From Peronospora farinosa (taxonomy: Eukaryota; Oomycota; Peronosporomycetes; Peronosporales; Peronosporaceae), in assembly GCA_947646735.1 (NCBI GenBank), contig CANTFK010000785.1, forward strand, positions 124,001-188,000: DNA of 64,000 nucleotides, written 5' to 3'. Positions 1 through 64,000 of this stretch are shown piece by piece; positions within the stretch are counted from its first letter, which is position 1, and the number at the start of each line of letters is the position of its first letter. Under the pieces are notes generated by a model. It made no database searches and was not told the DNA's origin. It was given only the letters and a program-made list of their open reading frames with translations. The position numbers and the translations under genes were made by a program.

Positions 1-885
1 ACAACGCTGAAGGCTATGCATCCCTTTTTAGGAAGCCTAAATTACTACAGCAGGTACATCGAAGATTATGCCATATACGCGTCGATCCTTTACGAACTGA
101 GAGAGGTGGATTTTCACGCTTGGAGGTGCAAATTGAAGTCTAACGAGGAAGTGGCGGCCCAGGAAGACGACGAAGAAAAATGGTCGAAGGTACAAGTAGC
201 GTTTGCCATGCTTAAGAACAAGATTGCTATGGCGCCCATCTTACGACATTTCGACCCAGCTAGAGAGGCGGTCATCATTGTCTACGCAAGTGATTGGGCT
301 ATTTCGGCGTCGTTGGTGCAAAATTACGACGGCCTGTATATGCCGGTAATGTTTACGAGCCGAACCCTCAAGTCAAACGAGGTGAACTATAGCACAGTGG
401 AAAAGGAAGTGCTGGCGTTGTTACGGATATTGGAAACTTGCTTCACGATGTTGGTCACCCGACCTCTCAAAGTTCTGACGAGGCATTCTACACTAGCCTG
501 GCTAGTAAAGTCTTCGGGGTTGCAAGGTCGCTTAGGAAACTGGGCCGCTCTGTTGTCACAGTGGACTTTGGAGATTGTAAAATGCAGGAAAGGCGAGGAC
601 CAGGTACTGGGGGCGTTAGCTGCCAGCATCACGCCTCGAGAGAATGTGGACTCAATTCTGTCGTCAATTGCTCCCAAGAAGCAATCCAGGCAAGTGGTCG
701 ACCTACCGACGCCCACAGTGGAACTAAATGAAGAACTGTATGTGATGAGTTTCGATGGGTCGGCCCGGGTGAAACAAGGGGGAGGTGCTTGCAGCGCTAT
801 TGTGTGGAGACTCCCTGCGTGGACTATAGTTGCAGCTGCATCGAAATATCTCGACAAGTCTACGGTGAATGAAGCTGAATATTAG
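1..885 (+). CDS. pol: Element A pol: RT tail, RNase H and start of second RNase H
   Basis: The frame is open from base 1; the first Met at 16 is internal, not a start. It begins with the RT thumb/connection motif FLGSLNYYSRYIEDYA. A Ty3-type RNase H follows (VYASDWAISASLVQ, then FTSRTLKSNEVNYSTVEKE). A spacer leads into a second RNase H starting at MSFDGSA. The frame ends with TAG at 883-885, directly after NEAEY, whose glutamate is the expected second acidic residue. The next codons (from 886) continue the same domain in the same frame, so one stop splits pol. This is either nonsense decay, a sequencing error or readthrough; decay is most likely. Confidence 0.85.
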   Translation, partial: TTLKAMHPFLGSLNYYSRYIEDYAIYASILYELREVDFHAWRCKLKSNEEVAAQEDDEEKWSKVQVAFAMLKNKIAMAPILRHFDPAREAVIIVYASDWAISASLVQNYDGLYMPVMFTSRTLKSNEVNYSTVEKEVLALLRILETCFTMLVTRPLKVLTRHSTLAWLVKSSGLQGRLGNWAALLSQWTLEIVKCRKGEDQVLGALAASITPRENVDSILSSIAPKKQSRQVVDLPTPTVELNEELYVMSFDGSARVKQGGGACSAIVWRLPAWTIVAAASKYLDKSTVNEAEY

Positions 886-888
886 GGC

Positions 889-2928
889 ATGTTACTGGGT
901 TTTGACCTGTTGGAGCCAATGGAGCGACGGCGTTTGATTATTTGTGGAGACTCCAATCTGGTTATAAGACAGATGCGTGGAGAGATTGAATGCAAAGCTT
1001 CAGGTTTATCCCCGTTGCGGGCCCAGGCGCTGAGTAAACTCCAGTCGTGGCCCAACCAGGCAGTCCTACATGTGAAACGAGACTGGAATCAGAGCGCAGA
1101 CCAGTTGGCTAGTACAGCTTTACATCAGCAGCATGGGGTCGAGCCGATACCAAGAGGAGAGTGGTCAGGTCTAGAAACAATCAATCGGCTGCCAGAGGTG
1201 CTGGTCCCTAGCGACCGAGGTCAGTCGGTCAAGGTATCTGCGGTGACGAGATCACGGCTCCCCGTCAAAATATCGGGAGAGGTTATGCAAGAAGATGTGG
1301 TACAACAACTCCGGATGGATAGAATCCGAGATGCGCAAGAAGAGGAGAGCTGGGTGTGCGAGTTGAAGGCATATTTGCAAGGAGGCTGGAAAGACTTGTC
1401 GGTGGAAGCGGCCAGAAACTGCAGCAAAATGTCGGAGGATTACGAGATAAGTGAAGAGGGACTGCTGGTGTACTGCTTCGGCCAGAGAATCAAGGGAGAC
1501 GACCGAGACATAACTGCCAGGTTGGTGATACCTGAGAGTCTCCAAGCCGACGTCCTCCATCATTATCATACGAGTTTGGAAGGCGTCCATCAGGGGATCA
1601 TACGTACTTATCATCGGATCCGACGATATTGCCATTGGAGGGGTCTGTTCCGGAGTGTTCAGAAATATGTGGGTCAGTGCATAGATTGTGAGACTGGTAA
1701 AGGGAGACCCACTTTACAAGGGAGGTTTCCGGGGAATGTTGAAGCGACGTACCCCTTCCAAATTATCGCGATGGACCACATACCATCTCTCCCCAAGTCA
1801 CATAAAGGAAACACGGAACTACTGATCTGGATCGACCTGTTCACAGGTTATGTGATGGCTAAAGCAAGTGCGTCACGGACAGCCCAGACAGTGGCTGAGG
1901 GATATGAGGAATGCGTTTTCCGCCGTTTTGGTGCCAGTGAGATGATCCGTCACGATCGGGAACCGGGGTTTATGTCGGACTTCTTCCGAGCGTTCAGTCG
2001 TATGGTAGGTCAACGTCAGAGAGCGACCATGGCCTACCGACCTCAAGCGAACGGCACTGCGGAGAGAATGGTCCAGACTCTAACAAGATCGCTCAAGATG
2101 TACGTAGCCGACGTGGGACAGCGAGACTGGGATGAATACGCGGAACGATTAACGTTCGCGTTAAATACGGCTCAAGACAGAGTGCGTGAGGAAACACCGT
2201 TCTATCTGGTACATGGATGGGATGCTAGGACCACTCTTGAGACTATGTTACCGGTGGTGAACACTCGACGTCGAGACTCAGGACCTCGGAGATGGAGATA
2301 TCGGATTCAGAGTCACTATCAGCGAGCAAGAGACCAAGTCAACGAGAATTTACGGGCGGCTAGTCAGGCTCGGGTGCAAGCACAAAATGAAGGGGTAGTC
2401 GGCCACGAAATTCAGCCAGGGACCCGGGTATGGCTATACTTGGACCGAGTGAAGGAGGGGTATGCCAAAAAATTGGTCCACCTATGGCACGGACCGTTCC
2501 GAGTTCAGGAGTTAGTTGGAGATCATGCGGTACGTCTGGAGTTACGAGGTACAGAATACAGACTATTCCCAATCGTGCACATCTCCAAGCTCAAGCCCGT
2601 CAGAGAGTTCCCCGATCGACCGAACAGCGAGCTGAAAGTGGATGGAACAGATCGAGTCGACTTCGATGAATGTCTGGTACCAGAAGACAGCTGGGTGCGG
2701 GAATTGGAAGAGGGCGAGTATGAAGTCGAAGAAATTTTAGAGAGTCGTACAGGCAAGAAGACTCGGTATGGGAGGCAACAACGAGAATTCCTCGTGCAAT
2801 GGAAGGGACACTCTGACCCCTCGTGGGTGGACGAAGGGGATCTGAATTGCGGAGCCTTACTCCGGGACTTCGAGCGCAAGAAGACAAGCCATAACCGCTT
2901 CGAAGTAATGCAAAGCCATGAAAACTAG
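889..2928 (+). CDS. pol: Element A pol: second RNase H end, integrase, chromodomain
   Basis: This continues in frame after the TAG at 883-885; the Met at 889 is probably not a true start. It opens with the rest of the second RNase H (CGDSNLVIRQM, later NQSADQLAS). An integrase HHCC zinc finger spans about 1558-1690. The integrase catalytic triad is Asp at 1774-1776 (AMDH), Asp at 1954-1956 (RHDREPGF) and Glu at 2062-2064 (GTAERM). A chromodomain closes the protein at about 2715-2890 (EYEVEEILESR, FLVQWKGHSDPSWVDE), which in gypsy elements guides integration to marked chromatin. Elements B and C have clear homologues of this region. Confidence 0.88.
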   Translation: MLLGFDLLEPMERRRLIICGDSNLVIRQMRGEIECKASGLSPLRAQALSKLQSWPNQAVLHVKRDWNQSADQLASTALHQQHGVEPIPRGEWSGLETINRLPEVLVPSDRGQSVKVSAVTRSRLPVKISGEVMQEDVVQQLRMDRIRDAQEEESWVCELKAYLQGGWKDLSVEAARNCSKMSEDYEISEEGLLVYCFGQRIKGDDRDITARLVIPESLQADVLHHYHTSLEGVHQGIIRTYHRIRRYCHWRGLFRSVQKYVGQCIDCETGKGRPTLQGRFPGNVEATYPFQIIAMDHIPSLPKSHKGNTELLIWIDLFTGYVMAKASASRTAQTVAEGYEECVFRRFGASEMIRHDREPGFMSDFFRAFSRMVGQRQRATMAYRPQANGTAERMVQTLTRSLKMYVADVGQRDWDEYAERLTFALNTAQDRVREETPFYLVHGWDARTTLETMLPVVNTRRRDSGPRRWRYRIQSHYQRARDQVNENLRAASQARVQAQNEGVVGHEIQPGTRVWLYLDRVKEGYAKKLVHLWHGPFRVQELVGDHAVRLELRGTEYRLFPIVHISKLKPVREFPDRPNSELKVDGTDRVDFDECLVPEDSWVRELEEGEYEVEEILESRTGKKTRYGRQQREFLVQWKGHSDPSWVDEGDLNCGALLRDFERKKTSHNRFEVMQSHEN

Positions 2929-3121
2929 CCGGCGGTAGCAAGTTTCTTGGAGGGTGGACCGATTCCCTCAATGGTCGGCCCAGCCCCTCGTTGGAAGACT
3001 TGGGTCGCCTGCGGGGAGGCCTTGAATTTCCAAGAGTTAAGGGTATAGGAGAATGGAGAACAAAGGAGGGCGATTACCAAGATCAATCAGAACAGAAGAA
3101 GGTTCATGTTCAAGGGAAGAC

Positions 3122-5336
3122 CTAAACGGATGGCACAAACTTGCCTTTGAGGCGTGGAACTACAGCGCCAGGATGGGGCACAGAAGACAAACGATACTGG
3201 GTGAGCCACGGCCACGCGGAATCCGACACCCGAAGGGCCTCAAGCAGGTCGACCGGGTCCGACCCCTCTTCACGACCAGGGAACCAATAAACCACACGGC
3301 GGGTTCGAGGAAGATGACGGAAGAAGAGGTCCAGGAAGATGTCGAGATCGCAGTGGCCCCTGCTCATCCCAATGAAGATAAGGTTGACCACCTCCCGCCA
3401 AGCTCGAGTTGCCCGACTCCGACGCTTCTTCCGCGCGTTGTAGTAGGACGCGAGGAAAGAGTTCGCTCGCGCTTGGTCCTTGGAGATCCACAAGCAGTGG
3501 TTCGCCTCCCAAAGAGCTTGACTATGCTCTTCGTCAAACTGGATGTAGGCCGCTGCCAACTGGGCGAACCAGCCAACAGGTCGGAAGGACACGGGCTGCA
3601 TGGGAACACGAGCTTCCACCCAAGGTTCCGCCGCTAGCAATCTCTGGATCATTGGAGGGTTCATCAACGACCTCTTCCATTTGGGGGGCCGGTCGAGGTT
3701 TCCGTCCGGAGGGCCAAACCAACCCCAAGGTAGATCCAGCTGGTCGACCAAGTCTATGGAAGACATTGTAACAATGCACCACAAATTGACCAGGTCGACC
3801 GGCCAAGGTGCCACTTCCGCAGCGGAAAAGGTCTTCGACTGCATGTATCCGGGGATCATGGCGTCTCTGGGAAGCAGGCTGGAGTCGGCCAGAAGGGGCG
3901 AAGTGTTGTCCGCGACAGGAGGCGCACTCTTGTTTTTCTCCGCAGACGACTCGGTCTCCGAGTCCGATGTCCCGAACATCGCCCGTTTCAACGAGAGGCC
4001 GGTAGCCGAGGTGGTCCTCAATGGAGGAGTGGACGTCGACGGAAGACGTACAGGGTTCGCGCTGGCAGGGCGCCGACTAGCAGAACGAGACTTGGCCAGA
4101 GCCGCCCGAAGGGTCTCGCTGTCGTCGCTGAGGTCATCGTCCGAAGACTCAAGCACGACAGGGGAACGACCACCAGAGACCGCAGACGGTGGTATCGCAG
4201 AGGCGTCGGGCTTCGAAAGCCTGGAGGTTTTGGCGGGTACCCGGGGTGACGGCCGCCGGGACCGTTTACCAAGAGCTTTCGCCGGCCGCGAAGGGGAACA
4301 TGCGGCCGGGGGCGAAGCTGCCGAAGAAAGTAGCTGGTCCTAGAGGTGGCCCGTCAGAGAAGTCGACATGGTCGAGCTCTGCGGCGAGAAGCGAGTACCG
4401 GCTTCGGATGTGGTCGACCTTCCATCGCAGACGGTCCACCAGTGCAGTCTCGCGCTGGAAAGCTTCGCGAAGGTGGGCCACCAGCCGGGACTTGTCGCGC
4501 AGTGCCTCCTCCAACCGCTCAAAACGAGTGGCCAACAAGGCGGCCGAAGGGGGAAGGACACCTAGCCGACCCTCGAAGTCTTCGATGCGGCGGGAATGGG
4601 CGTCCGCGAGAGCTTGCAATTCCCGTAGAGCTGCCCGTACGTTAACGGGTACGGAAGACGGACGGTCAACCATGGGGGTCGGCGTGACAGGAGCATCTGC
4701 TGTCTCGACAGGAGGCAAAGCGGTGGAAACAGGAGAGCTGTGAACGACAACAGTTTCAGAAGCACTCAACGGCGAACACACCGGCCCGGGAGGGTCGGCC
4801 AAGGACGCCTCTCTACATGGAGAGGCAACCGAAGGCGCGACGGCGATTGAAGTCGGCTCCTCAGATGGTGGGTCAGCGGACGGTGGGTCAGCAGATGAGG
4901 GGTTAGAACCAGGGGTGATTGAAGGCGCTGGGGCGACCGAGGTCGGCTCTTCAGTCGGTGGATCAGCGGACGGTGGGTCAGCAGACGGTGGATCAGAACC
5001 AGGGGAAGACATGGCTGGACAGACACGAGTTAGAGGTGGAGGAGCTACAAAGGGGACAATGAAGGACCTACGTGACGAAGGAAGTGAAGACATGCGCGTG
5101 CTCAATCCGTTGCACGGTTGAGCAAGTGCAGGGGGCGGCTGTGGTGAAGTGCTAATTTTGTGATATGAAGGTCCCGGACTCCAGTTGGATTCAGAGTATA
5201 GGCCGTGGGTCAGGGACAGGGGACCAGAGAGACAGGGGTCTCGAAGGGGAGCGACCGTTGAAGGAATCCGCAGGATCCGCCGAAGAAAAATCAGTATCAG
5301 GGTACCGGTTAACCGGTACCAAAGGGAGTTGATCAT
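3122..5336 (-). pseudogene. Element A antisense ORF, coiled-coil protein
   Basis: A long ORF runs opposite to pol between pol and the 3' LTR. It starts with ATG at 5336, seven bases inside the inferred LTR edge, and runs to 4266. The protein continues from about 4330 to 3122 in another frame, and the copy in element C shows that one extra base near 4330 causes the shift. Order: Pro/Ser-rich repeats (DPPSADPPSADPP), a predicted coiled coil (RELQALADAHSRRIEDFEG through RLRWKVDHIRSRYSLLAAEL), a Ser/Asp-rich patch (DDDLSDDSETLRAALAKSRS), then a conserved C-terminal block with VAPWPVDLVN, PVSFRPVGWFAQLAAAYIQF and YRLSSVPHPGAVVPRLKGKF. No known family was recognised. The same blocks recur in elements B and C, so this is an element gene, not a chance frame. 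Confidence 0.75.
5301..5329 (+). promoter_or_regulatory. Element A polypurine tract beside a 20-bp palindrome
   Basis: Bases 5301-5320 are a perfect 20-bp palindrome (half-site ggtaccggtt). Next comes the purine run aaagggag, the expected primer of plus-strand DNA synthesis, immediately before the inferred LTR start tgatcatgg at 5330. Element C has the same arrangement on the other strand near 17502-17530, with one palindrome base changed. The palindrome also lies in the first codons of the antisense ORF. Confidence 0.5.
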
Positions 5337-6249
5337 GGCCGCTCATTGATCGACCTGGCCCCTCGTTGGTAGACCCGGGTCCCTCATTGGTCGACCCGGT
5401 CCCTCATCGGTCGACCTGGGTCCCTCATTGGTAGACCTGGGTCCCTCATTGGTAGACCCGGTCCCTCGTTGGTCGACCCGGTCCCTCATTGGTAGACCCG
5501 GTCCCTCGTTGGTCGACCCGGTCCCTCATCGGTCGACCTCAGCCCCTCGGGGTTCAGCCACTCCGGACCAGTTAATACAAGGATCAGACTAGTCGACGCA
5601 AGGAATCAGAGCTTCAGGCAAGGATAGAGTAAAGGAGGTAAAAGGATAGGACTATATTAAAGACTACTCAATTTGCGATCTACGTGGCACGACTCCGTCA
5701 CCCAAGAAGGACTTGTTCTAAGTTACTCACTGTTCCGGGAAGGGATATATTTTGGCCCCCCGTCGAAGACAGTTGTGTAGCGAAGTTCAAGGGCGAATAG
5801 AGCTCCAGGATATATTTGGCCTGTGAGCTCGTTCGAGTAGCAACACCCCCCCCCCCCCAAGACCCGCTATCGGAAGCGGTCTCCCTCACCTCAAGGTCCG
5901 GGAGCAACGTAAAGGTCAGGTGGTTAATACCCCTGAAACAAGAAGGAAAAGGCCAGGGACGACAAGCGCCCCTGAAGAATTTGGCTCTAAGTCCACTCTC
6001 GACAAGGTCGACCTACCGGCCCACCGAGTGAAGCATATCCACTCGAGGCCCCCCAGGTCTACCTCCCTCAAGGCAGACATCTACATCGTCACCAAGTCCT
6101 CCGAAGAGTGCAACCCGCCAGCCGACGGGTACACAAGGTGAGAGAAGGTTCATACGCGGCATCGGGGTACCCCCTCCGACAGTCGGCAGTCCGGCACAGT
6201 GAGTGGTTTGGGGTCTCATCATACAATTTTGAGAACCCACTCCGCCACA
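5330..6249 (+). repeat. Element A 3' LTR
   Basis: The LTR begins with TG after the polypurine tract and ends ...CCACTCCGCCACA at 6249, matching the ends of the C and B LTRs. Its first third is a minisatellite. The last part holds a block around 6110-6249 (gggtacacaaggtgag, then a hairpin-forming end) that is conserved with element B's LTR. Element C carries an inverted copy at 16673-17505. No second A LTR is present in the window, so the boundaries rest on cross-element comparison. Confidence 0.75.
5340..5560. repeat. Minisatellite in the A LTR (20-22 bp units)
   Basis: About ten head-to-tail units read like ggtccctcattggtcgaccc, alternating between tcgacc and tagacc and between attgg, atcgg and gttgg. 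The same unit occurs in the C LTR (about 17380-17500) and in the C spacer between pol and the antisense ORF (19780-19904, continuing at 33089). Unit number differs between the A and C LTRs and explains most of their length difference. Confidence 0.85.
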
Positions 6250-8046
6250 CAAGCGCTTCTTAGCTTGCGTGGATGGGTCCTTGAGATACCCCATCAGGCG
6301 TACAAGATCATTATAGTGTGCGCATGCCCTTCTAATGTCGTCGAGTAAGCTCGACGACAAGACGCTGGTACTCAGCGTGGTGACAGTGGTGTTCACATCA
6401 CTGTCGGATTGCACAGGCCGCTCTAGGTCAGGCCGACGTGAAAGAGCATCGGCGACGACATTAAGTCGTCCCGGCTTATACTCCACGGAGAAGTCGTACT
6501 CCGCGAAGAACGACAACCATCTCGCCATTCGTTGCGAGAGGTGTGGACTATTTACAGCCGTGCGTAGTGACGCATGGTCTGTATATACAATGAACGGTCT
6601 ATCTCCTAAGAGATAGACGCGAAACTTAGCCAGTGCATACTTCATGGCAAGGAGTTCCTTGTCATGCACCGGGAATTGCGCTCGGCCGGTTGCAGCTGAC
6701 GAGATTGATAACAGACGACACGCTCTGCGCCGGCTGTATCATATTGCATCAGTGCGCAGCCGATTGCAAAATCAGGCGTCATAGACCACATGAAATGGTC
6801 TGTCTTGATCGGAAATCGCCAATAATGGCGATTGCATCAAGCTTTGCTTAATACGTTCAAAGGAACGCTGACAATCAGCGTTCCAGTTCCACTTTACATT
6901 TTTCTTGAGTAAACAAGAAAGATGTACTGTCATTTCGGCGTAATTGCGCGAGTACTTGTGCAAGTACGCTGCTAGCCCAAGGAACTTCCTTAGTCCCTTG
7001 ACATCAACTGGCACTGGCCAGTCGGTGATAGCCTTGATCTTCTCTGGATCAGGGCGTACGCCGTTCTTTCCGACGATGCACCCAAGAAGTGGTATTTCAC
7101 AAGCCGCAAATATACACTTCTTGAGGTTGGCGTACAACTTATGCTCGCGCATAAGTGTAAGAACCTTACGGACGTGGAGTCTATGGACTTCTACGTCTGT
7201 TTTCCCGTCCATAGCCCGACTATGGACGAACACATCATCGAAGTAACTCGGTGCGAATTCGCGCACCGGTCTCAATAGATGTGAGACACATCTATTGAAT
7301 GTGTCTGGTGCATTACTGAGCCCTTGCGGCATCATCAACCATTCCCAGAGCATACCACTGGGAGTGCTCACTGCTGTGTACGGGATGTCCCGTTCACGTA
7401 TTAGGATCTGATAGAAACCATCCATCAGATCCATGGACGAAAAGATGGTACTCTTAGACATACCATCTATGATTACGTCCTTTCTCGGTATCGGCGTTTG
7501 CGCCGGTATCGTTGCAGCGTTCAACTTGTTGAACGCGTGCACTATCCGCCACCCTCCTGTGGCCTTACGCACACAGAAGGTCGGAGAGATGTGAGGTGAA
7601 GTTGACTCCCTCACATGGCCCGCTGCTAGGCGATCGGCAAAGAACTTGTCGATCGCCTCGACCTGTTCCCGAGGCAGTGGACACTGCTTCATGACACAAT
7701 ATTTTGTGCCAGGAACAAATTCGATCTCGTGTCGAGTACCTTTATCCTTAGGCAACTCGCACGGAACGGATTCAGGGAATACATCCTTGAATTCGACCAA
7801 ATCCTTGTACAAAGGATTTGACTTCAGCGACTCCCAGGATTGCGATGTATATCGTTCAATTCGAGTCTTCTCAACAAGGACACTTTCGTCCATTGGGGAG
7901 ATGCTGAGAACCCGTTCGTTCTCGGCAAAAAATGTTGCTGACCGAATGTGAGTCATGTACTCGTCCTCTGCGACGAGCACACAGATCTGCTTGACTTTTC
8001 CACTACGCAGACCACGCAAGAACCTTTTAGGTTCTAGCGTAGGCAA
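6250..8046 (-). pseudogene. pol: Element D RT and RNase H, frameshifted and truncated
   Basis: RT runs from 8046 to about 6772, with [66 protein letters not shown] and the catalytic SYFDDVFVHS intact. RNase H begins FHVVYDA at 6772, where the frame meets a stop. The right sequence (DFAIGCALMQ, then QSRQLQPAERN) continues in another frame and returns by 6669 to MHDKELLAMKYALAKFR and TDHASLRT. Two small indels therefore damage RNase H. At 6250 the reading frame runs into the LTR of element A just before integrase would begin. The copy is non-functional as it stands. Confidence 0.85.
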
Positions 8047-8109
8047 CGGAGTTATCTCTGAAGTTAATTTCGGAGGCGCGATCAGATCAAGCGTATAAGC
8101 GCCTACGTT

Positions 8110-9017
8110 TTATCCGTCATTAACCAAGACGTTCAACGTCTCGGTTACTTCCTGGGGACTTATTCCCTCAAGGCACTGGGGACTTATTCCCTCAGTGATT
8201 GTATCCTGGCGACATATTCTCGCAGGCTCGATGGAACTTGTTCCATCGACTTCCTCTAGCTGTGGTAGCGCAACCACAGCGAGATCCTCTATCATCAACT
8301 CTCCAGTTGATCTAGGATAACCGTGTTGCCGCTTCTGGGCAACCGGTTTACTCTTCGGTGAATTTTGCCCTCTAGGCGAGCATTCATGTCCCGGTCCACT
8401 CGACTTATTCGAGTGGTGGACCTTCGGCGCTGCCTGTGCTTGTGCACAGCCGACGGCAGCTTGCTCCACAGCGTGACGGATTGTCAAGCTGAGTTCTTGT
8501 GCAGTCGTACTAACGACCGAACCACAAGTGAGGCCATCACACTACATTCACACGCTTGTGAACGCTCCAAGACGTTTATCAGATGGCCATCTGATGAACA
8601 AGCGGCAGACATCTTCACGGCTCGATGCTGCCAGCTGACCCATGACTCGTACCTTCTGAGCCATGGTAACCCTAGGATGACATCAAATTTGTCATCCAGA
8701 TCAAGTACGATGAAACCATCATCGTACTTTTTGCCTTCAAGCGTGTAGTGAATTCCCACTACACGTTTCTTTACTGTTACGGATGCGCCAGTTGCAAGGC
8801 GCACCGTCATCCTCGTTGGAGGGGTCTCGCGCTCAACATATTTGAGCCTACGATCATCTAGCGATTGGCGTCGAACAAAATTGTTCGAAGCCCCACAATC
8901 AACTAGGGCGCGAAGTGACATGTTCTTTGTCACTTCGATCTTCAAGGTGATGAGGGATACCTCATCACTGGGAGCGGCAACACACAGTGACTGTGTGTTG
9001 GGAGCAACCTTCGTCAA
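8110..9017 (-). pseudogene. pol: Element D aspartic protease and PR-RT linker
   Basis: Bases 9017-8484 encode a retropepsin-like protease with the active-site motif ALVDCGASNNFVRR and the later flap-end motif VILGLPWLRRYE. There is no ATG, so it is presumably made from a gag-pol product. Its frame is -1 relative to gag, as in element E. It stops at 8484; the frame 8487-8110 encodes a low-complexity linker (HSNKSSGPGHECSPRGQN, duplicated GISPQ) before RT. A frameshift near 8485 and a stop near 8110 break the path to RT, so pol is not continuous. Confidence 0.7.
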
Positions 9018-9067
9018 GAGTCCCGCGAACTATCTTGACGTTGCTGGATCAGTAGGGCGCTCCGCCC

Positions 9068-10252
9068 CTACTGACCCCGACCGTTTTTTGATGGTCCACC
9101 ACGTATTTGCGATTTCGCAGCAACGTGGGACCCACGTCTCTGGCCCTTCTTGGCAGACGGTTGATCGTCACTCCCAGTGTTACGAGACACTGGGCGTGGG
9201 GCACTACACTCATAAGCGTAGTGGCCCAACTTCTGACAGCGATTGCACTTTTGCAATCGCTTGTACCCTGGAGAGCGAGGTCGCTCGCTCTCTACATAGG
9301 AAAGGTTCATTGGCTCTGGACCTCCGCCCTCCTGTCGTCTCGGTGGACGATAGGATCCCGAGTGGACGTGAGCCTGTTGTAGGCTAAAGTCCTCCTGTTC
9401 CGCTGCTGAGATCGCTTGATCCAGCGATTCTAGTTCCAAGCGGAACAGGTGGGTCTTGACAGGATCATCTGTCAGACCCTTGATGAACACAGTAACCTGC
9501 GTGTGTTCATCGATTGGGTTCAGTACGATACAGCTAACGAGGTATCGTACGTGTTGGGCGTAAGCGTGTATATCACGCTTACCCTGTTTTAAATCCAGGA
9601 GCTCAACCCGAGCCCTGAATTCGTCGCGAGGCGGTTCAAACGTGTGTTTAAGCCGCGCCTTGAAGACGTCATACGTTGGGAAAACGTATGGGTCGTGCAG
9701 TTTGAGCCCTAAGGCCCAAGCTTTGGCACGTCCAGCCAAGTTCGACATGGCGAACTTGACCTTCATCGCATCGTCATCGATGCGACGAGCTTCAATGGCA
9801 TCGTCGAGCTCGACGAACCACCTTATCAAGGAGTCTCTTTCGACTGCCTTGTACTTGGAGACATCAATCTTCAAGGACTCGGGTCGACGCGCATACGCCG
9901 ACCCGGCAGCAACAGCACTAGCCTGCTGTTGTCTCAACAGTTCAAACTGTTGAGCACCCTGCTGCATCAACAAGTCAGCTTGTTGAGCGCCTTGTTCTCT
10001 CAACAGTTCAACCTGTTGAGAACCTTGCTTCTCTAGCAAGGTGAGTTTCTTTACAACTTCGTCAAGTTCATGTTGTATGAACTTGGCGATGGTTGCATGT
10101 TGGTCGTCTCCGCTAAGAGAGAGCAACATGGCACCAACGGCAGGGTTGCCGATGGTTTCAGCCATACGCTGAACCGCATTCCATTCGAGGTCACTCAAAT
10201 GGCGGAAATCATCACGCGTTGCGTGATGAAGTTTATCACCCGCTGATTCCAT
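9068..10252 (-). CDS. gag: Element D Gag polyprotein
   Basis: The first ATG is at 10252 (MESAGDKLHH); the frame is open further upstream but without ATG. The protein has a Gln/Leu-rich repeat segment (LLREQGAQQADLLMQQGAQQ), a retrotransposon gag core (LIRWFVELDDAIEARR, NLAGRAKAWALGLKL, FKARLKHTFEPPRDEFRAR) and one CCHC zinc knuckle near the end (CNRCQKLGHYAYEC, spacing CX2CX4HX4C). It would form the particle and bind element RNA. The frame is intact in this copy. The coding sequence is an almost unbroken chain of short perfect stem-loops; the Gln (CAA/CAG) and Leu (TTG/CTG) codons supply many of the arms. Confidence 0.88.
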   Translation of the reverse strand: MESAGDKLHHATRDDFRHLSDLEWNAVQRMAETIGNPAVGAMLLSLSGDDQHATIAKFIQHELDEVVKKLTLLEKQGSQQVELLREQGAQQADLLMQQGAQQFELLRQQQASAVAAGSAYARRPESLKIDVSKYKAVERDSLIRWFVELDDAIEARRIDDDAMKVKFAMSNLAGRAKAWALGLKLHDPYVFPTYDVFKARLKHTFEPPRDEFRARVELLDLKQGKRDIHAYAQHVRYLVSCIVLNPIDEHTQVTVFIKGLTDDPVKTHLFRLELESLDQAISAAEQEDFSLQQAHVHSGSYRPPRRQEGGGPEPMNLSYVESERPRSPGYKRLQKCNRCQKLGHYAYECSAPRPVSRNTGSDDQPSAKKGQRRGSHVAAKSQIRGGPSKNGRGQ

Positions 10253-10281
10253 AGCGGATGGTGCGGTGGTCGCTGAACGGA

Positions 10282-10297
10282 CCACTAAGTGCTACCA
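10282..10297 (-). promoter_or_regulatory. Element D primer binding site
   Basis: Two bases after the 5' LTR the minus strand reads TGGTAGCACTTAGTGG. A primer site beginning TGGTAGCA fits the 3' end of an initiator-Met-type tRNA (ending TGCTACCA). Element E has nearly the same site. The tRNA assignment is inferred from the first eight bases only. Confidence 0.65.
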
Positions 10298-10299
10298 GG

Positions 10300-10755
10300 T
10301 GTAATGGGGCACCCTCCGACTAAACTGATTACAGTATAGTCTACTTTCACTGATTACAGTGAAAGCAGGTGCCTCAGAACCTCACGTAAACGTGAGCAGA
10401 GGAAGCTTATCAACTAAACAAACGCTTAGTTGAAAGGGAAAAGAAAACTGTATTTAATATAGTTAATTATCTAATAAAACTAATCTGTTATAACCTATGT
10501 TAACTATATTAAACTACAACTATGTATATTGACGACTTGCCCTCCACTCATTGCGCGCGTCCATCGGTCATTGGTCAGCGCGTTGGTTGATATGATGGCC
10601 CATATCAACCAATGAGAGGGCATCTCCAACTTCAAGGAGATCTAGGAACAATATTATTAGAAAAGGTAATATTGCCAAAATATTATTAGTTATAATATTT
10701 TTTTATTGACACTTCACATAAGTGTCAATATTATGTAACGGGCTCACCCGTTACA
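10300..10755 (-). repeat. Element D 5' LTR
   Basis: This 456-bp LTR reads TGTAACGGG...CCCCATTACA on the minus strand. Its inverted partner is at 15337-15793 with only about eight differences by eye. It contains several short perfect inverted repeats, among them tgacactt/aagtgtca, ctcacgt/acgtgag and ctttcactg/cagtgaaag. The outer flank is cccag (10756-10760). Confidence 0.9.
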
Positions 10756-11279
10756 CCCAGCCGCTAGTCAAGCCGCCACGATGTACGCCGCCACGCCCGT
10801 AGTCCCAAAGTTCCGGCGTCTCCACTTAGGCACGCTCGCGTAATCCTTTTTATCCGATGCAAGCAACAAGAGACCCTCCCTGGGTGGGACCTGTTGACAA
10901 GATAGACATCCACGCCTTTCAAGCAAAAAAAAACTACCACTGGACACCGCCGTCGACTGGCCCCAGACCTGCACCTCCTTCGCGTGTGTGCAAAGGATCG
11001 TGCAGCCTGGATGGCCTTCAGCGCGGCGCTTATAGCGCGCGCTGCTTAATGGACCCTGGCGAGAGTAGAGAGAAATGTTGAGAATGAGAGATAATTTGAC
11101 GCATGCGGAAGTTGAGCCACTTTGGTGGCAAGACGGCTCGCGTAACGCGTTTACATTACATTAGGCACAAGTCGACACGTAATCAAGTCAGCATTACACA
11201 CAAAGACTATAAGTAGTTTTAAAGGTTTTACTGCAAGTACTATACTTGTTAGGTACAGCGTATGCTGCAATTGTCAGGT
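10756..11279. other. Intergenic, no gene recognised
   Basis: This lies between the D LTR and the end of the USP gene and should include the USP 3' untranslated region. Short open frames (for example 10857-11081 +) show no recognisable domain. The first five bases, cccag, are the putative target duplication of element D. Confidence 0.6.
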
Positions 11280-13538
11280 CTAGGCCGTGCGCTGCCGCTT
11301 AACATCATTTTTCTTACGCAATAAAGTCGTTTGAAAGACGTTCGTACGACCTTCGTTCAGAACAAACTCCCTGCGCTTCCTAACCTTCTTCACCTTGCCC
11401 GTGTCAAGATTCTCATCCCAGTAGTCCTGGCGACCGACGTTGCGGTGTTTCCATTCCTCCTGCTTCAAAGCATTCAGTACCCGATCGTGCTTTGCAGCCA
11501 ACTCTTTGTCAGCCATCTCATGATGTGGCACCGCGTCGCTACTGCTTGTCGTCTTGGAGGACTCGACGTCCGTCTCGCCAGCCCATTTGTCCACTTCACG
11601 ACCAAAAAGCGCCGCGGTTCGTACACCCACTTTCTTATAATGCTGTGGGTCAAGTGGAACTCGTCTAGTACTTGTCGGTTTTACTAATGAAATGACAGCA
11701 TCTTTCGTCAGTGCGTCTACTTCGGGATCAATTGGTAGCTCGTCCACCGATCGAGTCATGAACAGACGCGGGCAAGTTTTCCACGTTGCCAATCTATACT
11801 TATACAATCGACCAACACGACCACCAAAGCTAGACGTTAATGAGTGCTTCATTCGGTGACGGGCAGCAAAGGTTAATGGAGACACTGACGGCATTGACGT
11901 GACTTTAAATGTCACTACCGCCTTAACCTTTTCCGGAATCACAACCAGGGGTTTGTCAACGTCGGTAGCATCAATCGGATTAGCCACCGTCGTCTTTAGA
12001 CTGGCGAGAAAGCCATTCATGTCCAATTCCTTCGTTTTCATCATTACTGGTTTTGTCATTTTCCCAGATACTTCTTCAAATTGTTTCGTCTCCATCAATT
12101 CTTTAGGCTTTTTGAGCGTAGCTTCTTCGTATTTCGGCTTTGGACGTTCAGATGGAGGTAACACTCGCGAGTAAAACAACATGTACGCCTTTTGCTGTAA
12201 CACAGTGTCTACACTCACCCAGCGCACAGAATCATCGTTCATTTCGTACCATTGACTGGACGATCCTTTCACAAAGGCGTAGTAATGTCCACAATCCGTA
12301 GAAAATCCAGCATGGACCAAAACTGCATACAATTCGTATTTTGTACGTCCACGACGACGATCTTCGCATGTTTTACTCATTCCTGGCGCAATGTCAAGTA
12401 CACGAGGAAACTCGATATGCCGCTTGATTTTACCAAACATGTGGTCAAACCTCTTTAACTGAATCACTAAAACGTTCGGGCCCTCAGCAATTGTCAGCCC
12501 CTTTTCGGCACGACTTGGTTTGCCGCAACTAGAACATTTCCACGCATTGCGGTCATCCAATTTTTCAATGGCCGTAAAGTGTCGCAACGCACCTTTGATA
12601 CTCTTGACACCATTGGAAATTTCCAACGACAAGTCTAAAAAGTCGTCAAAACGTTCCGAAATATACCCGCATTTTGCACATTTAAGCAAACTTTTCAGTT
12701 TGCCACCAAATACGCGATGCACAAATGTTGTAGATGCTGCTGAATCACTTTCACTTTTGATGTGAGCTTTTCGTAAACACGAACGTTGCATTGAATCCAA
12801 CAGCAACCGAAAAAATTCATGCGAATCTTCCTGTCGTCCAATACGAAAACCTTTGGAAAGGTGACGAACATTCATCACCAATTCTTTTGGTTGCAATACG
12901 CGCACGGTATTGTTGCCATGCACGGAGTGCAACAGTCTCGACATAGCACGAACACTGCAAAACCCACCATCATTCTCATTGCCACGAAATCCATTTTTAC
13001 CCCCAACCTTCTTACCATATTTAAATGACGTGTTGTTGCTACTGGACGGTAATGCACCTCCGTTGAACGACGCAAAAACCTCCTTGTCCAATAGGAGCTG
13101 AGCAAAACACGGAGTGTAGGTCAGACACTGCAACACAGAGTTAAGGTAACATGTGTTACCGAGATTGGCAAAACCTGGACCGATTTTCTTTGAGTATTGC
13201 CAGGTTACCACTCTCTCAACTGACTCGACAGTAGTCAATTGTTTCGTTTCTCTTGTCTTGGATTTCTTGTTTTCAGTTGAGTTGCCATCCAATCGACCAA
13301 TCACACGTACGTTCTTGGCCCGAACGAAAGAAATGCGACGTTCATTTACTAAAACAACAGCCGATTTGCATTGCACCTTGAATGGAAGCGTGCCTTTGGC
13401 TGAAGTTAAAGCGTCAGTTTCGTCTAGAGACTTCACGTCATGCACTGCTACTTTTGCAGGTTCAAAGACCGAGGAAGGAAATGATGGTGATCGAACCGTC
13501 GGGGTCAGCTTTGGGGCATGTGCGGCCATAACCAGCAT
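11280..13538 (-). CDS. Ubiquitin-specific protease (USP/UBP, USP36-like)
   Basis: A 752-residue intronless protein that should remove ubiquitin from substrates. The catalytic domain starts near residue 119 with the Cys box GPGFANLGNTCYLNSVLQCL (nucleophile Cys130). The zinc-ribbon half-sites CAKC and CSSC follow, then NVLVIQLKRFDHMFGKIKRH, and the His box TDCGHYYAFVKGSSSQWYEM with the later DDSVRW. The domain ends at YMLFYSR. The tail of about 270 residues is basic (KKVRKRREFVLNEGR). Domain layout and basic tail resemble the nucleolar USP36/Ubp10 group, but the exact orthologue cannot be fixed. The start MLVMAAHAPK is the first ATG; a second ATG lies three codons on. It is the only host gene here without sign of duplication or hairpin tiling, and looks intact. 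Confidence 0.92.
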   Translation of the reverse strand: MLVMAAHAPKLTPTVRSPSFPSSVFEPAKVAVHDVKSLDETDALTSAKGTLPFKVQCKSAVVLVNERRISFVRAKNVRVIGRLDGNSTENKKSKTRETKQLTTVESVERVVTWQYSKKIGPGFANLGNTCYLNSVLQCLTYTPCFAQLLLDKEVFASFNGGALPSSSNNTSFKYGKKVGGKNGFRGNENDGGFCSVRAMSRLLHSVHGNNTVRVLQPKELVMNVRHLSKGFRIGRQEDSHEFFRLLLDSMQRSCLRKAHIKSESDSAASTTFVHRVFGGKLKSLLKCAKCGYISERFDDFLDLSLEISNGVKSIKGALRHFTAIEKLDDRNAWKCSSCGKPSRAEKGLTIAEGPNVLVIQLKRFDHMFGKIKRHIEFPRVLDIAPGMSKTCEDRRRGRTKYELYAVLVHAGFSTDCGHYYAFVKGSSSQWYEMNDDSVRWVSVDTVLQQKAYMLFYSRVLPPSERPKPKYEEATLKKPKELMETKQFEEVSGKMTKPVMMKTKELDMNGFLASLKTTVANPIDATDVDKPLVVIPEKVKAVVTFKVTSMPSVSPLTFAARHRMKHSLTSSFGGRVGRLYKYRLATWKTCPRLFMTRSVDELPIDPEVDALTKDAVISLVKPTSTRRVPLDPQHYKKVGVRTAALFGREVDKWAGETDVESSKTTSSSDAVPHHEMADKELAAKHDRVLNALKQEEWKHRNVGRQDYWDENLDTGKVKKVRKRREFVLNEGRTNVFQTTLLRKKNDVKRQRTA

Positions 13539-13907
13539 TGGGATTAATGTGCCCAGCGACTGGAAGTAAAACCTGACGACTGGTTGGTCTGAAACGCGCG
13601 AATGGATGAGTCCGTTTTTTTTACCTAGAAAAATGGGTCAAAAAGATAAAGTAGGTACGAAATGATTTAGCCAATGGGTTGCTAGTTGCATGACTCTGAA
13701 AAATGGCACTAAAAGCGATTGTAAAATACGAGTTAATCTTCAAGATTCAATGCTAAAAACATGACGCCTACTTTTTAAGCGCAGCCTCGTTTTATGCGTC
13801 TACAGCGAAAGATGCTAAGCCATTGCTGGTGTAAGTCTACCGAATACATTTTGATTCTTCTTTGGATACTGCTGGCGCTGCAGGTTTTCCAGTGTCAACA
13901 TTGTAAT
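13539..13907. other. USP upstream region
   Basis: On the minus strand a weak oomycete-initiator-like stretch (actcatccattcg, near 13598-13612) lies about 60-70 bases before the USP start. No other element was recognised. The stretch may also hold the end of the fragment at 13908-14110: after the stop at 13908 another frame reads on as NYNVDTGKPAAPAVSKEE, so a frameshifted C-terminus is possible. Confidence 0.3.
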
Positions 13908-14110
13908 TTAGTGAAGTGTCAAGACCTCTTTTCGACTATCGCCTGAATCTACTAAGTGTACTAAACAATCATTGATCCATTGAAACCCTGCAAGACCTGC
14001 TGGTTTGTAAGCATCAACCATCGTTTTCAGATCTTTTTCATCATTGCGTAAACATCGTTTATTCATAAGCTCGTGGAGTGTCTCCGATAGAATGCACCAT
14101 TTTCTATCTG
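13908..14110 (-). pseudogene. Unrecognised C-terminal coding fragment
   Basis: The minus strand reads about 66 codons ending in TAA at 13910-13908. It has balanced, protein-like composition: KWCILSETLHELMNKR, then DEKDLKTMVDAYKP, then GLAGFQWINDCLVHLVDSGD. An in-frame TAG precedes it near 14115. The only ATG would give about 52 residues. No family was recognised. It may be a last exon or a relic of a neighbouring gene broken by the rearrangement near 14242. Confidence 0.3.
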
Positions 14111-14431
14111 TATGCTAGGTCAAATTTCAGTCTCATCCGCCGGTCTATCATTGAAGGCTTCCTACTGCTAGAAAAAATGTGCTTGTGTTTCCGTTTGCAT
14201 TTTTGCACCTCCTATCCCTTCACGCATTTCAGAAGAGATGCGAGCCCTCCACCGGGGCTCAGTAAGGAGGTACGCCTCCTTAGGCGCTCTTGACGAGGTG
14301 CTCAGGCACCCCGGGCATGGGTCGCCACAAGAGAGGCATAACAGGCCTGCCTCTCTAGATAAACGGTGCAAACGATAGCATGCACCGGACGTACTTCGTT
14401 TCTCAAACTTATTGCGGCTAGCAAAAAGTCT

Positions 14432-15301
14432 TTAAAACCAAGCCTCTTTCCCAACGTTTAAAACGTTGGTGATAAACGCGTTCCAAGATTGTAGGAACGC
14501 GTTGGCCTCACGCTTCTTGTGTGGGCCATACCATCGATGTTCAAGGAACACATCGATGTAATAATCGTTCTCAGTGCGAAAGTTTTTCGCACTGGCGTCA
14601 AGGCCATGAAGCTTTGACGCATCAAACAACGGTATGGGGAAACGTTCGTTGGTCTTTCCAGACCAACGATCAAGCAGATGCTTAGGTAGCATCCATGGCT
14701 TGCGATCAGGAGCAAGACGCAATACGTTGCGGTATAAAGCCTCCTGCGTGGTGTCAACAGAAGTACCGACACCACGAGAATTAGTGTCAACAGAAGTACC
14801 GACACTATGAGCATTGATGTCAGTAGAAGCACTGACATCACCCTTACGGTCCCCACCCGAGTCACTATCCTTCGACTCGTTTGGCGAGTCGTCTGATTCA
14901 TCAGACGACCCGAACATTTCACGGTACACTGATTCACTCAATGTACCACGATCCCTCTTCGTAACATTAGACGACGAGGTATCACCCTGGAAAGAGCCCG
15001 GGAGTGGAACAGGTGACTTTGAGCCGGATGCGTCATCCGACTCACTAGAGTAGTCAACGACTAACTCTTGGTCAACTTCTTCACGTGGCGAAGCGCCACG
15101 TGAACCTGCAACAGGCGTTGCAGGCTGATGTTGACTTCCAGCAGACACATTAGTGTCTGCTGGCTGAGGCTGTGAAGCCTCAGTAGCGGCTGCACGCCTG
15201 TGTGCAGCCGAGCTCTTGGCTGCCTTAGCAGCGACGCGCATTGACTTTGTCATAGCGTAATTGTTGAATGAAAGAAAATTCAACAAGTGCTCCTTTCCCA
15301 T
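14432..15301 (-). CDS. Element D antisense ORF
   Basis: A 289-residue ORF lies opposite to the element's coding direction, starting with ATG at 15301, about 36 bases from the LTR. It has an Ala/Ser/Gln-rich N-terminus, an acidic Ser/Asp-rich middle (ELVVDYSSESDDASGSKS, then SSDESDDSPNESKDSDSGGD), a repeated GTSVDTN motif and a more globular end (KPWMLPKHLLDRWSG, then RFPIPLFDASKLHG). It matches no known family. Position and acidic start (VDYSSESD against AVDYESDT) recall the antisense ORF of element E. Much of its DNA consists of adjoining perfect inverted repeats, up to 11-bp arms (15080-15104). Confidence 0.6.
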   Translation of the reverse strand: MGKEHLLNFLSFNNYAMTKSMRVAAKAAKSSAAHRRAAATEASQPQPADTNVSAGSQHQPATPVAGSRGASPREEVDQELVVDYSSESDDASGSKSPVPLPGSFQGDTSSSNVTKRDRGTLSESVYREMFGSSDESDDSPNESKDSDSGGDRKGDVSASTDINAHSVGTSVDTNSRGVGTSVDTTQEALYRNVLRLAPDRKPWMLPKHLLDRWSGKTNERFPIPLFDASKLHGLDASAKNFRTENDYYIDVFLEHRWYGPHKKREANAFLQSWNAFITNVLNVGKEAWF

Positions 15302-15320
15302 AGTCACTAATGTGACTGTT

Positions 15321-15336
15321 GGTTGAGGGGGGGGGG
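15321..15336 (+). promoter_or_regulatory. D-type polypurine tract
   Basis: The sequence ggttgag followed by a run of g abuts the LTR start at 15337. It is the expected plus-strand primer and shows that this LTR is a 3' LTR read on the plus strand. Confidence 0.7.
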
Positions 15337-15793
15337 TGTAACGGGGTGAGCCCGTTACATAATATTGACACTTATGTGAAGTGTCAATAAAAAATTATTA
15401 TAACTAATAATATTTTGACAATATTACCTTTTCTTATAATATTGTTCCTAGATCTCCTTGAAGTTGGAGATGCCCTCTCATTGGTTGATATGGGCCATCA
15501 TATCAACCAACGCGCTGACCAATAACCGATGGACGCGCGCAATGAGTGGAGGGCAAGTCGTTAACATACATAGTTGTAGTTTAATATAGTTAACATAGGT
15601 TATAACAGATTAGTTTTATTAGATAATTAACTATATTAAATACAGTTTTCTTTTCCCTTTCAACTAAGCGTTTGTTTAGTTGATAAGCTTCCTCTGCTCA
15701 CGTTTACGTGAGGTTCTGAGGCACCTGCTTTCACTGTAATCAGTGAAAGTAGACTATACTGTAATCAGTTTAGTCGGAGGGTGCCCCATTACA
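15337..15793 (+). repeat. D-type 3' LTR
   Basis: This 457-bp LTR runs from TGTAACGGGG to CCCCATTACA and is the inverted counterpart of 10300-10755. Its first bases form a perfect hairpin with arms tgtaacggg and cccgttaca. The right flank is ctggg. Confidence 0.9.
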
Positions 15794-16672
15794 CTGGGGG
15801 TGAGAGCGGCAAGAGAGAGAGGTTTGTGAAGGGAAAGGGCCGTCCAAAACTGACGGATGCCGCGGAAGCATCCGTCAAAGGCATGAGCTAGCTTAAAGCT
15901 AGCTCAAGCCTTCCGGGAGGGCGTTATTTCAACCCGACCAGGATGATTTGTGCCTATTACCAATATAAAAAGGGCAAATCTGATGAAGTTTTCACAGCCA
16001 CTTGGTCGTTAGAGCGACAGTCGGAATAACGTAAGCAATTGAAGGTGATGACGAGCTGCAGATACAACACCTGTACTGTTTGCTGACGACAGACACATTT
16101 GATAAAGACCTGCAAGTCTGGAACATGATGATATGACGCTTGATTACATGACGCCCGATTTAGTTATCGTCTGGCCACAGATGACGATAACTGAGAGTTA
16201 TACAATAGCATCACTGATGATATTTTTAACGTGACAATGCTAGTAGCAACCGTAGTTTAAAACACAGACCTAAAAGCTGGACTTCGAAAAATGCAACAGC
16301 ACATTCACATTAATGAGGATGACGCCAATCTGGGACTAGGCGTCATCAAAGAACGTCAGTCAGTTACATCATTAAGCGAGATTGAAATAGTAGCGATGCG
16401 CATGTGCAGAGATGACACACATAATTACATACTAAACAATCAGTCGTTAGATTTATATTTAGTTAAATCTTGAATGTACATCAGTCTTGAATTTGTTAAC
16501 TACCTCTCACTGCGCGCAAGAAGCTGATAAGATTCTGCGTGTCGTAGGTGTATCCCTTGTTTAAAAAGTTCGGTGCGCGGTTCGCTTTGGTGAACGGAAA
16601 CTGTTGGTGCGACCGCTTTAGTGGTCGACCAAACACCTCACCACCGCGCACGGAGGTTAGACGGTTTGACCG
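15794..16672. other. Unassigned stretch between the D and C LTRs
   Basis: No gene is recognised; a 60-codon frame at 16291-16473 (+) has no known motif. Two strong inverted repeats near 15853-15912 (gacggatgc/gcatccgtc and tgagctagctt with its complement) and looser ones near 16590-16665 resemble the style of D and E, so part may be debris of another such element. A tataaaaagg string sits near 15965. Confidence 0.35.
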
Positions 16673-17505
16673 CGTGGTGGAGTAGGCTCTCAAAATTGTA
16701 AGGTGAGACCCTAAACCACTCGCTTTGCAGGACTGTCGACTGTCGGAGGGGGTACCCCGATGCCGCGTATGAACCTTCTCTCGCCTTGTGTACCCGTCGG
16801 CTGGCGGGTTGCACTACTCGGAAGACTTGATGAAGATGTAGACGTCTGCCTTGAGGTGGGGGGCCTCGAGTGGATTTTCTTCACTCGGTCGGCCGGTAAG
16901 TGGCCACTCGATCGACCTTGTCGAGAGTGGACTTAGAGCCAAATTCTTCAGGGCCGCTTGTCGTCCCTGGCCTTTTCCTTCTGTTTCAGGGGTATTAACC
17001 ACCTGACCTTTACTTTGCTCCCGGACCGTGAGGTAAGGGAGACCTCTTCCGATAGCGGGTATTGGGGGGTGTTGCTACTCGAACGAGCTCACAGGCCAAA
17101 TATATCCTGGAGCTCTATTCGCATTTGAACTTCGCTACACAACTGTCTTCGACGGGGGGCCAAAATATATCCCTTCCCGGAACAGTGAGTAACTTAGAAC
17201 AAGTCCTTCTTGGGTGACGGAGTCTTTGCCACGTAGATCGCAAATTGAGTAGTATTTAATATAGTCCTATCCTTTTAACTCCTTTACTCTATCCTTGCCT
17301 GAAGCTCTGATTCCTTGCGTTGACGGGTCTGATCCTTGTGTTAACTGGTCAGGAGTGTCTGAACCCCGAGGGGCCGAGGTCGACTGACGAGGGATCAAGT
17401 CGACCGATGAGGGACCCAGGTATACCAACGAGGGACCGGGTCGACCGATGAGGGACCCAGGTCTACCAACGAGGGACCGGGTCGACCAATGAAGGTCCAT
17501 GGTCA
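16673..17505 (-). repeat. Element C 3' LTR
   Basis: This is an inverted homologue of the A LTR at 5330-6249. The outer end reads cgtggtggag on the plus strand, where TG...CA ends predict tgtggtggag, so one terminal base seems mutated. The inner end is ccatggtca next to the polypurine complement ctcccttc. It carries about five minisatellite units near 17380-17500. Confidence 0.72.
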
Positions 17506-19600
17506 ACTCCCTTCGGTACCGGTTAACCAGTACCCTGATACTGTTTTCTCTTTTGTGGGTCCTGCAAATTGTTTTACGCCAACGTTCGCTCCCCTTCGAG
17601 GCCCCTGTCTCTCTGGTATCTTTTCCCGGACCCACGGTATATACTCCGAAGCCAGCTGGATTCTGGGGTCCCTATATCGCAAAAACAGCACTTCACCACA
17701 GCCGCTCCCTGCACTTGCTCAGCCGTACAAGGGATTGAGCACGCGCATGTCTTCACTTCCTTCGTCACGTAGGTCCTTTACTGCCCCCTTTGTTATCCGT
17801 CCATCTCTAACTCATGTCGTGCCAGCCATGTCTTCCCCTGCTTCTGACCCACCATCTGCTGACTTACCGTCCGCTGACCCACCGTCTGAAGAGCCGACCT
17901 CGATCGTCCCCGAGCCTTCGGTTGACCCTCCATTCGAAGAGGCGTCCTTGGCCGACCTTCCCGGGCTGGTATCTTCACCGTTGAGTTCTGCCGAAACTGT
18001 CGTCGTTGACAGCTCTCCTGTTTTTACCGCTTTGCCTCCTGCCAAGACGGTAGATTCTTCTGCCACGTCGGTCTCCATGGTTGACACTCCGTCTTCCGCG
18101 CCAGTCGACGTGCGTGTAGCTCTGCAGGAACTGCAAGCTCTCGTGGACTCACAATTTCATCGCATAGAAGACTGCGAGGGTCGGCTAGGTGTCATTTCCA
18201 CTTCGGCCACCTTATTGGCCACTCGTTGTGAGCGTTTGGAAGAGACGTTACGCGACAACTCCCGGCTGGTGGTCTAACTCCACGAAGCCCTCAGCGCGAG
18301 ACGGCACTAGTGGACCGCCTGCGATGGAAGATCGACCACATTCGAAGCCGTTACTCGCTTCTTGCTGCAGAGCTTGATCACGTCGACTTCTCCGATGGGC
18401 TACCTTCGGGACCAGCTTCTCCTTCGGCAGCTTCGCCCCCGGCCGTATGTTCCCCTTCGAGGCCGTCGAAAGCTCTTGGTAAACGGTACAGGTGGCCGTC
18501 ACCCCGTGTACCTGCCAAAGTTTCCAAGCCTCCGAGGCTTGACACGTCCGCAATACCGCTGTCGGAAGTCTCTGGTGGCCGCTCTCCTGTCTTGCTGGAG
18601 TTTTCGGAAGACGACCTCAGCGACGACAGCGAGACACTTCGGGCGGCGATGGACAAGTCTCGTTCTTCTAGTCGGCGCCTCACCAGTGCAAGCTCTTAAC
18701 GTCTTCCACTGACGTCCACTCCCCCATTGAGGACCACCTCGGCTTCCGGTCTCTCGCTGAAACGAACGATGTTTTGGACGTCGGACTCGAGACTGAGTCG
18801 TCTGCGGAGAAAGAAAAGAGCGCGCCCACTGTTGCGGACAACAATTCGCCCCTTTCGACCGACTCTTGCTCGCTCCCCAAGGATGCCATGATCCCAGTTT
18901 ACATAAAGCTGAAGACCTTCTCTGCCGCGGAGGTGGCTCCTTGGGCCGTCGACCTGGTCAATTCTTGGTGCATTGTAACAATGTCTCCAAAAGCCTTGGT
19001 CGACCAGCTGGATCTACCATGTGCTTGGTTCGGTCCTCCGGACGGAAACCTCGACCGCCCTCCCAAATGGAAGAAGTCAGTGGTGAACTCCCCGATGATC
19101 CAGAAAATGCTGGCGACGGAACCTTGGGTAGCAGCCAGTGTTCCCATTCAACCCGTTTCCTTCCAACCTGTTGGCTGGTTCGCCCAGTTAGCGGCGACCT
19201 ACACACGGTTTGACGAAGAGCATAGCCAAGCGCTCTGGGAGGCGACCCACTTCCTGTGGATCTCCAAGGACCAAGCGCGAGAGAACTCTTTCCTTGCGTC
19301 ATATTATAAAGCGCGGAAGAATCGTGGAATCGGGCGACTCGAGCATGGCGGGAGGTGATCGACTTTATCCTCGTTGAGATGAGTAAGGGTTCCTGCGTTC
19401 TCGACATTTTCCTGGACCCCTTCTTCCGTCATCTTCCTCGAACCCGCCGTGTAGTTTACTGGTACGTGGTCGTGAGGAGGTGTCAGATACAGTTGACCTT
19501 CTAGAGGCCCTTCAGGTGTCGAATTCCACGTGGACGTGGCTTTGTAATATCGATTGTCTTCCGTGCCCCATCTTGGAACTTTAGTCCCGCGCCTCATAGG
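17499..19600 (+). pseudogene. Element C antisense ORF, decayed
   Basis: This is homologous along its length to the antisense ORF of element A. The ATG at 17499 matches the A start, but the frame shifts before 17570. The pieces are 17570-18277 (Pro-rich region and coiled coil), 18310-18699 (RLRWKIDHIRSRYSLLAAEL, then SEDDLSDDSETLRAAMDKSR), 18774-19358 (VAPWAVDLVNSWCI, PVSFQPVGWFAQLAATYTRF) and a last part to about 19600 (FFRHLPRTRRVVYWY). At least three frameshifts and several stops make it a pseudogene. Its value is that it fixes the ancestral frame and confirms a single long protein. Confidence 0.75.
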
Positions 19601-19739
19601 TAAGTTTGGTCCGCCCTCTTGGGACTTCCTTTGAACACGACCATTCGTTCTCTTCGACCCTATTTTTTTGCGTCTATCCATCTTCCATATCTTTTGCCAT
19701 ACTTTCTTCTGTTTTCAGGTGATCTTGTCAGTCTTCCTT

Positions 19740-19904
19740 CTTCTATACATCGGACTCGTGAAAGGTCGAGGTCTTTCCATAGGAGACCCAGGTCTACCAG
19801 CGAGGGACCGGGTCCACCAATGAGGGACCAGGTCTACCAATGAGGTCCCGATCATGTTTACTTATGAGGGACCAGTTCTACCAATGAGGGCCCGACCAGG
19901 TCTA
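19740..19904. repeat. Element C spacer minisatellite, left part
   Basis: Units such as gagggaccaggtctaccaat repeat up to the insertion point of element B and resume at 33089 (tctaccaacgagggacc). The unit matches the LTR minisatellite of A and C, so the antisense ORF of C is bracketed on both sides by the same repeat. Confidence 0.7.
19901..19904. other. Target-site duplication of B, left copy (tcta)
   Basis: tcta precedes the B 5' LTR and is repeated at 33089-33092 after the 3' LTR. Four bases is short and the site lies in a repeat, so the support comes mainly from the clean continuation of element C. Confidence 0.6.
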
Positions 19905-21215
19905 TGTGGCGAAGTGAAGGAGTGAATTTTGCAAAGTGTGATCACATATTTTCGGTTAAGTCCGAAATGGACAATATGGATGAGTCGCGATCTCGCGGCC
20001 AATATTGATGAGTCGCGATCTCGCAGAAAGGTTTCGAGATGACGTCAAATGGGATGGAAAACAGTGAATGGTGGAGTTTGCACTTCTATGTGGGGTCAAA
20101 TATGGCCTAGCAACTACGCTATTGCGATATCCAGTATTTCCGATGGCGATCCGCGTGAACGCGATCGCTAAGAAGGAGGATGAGTACATCCAAGTATGTA
20201 AAAGACGGTCTGGTGTGGATCACGTCGCTATGAAGGACTGGAATGGTGGACATGACATGTCACATAGATGGACCATCTCACATGACCTGAGAAACGGTGA
20301 AGAGGACAAGTCGTGATCCGGCGGATCGCGATCCGATGCTAATTATTAGTACCGCGATCCGATATTAATTATTAGTACCGCGATCCGATATTAATTATTA
20401 GTACCGCGATCCGATATTAATTATTAGTACCACGATCCGATATTAGTTATTAGTACCACGATCCGATATTAGTTATTAGTACCGCGATCTGATACTAAAA
20501 TGGTATTAGATCCGAGCGAGGTAGCGCTCCGGATCGCGGCGATATTGGAGTGGACCACATTACAAGATCTGATTTCTCCGAAAAGACGATACGTGGCAAT
20601 AGATCCTGAGCTACAGATAGTCAAGATCATAGGTTTTGGTATTTGATTGGTTAACATTAACAGAGTTCAATTTGCCTCTAAATACACGTGTCGACTTCTC
20701 TTCCGGGCTGGATTCTTTGGCCTTCCGACGTCTCAAGGAAGTCTACATACTACGCAAGTGATATCCCTGGATTGTTTGGCCAGGGATTGCAAGAATTCTC
20801 AGCAAACAACTTCCCCTGCGATTGGACGCAGCACAACAAGAAAAGGACAAGGTACAAGATCGCGAGACGGCTCAAGTGGTCAGAAGATCACGTATATTAA
20901 GTGGATCAAGTATCTACATTTTTGGACAAGGCAATCTCAAGAGAGATCAGGGCGACTCAAATAGAGCACCCCAAGAACAACTGAGATCGTGTGAGGAATT
21001 CCACTCGATCGCCCCCCCCACCTATCCCTAACACAATCAAGTTCAACATCGACTCAAGTCTACCGAGAAGAGAGCAACCCGCCCTACCGACGGGTACACA
21101 AGGTGAGGAAGGCTACACACACGAAATCGGGGTACACCCTCCGTTAGTCGGTCGTCCGGGCGCCAGTGGAGAGTTGGGATCGCATCAGCAATTTCGCGAA
21201 TCCCACTCCACCACA
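19905..21215 (+). repeat. Element B 5' LTR
   Basis: The 1311-bp LTR runs from TGTGGCGAAG to CCACTCCACCACA. It is 55 bases longer than the 3' LTR through one extra 26-bp unit and a duplicated stretch of about 28 bases near 19982-20010 (gatgagtcgcgatctcgc repeated). The last 60 bases can fold, with gtggag pairing to ctccac and gggatcgc opposing gcgaatccc. Confidence 0.9.
20351..20480. repeat. 26-bp minisatellite in the B LTR
   Basis: There are five units starting accgcgatccgatatt (or accacg) and ending attattagt. The 3' LTR has four units at 32251-32354. Each unit contains the word gcgatc that is frequent throughout element B. Confidence 0.9.
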
Positions 21216-23465
21216 ATGGTGCGCGTGCCCGGATCTTCTGGTGATTCGGAATTTCACCTTGAGTCCCTGAAGGAAATTGTAAAGGTCAAATTTGAACCTG
21301 GGATTGAAGAGTCAGCGGCAAAGGGATCACCGCAGACGTGTGAAGAAAAGAGATCCTCGGATCATCAGGGAGGGGCGCAGATGAAAAGAAAACCAAGGAG
21401 GAAGATCAAGAGATTGATCTGGAAGAAAAACCTCTACCCCTCCCAAGGTCCTTTCGAGGACCCCTGCGTTTTGCAACGCGATCCGCTGGATAAAATCCTA
21501 AGGTTAAAAACGAAGGAAATTTATCCAAACCCATTTTGAATTCGAAGAAGAAAAAGAATTCGAAGCCATCTCGAGTGAAGATGAAGGCGCCTGATTTGGA
21601 TCATGATGATGCCGACATGAAGCTGGCGCATGAGGAAGACAAGGCGAAAGGATGGCAACTGGATCAGCTGGAATGGTGTTTTCATTGGAAGGCTCTCAAA
21701 GATCTGTTGTCAAGCGATCCCGTTCTAAAGATTTTGAAACCGAAGTTAATTGGATTGCTGCGAGGACCAATTTCAGCTCCCATTCCGACACCGAACCAGT
21801 TGGAAGCGATCCGTCGGCTTATGGAGTTGCTCCAAAACGCTGGATTCACCGCTGGAGCTTTTGACGCGCAAATGCTGTTGGAATGCGATCATGATCGTTT
21901 GAGCCAAGCAGGGCGATCTCTTTTTTCGAAGCTAGTTCCTCTAACTGAAGAGCGCGATCCGGTGGATCAGACGATCCAGCCGATTGCAGATATACCAAAA
22001 GGATATCATACTGGATCTTCGCAGTATATGTCAGCGGAATCCGAAGGATAGTCGGACGACTCGATTAATATGCAGCGAATGTCACTTGGACCGGCTGGTG
22101 CAGCGCATATTCGCGAGCGACTGGCACCGATTAAAGCCAGAGAACAATCAACGATGGCACTTATAGCTGAAGACATGAATGTGACTGGATCAGGTCAATT
22201 GCAATCCTATTTTGAAGCTGCTATGAGAAAGTACGAGCAGGATCAAGCTCGCATGATCGCCAGTCGATCCGCGATCCCCACAAACACCCCAAAAGTTTGC
22301 ATTTCGGATGTGGATATGGAATCGGCCGTATCGCGTCAATCGCGATCCAATAATTACGATTCTGACGATTTGGGGTTGTAGGATCTAAGACGGCCACAAG
22401 TCGCAAGTGCAGGCGCTGTACCTGATGGTGGAATTGTCACGCAGCGGATTCTAATGTCTGCGATCGCAGATCTAAAAGAATTTACAGGACGGGACAAGGA
22501 TGAAGATCGAGCGAGAAGTTGGGTCAACAAGGCCAAGTCGGCGTTCTTACGCGACCAAGCCCCGGATGATGAAAAATGTCTAGTACTTGGGGATTTACTT
22601 ACGAGGCCGGCACGAAATTGGTATAGCCAGTTAAGTCGATCCACTCGGAACTCTTGGAAGTCGTTGTTGGAGACCTTCATGATCCAGTATTGTGTCTGTT
22701 GGGAGACAATACTATCATGCGAAGAAGCGATCCGATGAAACGCATTGAAGTATTTGTATCGGCTGAACGTAGCCGCGATCCGAGCAAAATTTCCCATTCG
22801 GGAGGGATCGCCCTCAATTCGCCGAAAACATGTGGAGCATTTCATTGGTATACTTGATGATCGCGATCTGGCTAAGCAGTTGACGTTGTTACGCCTTGGA
22901 GACGCCGATGATATGGAAGAAACTCTGCGAACATATCAACGCATGGAGGTAAGACAGTATCCGAGTGCAATGGGGTCGAGCAAATTTCGTCAACGATCTG
23001 CGTCAGCATCCACTCCGGCACCCTCGAAACCAACTCGTGCCGTGAGAGCGATTCGTCTAGAAGGCAGTAGCAGTGAGTCAGACTCGGATATTAGTGGATC
23101 AGACGCTGAAACAGATCGACGCAACCTATGTGTGGCCACAGTACTAGATAAAGAAATATAGTGATCAACGCGCGGGATCGGACCATTTGGATCAAGATCG
23201 CGGTCCAGATCGCGTGGTGAATCAGAAGGCTTGTGGGTCGAAGAAACACGATGATCGTGGATGCTGGAAGAGACTAACGTGTCAGAAGTGTGGTCGTAAG
23301 GGACATCCTTCGGACAAGTGTTTTTACACCTGTGCTGCCTGCGGAGATGTTCAAGAGAGCGGAAAGTGTCGGATGGAAGAATTCTACAACATGATACGCA
23401 AGTGGTATGTCCCAACCAAGCATGCTGGAATGCTTCCGACGAAGGCTGAAGAAATGTTAAACTAG
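21216..23465 (+). pseudogene. gag: Element B gag, frameshifted
   Basis: Starting at ATG 21216 (MVRVPGSSGDSEFHLESLKE), the protein can be followed through segments in changing frames: to 21539, 21540-22051, 22070-22381, 22454-22738, 22745-23161 and 23187-23465. The gag core is clear in 22454-23161 (DLKEFTGRDKDEDRARSW, RPARNWYSQLSRSTRNSW, LTLLRLGDADDMEETLR). A zinc knuckle CQKCGRKGHPSDKC lies near 23280. Stops after 22051, 22381 and 22738 and at least two frameshifts mean no full Gag can be made from this copy. Confidence 0.8.
21217..21235 (+). promoter_or_regulatory. Element B primer binding site overlapping the gag start
   Basis: One base after the LTR comes TGGTGCGCGTGCCCGGATC. Its complement would end ...GGGCACGCGCACCA, the form of a tRNA 3' end with CCA. 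The ATG at 21216-21218 overlaps it, so the primer site is also the first codons of gag. Which tRNA is meant was not determined. Confidence 0.7.
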
Positions 23466-23659
23466 GACGCTCGCCAGGTTAGAATCTGGTACGAGCCGAG
23501 CGTTCTAGGCTCTGCATTTATGCATTTGTGGAAAGAAGATCGACAGATCAGGCCGTTAACACTCAGGTCGACCCGAATAATACATGTGAAGATTCAAAGT
23601 TTCTGCGTTCAATATAAAGCGTCGTAAGTGTTGATGAATATGCCCGATCGCCTGCGAAA

Positions 23660-24578
23660 ATGGAGCTCGACTTAGCACCAGGTGAATCACGGGGATATTG
23701 GAAATATCATACCCCAGGAAAATGGTTCAAGCAAGCCAAGGCAACGGGCAAGATCAACAATGAAAAGGCGACTATGTTGTATGATTATGGAGCCGAAGTC
23801 TCAATCGTCGACACCACCTTTGCTCGTAAGGTAGGATGTGTCATTGACGAGAGTCAAGAGGCAAGAATGTTTTGGGATTGGTGAGAACACATACATGACG
23901 GACGGTCGTACAAGAATCAAGATTACGCTGAATGGATCGCTAGTCTATTATTTCGATGCTTGGGTAGGAGATTAAGTAGGTCAAGACGCGAATTTAGGAA
24001 TGGATTTCATGGTCCCAGCTAGAATACGCCTGGATTTAGCAGATGGAACACTTTGTTTGCCTGATGAGGTCAGGATACTTCTGAATGGACGAAGACTCCC
24101 TTACCGGGCGACCATACAAGCGATCACAATTCCAGATCAATATGTGATGATCCCAGTGGGTAAATCGACTGAAGTGAAGATCAGGGTTAGTCCTCCTAAA
24201 GCCAAGATTTGGGTGAGGCGCGATCCGAAGTGGGTACCTGCAATAACTACGGGACCAGGTCAGATCAATTATCTACAGCTGACTAATATCGGCGATCAAG
24301 AAGTGACTTTAAGTCATGGATCGCCATTAGGTTGGTGGATGGTCGCTGATATGATACCTCGGTCTCCAGGATATGTCTCGGTGGGATCGCGTCTGTATAA
24401 CGAATGGCAGAAATTAGCGTTCGAAGCGACAACGGATCGAGAAGAAGAACCACCGGAAAGATATACCGGACCGCTAGTGGATCATCCTTCGTACCCTACA
24501 GAGGATCTTAACACGCTCAAAAGAAGAAGCAGAAGAAAGGACTACGGAATCGGTGAAACCCACGACACGATCCAATGA
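23660..24578 (+). pseudogene. pol: Element B protease region, inactive
   Basis: The segment 23660-23884 has the retropepsin N-lobe, but the active-site triplet reads DYGAE where D-[TS]-G is expected. A frameshift follows, and 24000-24578 carries the rest of the protease and spacer (MDFMVPARIRLDLADGTL). Both the altered active site and the frame break argue that it is dead. Confidence 0.7.
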
Positions 24579-24765
24579 TGAATGCGATGCGATAAGAGGA
24601 ATCGGTGGCAACAATGTAGAAGATCGGGTGATCGAAGATGAAAGCGAGCAAGTAGCGCAATTTTTATGGGTAATCAATGCGATCAGAGGGATGTCAAATG
24701 TCGATCACGTGAAAGGGTCGTGGGGTGAAGATAATCACACTCACAATAACTAAACACAGAAATGT

Positions 24766-25070
24766 ATGGAGCGCGATCCGACAATTAATGACCGCGATCT
24801 GGCTGATTTGGCAATCAATGACCGCGATCTGGCCGATCTGGATCGCGATGACCCCGATCCGACAATTAAGGACCGCGATCTGGCCGATCCGGTAGTTAAT
24901 GACCGCAATCTAGCTGATCTGGCAATCAGTGACCGCGATCTGGTCGATCCGGTAGTTGAGGACCGCGATCTGGCCGAACTGGCAATCAATGACCGCGATC
25001 TGGTCGATCCGGTAGTTGAGGACCGCGTTCTGGCCGATCTGGATCGCGATCTGCGAGAACAGGAGCTATC
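24766..25070 (+). repeat. 30-bp coding repeat between protease and RT of B
   Basis: Units of about 30 bp centred on gaccgcgatctggccgat encode DRDLADLAIN, DRDLADPVVN and DRDLVDPVVE-type decapeptides, about nine in a row. They sit in the frame that runs on into RT at 25278. Element E has an unrelated 87-bp repeat at the equivalent place. Confidence 0.8.
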
Positions 25071-26734
25071 TAGTGATACCACTACTATCAACGACGAATG
25101 TTTTCTAGCCGGAGGAAGTGTAAGGATGAAGCCTGAAGACTCGATGTATTATCACGAGAGTGGTAAATTGTATGCTGAAGATGTGGATCAATATATGGCT
25201 GTCTTGCCTGAGATTGTGTCATCCACCGAAGAAGTTACGATTGATGATATCCAAGTGAGCGATCCGGGAGTTCCTCTAACCAAGGACCAAGAAGGTCTAC
25301 GGCAATTGATTTGGGCGAACCGACACTTACTCATCGGAAAAGGAAACGCGCTTCCTCCTGCAGCTCGAGGAGCAGTATGTGATATCGATGTTGGTGGAGC
25401 ACACCCGATCGCACAACGAGTACGACCGGTCGCTCCCAAATTTCGCGAGAAGTTAGCTGACTTGATCAAAGGATTACTATCTGCCAAGATTATCCAGCCG
25501 TCGACATCACCATGGGCTTCGCCGATTTTGGTAATTATAAAAAAGAATGCGGTTATGTATTGACTATCGATGGGTGAATAAACTCACGAGATTGATGGTG
25601 TATCCTATGCCTCTGATTAGCGATTTATTGGAAGATATGGATAAGGCTATGTGGTGTTGTTCGTTGGATATGGCCAGTGGATTTTGGGTCGTGGAAATGA
25701 CCGAGCGAGCAAGGATGATTTCTGCTTTTATCATGCCGTCAGGTCTGTTTGAGTGGTTACGAATGCCGTTGGGCTTAAAAACGCTCCGCAGATTTACAAA
25801 CGTCGAATTGATAATGCACTGTATGGATACCTTAAGATCGGTACGGATCTAAATGCAATTGCCACAGGATCACTCGACTCCACTGATACGGTAACGGGAT
25901 TGCCAAAGCTGGTTGATGTATTCACCGAAAGCGAACCGGATAGTAGCCAGAAGCCATCTGTGCTCGGCCGAAGGTCATATACTGATAGCATACTGATTCT
26001 AGCAACATCGTGGGCCTCCTTATATGATAAGGTAAAGCGATTGTTAGAAGTATGCAATGAATGGAATTTGTCGCTAAGAGTTTTTGGGGACGACGTAAAG
26101 TGAACTACCTGGGTCATCAAGTCTCACTTGCAGGAATAGAAGCTCATCCAAAGGATTTGGGATCGCTGGTGAATATTCCGTTCCCAAAAACGTTGCGATC
26201 GATGCAATCGTTTCTGGGAAGCTTGAATACTATAGTCGATTTGTCGAAGACTTTGCGATTTATGCGTCAGTGCTATATGAATTACGGGAAGCATATTTTC
26301 ACGAAATCCTCTGTTCTGACAAGATGAATGCATTGGATTCGAATATCGCAACCAGGAATGATTCAGATCAAAATTTCGACATTGGGGACGATCCAGATCC
26401 AGAAGGTCGGACTCGATGGGAAAAAGAGATGATCGCATTTACCATGTTGAAAGCCAAGATCGCTAATGCCCCTATCCTCAAACACTTCGATCCAGATCGG
26501 CCCCCAATTGTCGTATATGCGAGTAAATGGGCGGTTTCAGCAGCTTTGTTGGAGGAGTATGATGGCATATATTGGCCAGTTACGTTTACAAGCCGAACGC
26601 TGAAGCCTACTGAGATCAATTACGGAATGGTCGAGAAGGAGAAATTAGCTATACTTCGGATTTTAGATTTATGTAATTGCATGCTAGTCTCGCGAGCGAT
26701 TAAAGTTCTTACGCGTTTCTCGACGATGACCTAG
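25071..26734 (+). pseudogene. pol: Element B RT and first RNase H, inactive
   Basis: RT begins in the frame ending at 25563 (AVCDIDVGGAHPIAQRVRPV, KIIQPSTSPWASPILVI) and continues from 25547 (CIDYRWVNKLT, CSLDMASGFWVVEM) and from 25753. The catalytic box reads SYTDSILI at 25975-26001, where YxDD is required, so both the X and the second Asp differ from a working site. Thumb and RNase H follow in two more frames (26061-26327; 26270-26734 with VYASKWAVSAALLEEYDG and FTSRTLKPTEINYGMVEKE). A TAG ends the frame at 26732-26734. Confidence 0.8.
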
Positions 26735-29135
26735 TTGGTGCAATCCTCCGGTCTCAATGGCAGGCTAGGTAGGTTGGCCGCATTATTATCTACTTGGACT
26801 TTGGAGATCAAGAAATGTGAAAAGAGCGAAGATGAAATACTTGGTGCCCTGGCTGCAAGTGTGACTCCCCGTGAAGAAGTCGATGAAGTGTTGATCGCGA
26901 TCGCTTCCCTGAAACAGCCAAGGCAAACTCTAAGTATGCCACCGCCTACGGTGGAAGAAGATGAAAGTCTCTTGGTCGTCAGTTTCGATGGATCGGCACG
27001 AACCAAGCGAAAGGGTGGACCATACAGTGTGATAATATGGAAACTGCCTGAGTGATCTATTGTGGCTGCTGCATCGTAATATGCAACGGACTTAACAGTG
27101 AACGAAGCAGAACGTCGGGGTATACTATTAGGCTTTGATCTGTTGGAGAATCAGACTAGGGGACGCGTTATTATTTGTGGCGACTCCACCCTTATGATTC
27201 GACAGATGCGGGGTGAAATCGATTGCAAGGCTCCTGGAAAGCAGTTGTTGCGACAGAGGGCAATGAGGAAGCTTCGATCATGGCCGATCCATGAGTTCTT
27301 ACATATGAAGCGCGACTGGAACCAAAGTGCAGATCGACTGTCGAGTACTGCTTTGCAGAAGGAACAAGGTGCGGTCATCATTTTGGAAGGAGAGCCAAGA
27401 TCTCATCACCCTTAATAGACTGGATGAGTTGTTGAAGTCGAAACAGAACGAATCGGTGGTTAAAGTTGCTGCGATTACCAGACCAACCCGTAGAAGACGT
27501 CAACCACCCGAGATTTTGCAAGAAAAATTTGTGCAGCAAATGCGAAGTGAACGTATACGACAAGCTCAAGATGAGGAATGTTGGATCGCTAACCTAAAGA
27601 TTTTTCTGATAGGTGATATAACGAATCTCAGTATGTTATAAGCGAAGTTATGCGCCAAATTTGCAAGTAATTATGAAGTGGATGAAAGCGATCTTCTATT
27701 TTTTTGCCCGGGAGCTGTGAAGAAATTTGGAAGATCGCGATGGAATTGCTCGTTTGGTGGTGCCAGAAACTCTTCAGCAAGATTTTTTGCATCACTACCA
27801 TGCCAGTTTGGAAGGAGGGCACCAGGGAATCGGTAGGACGTATCAACGGATCCGATCTCGTTTTCATTGGAGAGGCTTGTACCGCAGTGTACAGCGATAT
27901 GTGAGCGAATTCACTGACTGCGAGACTGGAGAAGGACGTCCTGTTATTAATGTAGATTCTCCGGGAAATTTACAAGCTACTTATCCGTTCAAGATTGTTG
28001 CCATGGATCATATTCGATCGCTGCCTAGATCTTAAAGGCAACACTGAATTATTGGTCTGGGTCGATTTATTTTCGGGCTATGTGGCTGCAAAGGCGAGCA
28101 AATCTAGAACAGCTCAGACGATCGCCGAGAATTACGAGGAGTTTGTCTTTCGACGATTCGGTGCGAGTGAAGCGATAGGCACGATTGGGAACCTGGATTT
28201 ATGTCGAATTTTTTTCGTGCGTTCAATCGACTTATTGGGCAAAAGCAAAGGGCAACGATGGCATATCGCCCCCAAGAAAATGGGACTGCGGAACGTATGG
28301 TGCAAACTCTGACTCTTGCATCAAAGATGTATGTCTCTGACGTTAATCAACAAGACTGGGATGAGTATGCCGAACGCCTAACTTTCGCGATTAATACCGC
28401 CCAAGATCGGGTGCGCGGCGAAACGCCATTTTTATTGATTCATGGTTGGGACCCGAATTCTACGCTGGAAGCTACATTACCATTAGGGAGTACTGGGCTT
28501 CGAGATCGCGATCCACGTAGGTGGCGATATCATGTGCAGCGGCATTATCAGCGGGCGAGAGAAGCAGTAAATGAGAGACTTAGGACTGCGATCCAAACAC
28601 GTGCTGATCGCCACAATGAAGATCGCAAGCCTCACGAAATTGAGCCAGGGGCGCAAGTCTGGTTATATTTGGATCGTGTGAAAGAAGGGTATGCTCGAAA
28701 GCTAACACATATGTGGCATGGACCTTTTCGAGTAAAAGAAATGTGTGGAGATCACGCTGTCCGACTGGAGATCGCTGGTACACCATATCGATTATTTCTC
28801 GTCGTACATATATCTAAGTTGAAGAGAGTAAAGACGTTCCCCGATCGTCCAAAAAATTTGCTGACGATCAAAAAAGAATATCGATTCGATTTTGATGAAT
28901 CGCTTTTGCCGGAAGACATTTTTTAAGGTAATCTGGAATACGATGAATTCGAAGTGAAAAAGATTGTGGATGTACGATCTGATAGAAAGACACGTTTTGA
29001 ACGAGTACATAGACAGTTTAAAGTCTACTAGAAAGGTTATGCTAAACATCCTGGGTGGATGAAGCCGACTTAAATTGTGGTGCCTTATTGCGAGATTTTG
29101 AACGTGGCAAAATTAGCCGGAATCGTTTTGAAGTG
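26735..29135 (+). pseudogene. pol: Element B second RNase H, integrase and chromodomain, decayed
   Basis: The second RNase H is seen in 26735-27055 (VSFDGSARTKRKGG) and 27098-27415 (NEAERRGILLGFDLLE, CGDSTLMIRQM, NQSADRLSS), with stops between. Integrase follows in 27727-28035 (HHYHASLEGGHQG, zinc-finger CETG), 27995-28312 and 28201-28926 (AYRPQENGTAERM). The catalytic centre around 28185 is shifted. The chromodomain after 28926 is recognisable but broken by TAA at 28924-28926 and later stops. All parts match element A pol. Confidence 0.8.
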
Positions 29136-29351
29136 ATGCAATCACATGAAGAGGGATTTGTTGGCTAACGAAGATCGAGTGTTGGGGATGGTATAATATG
29201 CAAGAAGGTTGCATAGGATGGTGGAAAGGAAATTTGTGTGTAATGAGTATGGCGATCGAAGGTCTGGAAGACGAGATCGCGGCTAAAGAAGCCCAACAAA
29301 AGAAGACAATTTTAACGAAAAGGAGAAACAAAATAAAATTATATTGAACGA

Positions 29352-31688
29352 TCAAGAAGTGTTATCAGATCCCGATTGCCGTTTAAGGAAAAATTTACTG
29401 TGTAAACGGGCGAGGGAGGAACCGGGGTGATCCGCGATAGAGGATCGATATTGGTTCCGCCAAGGCTCCGCAGAATTTAATAACGACAGTGCAGTAATCA
29501 GGTTGGGGATGTTTTTCTGCTTGCAATACAAACAGGATACCATGGTCGCACTTCTGCGTACACTGGAAAGTGAAGGAAGTATGGATCCAACAAAATGTCC
29601 AGATCGCAGTGTCCTTCGACCATCCCTTGGAGAATAACGCGAAGAATAGTCTTCCAGCGGGGTCCAGATCTCTACCGACGCTGTTTTCGTTTCTGACAAA
29701 ATTGCGCCGGCTCTGGATACTCCTTCCGATGTTCGCGGGAGATATACAGGAAGTGGGTTGCCTTGCCTATGGCGATCTTCATATTCCAGGTATATGTCCG
29801 CCAGATCTTTGAACCAACCGGTCAGAGGGAAGGAGATGGGAGCAATCGGCCGACGAGTGACGTTCCACGGTTTCTGATCGTAAAGCGCAGTGACTTTTGC
29901 CGGGGTGGTCAGTCGTGGAATCCACTCAGAATCATGAAGAGACTTGGGATTGGCTTGAGGGGTGAAAATATACCCTCTCGGTCGGGAAAAGTGTCGATAG
30001 AAGAACTCCACTCCCAATTCGGCAACACTGGTCAGACTGACCTGTCGGACGGACCATGGAGCAACCTGAGTCGACGATCGGAGCTTTCGCTCACGATATT
30101 CAGAAATCCATGCATCACGTGATTTTTGGAGATCCGGCAGATCGGCGTATTGAGAGGGAGTGAGCAACGGGTTTATATCTTCACGGATGTCACTGGAAAC
30201 GCTAATCTTCCCGTCCGAGTCGCTAAAAGGTTCGCCGAAAAGGTCGACCTTGAAAATCTTGGTCGTAAGGCTAGGGGGAGTGGCAGGACTCGAGACTGGT
30301 GAGTTTCTGGAGGGTGGGCTATCATGGTGAATCATGATAGGGGACTGAGACGATCCGGTGTTGCCAGAGAGTTTCGTCGTGGTGTTGCGACGCCTCGCGG
30401 TTGAACGCGATCCGGATGGAGTAGCAAGTGTAGCGTCTTCGGGATCGGAAGACCATCCGTCATACTCAGAGTCAGGCGAAGGCGAGGGACACGTTTTGCA
30501 TTTCTATTAAGCTTTCGACGAAACATTGGGTCGCGTTGTAATACCGGATCGCACCGACTTGGCAGATCGTCTTTGTGTACCAGAGCGCGTACCAGATCGC
30601 GCCGGAGTACCAGATCGCGCCAAAGCATTAGACTGTTCCGAGGTACCAGATCGCGCCGGAATCTCGGATCGCGTCGACGTCCCAGATCGCGCCAAAGTAT
30701 TAGACTGTGCCGAAGTACCAGATTGCGCCGGAATTCCAGATCGCGCTGGAATGCCAGATCTCTCCGAGGTCGCAGATTGAGCAGAAGTACCGGAAGCGCT
30801 GCGGGGACGTTTACAGGGGACGTCCAGAGTCGGTGAAGATGACGCACGTTTGCGATTGGGTGACGAGGGATTGGACAGCGCGAGAAGGCTAGTCGGAGAA
30901 GGAAGTAAGCCCGTAGCCAATTCTGCCAAATGCGAACGAAGTAAATATCGATCCTGGATGGCCAGATCGCGCTCCGCCTCTCGATCTGCAACTTTGGTAC
31001 GAAGTCGACCCAAAGCTGCGTCGTTCCGAATACTCGCACTCAGGAGGCGATCATGATCAAGCTCGAGCACGCTCAGCGTCTCTTGCAGTTGTTTCACGGC
31101 TTGCTGGTCCTGAGAGCAAGCTTTCTTGTACTTGGACGCCTTGCCTTTCATGCGTTGAAGGTCAGCGGCCAAAGCACTGTCAGCCGTATTACGCTGTGCG
31201 AGGATGGAGTCCAGTTGCTGTTGGAGGGACGCGATCTGCTGCCGGAATTTTCCTTCCAGAGTTCGCTGAAGATTGGCCACCTCACGGCGGAATTTATCCT
31301 GCAGGCGATGTTTCTCTGCATTGTCTCGAAACAAGGCATTCTTCGGATCTGCGATCTCCTGAGACTGATCCGTTAGCTGGTTCAGTTCTTCGTCACCACC
31401 TTCGGCCATGTGGAGAGCGGCGTCTAGTTGTTGACGCAACTCTTCATCTCGACGCCGAGGCACCAACTCGTGATACGAATTGAGTTCCGTCTCCAGCTGA
31501 TTTCCACGAAATTCCTGCTCCTGTAAGGCATTTTCCATGGAGTGATAACTTTCCACGATGGTATCTTGGGCTTCCAGGCGGTCATACAATGAAGAAACCA
31601 ACGAGATCGCGTTTTGACGATCCGTAACGGGAGGAAGGATTATCCGGGTAGACGGGAGCAGGATACGCGATCCGATAGAAGAATTCAT
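29352..31688 (-). CDS. Element B antisense ORF, coiled-coil protein
   Basis: One reading frame of about 779 codons, ATG at 31688 to the stop at 29352, broken only by two adjacent stops TAA-TAG at 30509-30504. The first part is a long predicted coiled coil (about 31620-30880; SYHSMENALQEQEFRG, REVANLQRTLEGKFRQQ, RYLLRSHLAEL). Then come basic Ser-rich repeats (SGTSAQS and SGIPARS types, about 30780-30530). After the stops the same frame reads Ser/Pro-rich sequence and a C-terminal domain with VAPWSVRQVS, RPIAPISFPLTGWFKDLADI and YRSSIADHPGSSLARLHSKF. These blocks align with the antisense ORFs of A and C. The near-complete frame contrasts with the collapsed gag-pol on the other strand. Function unknown. 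Confidence 0.75.
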
Positions 31689-31817
31689 CGTTGGATCACG
31701 CGTGACGAGCACAGGTGGCGATCGTTTTCGGGTGTAGATCTGGCCATAAGGGACGAAGTGACGAGAAGAGTGAAGCGAGAAAGTGCACAGTTAGACCAAC
31801 ACTGTATGTGGGCTAAC

Positions 31818-31832
31818 GGTGCAGGGGACGAT
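31818..31832 (+). promoter_or_regulatory. Element B polypurine tract (probable)
   Basis: The short purine-rich stretch gcaggggacga lies directly before the 3' LTR. It is less pure than the tracts of A, D and E, so the call rests mainly on position. Confidence 0.45.
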
Positions 31833-33088
31833 TGTGGCGAAGTGAAGGAGTGAATTTCGCAAAGTGTGATCACATATTTTCGGTTAAGTCCGAAATGGAC
31901 AATATGGATGAGTCGCGATCTCGCAGAAAGGTTTCGAGATGACGTCAAATGGGATGGAAAACAGTGAATGGTGGAGTTTGCACTTCTATGTGGGGTCAAA
32001 TATGGCCTAGCAACTACGCTATTGCGATATCCAGTATTTCCGATGGCGATCCGCGTGAACGCGATCGCTAAGAAGGAGGATGGGTACATCCAAGTATGTA
32101 AAAGACGGTCTGGTGTGGATCACGTCGCTATGAAGGACTGGAATGGTGGACATGACATGTCACATAGATGGACCATCTCACATGACCTGAGAAACGGTGA
32201 AGAGGACAAGTCGTGATCCGGCGGATCGCGATCCGATGCTAATTATTAGTACCGCGATCCGATATTAATTATTAATACCGCGATCCGATATTAATTATTA
32301 GTACCGCGATCCGATATTAATTATTAGTACCACGATCCGATATTAGTTATTAGTACCGCGATCTGATACTAAAATGGTATTAGATCCGAGCGAGGTAGCG
32401 CTCCGGATCGCGGCGATATTGGAGTGGACCACATTACAAGATCTGATTTCTCCGAAAAGACGATACGTGGCAATAGATCCTGAGCTACAGATAATCAAGA
32501 TCATAGGTTTTGGTATTTGATTGGTTAACATTAACAGAGTTCAATTTGCCTCTAAATACACGTGTCGACTTCTCTTCCGGGCTGGATTCTTTGGCCTTCC
32601 GACGTCTCAAGGAAATCTACATACTACGCAAGTGATATCCCTGGATTGTTTGGCCAGGGATTGCAAGAATTCTCAGCAAACAACTTCCCCTGCGATTGGA
32701 CGCAGCACAACAAGAAAAGGACAAGGTACAAGATCGCGAGACGGCTCAAGTGGTCAGAAGATCACGTATATTAAGTGGATCAAGTATCTACATTTTTGGA
32801 CAAGGCAATCTCAAGAGAGATCAGGGCGACTCAAATAGAGCACCCCAAGAACAACTGAGATCGTGTGAGGAATTCCACTCGATCGCCCCCCCACCTATCC
32901 CTAACACAATCAAGTTCAACATCGACTCAAGTCTACCGAGAAGAAAGGAACCCGCCCTACCGACGGGTACACAAGGTGAGGAAGGCTACACACACGGAAT
33001 CGGGGTACACCCTCCGTTAGTCGGTCGTCCGGGCGCCAGTGGAGAGTTGGGATCGCATCAGCAATTTTGCGAATCCCACTCCACCACA
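31833..33088 (+). repeat. Element B 3' LTR
   Basis: The 1256-bp partner of 19905-21215 has the same ends and about nine base substitutions. It has four copies of the 26-bp unit and lacks the duplicated stretch seen in the 5' LTR. Confidence 0.92.
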
Positions 33089-33092
33089 TCTA
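33089..33092. other. Target-site duplication of B, right copy (tcta)
   Basis: tcta follows the 3' LTR and matches 19901-19904. The sequence then continues as the element C spacer minisatellite and the C pol end. Confidence 0.6.
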
Positions 33093-33178
33093 CCAACGAG
33101 GGACCATGTCTAACAATGAGGATCCGACTCTCTTACTGAGAGACCAGGTCTACCTTCCAAGGATCTTGCTACAGTCTA

Positions 33179-33593
33179 CTAGTTTTCATGGCTTTTCATC
33201 GCTTTAAAGCGGTTATGGCTTGCCTTCTTGCGCTCAAAATCTCGGATTAGGGCTCCGCAATTTAGATCCACTTCGTCTACCCACGAGATGTCAGGGTTCT
33301 CCTTCCATTGCACAAGGAATTCTCGTTGTTGCCGTCTATACCGAATTTAATTACCTGTACGACTCTCCAAAAAATTAGACCTCATACGTGCCTTCCTCCA
33401 ATTCACGCACCCAGCTGTCTTCTGGTAACAGACATTCGTCGAAGTCAACTCGATCTGTTCCATCCACTTTCAGCTCGCTGCTAGGTCTATCGGGAAACTC
33501 TCTAAAGGGCTTGAGCTTGGAGATGTGCACGATTGAAAATAGTCTCTATATTGTGCCTCGTAATTCCAAACATACTGCATGATCTCCGACTAA
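33179..33593 (-). pseudogene. pol: Element C pol 3' end (integrase tail and chromodomain)
   Basis: The minus strand matches the last part of element A pol: VHISKLKPFREFPDRPSSEL, DRVDFDECLLPEDSWVRELE, then a chromodomain with stops and small indels near 33330-33370, ending DFERKKASHNRF...SHEN and TAG at 33181-33179. Homology stops at about 33593, inside the integrase C-terminal domain. It is a truncated, inactive remnant. Confidence 0.8.
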
Positions 33594-33615
33594 TACGATA
33601 CACCGTTCATCGCGA

Positions 33616-33704
33616 TTAGTGTGGACCACAATAAAGAGGAATATGCGATTTGGACTATTGACCAAGTACTACTTAGGACCACAATAATAGGTAATCCACA
33701 CTAA
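33616..33704. repeat. 89-bp inverted-repeat sequence at the array edge (MITE-like)
   Basis: It is bounded by perfect 10-bp inverted ends, ttagtgtgga and tccacactaa. Just inside, gaccacaata recurs in direct orientation. It lies exactly where element C homology ends and the array begins. No coding capacity. It could be a small non-autonomous DNA transposon or its footprint; one copy cannot decide. Confidence 0.4.
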
Positions 33705-33710
33705 AAAGAG

Positions 33711-33718
33711 GTGAACAT
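33711..33718 (-). pseudogene. G0: first codons of a truncated array gene
   Basis: The bases gtgaacat are the reverse complement of the array-gene start (ATG TTC AC). To their right lies a full copy of the array upstream region. To their left the gene is replaced by the inverted-repeat sequence. The promoter of a ninth array gene therefore survives without its body. Confidence 0.6.
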
Positions 33719-34673
33719 CGTTGGAGTTGCTTGTTCGTCGAAGTCTTGGAATGCACACGAGCTGCTGGATGGATGTTAGCTCGAGTGAGGAAGATTGGAA
33801 ATGAATTTGAGACGGATTGGTTCGTTGGCGTGATAGTGCCAAGGAAAACCGCCCGGTTGAATACCAGACCTGTGACCCCGTGCAACATCTGCCGTGAGGC
33901 ACATGATGACCAGTGTTCGAAGAGGTATGTAGAGAGAGACCCAGACGAATAATTGTTTTCGCCGTTTGCACGTCGTCCTTTGCACACTCAGGACTCTCCA
34001 TACGCTAAGGAAGTCCACATGTAACTGCGTCACATGTGGACTTCGTGGTAGTTGACGAGCCATGACTATTTTTAAACGAAGACACATGCCCTAATATTTT
34101 GATACTTGCCATGAAGCGCGGCCTAAAGCAAATACTAAGTTAATGTGGCGAGTAGGCCAGGGTCATGTGTGTGCTTTGAGAGCTATCCCGAGATGCAGCT
34201 TTCAGTAATGTAGCTGGAGAAAATGATGCGAACACGGGTGTCCATGTAGCAACATGGTGTTGCAATCCACTATTGACTTTTTCTTTACAATAAACGTTTG
34301 TAATGAGGCTTACCATACGTTGCAGTCTGCTGGGTGATCAGCATCGCCGTCACTACTACTTTCCACAAAACGTGAAGAATGTAAAACCTTGTATAGACGG
34401 AAGCTAATGATGCTACACGGTCTTTTGGTGGAAGCCAGGGTTACGAAGACAAGTGAAATGTAGTCTTTTCGAAAGTGACGTGGGCATGAGATCGAATCTA
34501 GTGAAAGAGTAGCAAAATACAAGCTCGTCGACCGTTGTTTTTGATGTAAAAGTCTACTCTTGAAGCGAGGTGCAAACCAGTGGTAGACGAAAAGCAGTAC
34601 ATTTATTTCTTACAACAATATGACTTAGCGAGTAAACAACTCAATCAAAGAGGCGATAAACGTATCACTGTGT
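33719..34673. repeat. Array intergenic unit, G1 side
   Basis: This unit of about 950 bases recurs between all array genes. From right to left on the minus strand it holds the G1 3' flank (AATAAA at 34607-34602), a stretch of no recognised function, a 13-bp-arm hairpin (34010-34044) and the upstream region of G0 with an initiator-like motif near 33790-33806. The short open frames in it are not supported as genes. Confidence 0.7.
34010..34044. repeat. 13-bp-arm inverted repeat in array spacers
   Basis: gaagtccacatgt is followed by nine bases and then its exact complement. Copies lie at 37216-37250, 40823-40857, 44007-44041, 54995-55029 and, damaged, near 57762. The two right-most spacers lack it. 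It lies about 290 bases before each start codon. Confidence 0.8.
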
Positions 34674-36924
34674 TCACTCCGAACGAAGCATGCGGTATAC
34701 GTTCTGAGTCGCTGCGTCAGTTCCGGTGTCCGGGCTCGTTGCGTATGCGTCGGCTTTGGCTCCGCCATACTGCGTGACATTGTTGCCATCCTTTGTAGTA
34801 CTAGCTCCGCCATTCAGCGACGTGGATGCGATAGTGTTGCCATCCGTCGTTTTAGTAGCTCTACCAGGACAAGGGGCGGGTCCGTTCCCCGGATTCGTTG
34901 CGCTCACGCTCGCATCAACTCCGCCAATCTGTAATGTGGATTTATTTGAGTTGCCATTCGTCGTTTTGGTAGCTCCACCCGAGCTGACATCGAGTACGGC
35001 GTCCATTTCTGCTCTGTTCACGCCCGCATTGACCCCACTATTCTGCGACGCAAATGTGAATGTTTTACCGTTTTTCGTAGTGGTAGCTCCGCCTGGCCCA
35101 GAGGCGGGTCCGTTGACCATGCTCGTTCCGCTCACGCTCGCTTTTACTTCACCATTCGGTGTCATGGATGTGATTGTGGTGCCATCCGTCGTTGGGGTAG
35201 CTCCACCCGGTCCAGGGGCGGGTCCGTTGACCATGCTCGTTCCGCTCACGCTTGCTTTTACTTCACCATTCGGTGTCATGGATGTGAGTGTGGTGCCATC
35301 CGTCGTTGGGGTAGCTCCACCCGGCCCAGGGGCGGGTCTGTTGCCCATGCTCGTTCCGCTCACGCTCGCTTTGGCTCCGCCATTCTGCGACGTGGATATA
35401 ATTGTGTTGCTGTTTGTCGTTGAGGCAGCTTCACCTGGCCCAGAGGCGGGTCCGTTGCCCATGCTCGTTCCGCTCACGCTCGCTTTTACTTCACCATTCG
35501 GTGTCATGGATGTGAGTGTGGTGCCATCCGTCGTTGGGGTAGCTCCACCCGGTCCAGGGGCGGGTCCGTTGACCATGCTCGTTCCGCTCACGCTTGCTTT
35601 TACTTCACCATTCGGTGTCATGGATGTGAGTGTGGTGCCATCCGTCGTTGGGGTAGCTCCACCCGGCCCAGAGGCGGGTCCGTTGACCATGCTCGTTCCG
35701 CTCACGCTCGCTTTTACTTCACCATTCGGTGTCATGGATGTGAGTGTGGTGCCATCCGTCGCTGGGGTAGCTCCACCTGGCCCAGAGGCGGGTCCGTTGC
35801 CCATGCTCGTTCCGCTCACGCTCGCTTTTACTTCACCATTCGGTGTCATGGATGTGAGTGTGGTGCCATCCGTCGTTGGGGTAGCTCCACCCGGCCCAGA
35901 GGCGGGTCCGTTGCCCATGCTCGCTCCGCTCACGCTCGCTTTTACTTCACCATTCGGTGTCATAGATGTGAGTGTGGTGCCATCCGTCGTTGGGGTAGCT
36001 CCACCTGGCCCAGAGGCGGGTCCGTTGCCCATGCTCGTTCCGCTCACGCTCGCTTTGGCTCCGCCATTCTGCGACGTGGATATAATTGTGTTGCTGTTTG
36101 TCGTTGAGGCAGCTCCAGCACCGACATTGCCACCGACATCGATACCGCGCCCGCCACCGACATCGATACCGCGCCCGCCACCGACACCAAGGCCGACATC
36201 CCCACCGACACCAAAATTGCCACCAACACCGCGCCCGACACCACTAACACCACCATTGCCACCGACACCACCAATGCCACCGACACCACCAATGCCACCG
36301 ACACCAACATTGCCACCGACACCACCAATGCCACCGACACCACCAATGCCACCGACACCACACATTGCCACCGACACCACCAATGCCACCGACACCACCA
36401 ATGCCACCGACACCAACATTGCCACCGACACCACCAATGCCACCGACACCACCAATGCCACCGACACCACCAATGCCACCGACACCACCAATGCCACCGA
36501 CACCAACATTGCCACCGACACCAACATTGCCACCGACACCAACATTGCCACCGACACCAACATTGCCACCGACACCAACATTTCCACCGACGCCGACATT
36601 GCCTCCAACACCAGCAGTTCCACCAAGACCAGTCGTTCCACCGATACCAGTGGCACCGTACCCGAAACCAGTGGCACCGTACCCGGTACCGAGGCCCCCG
36701 CCGCTCATTCCAGTACCGTAGCCGACGCCGACACCTTGTCCGCCATAAGCGCCACCATAAGCGCCACCTCGTCCGTATGCTCCATATCCGTAGCCGACAC
36801 CACCACCGTGCATACCCATGCCAAGGAGTCCGAACGTCTGGGCGGCCTCTATCTCAGCGTATGCACCGTTTGAAAGTGCCACGACGGCGAGGCATACGGC
36901 ACTGAACTTGCTGCTGGTGAACAT
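34674..36924 (-). pseudogene. G1: secreted glycine-rich repeat protein, frameshifted
   Basis: It starts with the family signal peptide (MFTSSKFSAVCLAVVALSNG, cleavage likely after AYA at residue 23). A Gly/Tyr-rich segment (GYGAYGRGGAYGGAYGG) leads into GVGGNV/GVGGIG hexapeptides. One extra base near 36360 throws the frame off; the other frame carries the rest of the protein correctly to the end NVYRMLRSE at 34674. The C-terminal half has 38-residue repeats (KASVSGTSMGNGPASGPGGA, then TPTTDGTTLTSMTPNGEV). Its end (DTGTDAATQ) matches G4 and differs from the other copies. Secreted, probably extracellular or wall-associated; function unknown. Confidence 0.75.
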
Positions 36925-37879
36925 CGTTGGAGTTGCTTGTTCGTCGAATTCTTGGAATGCACACGAGCTGCTGGATGGATGTTAGCTCGAGTGAGGAAGA
37001 TTGGAAATGAATTTGAGACGGATTGGTTCGTTGGCGTGATAGTGCCAAGGAAAACCGCCCGGTTGAATACCAGACCTGTGACCCCGTGCAACATCTGCCG
37101 TGAGGCACATGATGACCAGTGTTCGAAGAGGTATGTAGAGAGAGACCCAGACGAATAATTGTTTTCGCCGTTTGCACGTCGTCCTTTGCACACTCAGGAC
37201 TCTCCATCCGCTAAGGAAGTCCACATGTAACTGCGTCACATATGGACTTCGTGGTAGTTGACGAGCCATGACTATTTTTAAACGAAGACACATGCCCTAA
37301 TATTTTGATACTTGCCATGAAGCGCGGCCTAAAGCAAATACTAAGTTAATGTGGCGAGTAGGCCAGGGTCATGTGTGTGCTTTGAGAGCTATCCCGAGAT
37401 GCAGCTTTCAGTAATGTAGCTGGAGAAAATGATGCGAACACGGGTGTCCATGTAGCAACATGGTGTTGCAATCCACTATTGACTTTTTCTTTACAATAAA
37501 CGTTTGTAATGAGGCTTACCATACGTTGCAGTCTGCTGGGTGATCAGCATCGCCGTCACTACTACTTTCCACAAAACGTGAAGAATGTAAAACCTTGTAT
37601 AAACGGAAGCTAATGATGCTACACGTTCTTTTGGTGGAAGCCAGGGTTACGAAGACAAGTGAAATGTAGTCTTTTCGAAAGTGACGTGGGCATGAGATCG
37701 AATCTAGTGAAAGAGTAGCAAAATACAAGCTCGTCGACCGTTGTTTTTGATGTAAAAGTCTACTCTTGAAGCGAGGTGCAAACCAGTGGTAGACGAAAAG
37801 CAGTACATTTATTTCTTACAACAATATGACTTAGCGAGTAAACAGCTCAATCAAAGAGGTGATAAACGTATCACTTTGT
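36925..37879. repeat. Array intergenic unit between G1 and G2
   Basis: This is a near-identical copy of 33719-34673. The hairpin at 37216-37250 has one mismatched arm base (acatatgg for acatgtgg). The polyadenylation-like AATAAA of G2 is at 37813-37808. Confidence 0.75.
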
Positions 37880-40531
37880 TCACTCCGAACGAAGCATGCG
37901 GTATACGTTCTGACTTGCTGCGCCAGTTCCTGCGGTACCGTATTCCGGGCTCGTTGCGTATGCGTCGGCTTTGGCTCCGCCATACTGCGTGACATTGTTG
38001 CCGTTCTTTGTAGTGCTAGCTCCAACTCTGCCGGCGGCATTTCCAGTGACCGTCCCCATGGGCGTTTTGCTCACGCTCGCTTTGACTCCTCCATTCTGCG
38101 ACGTGGATGTGATTGTGTTCCCATTCGTCGACTTAGTAGCTCTACTCGGACCAGGGGCGGGTGTGGTGCCCATGCTCGTTCCGCTCACGCTCGCTTTGGC
38201 TCCGCCATTCTGCGACGTGGATATAATTGTGTTGCTGTTTGTCGTTGAGGCAGCTCCACCTGGCCCAGAGGCGGGTCCGTTGCCCATGCTCGTTCCGCTC
38301 ACGCTCGCTTTGGCTCCGCCATTCTGCGACGTGGATATAATTGTGTTGCTGTTTGTCGTTGAGGCAGCTCCACCTGGCCCAGAGGCGGGTCCGTTGACCA
38401 TGCTCGTTCCGCTCACGCTCGCTTTTACTTCACCATTCGGTGTCATGGATGTGAGTGTGGTGCCATCCGTCGTTGGGGTAGCTCCACCTGGCCCAGAGGC
38501 GGGTCCGTTGCCCATGCTCGTTCCGCTCACGCTCGCTTTTACTTCACTATTCGGTGTCATGGATGTGGGTGTGGTGCCATCCGTCGTTGGGGTAGCTCCA
38601 CCTGGCCCAGGGGCGGGTCTGTTGCCCATGCTCGTTCCGCTCACGCTCGCTTTTACTTCACCATTCGGTGTCATGGATGTGAGTGTGGTGCCATCCGTCG
38701 TTTGAGTAGCTCTACCAGGTCAAGGGGCGGGTCCGTTCCCATGATTCGTTGCTGCTCACGCTCGCATCAACTCCGCCAATCGGTGTAATGTGGATTTATT
38801 TGAGTTGCCATTCGTCGTTTTGGTAGCTCCACCCGAGCTGACATCGAGTACGGCGTCCATTTCTGCTCTGTTCACGCCCGCATTGACCCCACTATTCTGC
38901 GACGTAAATGTGAATGTTTTACCGTTTTTCGTAGTGGTAGCTCCGCCTGGCCCAGAGGCGGGTCCGTTGACCATGCTCGTTCCGCTCACGCTCGCTTTTA
39001 CTTCACCATTCGGTGTCATGGATGTGAGTGTGGTGCCATCCGTCGTTGGGGTAGCTCCACCTGGTCCAGAGGCGGGTCCGTTGACCATGCTCGTTCCGCT
39101 CACGCTTGCTTTTACTTCACCATTCGGTGTCATGGATGTGAGTGTGGTGCCATCCGTCGTTGGGGTAGCTCCACCCGGCCCAGGGGCGGGTCTGTTGCCC
39201 ATGCTCGTTCCGCTCACGCTCGCTTTGGCTCCGCCATTCTGCGACGTGGATATAATTGTGTTGCTGTTTGTCGTTGAGGCAGCTCCACCTGGCCCAGAGG
39301 CGGGTCCGTTGCCCATGCTCGTTCCGCTCACGCTCGCTTTTACTTCACCATTCGGTGTCATGGATGTGAGTGTGGTGCCATCCGTCGTTGGGGTAGCTCC
39401 ACCCGGCCCAGAGGCGGGTCCGTTGACCATGCTCGTTCCGCTCACGCTCGCTTTTACTTCACCATTCGGTGTCATGGATGTGAGTGTGGTGCCATCCGTC
39501 GTTGGGGTAGCTCCACCCGGCCCAGAGGCGGGTCCGTTGCCCATGCTCGTTCCGCTCACGCTCGCTTTTACTTCACCATTCGGTGTCATGGATGTGAGTG
39601 TGGTGCCATCCGTCGTTGGGGTAGCTCCACCTGGCCCAGAGGCGGGTCCGTTGCCCATGCTCGTTCCGCTCACGCTCGCTTTTACTTCACCATTCGGTGT
39701 CATGGATGTGAGTGTGGTGCCATCCGTCGTTGGGGTAGCTCCACCTGGCCCAGAGGCGGGTCCGTTGCCCATGCTCGTTCCGCTCACGCTCGCTTTGGCT
39801 CCGCCATTCTGCGACGTGGATATAATTGTGTTGCTGTTTGTCGTTGAGGCAGCTCCAGCAGGACCGGCAACACCGAAACCGACATTGCCACCGACATCGA
39901 TACCGCGCCCGCCACCGACACCAAGGCCGACATCCCCACCGACACCAAAATTGCCACCAACACCGCGCCCGACACCACTAACACCACCAATGCCACCGAC
40001 ACCACCAATGCCACCGACACCAACATTGCCACCGACACCACCAATGCCACCGACACCACCAATGCCACCGACACCAACATTGCCACCGACACCAACATTG
40101 CCACCGACACCAACATTGCCACCGACACCAACATTGCCACCGACACCAACATTGCCACCGACACCAACATTTCCACCGACACCAACATTTCCACCGACGC
40201 CGACATTGCCTCCAACACCAGCAGTTCCACCAAGACCAGTCGTTCCACCGATACCAGTGGCACCGTACCCGATACCAGTGGCACCGTACCCGGTACCGAG
40301 GCCCCCGCCGCTCATTCCAGTACCGTAGCCGACGCCGACACCTTGTCCGCCATAAGCGCCACCATAAGCGCCACCTCGTCCGTATGCTCCATATCCGTAG
40401 CCGACACCACCACCGTGCATACCCATGCCAAGGAGTCCGAACGTCTGGGCGGCCTCTATCTCAGCGTATGCACCGTTTGAAAGTGCCACGACGGCGAGGC
40501 ACACGGCACTGAACTTGCTGCTGGTGAACAT
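37880..40531 (-). pseudogene. G2: secreted glycine-rich repeat protein, broken in the 3' part
   Basis: The family signal peptide, Gly/Tyr-rich segment, GVGGNV repeats and seven or more 38-residue units are intact down to about 38790. The frame then derails and stops at 38756 (ends HRLAELMRA). The correct frame resumes from about 38674 to the conserved NVYRMLRSE at 37880. Comparison with G1 shows small indels in 38700-38790. The N-terminal 580 residues could still be secreted as a truncated product. Confidence 0.75.
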
Positions 40532-41486
40532 CGTTGGAGTTGCTTGTTCGTCGAAGTCTTGGAATGCACACGAGCTGCTGGTTGGATGTTAGCTCGAGTG
40601 AGGAAGATTGGAAATGAATTTGAGACGGATTGGTTTGTTGGCGTGATAGTGCCAAGGAAAACCGCCCGGTTGAATACCAGACCTGTGACCCCGTGCAACA
40701 TCTGCCGTGAGGCACATGATGACCAGTGTTCGAAGAGGTATGTAGAGAGAGACCCAGACGAATAATTGTTTTCGCCGTTTGCACGTCGTCCTTTGCACAC
40801 TCAGGACTCTCCATCCGCTAAGGAAGTCCACATGTAACTGCGTCACATGTGGACTTCGTGGTAGTTGACGAGCCATGACTATTTTTAAACGAAGACACAT
40901 GCCCTAATATTTTGATACTTGCCATGAAGCGCGGCCTAAAGCAAATACTAAGTTAATGTGGCGAGTAGGCCAGGGTCATGTGTGTGCTTTGAGAGCTATC
41001 CCGAGATGCAGCTTTCCGTAATGTAGCGCGAGGAATTGATGCGAACACGGTGTCCATGTAGCAACATGGTGTTGCAATTCACTATTGACTTTTTCTTTAC
41101 AATAAACGTTTGTAATGAGGCTTACCATACGTTGCAGTCTGCTGGGTGATCAGCATCGCCGTCACTACTACTTTCCACAAAACGTGAAGAATGTAAAACC
41201 TTGTATAAACGGAAGCTAATGATGCTACACGGTCTTTTGGTGGAAGCCAGGGTTACGAAGACAAGTGAAATGTAGTCTTTTCGAAAGTGACGTGGGCATG
41301 AGATCGAATCTAGTGAAAGAGTAGCAAAATACAAGCTCGTCGACCGTTGTTTTTGATGTAAAAGTCTACTCTTGAAGCGAGGTGCAAACCAGTGGTAGAC
41401 GAAAAGCAGTACATTTATTTCTTACAACAATATGACTTAGCGAGTAAACAACTCAATCAAAAGAGGTGATAAACGTATCACTTTGT
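40532..41486. repeat. Array intergenic unit between G2 and G3
   Basis: A copy of the array spacer with the perfect hairpin at 40823-40857 and the G3 AATAAA at 41419-41414. Around 41025-41050 it has the variant gcgaggaattgatg where other copies read tggagaaaatgatg, a variant shared with the G3-G4 spacer and partly with the one before G8. Confidence 0.7.
41414..41419 (-). terminator. Polyadenylation signal of G3
   Basis: AATAAA lies on the minus strand about 70 bases after the stop codon. The same hexamer follows the other genes: 34607-34602 (G1), 37813-37808 (G2), 44604-44599 (G4), 55588-55583 (G5), 58359-58354 (G6), 61565-61560 (G7), 63695-63690 (G8). Confidence 0.5.
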
Positions 41487-43715
41487 TCACTCCGAACGAA
41501 GCATGCGGTATACGTTCTGACTTGCTGCGCCAGTTCCTGCGGTACCGTATTCCGGGCTCGTTGCGTATGCGTCGGCTTTGGCTCCGCCATACTGCATGAC
41601 ATTGTTGCCGTTCTTTGTAGTGCTAGCTCCAACTCTGCCGGCGGCATTTCCAGTGACCGTCCCCATGGGCGTTTTGCTCACGCTCGCTTTGACTCCTCCA
41701 TTCTGCGACGTGGATGTGATTGTGTTCCCATTCGTCGACTTAGTAGCTCTACTCGGACCAGGGGCGGGTGTGGTGCCCATGCTCGTTCCGCTCACGCTCG
41801 CTTTGGCTCCGCCATTCTGCGACGTGGATATAATTGTGTTGCTGTTTGTCGTTGAGGCAGCTCCACCTGGCCCAGAGGCGGGTCCGTTGACCATGCTCGT
41901 TCCGCTCACGCTCGCTTTGGCTCCGCCATTCTGCGACGTGGATATAATTGTGTTGCTGTTTGTCGTTGAGGCAGCTCCACCTGGCCCAGAGGCGGGTCCG
42001 TTGACCATGCTCGTTCCGCTCACGCTCGCTTTTACTTCACCATTCGGTGTCATGGATGTGAGTGTGGTGCCATCCGTCGTTGGAGTAGCTCCACCTGGTC
42101 CAGAGGCGGGTCCGTTGCCCATGCTCGTTCTGCTCACGCTCGCTTTTACTTCACCATTCGGTGTCATGGATGTGGGTGTGGTGCCATCCGTCGTTGGGGT
42201 AGCTCCACCTGGTCCAGAGGCGGGTCCGTTGACCATGCTCGTTCTGCTCACGCTCGCTTTTACTTCACCATTCGGTGTCATGGATGTGAGTGTGGTGCCA
42301 TCCGTCGTTGGGGTAGCTCCACCTGGCCCAGAGGCGGGTCCGTTGACCATGCTCGTTCCGCTCACGCTCGCTTTTACTTCACCATTCGGTGTCATGGATG
42401 TGAGTGTGGTGCCATCCGTCGTTGGGGTAGCTCCACCTGGCCCAGAGGCGGGTCCGTTGCCCATGCTCGTTCTGCTCACGCTCGCTTTTACTTCACCATT
42501 CGGTGTCATGGATGTGGGTGTGGTGCCATCCGTCGTTGGGGTAGCTCCACCTGGTCCAGAGGCGGGTCCGTTGACCATGCTCGTTCCGCTCACGCTCGCT
42601 TTTACTTCACCATTCGGTGTCATGGATGTGAGTGTGGTGCCATCCGTCGTTGGGGTAGCTCCACCTGGCCCAGAGGCGGGTCCGTTGCCCATGCTCGTTC
42701 TGCTCACGCTCGCTTTTACTTCACCATTCGGTGTCATGGATGTGAGTGTGGTGCCATCCGTCGTTGGGGTAGCTCCACCTGGCCCAGAGGCGGGTCCGTT
42801 GACCATGCTCGTTCCGCTCACGCTCGCTTTTACTTCACCATTCGGTGTCATGGATGTGAGTGTGGTGCCATCCGTCGTTGGGGTAGCTCCACCTGGCCCA
42901 GAGGCGGGTCCGTTGCCCATGCTCGTTCCGCTCACGCTCGCTTTGGCTCCACCATTCTGCGACGTGGATATAATTGTGTTGCTGTTTGTCGTTGAGGCAG
43001 CTCCAGCAGGACCGGCAACACCGAAACCGACATTGCCACCGACATCGATACCGCGCCCGCCACCGACACCAAGGCCGACATCCCCACCGACACCAAAATT
43101 GCCACCAACACCGCGCCCGACACCACTAACACCAACATTGCCACCGACACCACCAATGCCACCGACACCACCAATGCCACCGACACCACCAATGCCACCG
43201 ACACCACCAATGTCCACCGACGCCGACATTGCCTCCAACACCACAGTTCCACCGACACCAACATTGCCACCGACACCAACATTGCCACCGACACCAACAT
43301 TGCCTCCAACACCAGCAGTTCCACCAAGACCAACATTGCCACCGACACCAACATTGCCACCGACACCAACATTTCCACCGACGCCGACATTGCCTCCAAC
43401 ACCAGCAGTTCCACCAAGACCAGTCGTTCCACCGATACCAGTGGCACCGTACCCGATACCAGTGGCACCGTACCCGGTACCGAGGCCCCCGCCGCTCATT
43501 CCAGTACCGTAGCCGACGCCGACACCTTGTCCGCCATAAGCGCCACCATAAGCGCCACCTCGTCCGTATGCTCCATATCCGTAGCCGACACCACCACCGT
43601 GCATACCCATGCCAAGGAGTCCAAACGTCTGGGCGGCCTCTATCTCAGCGTATGCACCGTTTGAAAGTGCCACGACGGCGAGGCATACGGCACTGAACTT
43701 GCTGCTGGTGAACAT
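41487..43715 (-). CDS. G3: intact secreted glycine-rich repeat protein (742 residues)
   Basis: This is the longest intact member. A signal peptide (residues 1-23) is followed by a Gly/Tyr-rich segment (to about residue 105), GVGGNV/GVGGIG hexapeptides, a linker (GVSGVGRGVGGNFGVGGDVG) and NSNTIISTSQNGGAKASV modules flanking eight 38-residue repeats. The C-terminus is EYGTAGTGAASQNVYRMLRSE. Ser/Thr- and Gly-rich repeats after a signal peptide suggest a mucin-like or structural extracellular protein; no enzyme or RxLR-type motif was seen. Residues near 160-172 (TVVLEAMSASVDI) are read from a shifted frame and then restored by a second indel. AATAAA lies about 70 bases past the stop. Confidence 0.82.
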   Translation of the reverse strand: MFTSSKFSAVCLAVVALSNGAYAEIEAAQTFGLLGMGMHGGGVGYGYGAYGRGGAYGGAYGGQGVGVGYGTGMSGGGLGTGYGATGIGYGATGIGGTTGLGGTAGVGGNVGVGGNVGVGGNVGVGGNVGLGGTAGVGGNVGVGGNVGVGGNVGVGGTVVLEAMSASVDIGGVGGIGGVGGIGGVGGIGGVGGNVGVSGVGRGVGGNFGVGGDVGLGVGGGRGIDVGGNVGFGVAGPAGAASTTNSNTIISTSQNGGAKASVSGTSMGNGPASGPGGATPTTDGTTLTSMTPNGEVKASVSGTSMVNGPASGPGGATPTTDGTTLTSMTPNGEVKASVSRTSMGNGPASGPGGATPTTDGTTLTSMTPNGEVKASVSGTSMVNGPASGPGGATPTTDGTTPTSMTPNGEVKASVSRTSMGNGPASGPGGATPTTDGTTLTSMTPNGEVKASVSGTSMVNGPASGPGGATPTTDGTTLTSMTPNGEVKASVSRTSMVNGPASGPGGATPTTDGTTPTSMTPNGEVKASVSRTSMGNGPASGPGGATPTTDGTTLTSMTPNGEVKASVSGTSMVNGPASGPGGAASTTNSNTIISTSQNGGAKASVSGTSMVNGPASGPGGAASTTNSNTIISTSQNGGAKASVSGTSMGTTPAPGPSRATKSTNGNTITSTSQNGGVKASVSKTPMGTVTGNAAGRVGASTTKNGNNVMQYGGAKADAYATSPEYGTAGTGAASQNVYRMLRSE
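42001..42900 (-). repeat. 114-bp in-frame coding minisatellite of G3
   Basis: Units of exactly 114 bp (38 codons) repeat through the 3' half of the gene, for example gtgtcatgga at 42047 and again at 42161. Variation is confined to a few codons (M[GV]NG, GP[EG]A, TT[LP]TSM, S[GR]TSM). The same unit makes up the 3' halves of G1-G7 in different numbers (five in G5). This suggests unequal exchange and gene conversion. Confidence 0.9.
43135..43420 (-). repeat. 18-bp in-frame coding minisatellite of G3
   Basis: The plus strand repeats ccaccgacaccaacattg, encoding GVGGNV and GVGGIG hexapeptides on the minus strand. Unit number differs in every paralogue. Two indels around 43210-43250 create the out-of-frame stretch seen in the G3 protein. 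Confidence 0.85.
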
Positions 43716-44670
43716 CGTTGGAGTTGCTTGTTCGTCGAAGTCTTGGAATGCACACGAGCTGCTGGTTGGATGTTAGCTCGAGTGAGGAAGATTGGAAATG
43801 AATTTGAGACGGATTGGTTTGTTGGCGTGATAGTGCCAAGGAAAACCGCCCGGTTGAATACCAGACCTGTGACCCCGTGCAACATCTGCCGTGAGGCACA
43901 TGATGACCAGTGTTCGAAGAGGTATGTAGAGAGAGACCCAGACGAATAATTGTTTTCGCCGTTTGCACGTCGTCCTTTGCACACTCAGGACTCTCCATCC
44001 GCTAAGGAAGTCCACATGTAACTGCGTCACATGTGGACTTCGTGGTAGTTGACGAGCCATGACTATTTTTAAACGAAGACACATGCCCTAATATTTTGAT
44101 ACTTGCCATGAAGCGCGGCCTAAAGCAAAATACTAAGTTAATGTGGCGAGTAGGCCAGGGTCATGTGTGTGCTTTGAGAGCTATCCCGAGATGCAGCTTT
44201 CCGTAATGTAGCGCGAGGAATTGATGCGAACACGGTGTCCATGTAGCAACATGGTGTTGCAATCCACTATTGACTTTTTCTTTACAATAAACGTTTGTAA
44301 TGAGGCTTACCATACGTTGCAGTCTGCTGGGTGATCAGCATCGCCGTCACTACTACTTTCCACAAAACGTGAAGAATGTAAAACCTTGTATAGACGGAAG
44401 CTAATGATGCTACACGGTCTTTTGGTGGAAGCCAGGGTTACGAAGACAAGTGAAATGTAGTCTTTTCGAAAGTGACGTGGGCATGAGATCGAATCTAGTG
44501 AAAGAGTAGCAAAATACAAGCTCGTCGACCGTTGTTTTTGATGTAAAAGTCTACTCTTGAAGCGAGGTGCAAACCAGTGGTAGACGAAAAGCAGTACATT
44601 TATTTCTTACAACAATATGACTTAGCGAGTAAACAACTCAATCAAAGAGGCGATAAACGTATCACTGTGT
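43716..44670. repeat. Array intergenic unit between G3 and G4
   Basis: An array spacer copy with the perfect hairpin at 44007-44041, AATAAA for G4 at 44604-44599 and the gcgaggaattgatg variant near 44213. Confidence 0.7.
43787..43804 (-). promoter_or_regulatory. Initiator-like motif upstream of G3
   Basis: The minus strand reads aattcatttccaatcttc about 75-90 bases before the start codon. It resembles the oomycete initiator (a TCATTYY...CAWTTT-like core) but is one base shorter in the middle. The same stretch is kept upstream of every array gene, for example near 37000 for G1. Transcription start is inferred, not shown. Confidence 0.35.
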
Positions 44671-46121
44671 TCACTCCGAACGAAGCATGCGGTATACGTT
44701 CTGAGTCGCTGCGTCAGTTCCGGTGTCCGGGCTCGTTGCGTATGCGTCGGCTTTGGCTCCGCCATACTGCGTGACATTGTTGCCGTTCTTTGTAGTACTA
44801 GCTCCGCCATTCAGCGACGTGGATGCGATAGTGTTGCCATCCGTCGTTTTAGTAGCTCTACCAGGACAAGGGGCGGGTCCGTTCCCCTGATTCGTTACGC
44901 TCACGCTCGCATCAACTCCGCCAATCTATAATGTAGATTTATTTGAGTTGCCATTCGTCGTTTTGGTAGCTCCACCCGAGCTGACATCGAGTACGGCGTC
45001 CATTTCTGCTCTGTTCACGCCCGCATTGACCCCACTATTCTGCGACGTAAATGTGAATGTTTTACCGTTTTTCGTAGTGGTAGCTCCGCCTGGCCCAGAG
45101 GCGGGTCCGTTGACCATGCTCGTTCCGCTCACGCTCGCTTTTACTTCACCATTCGGTGTCATGGATGTGATTGTGGTGCCATCCGTCGTTGGGGTAGCTC
45201 CACCCGGTCCAGGGGCGGGTCCGTTGACCATGCTCGTTCCGCTCACGCTCGCTTTTACTTCACCATTCGGTGTCATGGATGTGGGTGTGGTGCCATCCGT
45301 CGTTGGGGTAGCTCCACCTGGCCCAGAGGCGGGTCCGTTGACCATGCTCGTTCCGCTCACGCTCGCTTTTACTTCACCATTCGGTGTCATGGATGTGAGT
45401 GTGGTGCCATCCGTCGTTGGGGTAGCTCCACCTGGCCCAGAGGCGGGTCCGTTGACCATGCTCATTTCGCTCACGCTCGCTTTTACTTCACCATTCGGTG
45501 TCATGGATGTGGGTGTGGTGCCATCCGTCGTTGGGGTAGCTCCACCTGGCCCAGAGGCGGGTCCGTTGACCATGCTCGTTCCGCTCACGCTCGCTTTTAC
45601 TTCACCATTCGGTGTCATGGATGTGAGTGTGGTGCCATCCGTCGTTGGGGTAGCTCCACCTGGCCCAGAGGCGGGTCCGTTGACCATGCTCGTTCCGCTC
45701 ACGCTCGCTTTTACTTCACCATTCGGTGTCATGGATGTGAGTGTGGTGCCATCCGTCGTTGGGGTAGCTCCACCTGGCCCAGAGGCGGGTCCGTTGCCCA
45801 TGCTCGTTCCGCTCACGCTCGCTTTGGCTCCGCCATTTTGCGACGTGGATATAATTGTGTTGCTGTTTGTCGTTGAGGCAGCTCCAGCAGGACCGGCAAC
45901 ACCGAAACCGACATTGCCACCGACATCGATACCGCGCCCGCCACCGACACCAAGGCCGACATCCCCACCGACACCAAAATTGCCACCAACACCGCGCCCG
46001 ACACCACTAACACCAACATTGCCACCGACACCACCAATGCCACCGACACCACCAATGCCACCGACACCACCAATGCCACCGACACCGACATTGCCACCGA
46101 CGCTGACATTGCCACCGACGC
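44671..46121 (-). pseudogene. G4, 3' part, separated by element E
   Basis: This continues G4 after the E insertion: hexapeptide repeats, linker, 38-residue repeats and the G1-like end DTGTDAATQNVYRMLRSE at 44671. An in-frame TAG at 44928-44926 replaces the CAG present in G1. If E and one copy of the duplicated gacgc are ignored, position 54121 joins 46121 in the correct codon phase, so the gene was in frame across the insertion site. Two independent defects (E and the TAG) now inactivate it. Confidence 0.8.
46117..46121. other. Target-site duplication of E, left copy (gacgc)
   Basis: The bases gacgc directly precede the E 5' LTR and recur at 54116-54120 after the 3' LTR. Confidence 0.9.
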
Positions 46122-46759
46122 TGTAACGGGGTTACACGACGGTTGTAACGTCTTTCCGAGAGTTTACGCTTAAACTCTCCTTTGTATTGCATATAATGCA
46201 TTATTATACTTCTCGTTAGAGAGGTATTAAGTATGAGCGTTAAGATACGGTATTCGGTAATACCGTATCTTACCGATTAGGATTCGATAAATCGATAACG
46301 CTCCATTAAGTACATCATACACAGATGTTTAGACGATACGTCGTTCAATAGCAAAGTCTGCATATAACAATTACTACTATAGTAATTAATCTTGTGTAGG
46401 GTACTTAGAGTAGGACTATTCATAATATCTTAAAGCATAAATAAAATCAGTTCTCCTTTTGAGTTTAAGACCACAAGTCGTTCTGACTTGTTCTCTTGTG
46501 CACTTCGTGCGTTGGTTCTCTGAACCCTAAGCTTCTAGCTTGCTCTTGCACTCTGTGCGTTGGTTCTCTGAACCTTAAGCTTATTGCTTGCTGACTAAGA
46601 GTCCCTCCTACTTCCTTAGAAGAGGGTGACTTTAACATCGAATACTTAGTTCCTTAGAACTAAGTGGCTTTTAGCCTTAACTCTATTTAGTTCTCTCAAA
46701 CTAAGAGGCTTCCAGCCGAAAGTCTTCCTCTGGCTAAAGAGCTGTGCAGCTCCGCTACA
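46122..46759 (+). repeat. Element E 5' LTR
   Basis: It runs from TGTAACGGGGTTACA to GCAGCTCCGCTACA, 638 bp, the same length as the 3' LTR. It contains a perfect hairpin with 13-bp arms (aagatacggtatt at 46242-46254 and its complement at 46259-46271) and others such as gagagttta/taaactctc and cttagttc/gaactaag. Confidence 0.95.
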
Positions 46760-46761
46760 CT

Positions 46762-46775
46762 TGGTAGCACTAGTA
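46762..46775 (+). promoter_or_regulatory. Element E primer binding site
   Basis: Two bases after the 5' LTR the plus strand reads TGGTAGCACTAGTAG, nearly the same as the site of element D. It fits the 3' end of an initiator-Met-type tRNA by its first eight bases. Confidence 0.65.
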
Positions 46776-46800
46776 GTCAATCCTACACCTGAGTCTTTAA

Positions 46801-47811
46801 AGACTGACCCTCTGTGAGAATGGAGAATCAAAATCAGCACAACGACTCGCCTTAGATAAACTGTCTGCGTTCGTCGGGCCTGATCAAATCGAGGCCCTTT
46901 TGGCCCAAGGCCCCGAGGTTCTAAATGCTCGTCTTGAGGCCTTTATGCGTTATGAGGCAACGCTCCTCGGGCAGGTCCATGACCAGGCAGCGTCAGCCGC
47001 GCCTACACAGTACATTCCGGTACCTGTGACCGATGCAGAGCCAAAGGCTCGTCCGCTTGTTTTAAGTGTCAAGACCTTCGAGAGGGAGGAGGGAGAGAAC
47101 CTTCTCCTCTGGATCCGAGAAGTTGAAATGGCAATGGATGCCGCCATGCTTGCATCCGATAAGCAACGAGTTGGCTTGGCCATTTCTAAGCTCGGTGGAA
47201 GAGCTAGAGAGTGGGCTCTAACGAGCGGTGTCTCTATAAATGCTGCATTTCCCACATGGGAGATGCTTAAAAAGCAATTAACTTGTGTGTTTGCACCGTC
47301 TAATCAGGCTTATCGTGTGCTATCACGCTTCCTAGCTACCCGACAGGGTAAGAAAGAATTGTCGGACTATGTCCAAGAGTTGAGAACTCTCATTGCTGCT
47401 ATGCAGCAGGACCCACTGGCAGAGGAAGTCCGAGTAACCATTTTTATGGAGGGACTTCGCACTGGGGTCGCCAGGACGGAAGTTTTCCGTGCCCAGCCTT
47501 CAACTTTTGAGGAGGCAGTAAGCGTAACATTTAACGCTGAATTCAATTTTGAATCTGCTCGATATGGTCTGCCCTGGTATCAATCAAATACCTCTAATAG
47601 GGCGGAACCCATGGACCTCAGCCATGCTGAAGAAGCTGAGCTTCAAGCTGCTGAGCAGCAAGGTAGCATCCGTAGATGTTACATGTGCGGAAGCACTAGG
47701 CATCTCCGCCCTAGCTGTCCGTTGCGAAAGCAACGTTCAAATCGGCAAAGCCGAAGCCCTGCTCCTAGCCAAAAGGCGAGCACCGCAGGGGAAAATGTCG
47801 ACTCCCAGTAG
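46801..47811 (+). pseudogene. gag: Element E Gag, start frameshifted
   Basis: The frame is open from 46801 to TAG at 47809-47811 but has no early ATG. An ATG at 46820 opens another frame that stops after eleven codons, so one base too many near 46850 probably breaks the start. The gag core is clear ([51 protein letters not shown]). The zinc knuckle [14 protein letters not shown] has the standard spacing. It resembles the D Gag. The pol frame overlaps its end in the -1 frame. Confidence 0.8.
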
Positions 47812-48116
47812 GCGCGGGGCGCCCTACTGGGAAAGAACTAAGTTCTGTTGAATCTTTAGGAGGTAAAGGTAAACAGGGCTTAACCCCAGGTGGTTCTGTG
47901 GATGCTCCCATAGAACAAAATTACAAGCCAGGCTTGTTGGTTGTGTCGGCAACCGTTAAGGGTTTTGAGAAACCCTGGTCAATTTTAATTGACTCAGGGG
48001 CGTCAGGGAATTATGTCCGACGTCGCTCCCTTGAGGGGAGTCAGCTGTATGCTGAGGCGCTGGAAGCGCAAGAGGGTGACAGTATAACCGTACGTCTCGC
48101 GACTCACCGTTCCTAA
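47812..48116 (+). pseudogene. pol: Element E protease, N-terminal part
   Basis: The protease frame is open through the gag stop region and carries the active-site motif ILIDSGASGNYVRRRSLEG. It has no ATG of its own and lies in the -1 frame relative to gag, as in D. The frame ends at 48116, but the neighbouring frame reads [18 protein letters not shown] across the site, so a single-base indel near 48105 breaks it. Confidence 0.75.
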
Positions 48117-48123
48117 AGTTCCG

Positions 48124-51100
48124 TTGAACTTAGGTGTGAAATTTTTAGATTTCAATAGCGTTGAACGCTGTCTTGTCCTAGATTTGGACTCGAGATGTGA
48201 TCTCATTCTCGGTATGGCCTGGCTGGAACGCCATGAGCCGTGGATCGATTGGAGATCCAAAACTTTAGGCGCAACGCGCAATGTTCCTAGCGAAGCTTTG
48301 GAGAGTCATGAACTCACCTTCGCTAGAAAACAAAAGTGCTATTGGCGCGAGCCATTAACTGATTCAGTTAATGTGCTGGACATTGGAGTGTCTGAGTTGA
48401 TAAACTTCGATGTCAACAATAATAGTGTCGAGCAGAGCTCAATGACACTTAGTGGAACGGCACGTACTCCGTTAAGTGATACTCATAGTAATATTGGCTG
48501 TAAATGCAATTTACTGGATGTCGGTAATGACATCGGCTCTCGTATAGAGCGAGTGAAGGTCAATGACCTTGTTGGTGATATTGGCTGTAAATGCGATTCA
48601 CTGGATGTCGGTAATGACATCGGCTCTCGTATAGAGCAAGTTAAGGTCAATGACCTTGTTAGTGATATTGGCTGGAAATGCGATTCACTGGATGTCGGTA
48701 ATGACATCGGCTCTCGTATAGAGCGAGTGAAGGTCAATGACCTTGTTAGTGAAGTCACTGGTACTAGTGACCCACTGGGTGTCGGTAATGACATCGGCTC
48801 TCGTATAGAGCGAGTGAAGGTCAATGACCTTGTTAGTGAAGTCACTGGTACTAGTGACCCATTGGGTGTCGGTAATGACATCGGCCCTTACATAGGGCAG
48901 GTAAACGACAAGGGGTCTGTTGACCTTGGGGACGATAACATCCCAAGTACTTTGAAGAGTACGGTCTCGTCAAGGAGACGGCAGCGTCGCCAGATGGCGG
49001 CTGCGAGACGCAAAGCGTCTGTTTTATCGCATAGTAATGTCAATGACCAGTTGTACACCCTGGTCAACGGAGTGACAGGTGATGTAGATGGTGAGGTTGA
49101 CCTTGAGGCCCTCCCATCATTAAATGCTCTTTTAGAGCTAGGCGAAATGTCTGTGGATGAATTTCATCAGGCCTTGAAGGCAGGTGCTCTGTCCGATATG
49201 GTGGTCATTCGACCTAACCTCGAGCTGAACTCATCCTCGCTTGTCGATGAGACAGTCCTTGAAGATACCAAAGCGGCACTAAGTGCACGTAGTGGGGCAT
49301 CTATTCTAAAGGACCCTTCAGATCCCTACTATCCTTTGGTAAAAGAATTCCAGGACGTGGTGTGTCACGATCCACCGTCGGTTCTACCACCTGATAGGGG
49401 CGTACGTCATGAAATTGACTTGGTTCCCGCAACCAAATACTGTGTAACACGGCAGTGGCCTTTACCCAAAGAACAGTGTGACGTCATTGACGAGTTCTTT
49501 CGTGCAAAGCACGCGGCGGGCATGGTGCGTGAAAGTAAATCTCCGCACTCGACACCCACTTTCTGTGTTAAGAAACCAAATGGTAAATGGCGTATTGTTC
49601 ATGCTTATAATAAGCTCAATGCGGCCACTATACCTGCACAGACGCAGATAACTAGAAAGGATGTTCTTCAGAACAATATGGTCGGTTGTACCATGTACAG
49701 TGCGCTCGACTTAGTCGATGGTTATTACCAATTGCTCATGCGAGCTAGTGATATTCCGCTTACTGCTGTTAGTACTCCGAGCGGTATGCTCTGGGAGTGG
49801 TTAGTGATGCCCCAAGGGCTATCTAATGCTCCGGCTACGTTTAACCGTTTGGTGACGCAATTGTTTCGACCCCATCGAAGTTATGCATAGACGTATTTTG
49901 ATGACATATTTGTCCATAGCCGAGCTGAACATGGGCGGTCAGATATTGAGAACCATATTGTTCATTTACGAGCAGTGCTTGAGTGCATGCGCACTAATAA
50001 ATTATATGCTAATGCCTCTAAGTGCATCTTCGGGGCCGAAGAAATTCCCTTTCTAGGGTGCTTCATTGGGAAGCGAGGACTACGAGCGGATCCCGCCAAA
50101 GTCAAAGCCATAGTCGATTGGCCTGTTCCACAATCTCAGAAGGACTTGCGTAAATGGCTTGGCCTTGCCAATTACTTACACAAGTATAGCGAAAATTACG
50201 CTGATATGGCTCGGCCGTTATCCAATCTCCTTAAAAAGGATGTGGAATGGTGTTGGCATGCCGAACACGAAAATGCTTTTCAAGCAGTGAAGGCAAGCCT
50301 TCTACATGCTCCTATTTTGGCTTTGCCAGACCCTGACCGACCGTTTAGCGTCGTCTGTGACGCATCGGATTTTGCCATTGGCAGTGCTCTGTTACAATCA
50401 GATGATGAAGGCCGTGAGCGTGTAATCGCTTTTGAATCCCGCCAGCTGAAAGCTGCAGAAAAGAACTATCCAGTTCACGACAAAGAGCTACTTGCGATGA
50501 AGTATGCCCTGGTCAAATTCAGAGTTCATCTGCTGGGCTCAAAGCCTTTTGTGATCTATACCGATCATGCGTCGTTACGCACTGCGACTCAGTCGCCGCA
50601 TCTCTCGCAGAGAATGGCCAGATGGCTGTCATTCTTTGCCGAATATAACTTCGAGGTGAAATATAAGCCGGGCAAGCAAAATGCTTTGGCTGATGCGTTG
50701 TCACGCAGACCTGATTATGAGCTTGCTCATGTGACGATTTTGTCGTCTTCTATCACCGATCTCATTCGTACGGCGTATGCTAAAGACGATCACTGTATAG
50801 CGTTGCTACATGCTCTTGGCAGTGAGGAGTTTAAAGACTCGGACATTAAATTGTCGGCACGATTGCGTGCAAGCCTCCATCGATATTCTATCGATGAGGG
50901 GCTATTGTACTATCGTACAGATGTAGCGGATCCTCCGCGAATTGTAGTTCCTCATGACGAGGACCTGAAACATCGTATCCTCTATGAGGTACATGACACC
51001 GCCATCGGTGGTCATTTGGGTCGTGAAAAGACCTATGGGGCAGTATGCCAAAGTTATTGGTGGCCCAAATTATACAAATGGGTGAGCACATATGTGCGTA

Positions 51101-51684
51101 CGTGTGAAATGTGTCAGCGGGTGAAACCCTCGCCCCATTCGGCAGCGCCGCTGGCTAGTTTGCCTATTCCCACTGGGTGCTGGGAGTCCATTAGTATGGA
51201 CTTTGTATTTGGCCTACCGAAAGATTCGCATGGCAATACAGGTATTGTGGTCTTTGTTGACCGTTTGAGCAAGATGGCTCACTTAGCGGCTGTGCCAGAT
51301 TCGATCGATGGTGTGGGTACAGCGGAGCTGTTTATCGATCGGGTGTTTCGCCAACATGGCTTGCCAGTGGCAATTGTTTCTGATCGTGATCCTCGTTTTA
51401 CGAGTAAATTTTGGAAGTCCGTCTTCCAGGTGCTGGGCACCCGTTTGGACATGTCCACGGCGGATCATCCGCAGACCGATGGTCAAACCGAACGCGTAAA
51501 TCGCGTTGTTGAAGATATCCTACGCAGCGTTTGTGCTGAAACGCCTAAGCGTTGGAGCTCTATGCTCCCTGTAGTTGAGTTTGCACTCAATAATTCCGTG
51601 CACGCCTCCACCGGCTACACTCCGTTCTATGTCACACCCACGCGTTCCGTTAACGCTACCACCGAGTGGTTCAGGGCTTGGTGA
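48124..51684 (+). pseudogene. pol: Element E pol: protease end, RT, RNase H, integrase
   Basis: It opens with the protease C-lobe ([18 protein letters not shown]), then a linker with an 87-bp repeat. RT follows: [70 protein letters not shown] at 49888-49890 sits two codons before the catalytic YFDD (49894-49905); the same frame then continues. RNase H has VCDASDFAIGSALLQ, KELLAMKYALVKFR and YTDHASLRT. Integrase has a zinc finger (GHLGREKT...CEMCQRVKP) and a catalytic core (SMDFVFGLP, VSDRDPRFTSKFWKSV, HPQTDGQTERVNR). A frameshift near 51670 separates it from the chromodomain. Confidence 0.88.
48487..48900 (+). repeat. 87-bp coding repeat between protease and RT of E
   Basis: About five units of 29 codons read [20 protein letters not shown] then KVNDLV; later units begin [13 protein letters not shown] instead. 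Many units hold small inverted repeats (aaggtca/tgacctt, gtcact/agtgac, gctct/agagc). The repeat lies in the same inter-domain position as the decapeptide repeat of element B. Confidence 0.85.
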
Positions 51685-52510
51685 GGGAGAGGTTGCCGAT
51701 CGGCTTGCTGATGTCAGCCCTAATACTGTTAGGAAACAGGTAAATGCGTTTCTCGCAACGCGACTAAATGTCTTACGACATGTGCAAGATGCAATGGCTG
51801 ATAGTCAAGATAAACAAAAGGAATATGCAGATGCGAAAGGCAGAGGTTGTATTAACGATTATGAGGTCGGAGACCAAGTATTACTTAGTGCTAAAAACCT
51901 ACCTACCAATGTAGTATCCGCTGTCTTTAAGACGAAGTTGCGTCCGCGCTTTATCGGACCCTTTAAGGTCATTGCCAAGAAAGGCACAGCGTATACGCTT
52001 AACTTGCCGCGCAAATTGCGTACACATCCTGTGTTCTATGTCGCCATGTTGAAACCTTATCGGGATCCGTCCCAAATAGACGCTAAAGCGCTCGCGCCGA
52101 GCCCATTGGCATTGTCGCGGGACGAAGAATCTGCGCCAACATGTCAAGCTGACCCTGCATTCGGGTCCGACTCTCTTCCAGGGACGCAAGCCCGGAGTTC
52201 ATCGTCTGCCTCTCCTCACGAAGGGTCCGCACCTCCTGAACAAGCTCGGCATGAGCTTGTTCCGATACACCGACCTCCTCCTCCTTTGCTCGATGCGCAG
52301 GGGAACCTGCAGTTCCATGTGGAGCGTCTACTGCAGAAGCGTCGCCGCCATGGTCAAAACCAGTATCTGGTGAAATGGCGGGGTTATCCCGAATCATGGA
52401 ATTCATGGGAATTTGAGACTCCCCTTCTGCAGGATTGCCCGTACGCCGTGGACGTTTTTGAGCGTCGTGCGCAGGGTCTGTCTGTTGGCGCTGACGCTTC
52501 TCACCAGTAA
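51685..52510 (+). CDS. pol: Element E pol: integrase tail and chromodomain
   Basis: After the frameshift near 51670 this frame carries the integrase C-terminal domain (NDYEVGDQVLLSAKNLP, LRPRFIGPFKVIAKKGTAYT, HPVFYVAMLKPYRDP), a Pro/Ser-rich linker and a chromodomain (FHVERLLQKRRRHGQNQYLV, KWRGYPESWNSWEF). The linker and chromodomain coding (52083-52510) is also read on the other strand by the antisense ORF. The true start is upstream in pol. Confidence 0.82.
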
Positions 52511-53366
52511 GGGTGAGGGTAGGCGGGTTAGCGGCCTCGGGCTGTCGTGAACTCGCGGCTACAGGGGTAGCCGAAACATTGGGCTGCTGGGCAGCAGGCG
52601 CATAATGCGTTCGTTGGGATTTCAATTTCCCCCGGGCCTTCAATTTAGCGTAATCATAACGCATCTTTCGCTCGAGTCGGATATCTGCCACATCGGCGCT
52701 TGCCCGTAGGGCCCACATGCTGCTTAAACGTCGCGCATAATGCGCCCAGCGGCTGAAAGCCGTGTCTTCTTCGTCCTCGGTTTCCCCCGCGAACAGAAGG
52801 ATGGGAACACCCTTCATCGGAGGAACTGGCGCACCGCGCACTTGCCTATTAAGGCGTGCCAAGTATTGGCTTTAAGTAGTGATATGGGGCTCCAGATATC
52901 GTTGTCGAAGTGCCGTGCGTGTGGCAACATCCTCAGGTGAAATGGCCTCAGGCCCAATGGTCCAACCAGAAAGGGAATGCCCAGATGCTTCCTTTAGACG
53001 TTCTTCCACCGTAGGTGGCTTGAACCTGTACTGTCGGTGGTCCTTCAGCCGCGTCATGTTCTTCGTTCGGCGCTTGGCGCCTTCCTCTTGGTCGATGGAC
53101 CGCTGTTGCTGCTCGTCGAGTGGATTGGTAACCGTTACCGTTGATGATACGTCAGGCGGGTCACGTAACGCTGTTAGCGCATCTGCTGCACCACGTTCAG
53201 GGAACGGATTCGGTGCATGACGAGTGTCATCTTCACCCGTGAGGGTGGCTAAAGGGGACCCATCGGTTCCCACAAAGACGGTGTCACTTTCGTAATCAAC
53301 CGCTTCGTCAAGGTCGTCCTCAATGAGGTCCCTAAGAGTCGGTGACTCACTGCCGGGAGGCGTCAT
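52083..53366 (-). CDS. Element E antisense ORF
   Basis: A frame of about 428 codons from ATG at 53366 (MTPPGSESPTLRDLIEDDLD) to 52083, broken by one TAA at 52874-52872. It has an acidic N-terminus (DEAVDYESDTVFVGTDGSP), a middle with YRFKPPTVEERLKEASGH, a basic/hydrophobic part (AFSRWAHYARRLSSMWALR, MRYDYAKLKARGKLKSQR) and a C-terminal predicted coiled coil (EQAHAELVQEVRTLREERQ). The last 428 bases overlap the chromodomain coding on the opposite strand. It has no recognised family. Position, acidic start and coiled coil parallel the antisense ORFs of the other elements; sequence homology to A and B is not evident by eye. Confidence 0.6.
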
Positions 53367-53465
53367 ATTGTGTGCCGTGAACAAACCGTGAGGTTTTAAA
53401 AGTTTGCTAAAGCACTACCTCAATGAGGAAAGATGGCGAGTGACATTCTATGGGAACGTCAGTCT

Positions 53466-53477
53466 GGTGGGGGAGGG
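53466..53477 (+). promoter_or_regulatory. Element E polypurine tract
   Basis: ggtgggggaggg lies directly before the 3' LTR, the expected plus-strand primer. Confidence 0.75.
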
Positions 53478-54115
53478 TGTAACGGGGTTACACGACGGTT
53501 GTAACGTCTTTCCGAGAGTTTACGCTTAAACTCTCCTTTGTATTGCATATAATGCATTATTATACTTCTCGTTAGAGAGGTATTAAGTATGAGCGTTAAG
53601 ATACGGTATTCGGTAATACCGTATCTTACCGATTAGGATTCGATAAATCGATAACGCTCCATTAAGTACATCATACACAGATGTTAAGACGATACGTCGT
53701 TCAATAGCAAAGTCTGCATATAATAACTACTATTATAGTAATTAATCTAGTGTAGTGTACTTAAAGTAGGACTATTCATAATATCTTAAGGCATAAATAA
53801 AATCAGTTCTCCTTTTGAGTTTAAGACCACAAGTCGTTCTGACTTGTTCTCTTGTGCACTTCGTGCGTTGGTTCTCTGAACCCTAAGCTTCTAGCTTGCT
53901 CTTGCACTCTGTGCGTTGGTTCTCTGAACCTTAAGCTTATTGCTTGCTGACTAAGAGTCCCTCCTACTTCCTTAGAAGAGGGTGACTTTAACATCGAATA
54001 CTTAGTTCCTTAGAACTAAGTGGCTTTTAGCCTTAACTCTATTTAGTTCTCTCAAACTAAGAGGCTTCCAGCCGAAAGTCTTCCTCTGGCTAAAGAGCTG
54101 TGCAGCTCCGCTACA
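53478..54115 (+). repeat. Element E 3' LTR
   Basis: The 638-bp partner of 46122-46759, with about eight substitutions between them, mostly around 53690-53790. The same terminal bases and internal hairpins are present. Confidence 0.95.
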
Positions 54116-54120
54116 GACGC
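54116..54120. other. Target-site duplication of E, right copy (gacgc)
   Basis: gacgc matches 46117-46121 exactly, a normal length for gypsy integration. Confidence 0.9.
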
Positions 54121-54703
54121 CACCATTGCCACCGACACCAACATTGCCACCGACACCAACATTGCCACCGACGCCGACATTGCCACCGACGCCACCATTG
54201 CCACCGACACCAACATTGCCACCGACACCGACATTGCCACCGACGCCGACATTGCCTCCAACACCAGCAGTTCCACCAAGACCAGTCGTTCCACCGATAC
54301 CAGTGGCACCGTACCCGATACCAGTGGCACCGTACCCGATACCAGTGGCACCGTACCCGATACCAGTGGCACCGTACCCGATACCAGTGGCACCGTACCC
54401 GATACCAGTGGCACCGTACCCGATACCAGTGGCACCGTACCCGATACCAGTGGCACCGTACCCGGTACCGAGGCCCCCGCCGCTCATTCCAGTACCGTAG
54501 CCGACGCCGACACCTTGTCCGCCATAACCGCCGCCATAAGCGCCACCCCTTCCGTACGCTCCATCTCCGTAGCCGACACCACCACCGTGCATACCCATGC
54601 CAAGGAGTCCGAACGTCTGGGCGGCCTCTATCTCAGCGTATGCACCGTTTGAAAGTGCCGCGACGGCGAGGCATACGGCACTGAACTTGCTGCTGGTGAA
54701 CAT
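54121..54703 (-). pseudogene. G4, 5' part, separated by element E
   Basis: It contains the start codon, signal peptide, Gly/Tyr-rich segment and first hexapeptide repeats of G4. A 21-bp unit encoding GYGATGI is expanded to about eight copies (54295-54465), against one or two in the paralogues. Translation would run into the E LTR and stop at 54002. The rest of the gene lies at 46121-44671. Confidence 0.8.
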
Positions 54704-55656
54704 CGTTGGAGTTGCTTGTTTGTTAAAGTCTTGGAATGCACACGAGCTGCTGGATGGATGTTAGCTCGAGTGAGGAAGATTGGAAATGAATTTGAGACGG
54801 ATTGGTTTGTTGGCGTGATAGTGCCAAGGAAAACCGCCCGGTTGAATACCAGACCTGTGACCCCGTGCAACATCTGCCGTGAGGCACATGATGACCAGTG
54901 TTCGAAGAGGTATGTAGAGAGAGACCCAGACGAATAATTGTTTTCGCCGTTTGCACGTCGTCCTTTGCACACTCAGGACTCTCCATCCGCTAAGGAAGTC
55001 CACATGTAACTGCGTCACATATGGACTTCGTGGTAGTTGACGAGCCATGACTATTTTTAAACGAAGACACATGCCCTAATATTTTGATACTTGCCATGAA
55101 GCGCGGCCTAAAGCAAATACTAAGTTAATGTGGCGAGTAGGCCAGGGTCATGTGTGTGCTTTGAGAGCTATCCCGAGATGCAGCTTTCCGTAATGTAGCT
55201 GGAGAAAATGATGCGAACACGGGTGTCCATGTAGCAACATGGTGTTGCAATCCACTATTGACTTTTTCTTTACAATAAACGTTTGTAATGAGGCTTACCA
55301 TACGTTGCAGTCGGCTGGGTGGTCAGGATCGTCGTCACTACTATTTTTCACAGAACGTAAAGAATGTGAGACCGGTTCAAACGGAAGCTAATGCTACACG
55401 TTCTTTTAGTGGACGCCAGGGTTACGAAGACAAGTGAAATCGGTCTTTTTGAAAGTGACGTGGGCATGATATCGAAATCTAGTGAAGGAGTAGTAAAATA
55501 CAAGCTTGTCGACCGTTGTTTTTGATGTAAAAGTCTACTCTTGAAGCGAGGTGCAAACCAGTGGTAGACGAAAAGCAGTACATTTATTTCTTACAACAAT
55601 ATGACTTAGCGAGTAAACAACTCAATCAAAGAGAGGTGATAAACGTATCACTTTGT
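54704..55656. repeat. Array intergenic unit between G4 and G5
   Basis: A spacer copy with the hairpin at 54995-55029 (one mismatched base). Around 55310-55510 it carries a diverged block (gtgagaccggttcaaacgg, caagcttgtcgacc) shared with the spacer before G8 but not with most others, a sign of mosaic exchange. Confidence 0.7.
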
Positions 55657-57468
55657 TCACTCCGAACGAAGCATGCGGTATACGTTCTGACTTGCTGCGC
55701 CAGTTCCTGCGGTACCGTATTCCGGGCTCGTTGCGTATGCGTCGGCTTTGGCTCCGCCATACTGCGTGACATTGTTGCCGTTCTTTGTAGTGCTAGCTCC
55801 AACTCTGCCGGCGGCATTTCCAGTGACCGTCCCCATGGGCGTTTTGCTCACGCTCGCTTTGACTCCTCCATTCTGCGACGTGGATGTGATTGTGTTCCCA
55901 TTCGTCGATTTAGTAGCTCCACTCGGACCAGGGGCGGGTCCGGTGCCCATGCTCGTTCCGCTCACACTCGCTTTGACTCCGCCATAATCTGACTTGGATG
56001 CGATTGTGTTGCCATTCGTCGGTGAGGTAGCTCTAGCCGGACCAAGAGCGGGTGTGGTGTACGTGTTCGTTCCGCTCACGCTCGCTTTGGCTCCGCCATT
56101 CTGCGACGTGGATATAATTGTGTTGCTGTTTGTCGTTGAGGCAGCTCCACCTGGCCCAGAGGCGGGTCCGTTGACCATGCTCGTTCCGCTCACGCTCGCT
56201 TTTACTTCACCATTCGGTGTCATGGATGTGGGTGTGGTGCCATCCGTCGTTGGGGTAGCTCCACCTGGCCCAGAGGCGGGTCTGTTGCCCATACTCGTTC
56301 CGCTCACGCTCGCTTTTACTTCACCATTCGGTGTCATGGATGTGGGTGTGGTGCCATCCGTCGTTGGGGTAGCTCCACCTGGCCCAGAGGCGGGTCTGTT
56401 GCCCATACTCGTTCCGCTCACGCTCGCTTTTACTTCACCATTCGGTGTCATGGATGTGAGTGTGGTGCCATCCGTCGTTGGGGTAGCTCCACCCGGCCCA
56501 GGGGCGGGTCTGTTGACCATGCTCGTTCCGCTCACGCTTGCTTTTACTTCACCATTCGGTGTCATGGATGTGAGTGTGGTGCCATCCGTCGTTGGGGTAG
56601 CTCCACCCGGCCCAGAGGCGGGTCCGTTGCCCATGCTCGTTCCGCTCACGCTCGCTTTTACTTCACCATTCGGTGTCATGGATGTGAGTGTGGTGCCATC
56701 CGTCGTTGGGGTAGCTCCACCTGGTCCAGAGGCGGGTCTGTTGCCCATGCTCGTTCCGCTCACGCTCGCTTTGGCTCCGCCATTCTGCGACGTGGATATA
56801 ATTGTGTTGCTGTTTGTCGTTGAGGCAGCTCCAGCAGGACCGGCAACACCGAAACCGACATTGCCACCGACATCGATACCGCGCCCGCCACCGACACCAA
56901 GGCCGACATCCCCACCGACACCAAAATTGCCACCAACACCGCGCCCGACACCACTAACACCAACATTGCCACCGACACCACCAATGCCACCGACACCACC
57001 AATGCCACCGACACCAACATTGCCACCGACGCCACCATTGCCACCGACACCAACATTGCCACCGACACCAACATTGCCACCGACACCAACATTGCCACCG
57101 ACACCAACATTTCCACCGACACCAACATTGCCACCGACGCCGACATTGCCACCGACGCCGAAATTGCCACCAACACCAGCAGTTCCACCAAGACCAGTCG
57201 TTCCACCGATACCAGTGGCACCGTACCCGGTACCGAGGCCCCCGCCGCTCATTCCAGTACCGTAGCCGACGCCGACACCTTGTCCGCCATAAGCGCCACC
57301 ATAAGCGCCACCTCGTCCGTATGCTCCATATCCGTAGCCGACACCACCACCGTGCATACCCATGCCAAGGAGTCCAAACGTCTGGGCGGCCTCTATCTCA
57401 GCGTATGCACCGTTTGAAAGTGCCACGACGGCGAGGCATACGGCACTGAACTTGCTGCTGGTGAACAT
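55657..57468 (-). CDS. G5: intact secreted glycine-rich repeat protein (603 residues)
   Basis: The second intact member: signal peptide 1-23, Gly/Tyr-rich segment, hexapeptide repeats, linker, five 38-residue repeats and a longer C-terminal part with extra modules (NTYTTPALGPARATSPTNGN, then ASKSDYGGVKASVSG), ending EYGTAGTGAASQNVYRMLRSE. The extra modules are shared with G6 only. It probably acts outside the cell; no catalytic motif was seen. Confidence 0.82.
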   Translation of the reverse strand: MFTSSKFSAVCLAVVALSNGAYAEIEAAQTFGLLGMGMHGGGVGYGYGAYGRGGAYGGAYGGQGVGVGYGTGMSGGGLGTGYGATGIGGTTGLGGTAGVGGNFGVGGNVGVGGNVGVGGNVGVGGNVGVGGNVGVGGNVGVGGNGGVGGNVGVGGIGGVGGIGGVGGNVGVSGVGRGVGGNFGVGGDVGLGVGGGRGIDVGGNVGFGVAGPAGAASTTNSNTIISTSQNGGAKASVSGTSMGNRPASGPGGATPTTDGTTLTSMTPNGEVKASVSGTSMGNGPASGPGGATPTTDGTTLTSMTPNGEVKASVSGTSMVNRPAPGPGGATPTTDGTTLTSMTPNGEVKASVSGTSMGNRPASGPGGATPTTDGTTPTSMTPNGEVKASVSGTSMGNRPASGPGGATPTTDGTTPTSMTPNGEVKASVSGTSMVNGPASGPGGAASTTNSNTIISTSQNGGAKASVSGTNTYTTPALGPARATSPTNGNTIASKSDYGGVKASVSGTSMGTGPAPGPSGATKSTNGNTITSTSQNGGVKASVSKTPMGTVTGNAAGRVGASTTKNGNNVTQYGGAKADAYATSPEYGTAGTGAASQNVYRMLRSE

Positions 57469-58425
57469 CGTTGGAGTTGCTTGTTCGTCGAAGTCTTGGA
57501 ATGCACACGAGCTGCTGGTTGGATGTTAGCTCGAGTGAGGAAGATTGGAAATGAATTTGAGACGGATTGGTTTGTTGGCGTGATAGTGCCAAGGAAAACC
57601 GCCCGGGTTGAATAGCCAGACCTGTGACCCCGTGCAACATCTGCCGTGAGGCACATGATGACCAGTGTTCGAAGAGGTATGTAGAGAGAGACCCAGACGA
57701 ATAATTGTTTTCGCCGTTTGCACGTCGTCCGTTGCACACTCAGGACTCTCCATCCGCTAAGGAAGTCCACATGTAACTGCGTCACATTGGACTTCGTGGT
57801 AGTTGACGAGCCATGACTATTTTTAAACGAAGACACATGCCCTAATATTTTGATACTTGCCATGAAGCGCGGCCTAAAGCAAAATACTAAGTTAATGTGG
57901 CGAGTAGGCCAGGGTCATGTGTGTGCTTTGAGAGCTATCCCGAGATGCAGCTTTCCGTAATGTAGCTGGAGAAAATGATGCGAACACGGGTGTCCATGTA
58001 GCAACATGGTGTTGCAATCCACTATTGACTTTTTCTTTACAATAAACGTTTGTAATGAGGCTTACCATACGTTGCAGTCTGCTGGGTGATCAGCATCGCC
58101 GTCACTACTACTTTCCACAAAACGTGAAGAATGTAAAACCTTGTATAAACGGAAGCTAATGATGCTACACGGTCTTTTGGTGGAAGCCAGGGTTACGAAG
58201 ACAAGTGAAATGTAGCCTTTTCGAAAGTGACGTGGGCATGAGATCGAATCTAGTGAAAGAGTAGCAAAATACAAGCTCGTCGACCGTTGTTTTTGATGTA
58301 AAAGTCTACTCTTGAAGCGAGGTGCAAACCAGTGGTAGACGAAAAGCAGTACATTTATTTCTTACAACAATATGAAATAGCGAGTAAACAACTCAATCAA
58401 AGAGGTGATAAACGTATCACTGTGT
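57469..58425. repeat. Array intergenic unit between G5 and G6
   Basis: A spacer copy in which the hairpin at about 57762 is damaged: the right arm reads acattgg for acatgtgg. Small indels near 57605-57617 (cgggttgaatagcc) are also private to this copy. Confidence 0.65.
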
Positions 58426-60692
58426 TCACTCCGAACGAAGCATGCGGTATACGTTCTGACTTGCTGCGCCAGTTCCTGCGGTACCGTATTCCGGGCTCGT
58501 TGCGTATGCGTCGGCTTTGGCTCCGCCATACTGCGTGACATTGTTGCCGTTCTTTGTAGTGCTAGCTCCAACTCTGCCGGCGGCATTTCCAGTGACCGTC
58601 CCCATGGGCGTTTTGCTCACGCTCGCTTTGACTCCTCCATTCTGCGACGTGGATGTGATTGTGTTCCCATTCGTCGATTTAGTAGCTCCACTCGGACCAG
58701 GGGCGGGTCCGGTGCCCATGCTCGTTCCGCTCACACTCGCTTTGACTCCGCCATAATCTGACTTGGATGCGATTGTGTTGCCATTCGTCGGTGAGGTAGC
58801 TCTAGCCGGACCAGGGGCGGGTGTGGTGTACGTATTTGTTCCGCTCACGCTCGCTTTGACTCCGCCATTCTGCGACGTGGATATAATTGTGTTGCTGTTT
58901 GTCGTTGAGGCAGCTCCACCTGGCCCAGAGGCGGGTCCGTTGACCATGCTCGTTCCGCTCACGCTCGCTTTGGCTCCGCCATTCTGCGACGTGGATATAA
59001 TTGTGTTGCTGTTTGTCGTTGAGGCAGCTCCACCTGGCCCAGAGGCGGGTCCGTTGCCATGCTGTTCCGCTCACGCTCGCTTTTACTTCACCATTCGGTG
59101 TCATGGATGTGAGTGTGGTGCCATCCGTCGTTGGGGTATCCACCTGGCCCAGAGGGGGTCTGTTGCCATGCTCGTTCCGCTCACGCTCGCTTTTACTTCA
59201 CCATTCGGTGTCATGGATGTGGGTGTGGTGCCATCCGTCGTTGGGGTAGCTCCACCTGGCCCAGAGGCGGGTCTGTTGCCCATGCTCGTTCCGCTCACGC
59301 TCGCTTTTACTTCACCATTCGGTGTCATGGATGTGAGTGTGGTGCCATCCGTCGTTGGGGTAGCTCCACCCGGCCCAGGGGCGGGTCTGTTGACCATGCT
59401 CGTTCCGCTCACGCTTGCTTTTACTTCACCATTCGGTGTCATGGATGTGAGTGTGGTGCCATCCGTCGTTGGGGTAGCTCCACCCGGCCCAGAGGCGGGT
59501 CCGTTGCCCAGCTCGTTCCGCTCACGCTCGCTTTTACTTCACCATTCGGTGTCATGGATGTGAGTGTGGTGCCATCCGTCGTTGGGGTAGCTCCACCCGG
59601 CCCAGAGGCGGGTCTGTTGCCCATGCTCGTTCCGCTCACGCTCGCTTTTACTTCACCATTCGGTGTCATGGATGTGAGTGTGGTGCCATCCGTCGTTGGG
59701 ATAGCTCCACCTGGCCCAGAGGCGGGTCCGTTGACCATGCTCGTTCCGCTCACGCTCGCTTTTACTTCACCATTCGGTGTCATGGATGTGAGTGTGGTGC
59801 CATCCGTCGTTGGGGTAGCTCCACCCGGCCCAGAGGCGGGTCCGTTGCCCATGCTCGCTCCGCTCACGCTCGCTTTTAATTCACCATTCGGTGTCATGGA
59901 TGTGAGTGTGGTGCCATCCGTCGTTGGGGTAGCTCCACCTGGCCCAGAGGCGGGTCTGTTGCCCATGCTCGTTCCGCTCACGCTCGCTTTGGCTCCACCA
60001 TTCTGCGACGTGGATATAATTGTGTTGCTGTTTGTCGTTGAGGCAGCTCCAGCAGGACCGGCAACACCGAAACCGACATTGCCACCGACATCGATACCGC
60101 GCCCGCCACCGACACCAAGGCCGACATCCCCACCGACACCAAAATTGCCACCAACACCTCGCCCGACACCACTAACACCAACATTGCCACCGACACCACC
60201 AATGCCACCGACACCACCAATGCCACCGACACCACCAATGCCACCGACACCAACATTGCCACCGACGCCACCATTGCCACCGACACCAACATTGCCACCG
60301 ACACCAACATTGCCACCGACACCAACATTGCCACCGACACCAACATTTCCACCGACACCAACATTTCCACCGACGCCGACATTGCCTCCAACACCAGCAG
60401 TTCCGCCAAGACCAGCCGTTCCACCGATACCAGTGACACCGTACCCGTTACCGATCCCCCCACCGCTCACTCCAGTACCGTAGCCGACGCCGACACCATG
60501 TCCGCCATAAGCGCCACCATAAGCGCCACCTCGTCTGTATGCTCCATCTCCAGCTCCGTAGCCAGCACCGCCACCTTGCATACCCATGCCAAGGAGTCCG
60601 AACGTCTGGGCGGCCTCTATCTCAGCGTATGCACCGTTTGAAAGTGCCACGACGGCGAGGCACACGGCACTGAACTTGCTGCTGGTGAACAT
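58426..60692 (-). pseudogene. G6: secreted glycine-rich repeat protein with several frameshifts
   Basis: The signal peptide and repeats are intact from 60692 to about 59510. Single-base losses in the 38-residue repeats near 59511, 59168-59172, 59139-59153 and 59057-59065 (for example cccagctcg for cccatgctcg) shift the frame repeatedly. The C-terminal modules, matching G5, run in frame from 58962 to 58426. The clustering of one-base losses in repeats fits either recent decay or local sequence error. The Gly/Tyr segment (GAGYGAGDGAYRRGG) is of the G7 type. Confidence 0.75.
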
Positions 60693-61633
60693 CGTTGGAG
60701 TTGCTTGTTCGTTAAAGTCTTGTATTGCACACGAGCTGCTGGATGGATGTTAGCTCGAGTGAGAAAGATTGGAAATGAATTTGAGACGGATTGGTTCGTT
60801 AGCGTGATAGTGCCAGAAAAATCGCCCAGGACAGTCAAATGCCAGGTGCCAGACAGTTGTGACCCGTGGAATATCTGCCGTGAGGCACATGATGACCCGT
60901 GTTCGAAGAGGTATGCAGAGACCCAGATGAAGTATCGTTTTCGCCGTTTGCATGCCGTTTTTTTCAGGTCTCTCCATTCGCTAGTATCAGAACTGCGTCA
61001 CGTGGTAGTTGACGAGCCATGACTATTTTTAAACGAAGATACATGCCCGAATATTGTGATACTTGCCATGAAGCGCGGCCTAAAGCAAATACTAAGTTAA
61101 TGTGGCGAGTAGGCCAGGGTCATGTGTGTGCTTTGAGAGCTATCCCGAGATGCAGCTTTCCGTAATGTAGCTGGAGAAAATGATGCGAACACGGGTGTCC
61201 ATGTAGCAACATGGTGTTGCCATCCACTATTGACTTTTTCTTTACAATAAACGTTTGTAATGAAGCTTACCATACGTTGCAGTCGTCTGGGTGGTCAGCA
61301 TCACCGTCACTACTACTTTCCACAAAACGTGAAGAATGTAAAACCTTGTATAAACGGAAGCTAATGATGCTACACGGTCTTTTGGTGGAAGCCAGGGTTA
61401 CGAAGACAAGTGAAATGTAGCCTTTTCGAAAGTGACGTGGGCATGAGATCGAAATCTAGTGAAGGAGTAGTAAAATACAAGCTTGTCGACCGTTGTTTTT
61501 GATGTAAGAGTCTACTCTTGAAGCGAGGTGCAAACCAGTGGTAGACGAAAGCATGTACATTTATTTCTTACAACAATATGAAATAGTGAGCAAACAACTC
61601 AATCAAAGAGAGGTGATAAACGTATCACTTTGT
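60693..61633. repeat. Array intergenic unit between G6 and G7
   Basis: A diverged spacer copy that lacks the 13-bp-arm hairpin (reads gctagtatcagaactgcgtc there). It is shared with the spacer to the right of G7. AATAAA of G7 is at 61565-61560. Confidence 0.65.
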
Positions 61634-62839
61634 TCACTCCGAACGAAGCATGCGGTATACGTTCTGACTTGCTGCGCCAGTTCCTGCGGTACCGTATTCC
61701 GGGCTCGTTGCGTATGCGTCGGCTTTGGCTCCGACATACTGCGTGACATTGTTGCCGTCCTTTGTAGTGCTAGCTCCACCTTTGGCTCCGCCATTCTGCG
61801 ACGTGGATGTGACTGTGTTGCCATCCGTCGTTTTGGTAGCTCCACCCGAGATGACATCGAGTACGGCGTCCATTTCTGCTCTGTTCACGCCCGCATTGAC
61901 CCCAATATTCTGCGACGTAAATGTGAATGTTTTACCGTTTTTCGTAGTGGTAGCTCCACCCGGACCAGGGGCGGGTCCGTCGCCCATGCTCGTTCCGCTC
62001 ATGCTCGCTTTTACTTCACCATTCGGTGTCAAGGATGTGATTGTGGTGCCATCCGTCGTTGAGGTGGCTCCACCTGGCCCAGAGGCGGGTCCGTTGACCA
62101 TGCTCTTTCCGCTCATACTCGCTTTTACTTCACCATTCGGTGTCATGGATGCGATTGTGGTGCCATCCGTCGTTGGGGTAGCTCCACCCGGTCCAGAGGC
62201 GGGTCCGTTGCCCATGCTCATTTCGCTCACGCTTGCTTTGACTCCTCCATTCTGCGACGTGGATGTGATTGTGTTGCCATTCGTCGTTGAGGTAGCTCCA
62301 GCCGGGTCGGCGACACCAAAACCGACATTGCCACCTGTACCGACACCAGAAACGCCACCGATATTGCCACCGACACCGACACCTGCACCAACACCGATAT
62401 TGCCATTGACACCGACATTGCCATTGATACCGCGCTCGGCACCAACACCAGCACCAAAATTGCCACCGACACCAGGAATGCCACCAACACCAATACCACC
62501 GACACCAACATTGCCGCCGACGCCGAAATTGCCACCAACACCAGAAGTTCCGCCAAGACCAGTCGTTCCACCGATACCAGTGACACCGTACCCGTTACCG
62601 ATCCCCCCACCGCTCACTCCAGTACCGTAGCCGACGCCGACACCATGTCCGCCATAAGCGCCACCATAAGCGCCACCTCGTCTGTATGCTCCATCTCCAG
62701 CTCCGTAGCCAGCACCGCCACCTTGCATAACCATGCCAAGGAGTCCGAACGTCTAGGCGGCCTCTATCTCAGCGTATGCACCGTTTGAAAGTGCCACGAC
62801 GGCGAGGCACACGGCACTGAACTTGCTGCTGGTGAACAT
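61634..62839 (-). pseudogene. G7: short glycine-rich paralogue with an early stop
   Basis: The start codon at 62839 opens the family signal peptide, but codon 29 is TAG (62755-62753) where the others have CAG in EAAQTF. The frame after it is fully open to NVYRMLRSE at 61634. It is shorter and more diverged: fewer GVGG repeats, modules such as GAGVGAERGINGNVGVNGN, and only three of the 38-residue type. An internal Met just after the stop could start a product, but without the signal peptide. Best treated as a pseudogene by one C-to-T change. Confidence 0.75.
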
Positions 62840-63763
62840 CGTTGGAGTTGCTTGTTCGTTAAAGTCTTGTATTGCACACGAGCTGCTGGATGGATGTTAG
62901 CTCGAGTGAGAAAGATTGGAAATGAATTTGAGACGGATTGGTTCGTTGGCGTGATCGTGCCAGAAAAATCGCCCAGGACAATCAAATGCCAGGTGCCAGA
63001 CACTTGTGACCCGTGGAATATCTGCCGTAAGGCACATGATGACCCGTGTTCGAAGAGGTATGCAGAGACCCAGATGAATTATCGTTTTCGCCGTTTGCAT
63101 GCCGTTTTTTTTCAGGTCTCTCCATTCGCTAGTATCAGAACTGCGTCACGTGGTAGTTGACGAGCCATGACTATTTTTAAACGAAGATACATGCCCGAAT
63201 ATTGTGATACTTGCCAAGATGCGCGGCCTAAGCAAATACAGCCGAGTAGGCCAGGGTCATGTGTGTGCTTTGAGAGCTATCCCGAGATGCAGCTTTCCGT
63301 AATGTAGCTGGAGGAATTGATGCGAACACGGTGTCCATGTAGCAACATGGTGTTGCCATCCACTATTGACTTTTTCTTTACAACAAACGTTTGTAATGAA
63401 GCTTACCACACGTTGCAGTCGGCTGGGTGGTCAGGATCGTCGTCACTACTATTTTTCACAGAACGTGAAGAATGTGAGACCGGTTCAAACAGAAGCTAAT
63501 GCTACACGTTCTTTTGGTGGACGCCAGGGTTACGAAGACAAGTGAAATCGGTCTTTTTGAAAGTGACGTGGGCATGAGATCGAAATCTAGTGAAGGAGTA
63601 GTAAAATACAAGCTTGTCGACCGTTGTTTTTGATGTAAGAGTCTACTCTTGAAGCGAGGTGCAAACCAGTGGTAGACGAAAGCATGTCATTTATTTCTTA
63701 CAACAATATGAAATAGTGAGCAAACAACTCAATCAAAGAGAGGTGATAAACGTATCACTTTGT
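62840..63763. repeat. Array intergenic unit between G7 and G8
   Basis: A diverged spacer copy without the hairpin. It combines the G6-G7-type upstream block with the gtgagaccggttcaaac block of the G4-G5 spacer, and has a deletion near 63225-63245 relative to the others. AATAAA of G8 is at 63695-63690. Confidence 0.65.
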
Positions 63764-64000
63764 TCACTCCGAACGAAGCATGCGGTATACGTTCTGACTT
63801 GCTGCGCCAGTTCCTGCGGTACCGTATTCCGGGCTCGTTGCGTATGCGTCGGCTTTGGCTCCGCCATACTGCGTGACATTGTTGCCGTTCTTTGTAGTGC
63901 TAGCTCCAACTCTGCCGGCGGCATTTCCAGTGACCGTCCCCATGGGCGTTTTGCTCACGCTCGCTTTGACTCCTCCATTCTGCGACGTGGATGTGATTGT
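63764..64000 (-). CDS. G8: C-terminal end of another array gene (cut by the window)
   Basis: The last 79 codons match the ends of G3 and G5 (GGVKASVSKTPMGTVTGNA, then GGAKADAYATSPEYGTAGTG, ending NVYRMLRSE). The gene continues to the right of the window, so the array is longer than seen here. Confidence 0.8.
   Translation of the reverse strand, partial: TITSTSQNGGVKASVSKTPMGTVTGNAAGRVGASTTKNGNNVTQYGGAKADAYATSPEYGTAGTGAASQNVYRMLRSE

Follow-up and report, generated by a model that had tools for sequence, protein, structure and literature searches.

Why would a retrotransposon carry short perfect hairpins throughout its coding sequence? The question is raised by an element, here called D, in a 64,000-nucleotide stretch of the genome of the oomycete Peronospora farinosa (the window). 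D is a Ty3-type long terminal repeat (LTR) retrotransposon of about 8.2 kb, as read end to end in two copies. Its gag, protease, reverse transcriptase (RT), and RNase H domains were identified by Pfam and its LTRs by blastn, and integrase was assigned by homology alone, from the alignment of the pol3 segment with the integrase-bearing open reading frames (ORFs) of elements E (57%) and A (28%). With LTRs and the order gag, protease, RT, RNase H, and integrase, D is, as judged from its sequence, a Ty3/gypsy element.

In the window, D lies in two parts of opposite orientation, both delimited by blastn to the copy at locus L033. The 5′ part (6250..10755, minus strand) includes the 5′ LTR of about 460 bp (10300..10755), the gag ORF with its Retrotrans_gag domain and zinc knuckle (9068..10285), the protease ORF (8484..9017), and the RT ORF (6772..8046), all on the minus strand, and part of RNase H. 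The 3′ part (14214..15793, plus strand) includes the 3′ LTR (15344..15793, plus strand) and a fragment of an antisense ORF (aORF; 14432..15307, minus strand). A USP gene (11280-13538) sits between the two parts.

Perfect hairpins tile both parts of D

Counting as perfect hairpins all inverted repeats (IRs) with arms of at least 7 bp and loops of 0 to 12 nt, we found 61 in the 5′ part and 29 in the 3′ part of D (13.5 and 18.4 per kb, respectively), and 1.45 per kb in the gap between them (10756-14213). The density is 5.7 per kb in 15794-16673, which includes a hairpin-dense remnant of an old LTR (16303..16673, plus strand) that matches the F-family LTR at about 76% identity. It is 3.6 per kb in element E (46122..54140, plus strand), where hairpins of the perfect type lie mainly in the LTRs, and 1.44, 0.71, and 0 per kb in 1-6249, 16674-46121, and 54141-64000, respectively. 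Seven window ORFs outside D and E have 0 to 3.7 perfect hairpins per kb. A preliminary description of this DNA had named elements A, B, and C and the USP gene as lacking tiling (the labels B and C on our control ORFs are guessed matches to its elements). Its tiled span of 9900-15290 holds for the D gag and aORF parts but not for the enclosed USP gene. All 14 coordinate pairs that it listed are perfect IRs, seven of them with arms 1 to 2 bp longer than given and none with shorter ones.

The hairpins are short and uniform in geometry. Arms peak at 8 to 9 bp (mostly 8 to 10 bp) and loops at 4 to 5 nt (mostly 3 to 6 nt), and no perfect arm longer than 12 bp with a loop of up to 12 nt was found in four D copies and both window parts. 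Examples are a gag hairpin with 10-bp arms and a 2-nt loop (9933..9954), an RT hairpin of the longest arm class in D, with 12-bp arms and a 3-nt loop (7272..7298), and two adjacent aORF hairpins of 11 and 8 bp (15080..15124). In the L033 stretch homologous to this last pair, an outer 9-bp stem closes both hairpins into a three-way junction. Over the 8,178 nt of D, 136 perfect stems hold 37% of the bases. By eye, the stem list shows sequences that differ at nearly every site, as had been claimed, and the recurring hairpins are those of the two LTRs; an inserted palindromic repeat family (MITE or REP-like) was therefore rejected. We also rejected a microRNA-like or Dicer precursor and a known structured RNA family, because perfect arms end at 12 bp and Rfam gave no match at gathering score in window positions 6000-16800. 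A few imperfect D helices have 18 to 21 pairs, with up to two mismatches and G-U pairs and loops of 9 to 50 nt (one has 18 pairs and a 9-nt loop), so that not every D helix is clearly below Dicer length.

The hairpin density of D is independent of its proteins and codon usage. D coding segments have 12 to 19 perfect hairpins per kb, and synonymous codon shuffles of them have 0.7 to 1.9 per kb. All nine segments, which in some cases include the same gene from two copies, exceed the maximum of 300 such shuffles, the outcome of a comparison that the preliminary description had proposed. The gag ORF has 20 IRs (shuffle mean 1.7, maximum 9), the aORF 35 (mean 2.7, maximum 9), the protease ORF 8 (0.8 expected), and the RT ORF 15 (1.2 expected). 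Under a codon shuffle that also keeps neighboring bases, seven of the nine segments remain well above the control (z = 4.9 to 12.8), the exceptions being two short segments (z = 1.1 and 1.8); this shuffle mixes poorly, retains many original stems, and is not a clean null.

Computed folding is equally strong on both strands

Relative to dinucleotide shuffles, the folding energy of 350-nt fragments of a full D copy is in excess by 48.1% on the sense strand and 48.5% on the antisense strand. All 45 sense fragments are structured (range, 24.7 to 70.8%), and they span the LTR, gag, pol, and aORF regions alike. Each strand of D has an energy excess of about −20 to −26 kcal/mol per 180 nt, compared to −9 to −16.5 kcal/mol in the ORFs of phages MS2 and Qbeta, whose sense strands have a folding excess of 28 to 32% by the dinucleotide-shuffle measure. 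Unpaired G+C is lowered on both strands of D, as in the two phages, in line with a rule given in PMC6913131.

A single preferred strand was not found in either the mismatch or the energy comparisons. Among one-mismatch stems of the D sense strand, there are 7 G-T and 18 A-C mismatches (P = 0.043, marginal), and the corresponding A-C to G-T ratios are 3:2 in D71, 1:3 in E, and 1:0 and 0:0 in two F ends. G-U pairs are not favored in D, which is odd for selection on sense RNA alone. Loop composition of the sense strand (A, 0.31; T, 0.30 overall) was uninformative.

Structure is graded among related families

Two families in this genome, which we labeled D71 and F, share the property with D and E to different degrees. 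The folding excess is 37% in F (ends), 13 to 18% in E, and 10 to 12% in D71, and it is −3 to 5% in A, other window ORFs, one Copia element, and the L050 control (positions 1-3000). Three Copia ORFs have no clear folding excess. In E, the excess over 46122-53480 is 12.6% on the sense and 17.9% on the antisense strand. The preliminary description had E tiled, coding region included; the stem near 48353 (10-bp arms), the LTR arms (14 bp), and the folding excess are there, but perfect stems do not tile the coding region. Its four sense ORFs have 0, 6, 3, and 1 repeats (shuffle means of 0.8, 1.5, 1.4, and 0.6), and in the ORF with six (z = 3.6), four of the repeats are a single 87-bp tandem-repeat unit.

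Stem positions turn over between related families while structure persists. Of 811 aligned D stem bases, 80 fall in D71 stems, with about 72 expected by chance, and 15 of 800 fall in E stems. Sites changed on both sides between D and D71 pair in 31 of 94 cases (slid controls, 85 of 331). Scans of viral contigs and prokaryote genome contigs found no D relatives outside this genome.

The aORF is, on sequence evidence, a real gene, because it has 189 homologs with an E value of 0.001 or less; of the 120 listed, those with names all come from Peronospora. It has 623 codons from stop to stop in L033. Pfam searches of 30 homologs gave no family matched by more than two. The predicted structure of a Peronospora homolog (mean pLDDT, 58.7) has a helical region at about 300-455, a coiled coil, and no PDB match under an E value of 0.001. 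Because antisense ORFs are also present in weakly structured E and, apparently, in A, where minus-strand ORFs lie downstream of the unstructured integrase ORF, antisense coding does not by itself predict structure and was rejected as its sole predictor.

Changes among copies are somewhat fewer in stems and in some cases compensated

Several loci in the set represent an element more than once: L001 and L009 both correspond to D of the window, L004 and L018 to L033, and L015 to L034; L002 and L011 are a single element, as are L005 and L013. The counts of distinct changes and of both-arm changes are unaffected by this. Distinct changes among copies are rarer in stems (230 at 2,007 sites) than elsewhere (748 at 5,233 sites; odds ratio = 0.78, P = 0.0014). 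When each element is counted once, this modest depletion comes from changes seen in a single element (212 of 888, P = 0.011); among changes found in at least two (18 of 90, P = 0.125) or at least three elements (6 of 32, P = 0.33), it does not reach significance. At first codon positions it is absent (0.167 versus 0.156), and part of the depletion may reflect mutability.

Where both arms of a stem have changed, pairing is retained in 12 of 19 cases, above partner-shuffled (mean 3.0, maximum 9) and slid controls (mean 4.0, maximum 7), although the compensated pairs are few and three derive from a single LTR hairpin. Stems among the copies in this genome show some compensatory changes, for which the preliminary description had proposed a test in further copies. 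An LTR hairpin at 10410..10433 exists in two subfamily versions that differ by the inversion of three A-T pairs, with both arms changed. The stems carry no cost visible in protein identity: between D and D71, amino acids are identical at 139 of 264 stem codons and 473 of 876 other codons, the same inside and outside stems.

What could have produced the structure

The preliminary description had offered either selection or a mutational process as the source and had complementary codons, such as CAA and TTG, supply the arms. The codon proposal matches the facing of codon positions 1 and 3, the register that complementary codons would yield, in 10 of 20 gag and 16 of 30 pol1 stems, but pol3 (6 of 16) and the aORF (10 of 35) do not favor this register. 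Synonymous shuffles, with the same codon usage and protein, remove about nine tenths of the stems, and dinucleotide shuffles abolish the energy excess; complementary codon choice is refuted as the cause, and D's structure is almost certainly not a by-product of codon or base composition. A mutational process without benefit, in which perfect IRs arise during reverse transcription by template switching or quasipalindrome correction, would be in keeping with the strictly Watson-Crick, strand-symmetric stems and with the weak depletion of stem changes once each element is counted once. Hairpins can be created and repaired by template switching (PMC8794818), and a switch in two steps could account for the three inverted pairs of the LTR hairpin. 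However, of 225 distinct groups of closely spaced changes (one row per element), 2 gave a new reverse-complement match (control mean 1.7, maximum 6), in a test of limited power, as most groups are probably post-insertion decay; the fit was 3 of 259 with duplicate rows included. Also against it are the undiminished amino acid identity in stems, the concentration of loops at 4 to 5 nt, and the lack of clear excess in A and in Copia, which is likewise reverse transcribed. Template switching is not supported as the stem source, and we consider a mutational origin unlikely; the somewhat fewer changes at stems and their more frequent compensation than in controls are as selection predicts.

From indirect support, we infer that selection rather than mutation made the structure of D, most likely by favoring self-folding of both sense and antisense RNA. 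The same selected structure might help to package, compact, or stabilize the genomic RNA in virus-like particles, a possible but doubtful purpose: structure in every fragment of the full copy would suit it, as would the typically structured genomes of single-stranded RNA phages, with their similar two-strand signature, but packaging requires the sense strand only, and D has equal excess on both strands and no enrichment of G-U. Packaged yeast Ty3 and Ty1 RNAs have stable, highly structured regions in up to 30% of the RNA, by a different measure (PMC11381356). Selection at the DNA level, on duplex DNA or on single-stranded cDNA and perhaps to protect or punctuate reverse transcription, would also yield strand symmetry and strict Watson-Crick stems, and the marginal A-C excess amounts to G-T on the minus strand. 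That asymmetry comes from a single weak test and is unseen in D71, E, and the two F ends, and both strands are also structured in MS2, a phage without a DNA stage, so that a DNA-level explanation is quite improbable.

We propose instead that D belongs to a Ty3-type clade whose RNA is selected, mostly through synonymous choice, for short local hairpins everywhere, a reading to which we assign a probability of about one half; the purpose may lie in silencing and double-stranded RNA. D codes on both strands, with gag-pol one way and the aORF the other, and putative sense and antisense transcripts may meet. Selection on synonymous codons would let both RNAs fold locally into hairpins mostly below Dicer length, and such prefolded RNAs would not anneal into long double-stranded RNA and would also conceal target sites from small RNAs. 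In Phytophthora, most feature-assigned small-RNA loci overlap retrotransposons, and inverted and tandem repeats yield the most small RNA per Mb (PMC3804510). That a two-strand-coding clade recoded nearly its whole genome so that both RNAs collapse into hairpins, evading its own double-stranded RNA and host small RNAs, is a tentative suggestion, well short of even odds.

Relation to known structured genomes

Genome-wide RNA structure is linked to persistence in RNA viruses, where the mode of benefit is unsettled. As in positive-strand RNA viruses with genome-scale ordered RNA structure (GORS), whole-genome folding energy in D is far above order-randomized controls, stem-loops are local and consecutive, relatives retain the property but share few pairings, and paired sites are less variable, in D over all distinct changes (PMC7642675). 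D differs from those viruses in being an endogenous LTR retrotransposon from an oomycete and in having perfect stems, mostly of 8 to 10 bp. By this analogy, and with folding computed from sequence, D would work like GORS outside the group in which GORS was defined. Folding excesses given in that source are 7.5 to 10.7% for hepatitis C virus, 8.6 to 17.5% for betacoronaviruses, and 23.4% for the highest recorded, next to 48% for D by our own method. MS2 and Qbeta share the two-strand excess and reduced unpaired G+C with D but have about two thirds of its energy excess, 0 to 6 perfect IRs per kb (13 to 19 in D), and RNA-to-RNA replication. Palindromes in nematomorph mitochondrial genes are, like those of D, perfect IRs in conserved coding sequence with proteins kept, but they have a mean length of 43 bp, arms of up to 142 bp, and a mean spacing of 37 bp (PMC6649704), whereas D has arms of at most 12 bp, loops mostly of 3 to 6 nt, and about 16 repeats per kb. 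Yeast Ty3 genomic RNA, also Ty3-type, has structured regions in its SHAPE map, but stable structure covers up to 30% of the RNA, and the parts of that report used here do not describe coding-region tiling (PMC11381356). The earlier statement that no description is known holds for LTR retrotransposons, for which pervasive structure is unreported among the open-access matches listed, but not for RNA viruses (PMC7642675).

D is a case above both phage yardsticks in a genomic parasite, and it shows how far structure can bend coding sequence with protein identity showing no sign of a cost. Related families of graded structure (D, F, E, and D71) and unstructured neighbors (A, other ORFs, and Copia) share one genome and one silencing environment, so that a within-genome test of structure against small-RNA load and copy number is possible. 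If the proposed reading is true, the silencing evasion of D would be encoded in its synonymous codons.

Structure and copies of element D

The gag, protease, reverse transcriptase (RT) and RNase H domains of element D (Pfam) identify it as a Ty3-type retrotransposon. In the genome searched (46.85 Mb, 274 contigs), the complete copies L033 and L034 measure 8.18 and 8.20 kb. Both have LTRs of roughly 460 bp, and an antisense open reading frame (aORF) that spans 623 codons from stop to stop separates pol from the 3′ LTR. Among 150 RT matches scored in the genome, at least 95, a lower bound for D-type RTs, are 79 to 100% identical to the RT of D. At C25:95783-111689 (loci L033, L005 and L013), where matches meet at C25:103500-103960, two D elements appear to lie in tandem with one LTR common to both.

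The window copy is in two pieces: the 5′ part (6250-10755, minus strand) and the 3′ part (14214-15793, plus strand) are opposed in orientation around the ubiquitin-protease (USP) gene (11280-13538), which has a UCH domain. The copy lacks about 2.1 kb of the element. The LTRs of the two parts are likewise inverted around this gene (6250-15793). Such an arrangement is a sign of inversion or other rearrangement after insertion. An inverted duplication of about 3 kb, with pieces 81 to 99% complementary, occupies 3283-6248 and 16674-19463; its inner ends abut 6250-16673 on either side, so that the stretch holding the D parts and the USP gene forms the spacer of a large foldback. Arrays of 20/21-bp GGTCGACC-like units (5316-5540, 17357-17499 and 19770-19850) are inverted between the two sides. 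The roughly 500 bp adjoining the 3′ LTR of D (15794-16302) carry hairpins of 10 to 11 bp and have no match elsewhere among the places scored.

Hairpin tiling and folding strength

The preliminary description reported D as tiled with short stem-loops, coding regions included. All 14 of its coordinate pairs are perfect inverted repeats, 7 of them longer than stated by 1 to 2 bp. Stems (perfect arms of at least 7 bp, loops up to 12 nt) number 13.5 per kb in the 5′ part of the window's D and 18.4 per kb in the 3′ part, compared with 0 to 1.45 per kb in window stretches outside D, element E and 15794-16673. A full D copy has 136 stems that cover 37% of its bases. Arms are most often 8 to 9 bp long, and 4-nt and 5-nt loops are the commonest (29 and 24 of the 136 stems); some stems contain two smaller hairpins. 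No perfect arm longer than 12 bp with a loop up to 12 nt occurs in four genomic copies (L033, L034, L046 and L047) or the window's D parts. With a longer loop, of 32 nt, a perfect 15-bp arm occurs in each LTR copy (two in all), and a few imperfect helices extend to 18 to 21 pairs.

All nine D segments examined exceed synonymous codon shuffles that keep protein and codon usage (8 to 35 stems observed, mean 0.7 to 2.7), and seven of the nine clearly exceed a stricter shuffle that also keeps neighboring bases and leaves many original stems in place. D coding segments fold about 20 to 26 kcal/mol deeper per 180 nt than their own codon shuffles on either strand; on the same measure, MS2 and Qbeta ORFs reach 9 to 16.5, and five ORFs of at least 250 codons, from three stretches chosen by position, together with three Copia ORFs range from −2.1 to +3.4. 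As percent excess of 350-nt fragments over dinucleotide shuffles, D reaches 48.1% (sense) and 48.5% (antisense), its window parts 40.5 and 47.4%, Qbeta sense 32.3%, and MS2 28.0 and 23.2%. The highest excess recorded in one published account, by a somewhat different method, is 23.4% (PMC7642675).

Distribution among related families

D, E and the family D71, whose RT is about 71% identical to that of D, share 54 to 59% mutual identity over the integrase part of pol, compared with 27 to 28% for element A. Folding excess (sense, antisense) is 12.6 and 17.9% in E and a moderate 10.4 and 11.6% in D71. Family F (L036 to L044), known from its ends, has an LTR of about 600 bp, an antisense ORF of at least 425 codons and an excess of about 37% at both ends (37.4 and 37.1%; medians 30 and 28); in this ORF, 9 stems compare with 1.6, and the energy excess is 17 to 18. 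The LTR start TGTAACGGG is common to F and D, and F probably belongs beside D, as judged from the LTR end and ORF layout. An F-related piece lies at 16303-16673. A, the Copia elements and the other ORFs tested did not show the property: excess is −0.6% in A, −3.2 and −0.4% in two further window ORFs, −0.6% in a Copia element, 2.2% in L050 (1-3000) and 4.7% in the USP gene. Thus a group of related families has the property, to different degrees.

D71 (L045 on contig C271, and many loci) looks young: 14 RT matches tie at 405.9 bits, and several open frames are longer than 1,800 codons. The first pol ORF of E contains 87-bp tandem repeats (48556-48831) with the same 7-bp hairpin in each.

Selection or mutation

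The preliminary description left selection and a mutational process as possible causes. Amino acid identity is similar in stem codons and elsewhere, both between D and D71 (139/264 and 473/876) and between D and E (130/264 and 403/839), so the stems did not rewrite the protein. Distinct changes among D copies are rarer in stems (230 at 2,007 sites versus 748 at 5,233; odds ratio 0.78, P = 0.0014), with no depletion at first codon positions. When changes were recounted by sharing, each element once, with 27.7% expected in stems, the fractions in stems were 212/888 for changes in one element (P = 0.011), 18/90 for two or more (P = 0.125) and 6/32 for three or more (P = 0.33). The depletion signal is therefore modest, and it may be partly due to mutability. 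Change clusters seemingly copied from the nearby opposite strand showed no excess (2 of 225 distinct; control 1.7, maximum 6).

Compensatory changes, which had been proposed as a check, exceed the controls. Among L033 stems changed on both arms, pairing was kept in 12 of 19 distinct cases, versus 3.0 with shuffled partners (maximum 9 in 200) and 4.0 with slid partners (maximum 7); the counts are 13/22 versus 2.8 in L034, 9/16 versus 2.4 in L046 and 2/5 versus 0.7 in L047. Two subfamily forms of one LTR hairpin are present; between them, three A-T pairs are flipped on both arms. Stems per kb fall with copy age (L033, 16.6; L034, 15.5; L046, 14.1; L047, 8.4), as would follow if an element retained its structure only for as long as it remained active.

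The antisense ORF

The aORF occupies 886-2757 (plus strand) in the complete copy L033, and a fragment lies at 14432-15307 (minus strand) in the window. It has 189 homologues at E ≤ 0.001, 120 of them listed. Among these listed matches, Peronospora effusa proteins come closest (78% over 86% of the query in P0001), and those of P. matthiolae are more distant (about 44%); the host is therefore probably a downy mildew or a near relative of one. One P. matthiolae cluster represents 1,335 sequences. A helical region containing a CxxC is conserved in the proteins, a coiled coil lies at the C terminus, and no known family or fold clearly matches. These comparisons show the aORF to be a real gene family.

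Strand symmetry and a proposed mechanism

Structure is equal on both strands of D. One-mismatch stems favor A-C over G-T (18 versus 7, P = 0.043), an excess not seen in the small counts from D71, E or F. The G-U share in predicted D folds, 0.04 to 0.07, is lower than in their own shuffles and most phage ORFs. Unpaired G and C are reduced on both strands of D, as in MS2 and Qbeta. Lower levels of unpaired G and C reportedly accompany reduced double-stranded RNA (dsRNA) formation in Qbeta systems (PMC6913131). The strand evidence suggests that two complementary RNAs need to be kept separate.

As a class, genome-scale ordered structure (GORS) is already known; among the matches listed in the open-access literature, we found no description of it in an LTR retrotransposon, or at such strength. 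Viral GORS transcripts are described as evading RIG-I and PKR in fibroblasts (PMC3950689), a precedent for hiding, but these are vertebrate sensors and the host of D is an oomycete. One study of Phytophthora found that the majority of small-RNA loci with an assigned feature overlap retrotransposons. Transposable elements were the main source of the 25-nt RNAs, the 21-nt RNAs derived chiefly from inverted repeats and certain gene families, and small RNA per megabase was highest for inverted and tandem repeats (PMC3804510). Along Gypsy elements of P. infestans, small RNAs of either orientation are reported (PMC3522703).

The structure, its pattern of evolution and antisense coding are direct observations in D, which codes on both strands. 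RNAs folded into 8- to 12-bp hairpins would resist annealing and target binding, and the hairpins would mostly stay below Dicer length. We infer that selection is the cause, that antisense transcription would run across the element, and that D would avoid dsRNA and undergo less silencing.
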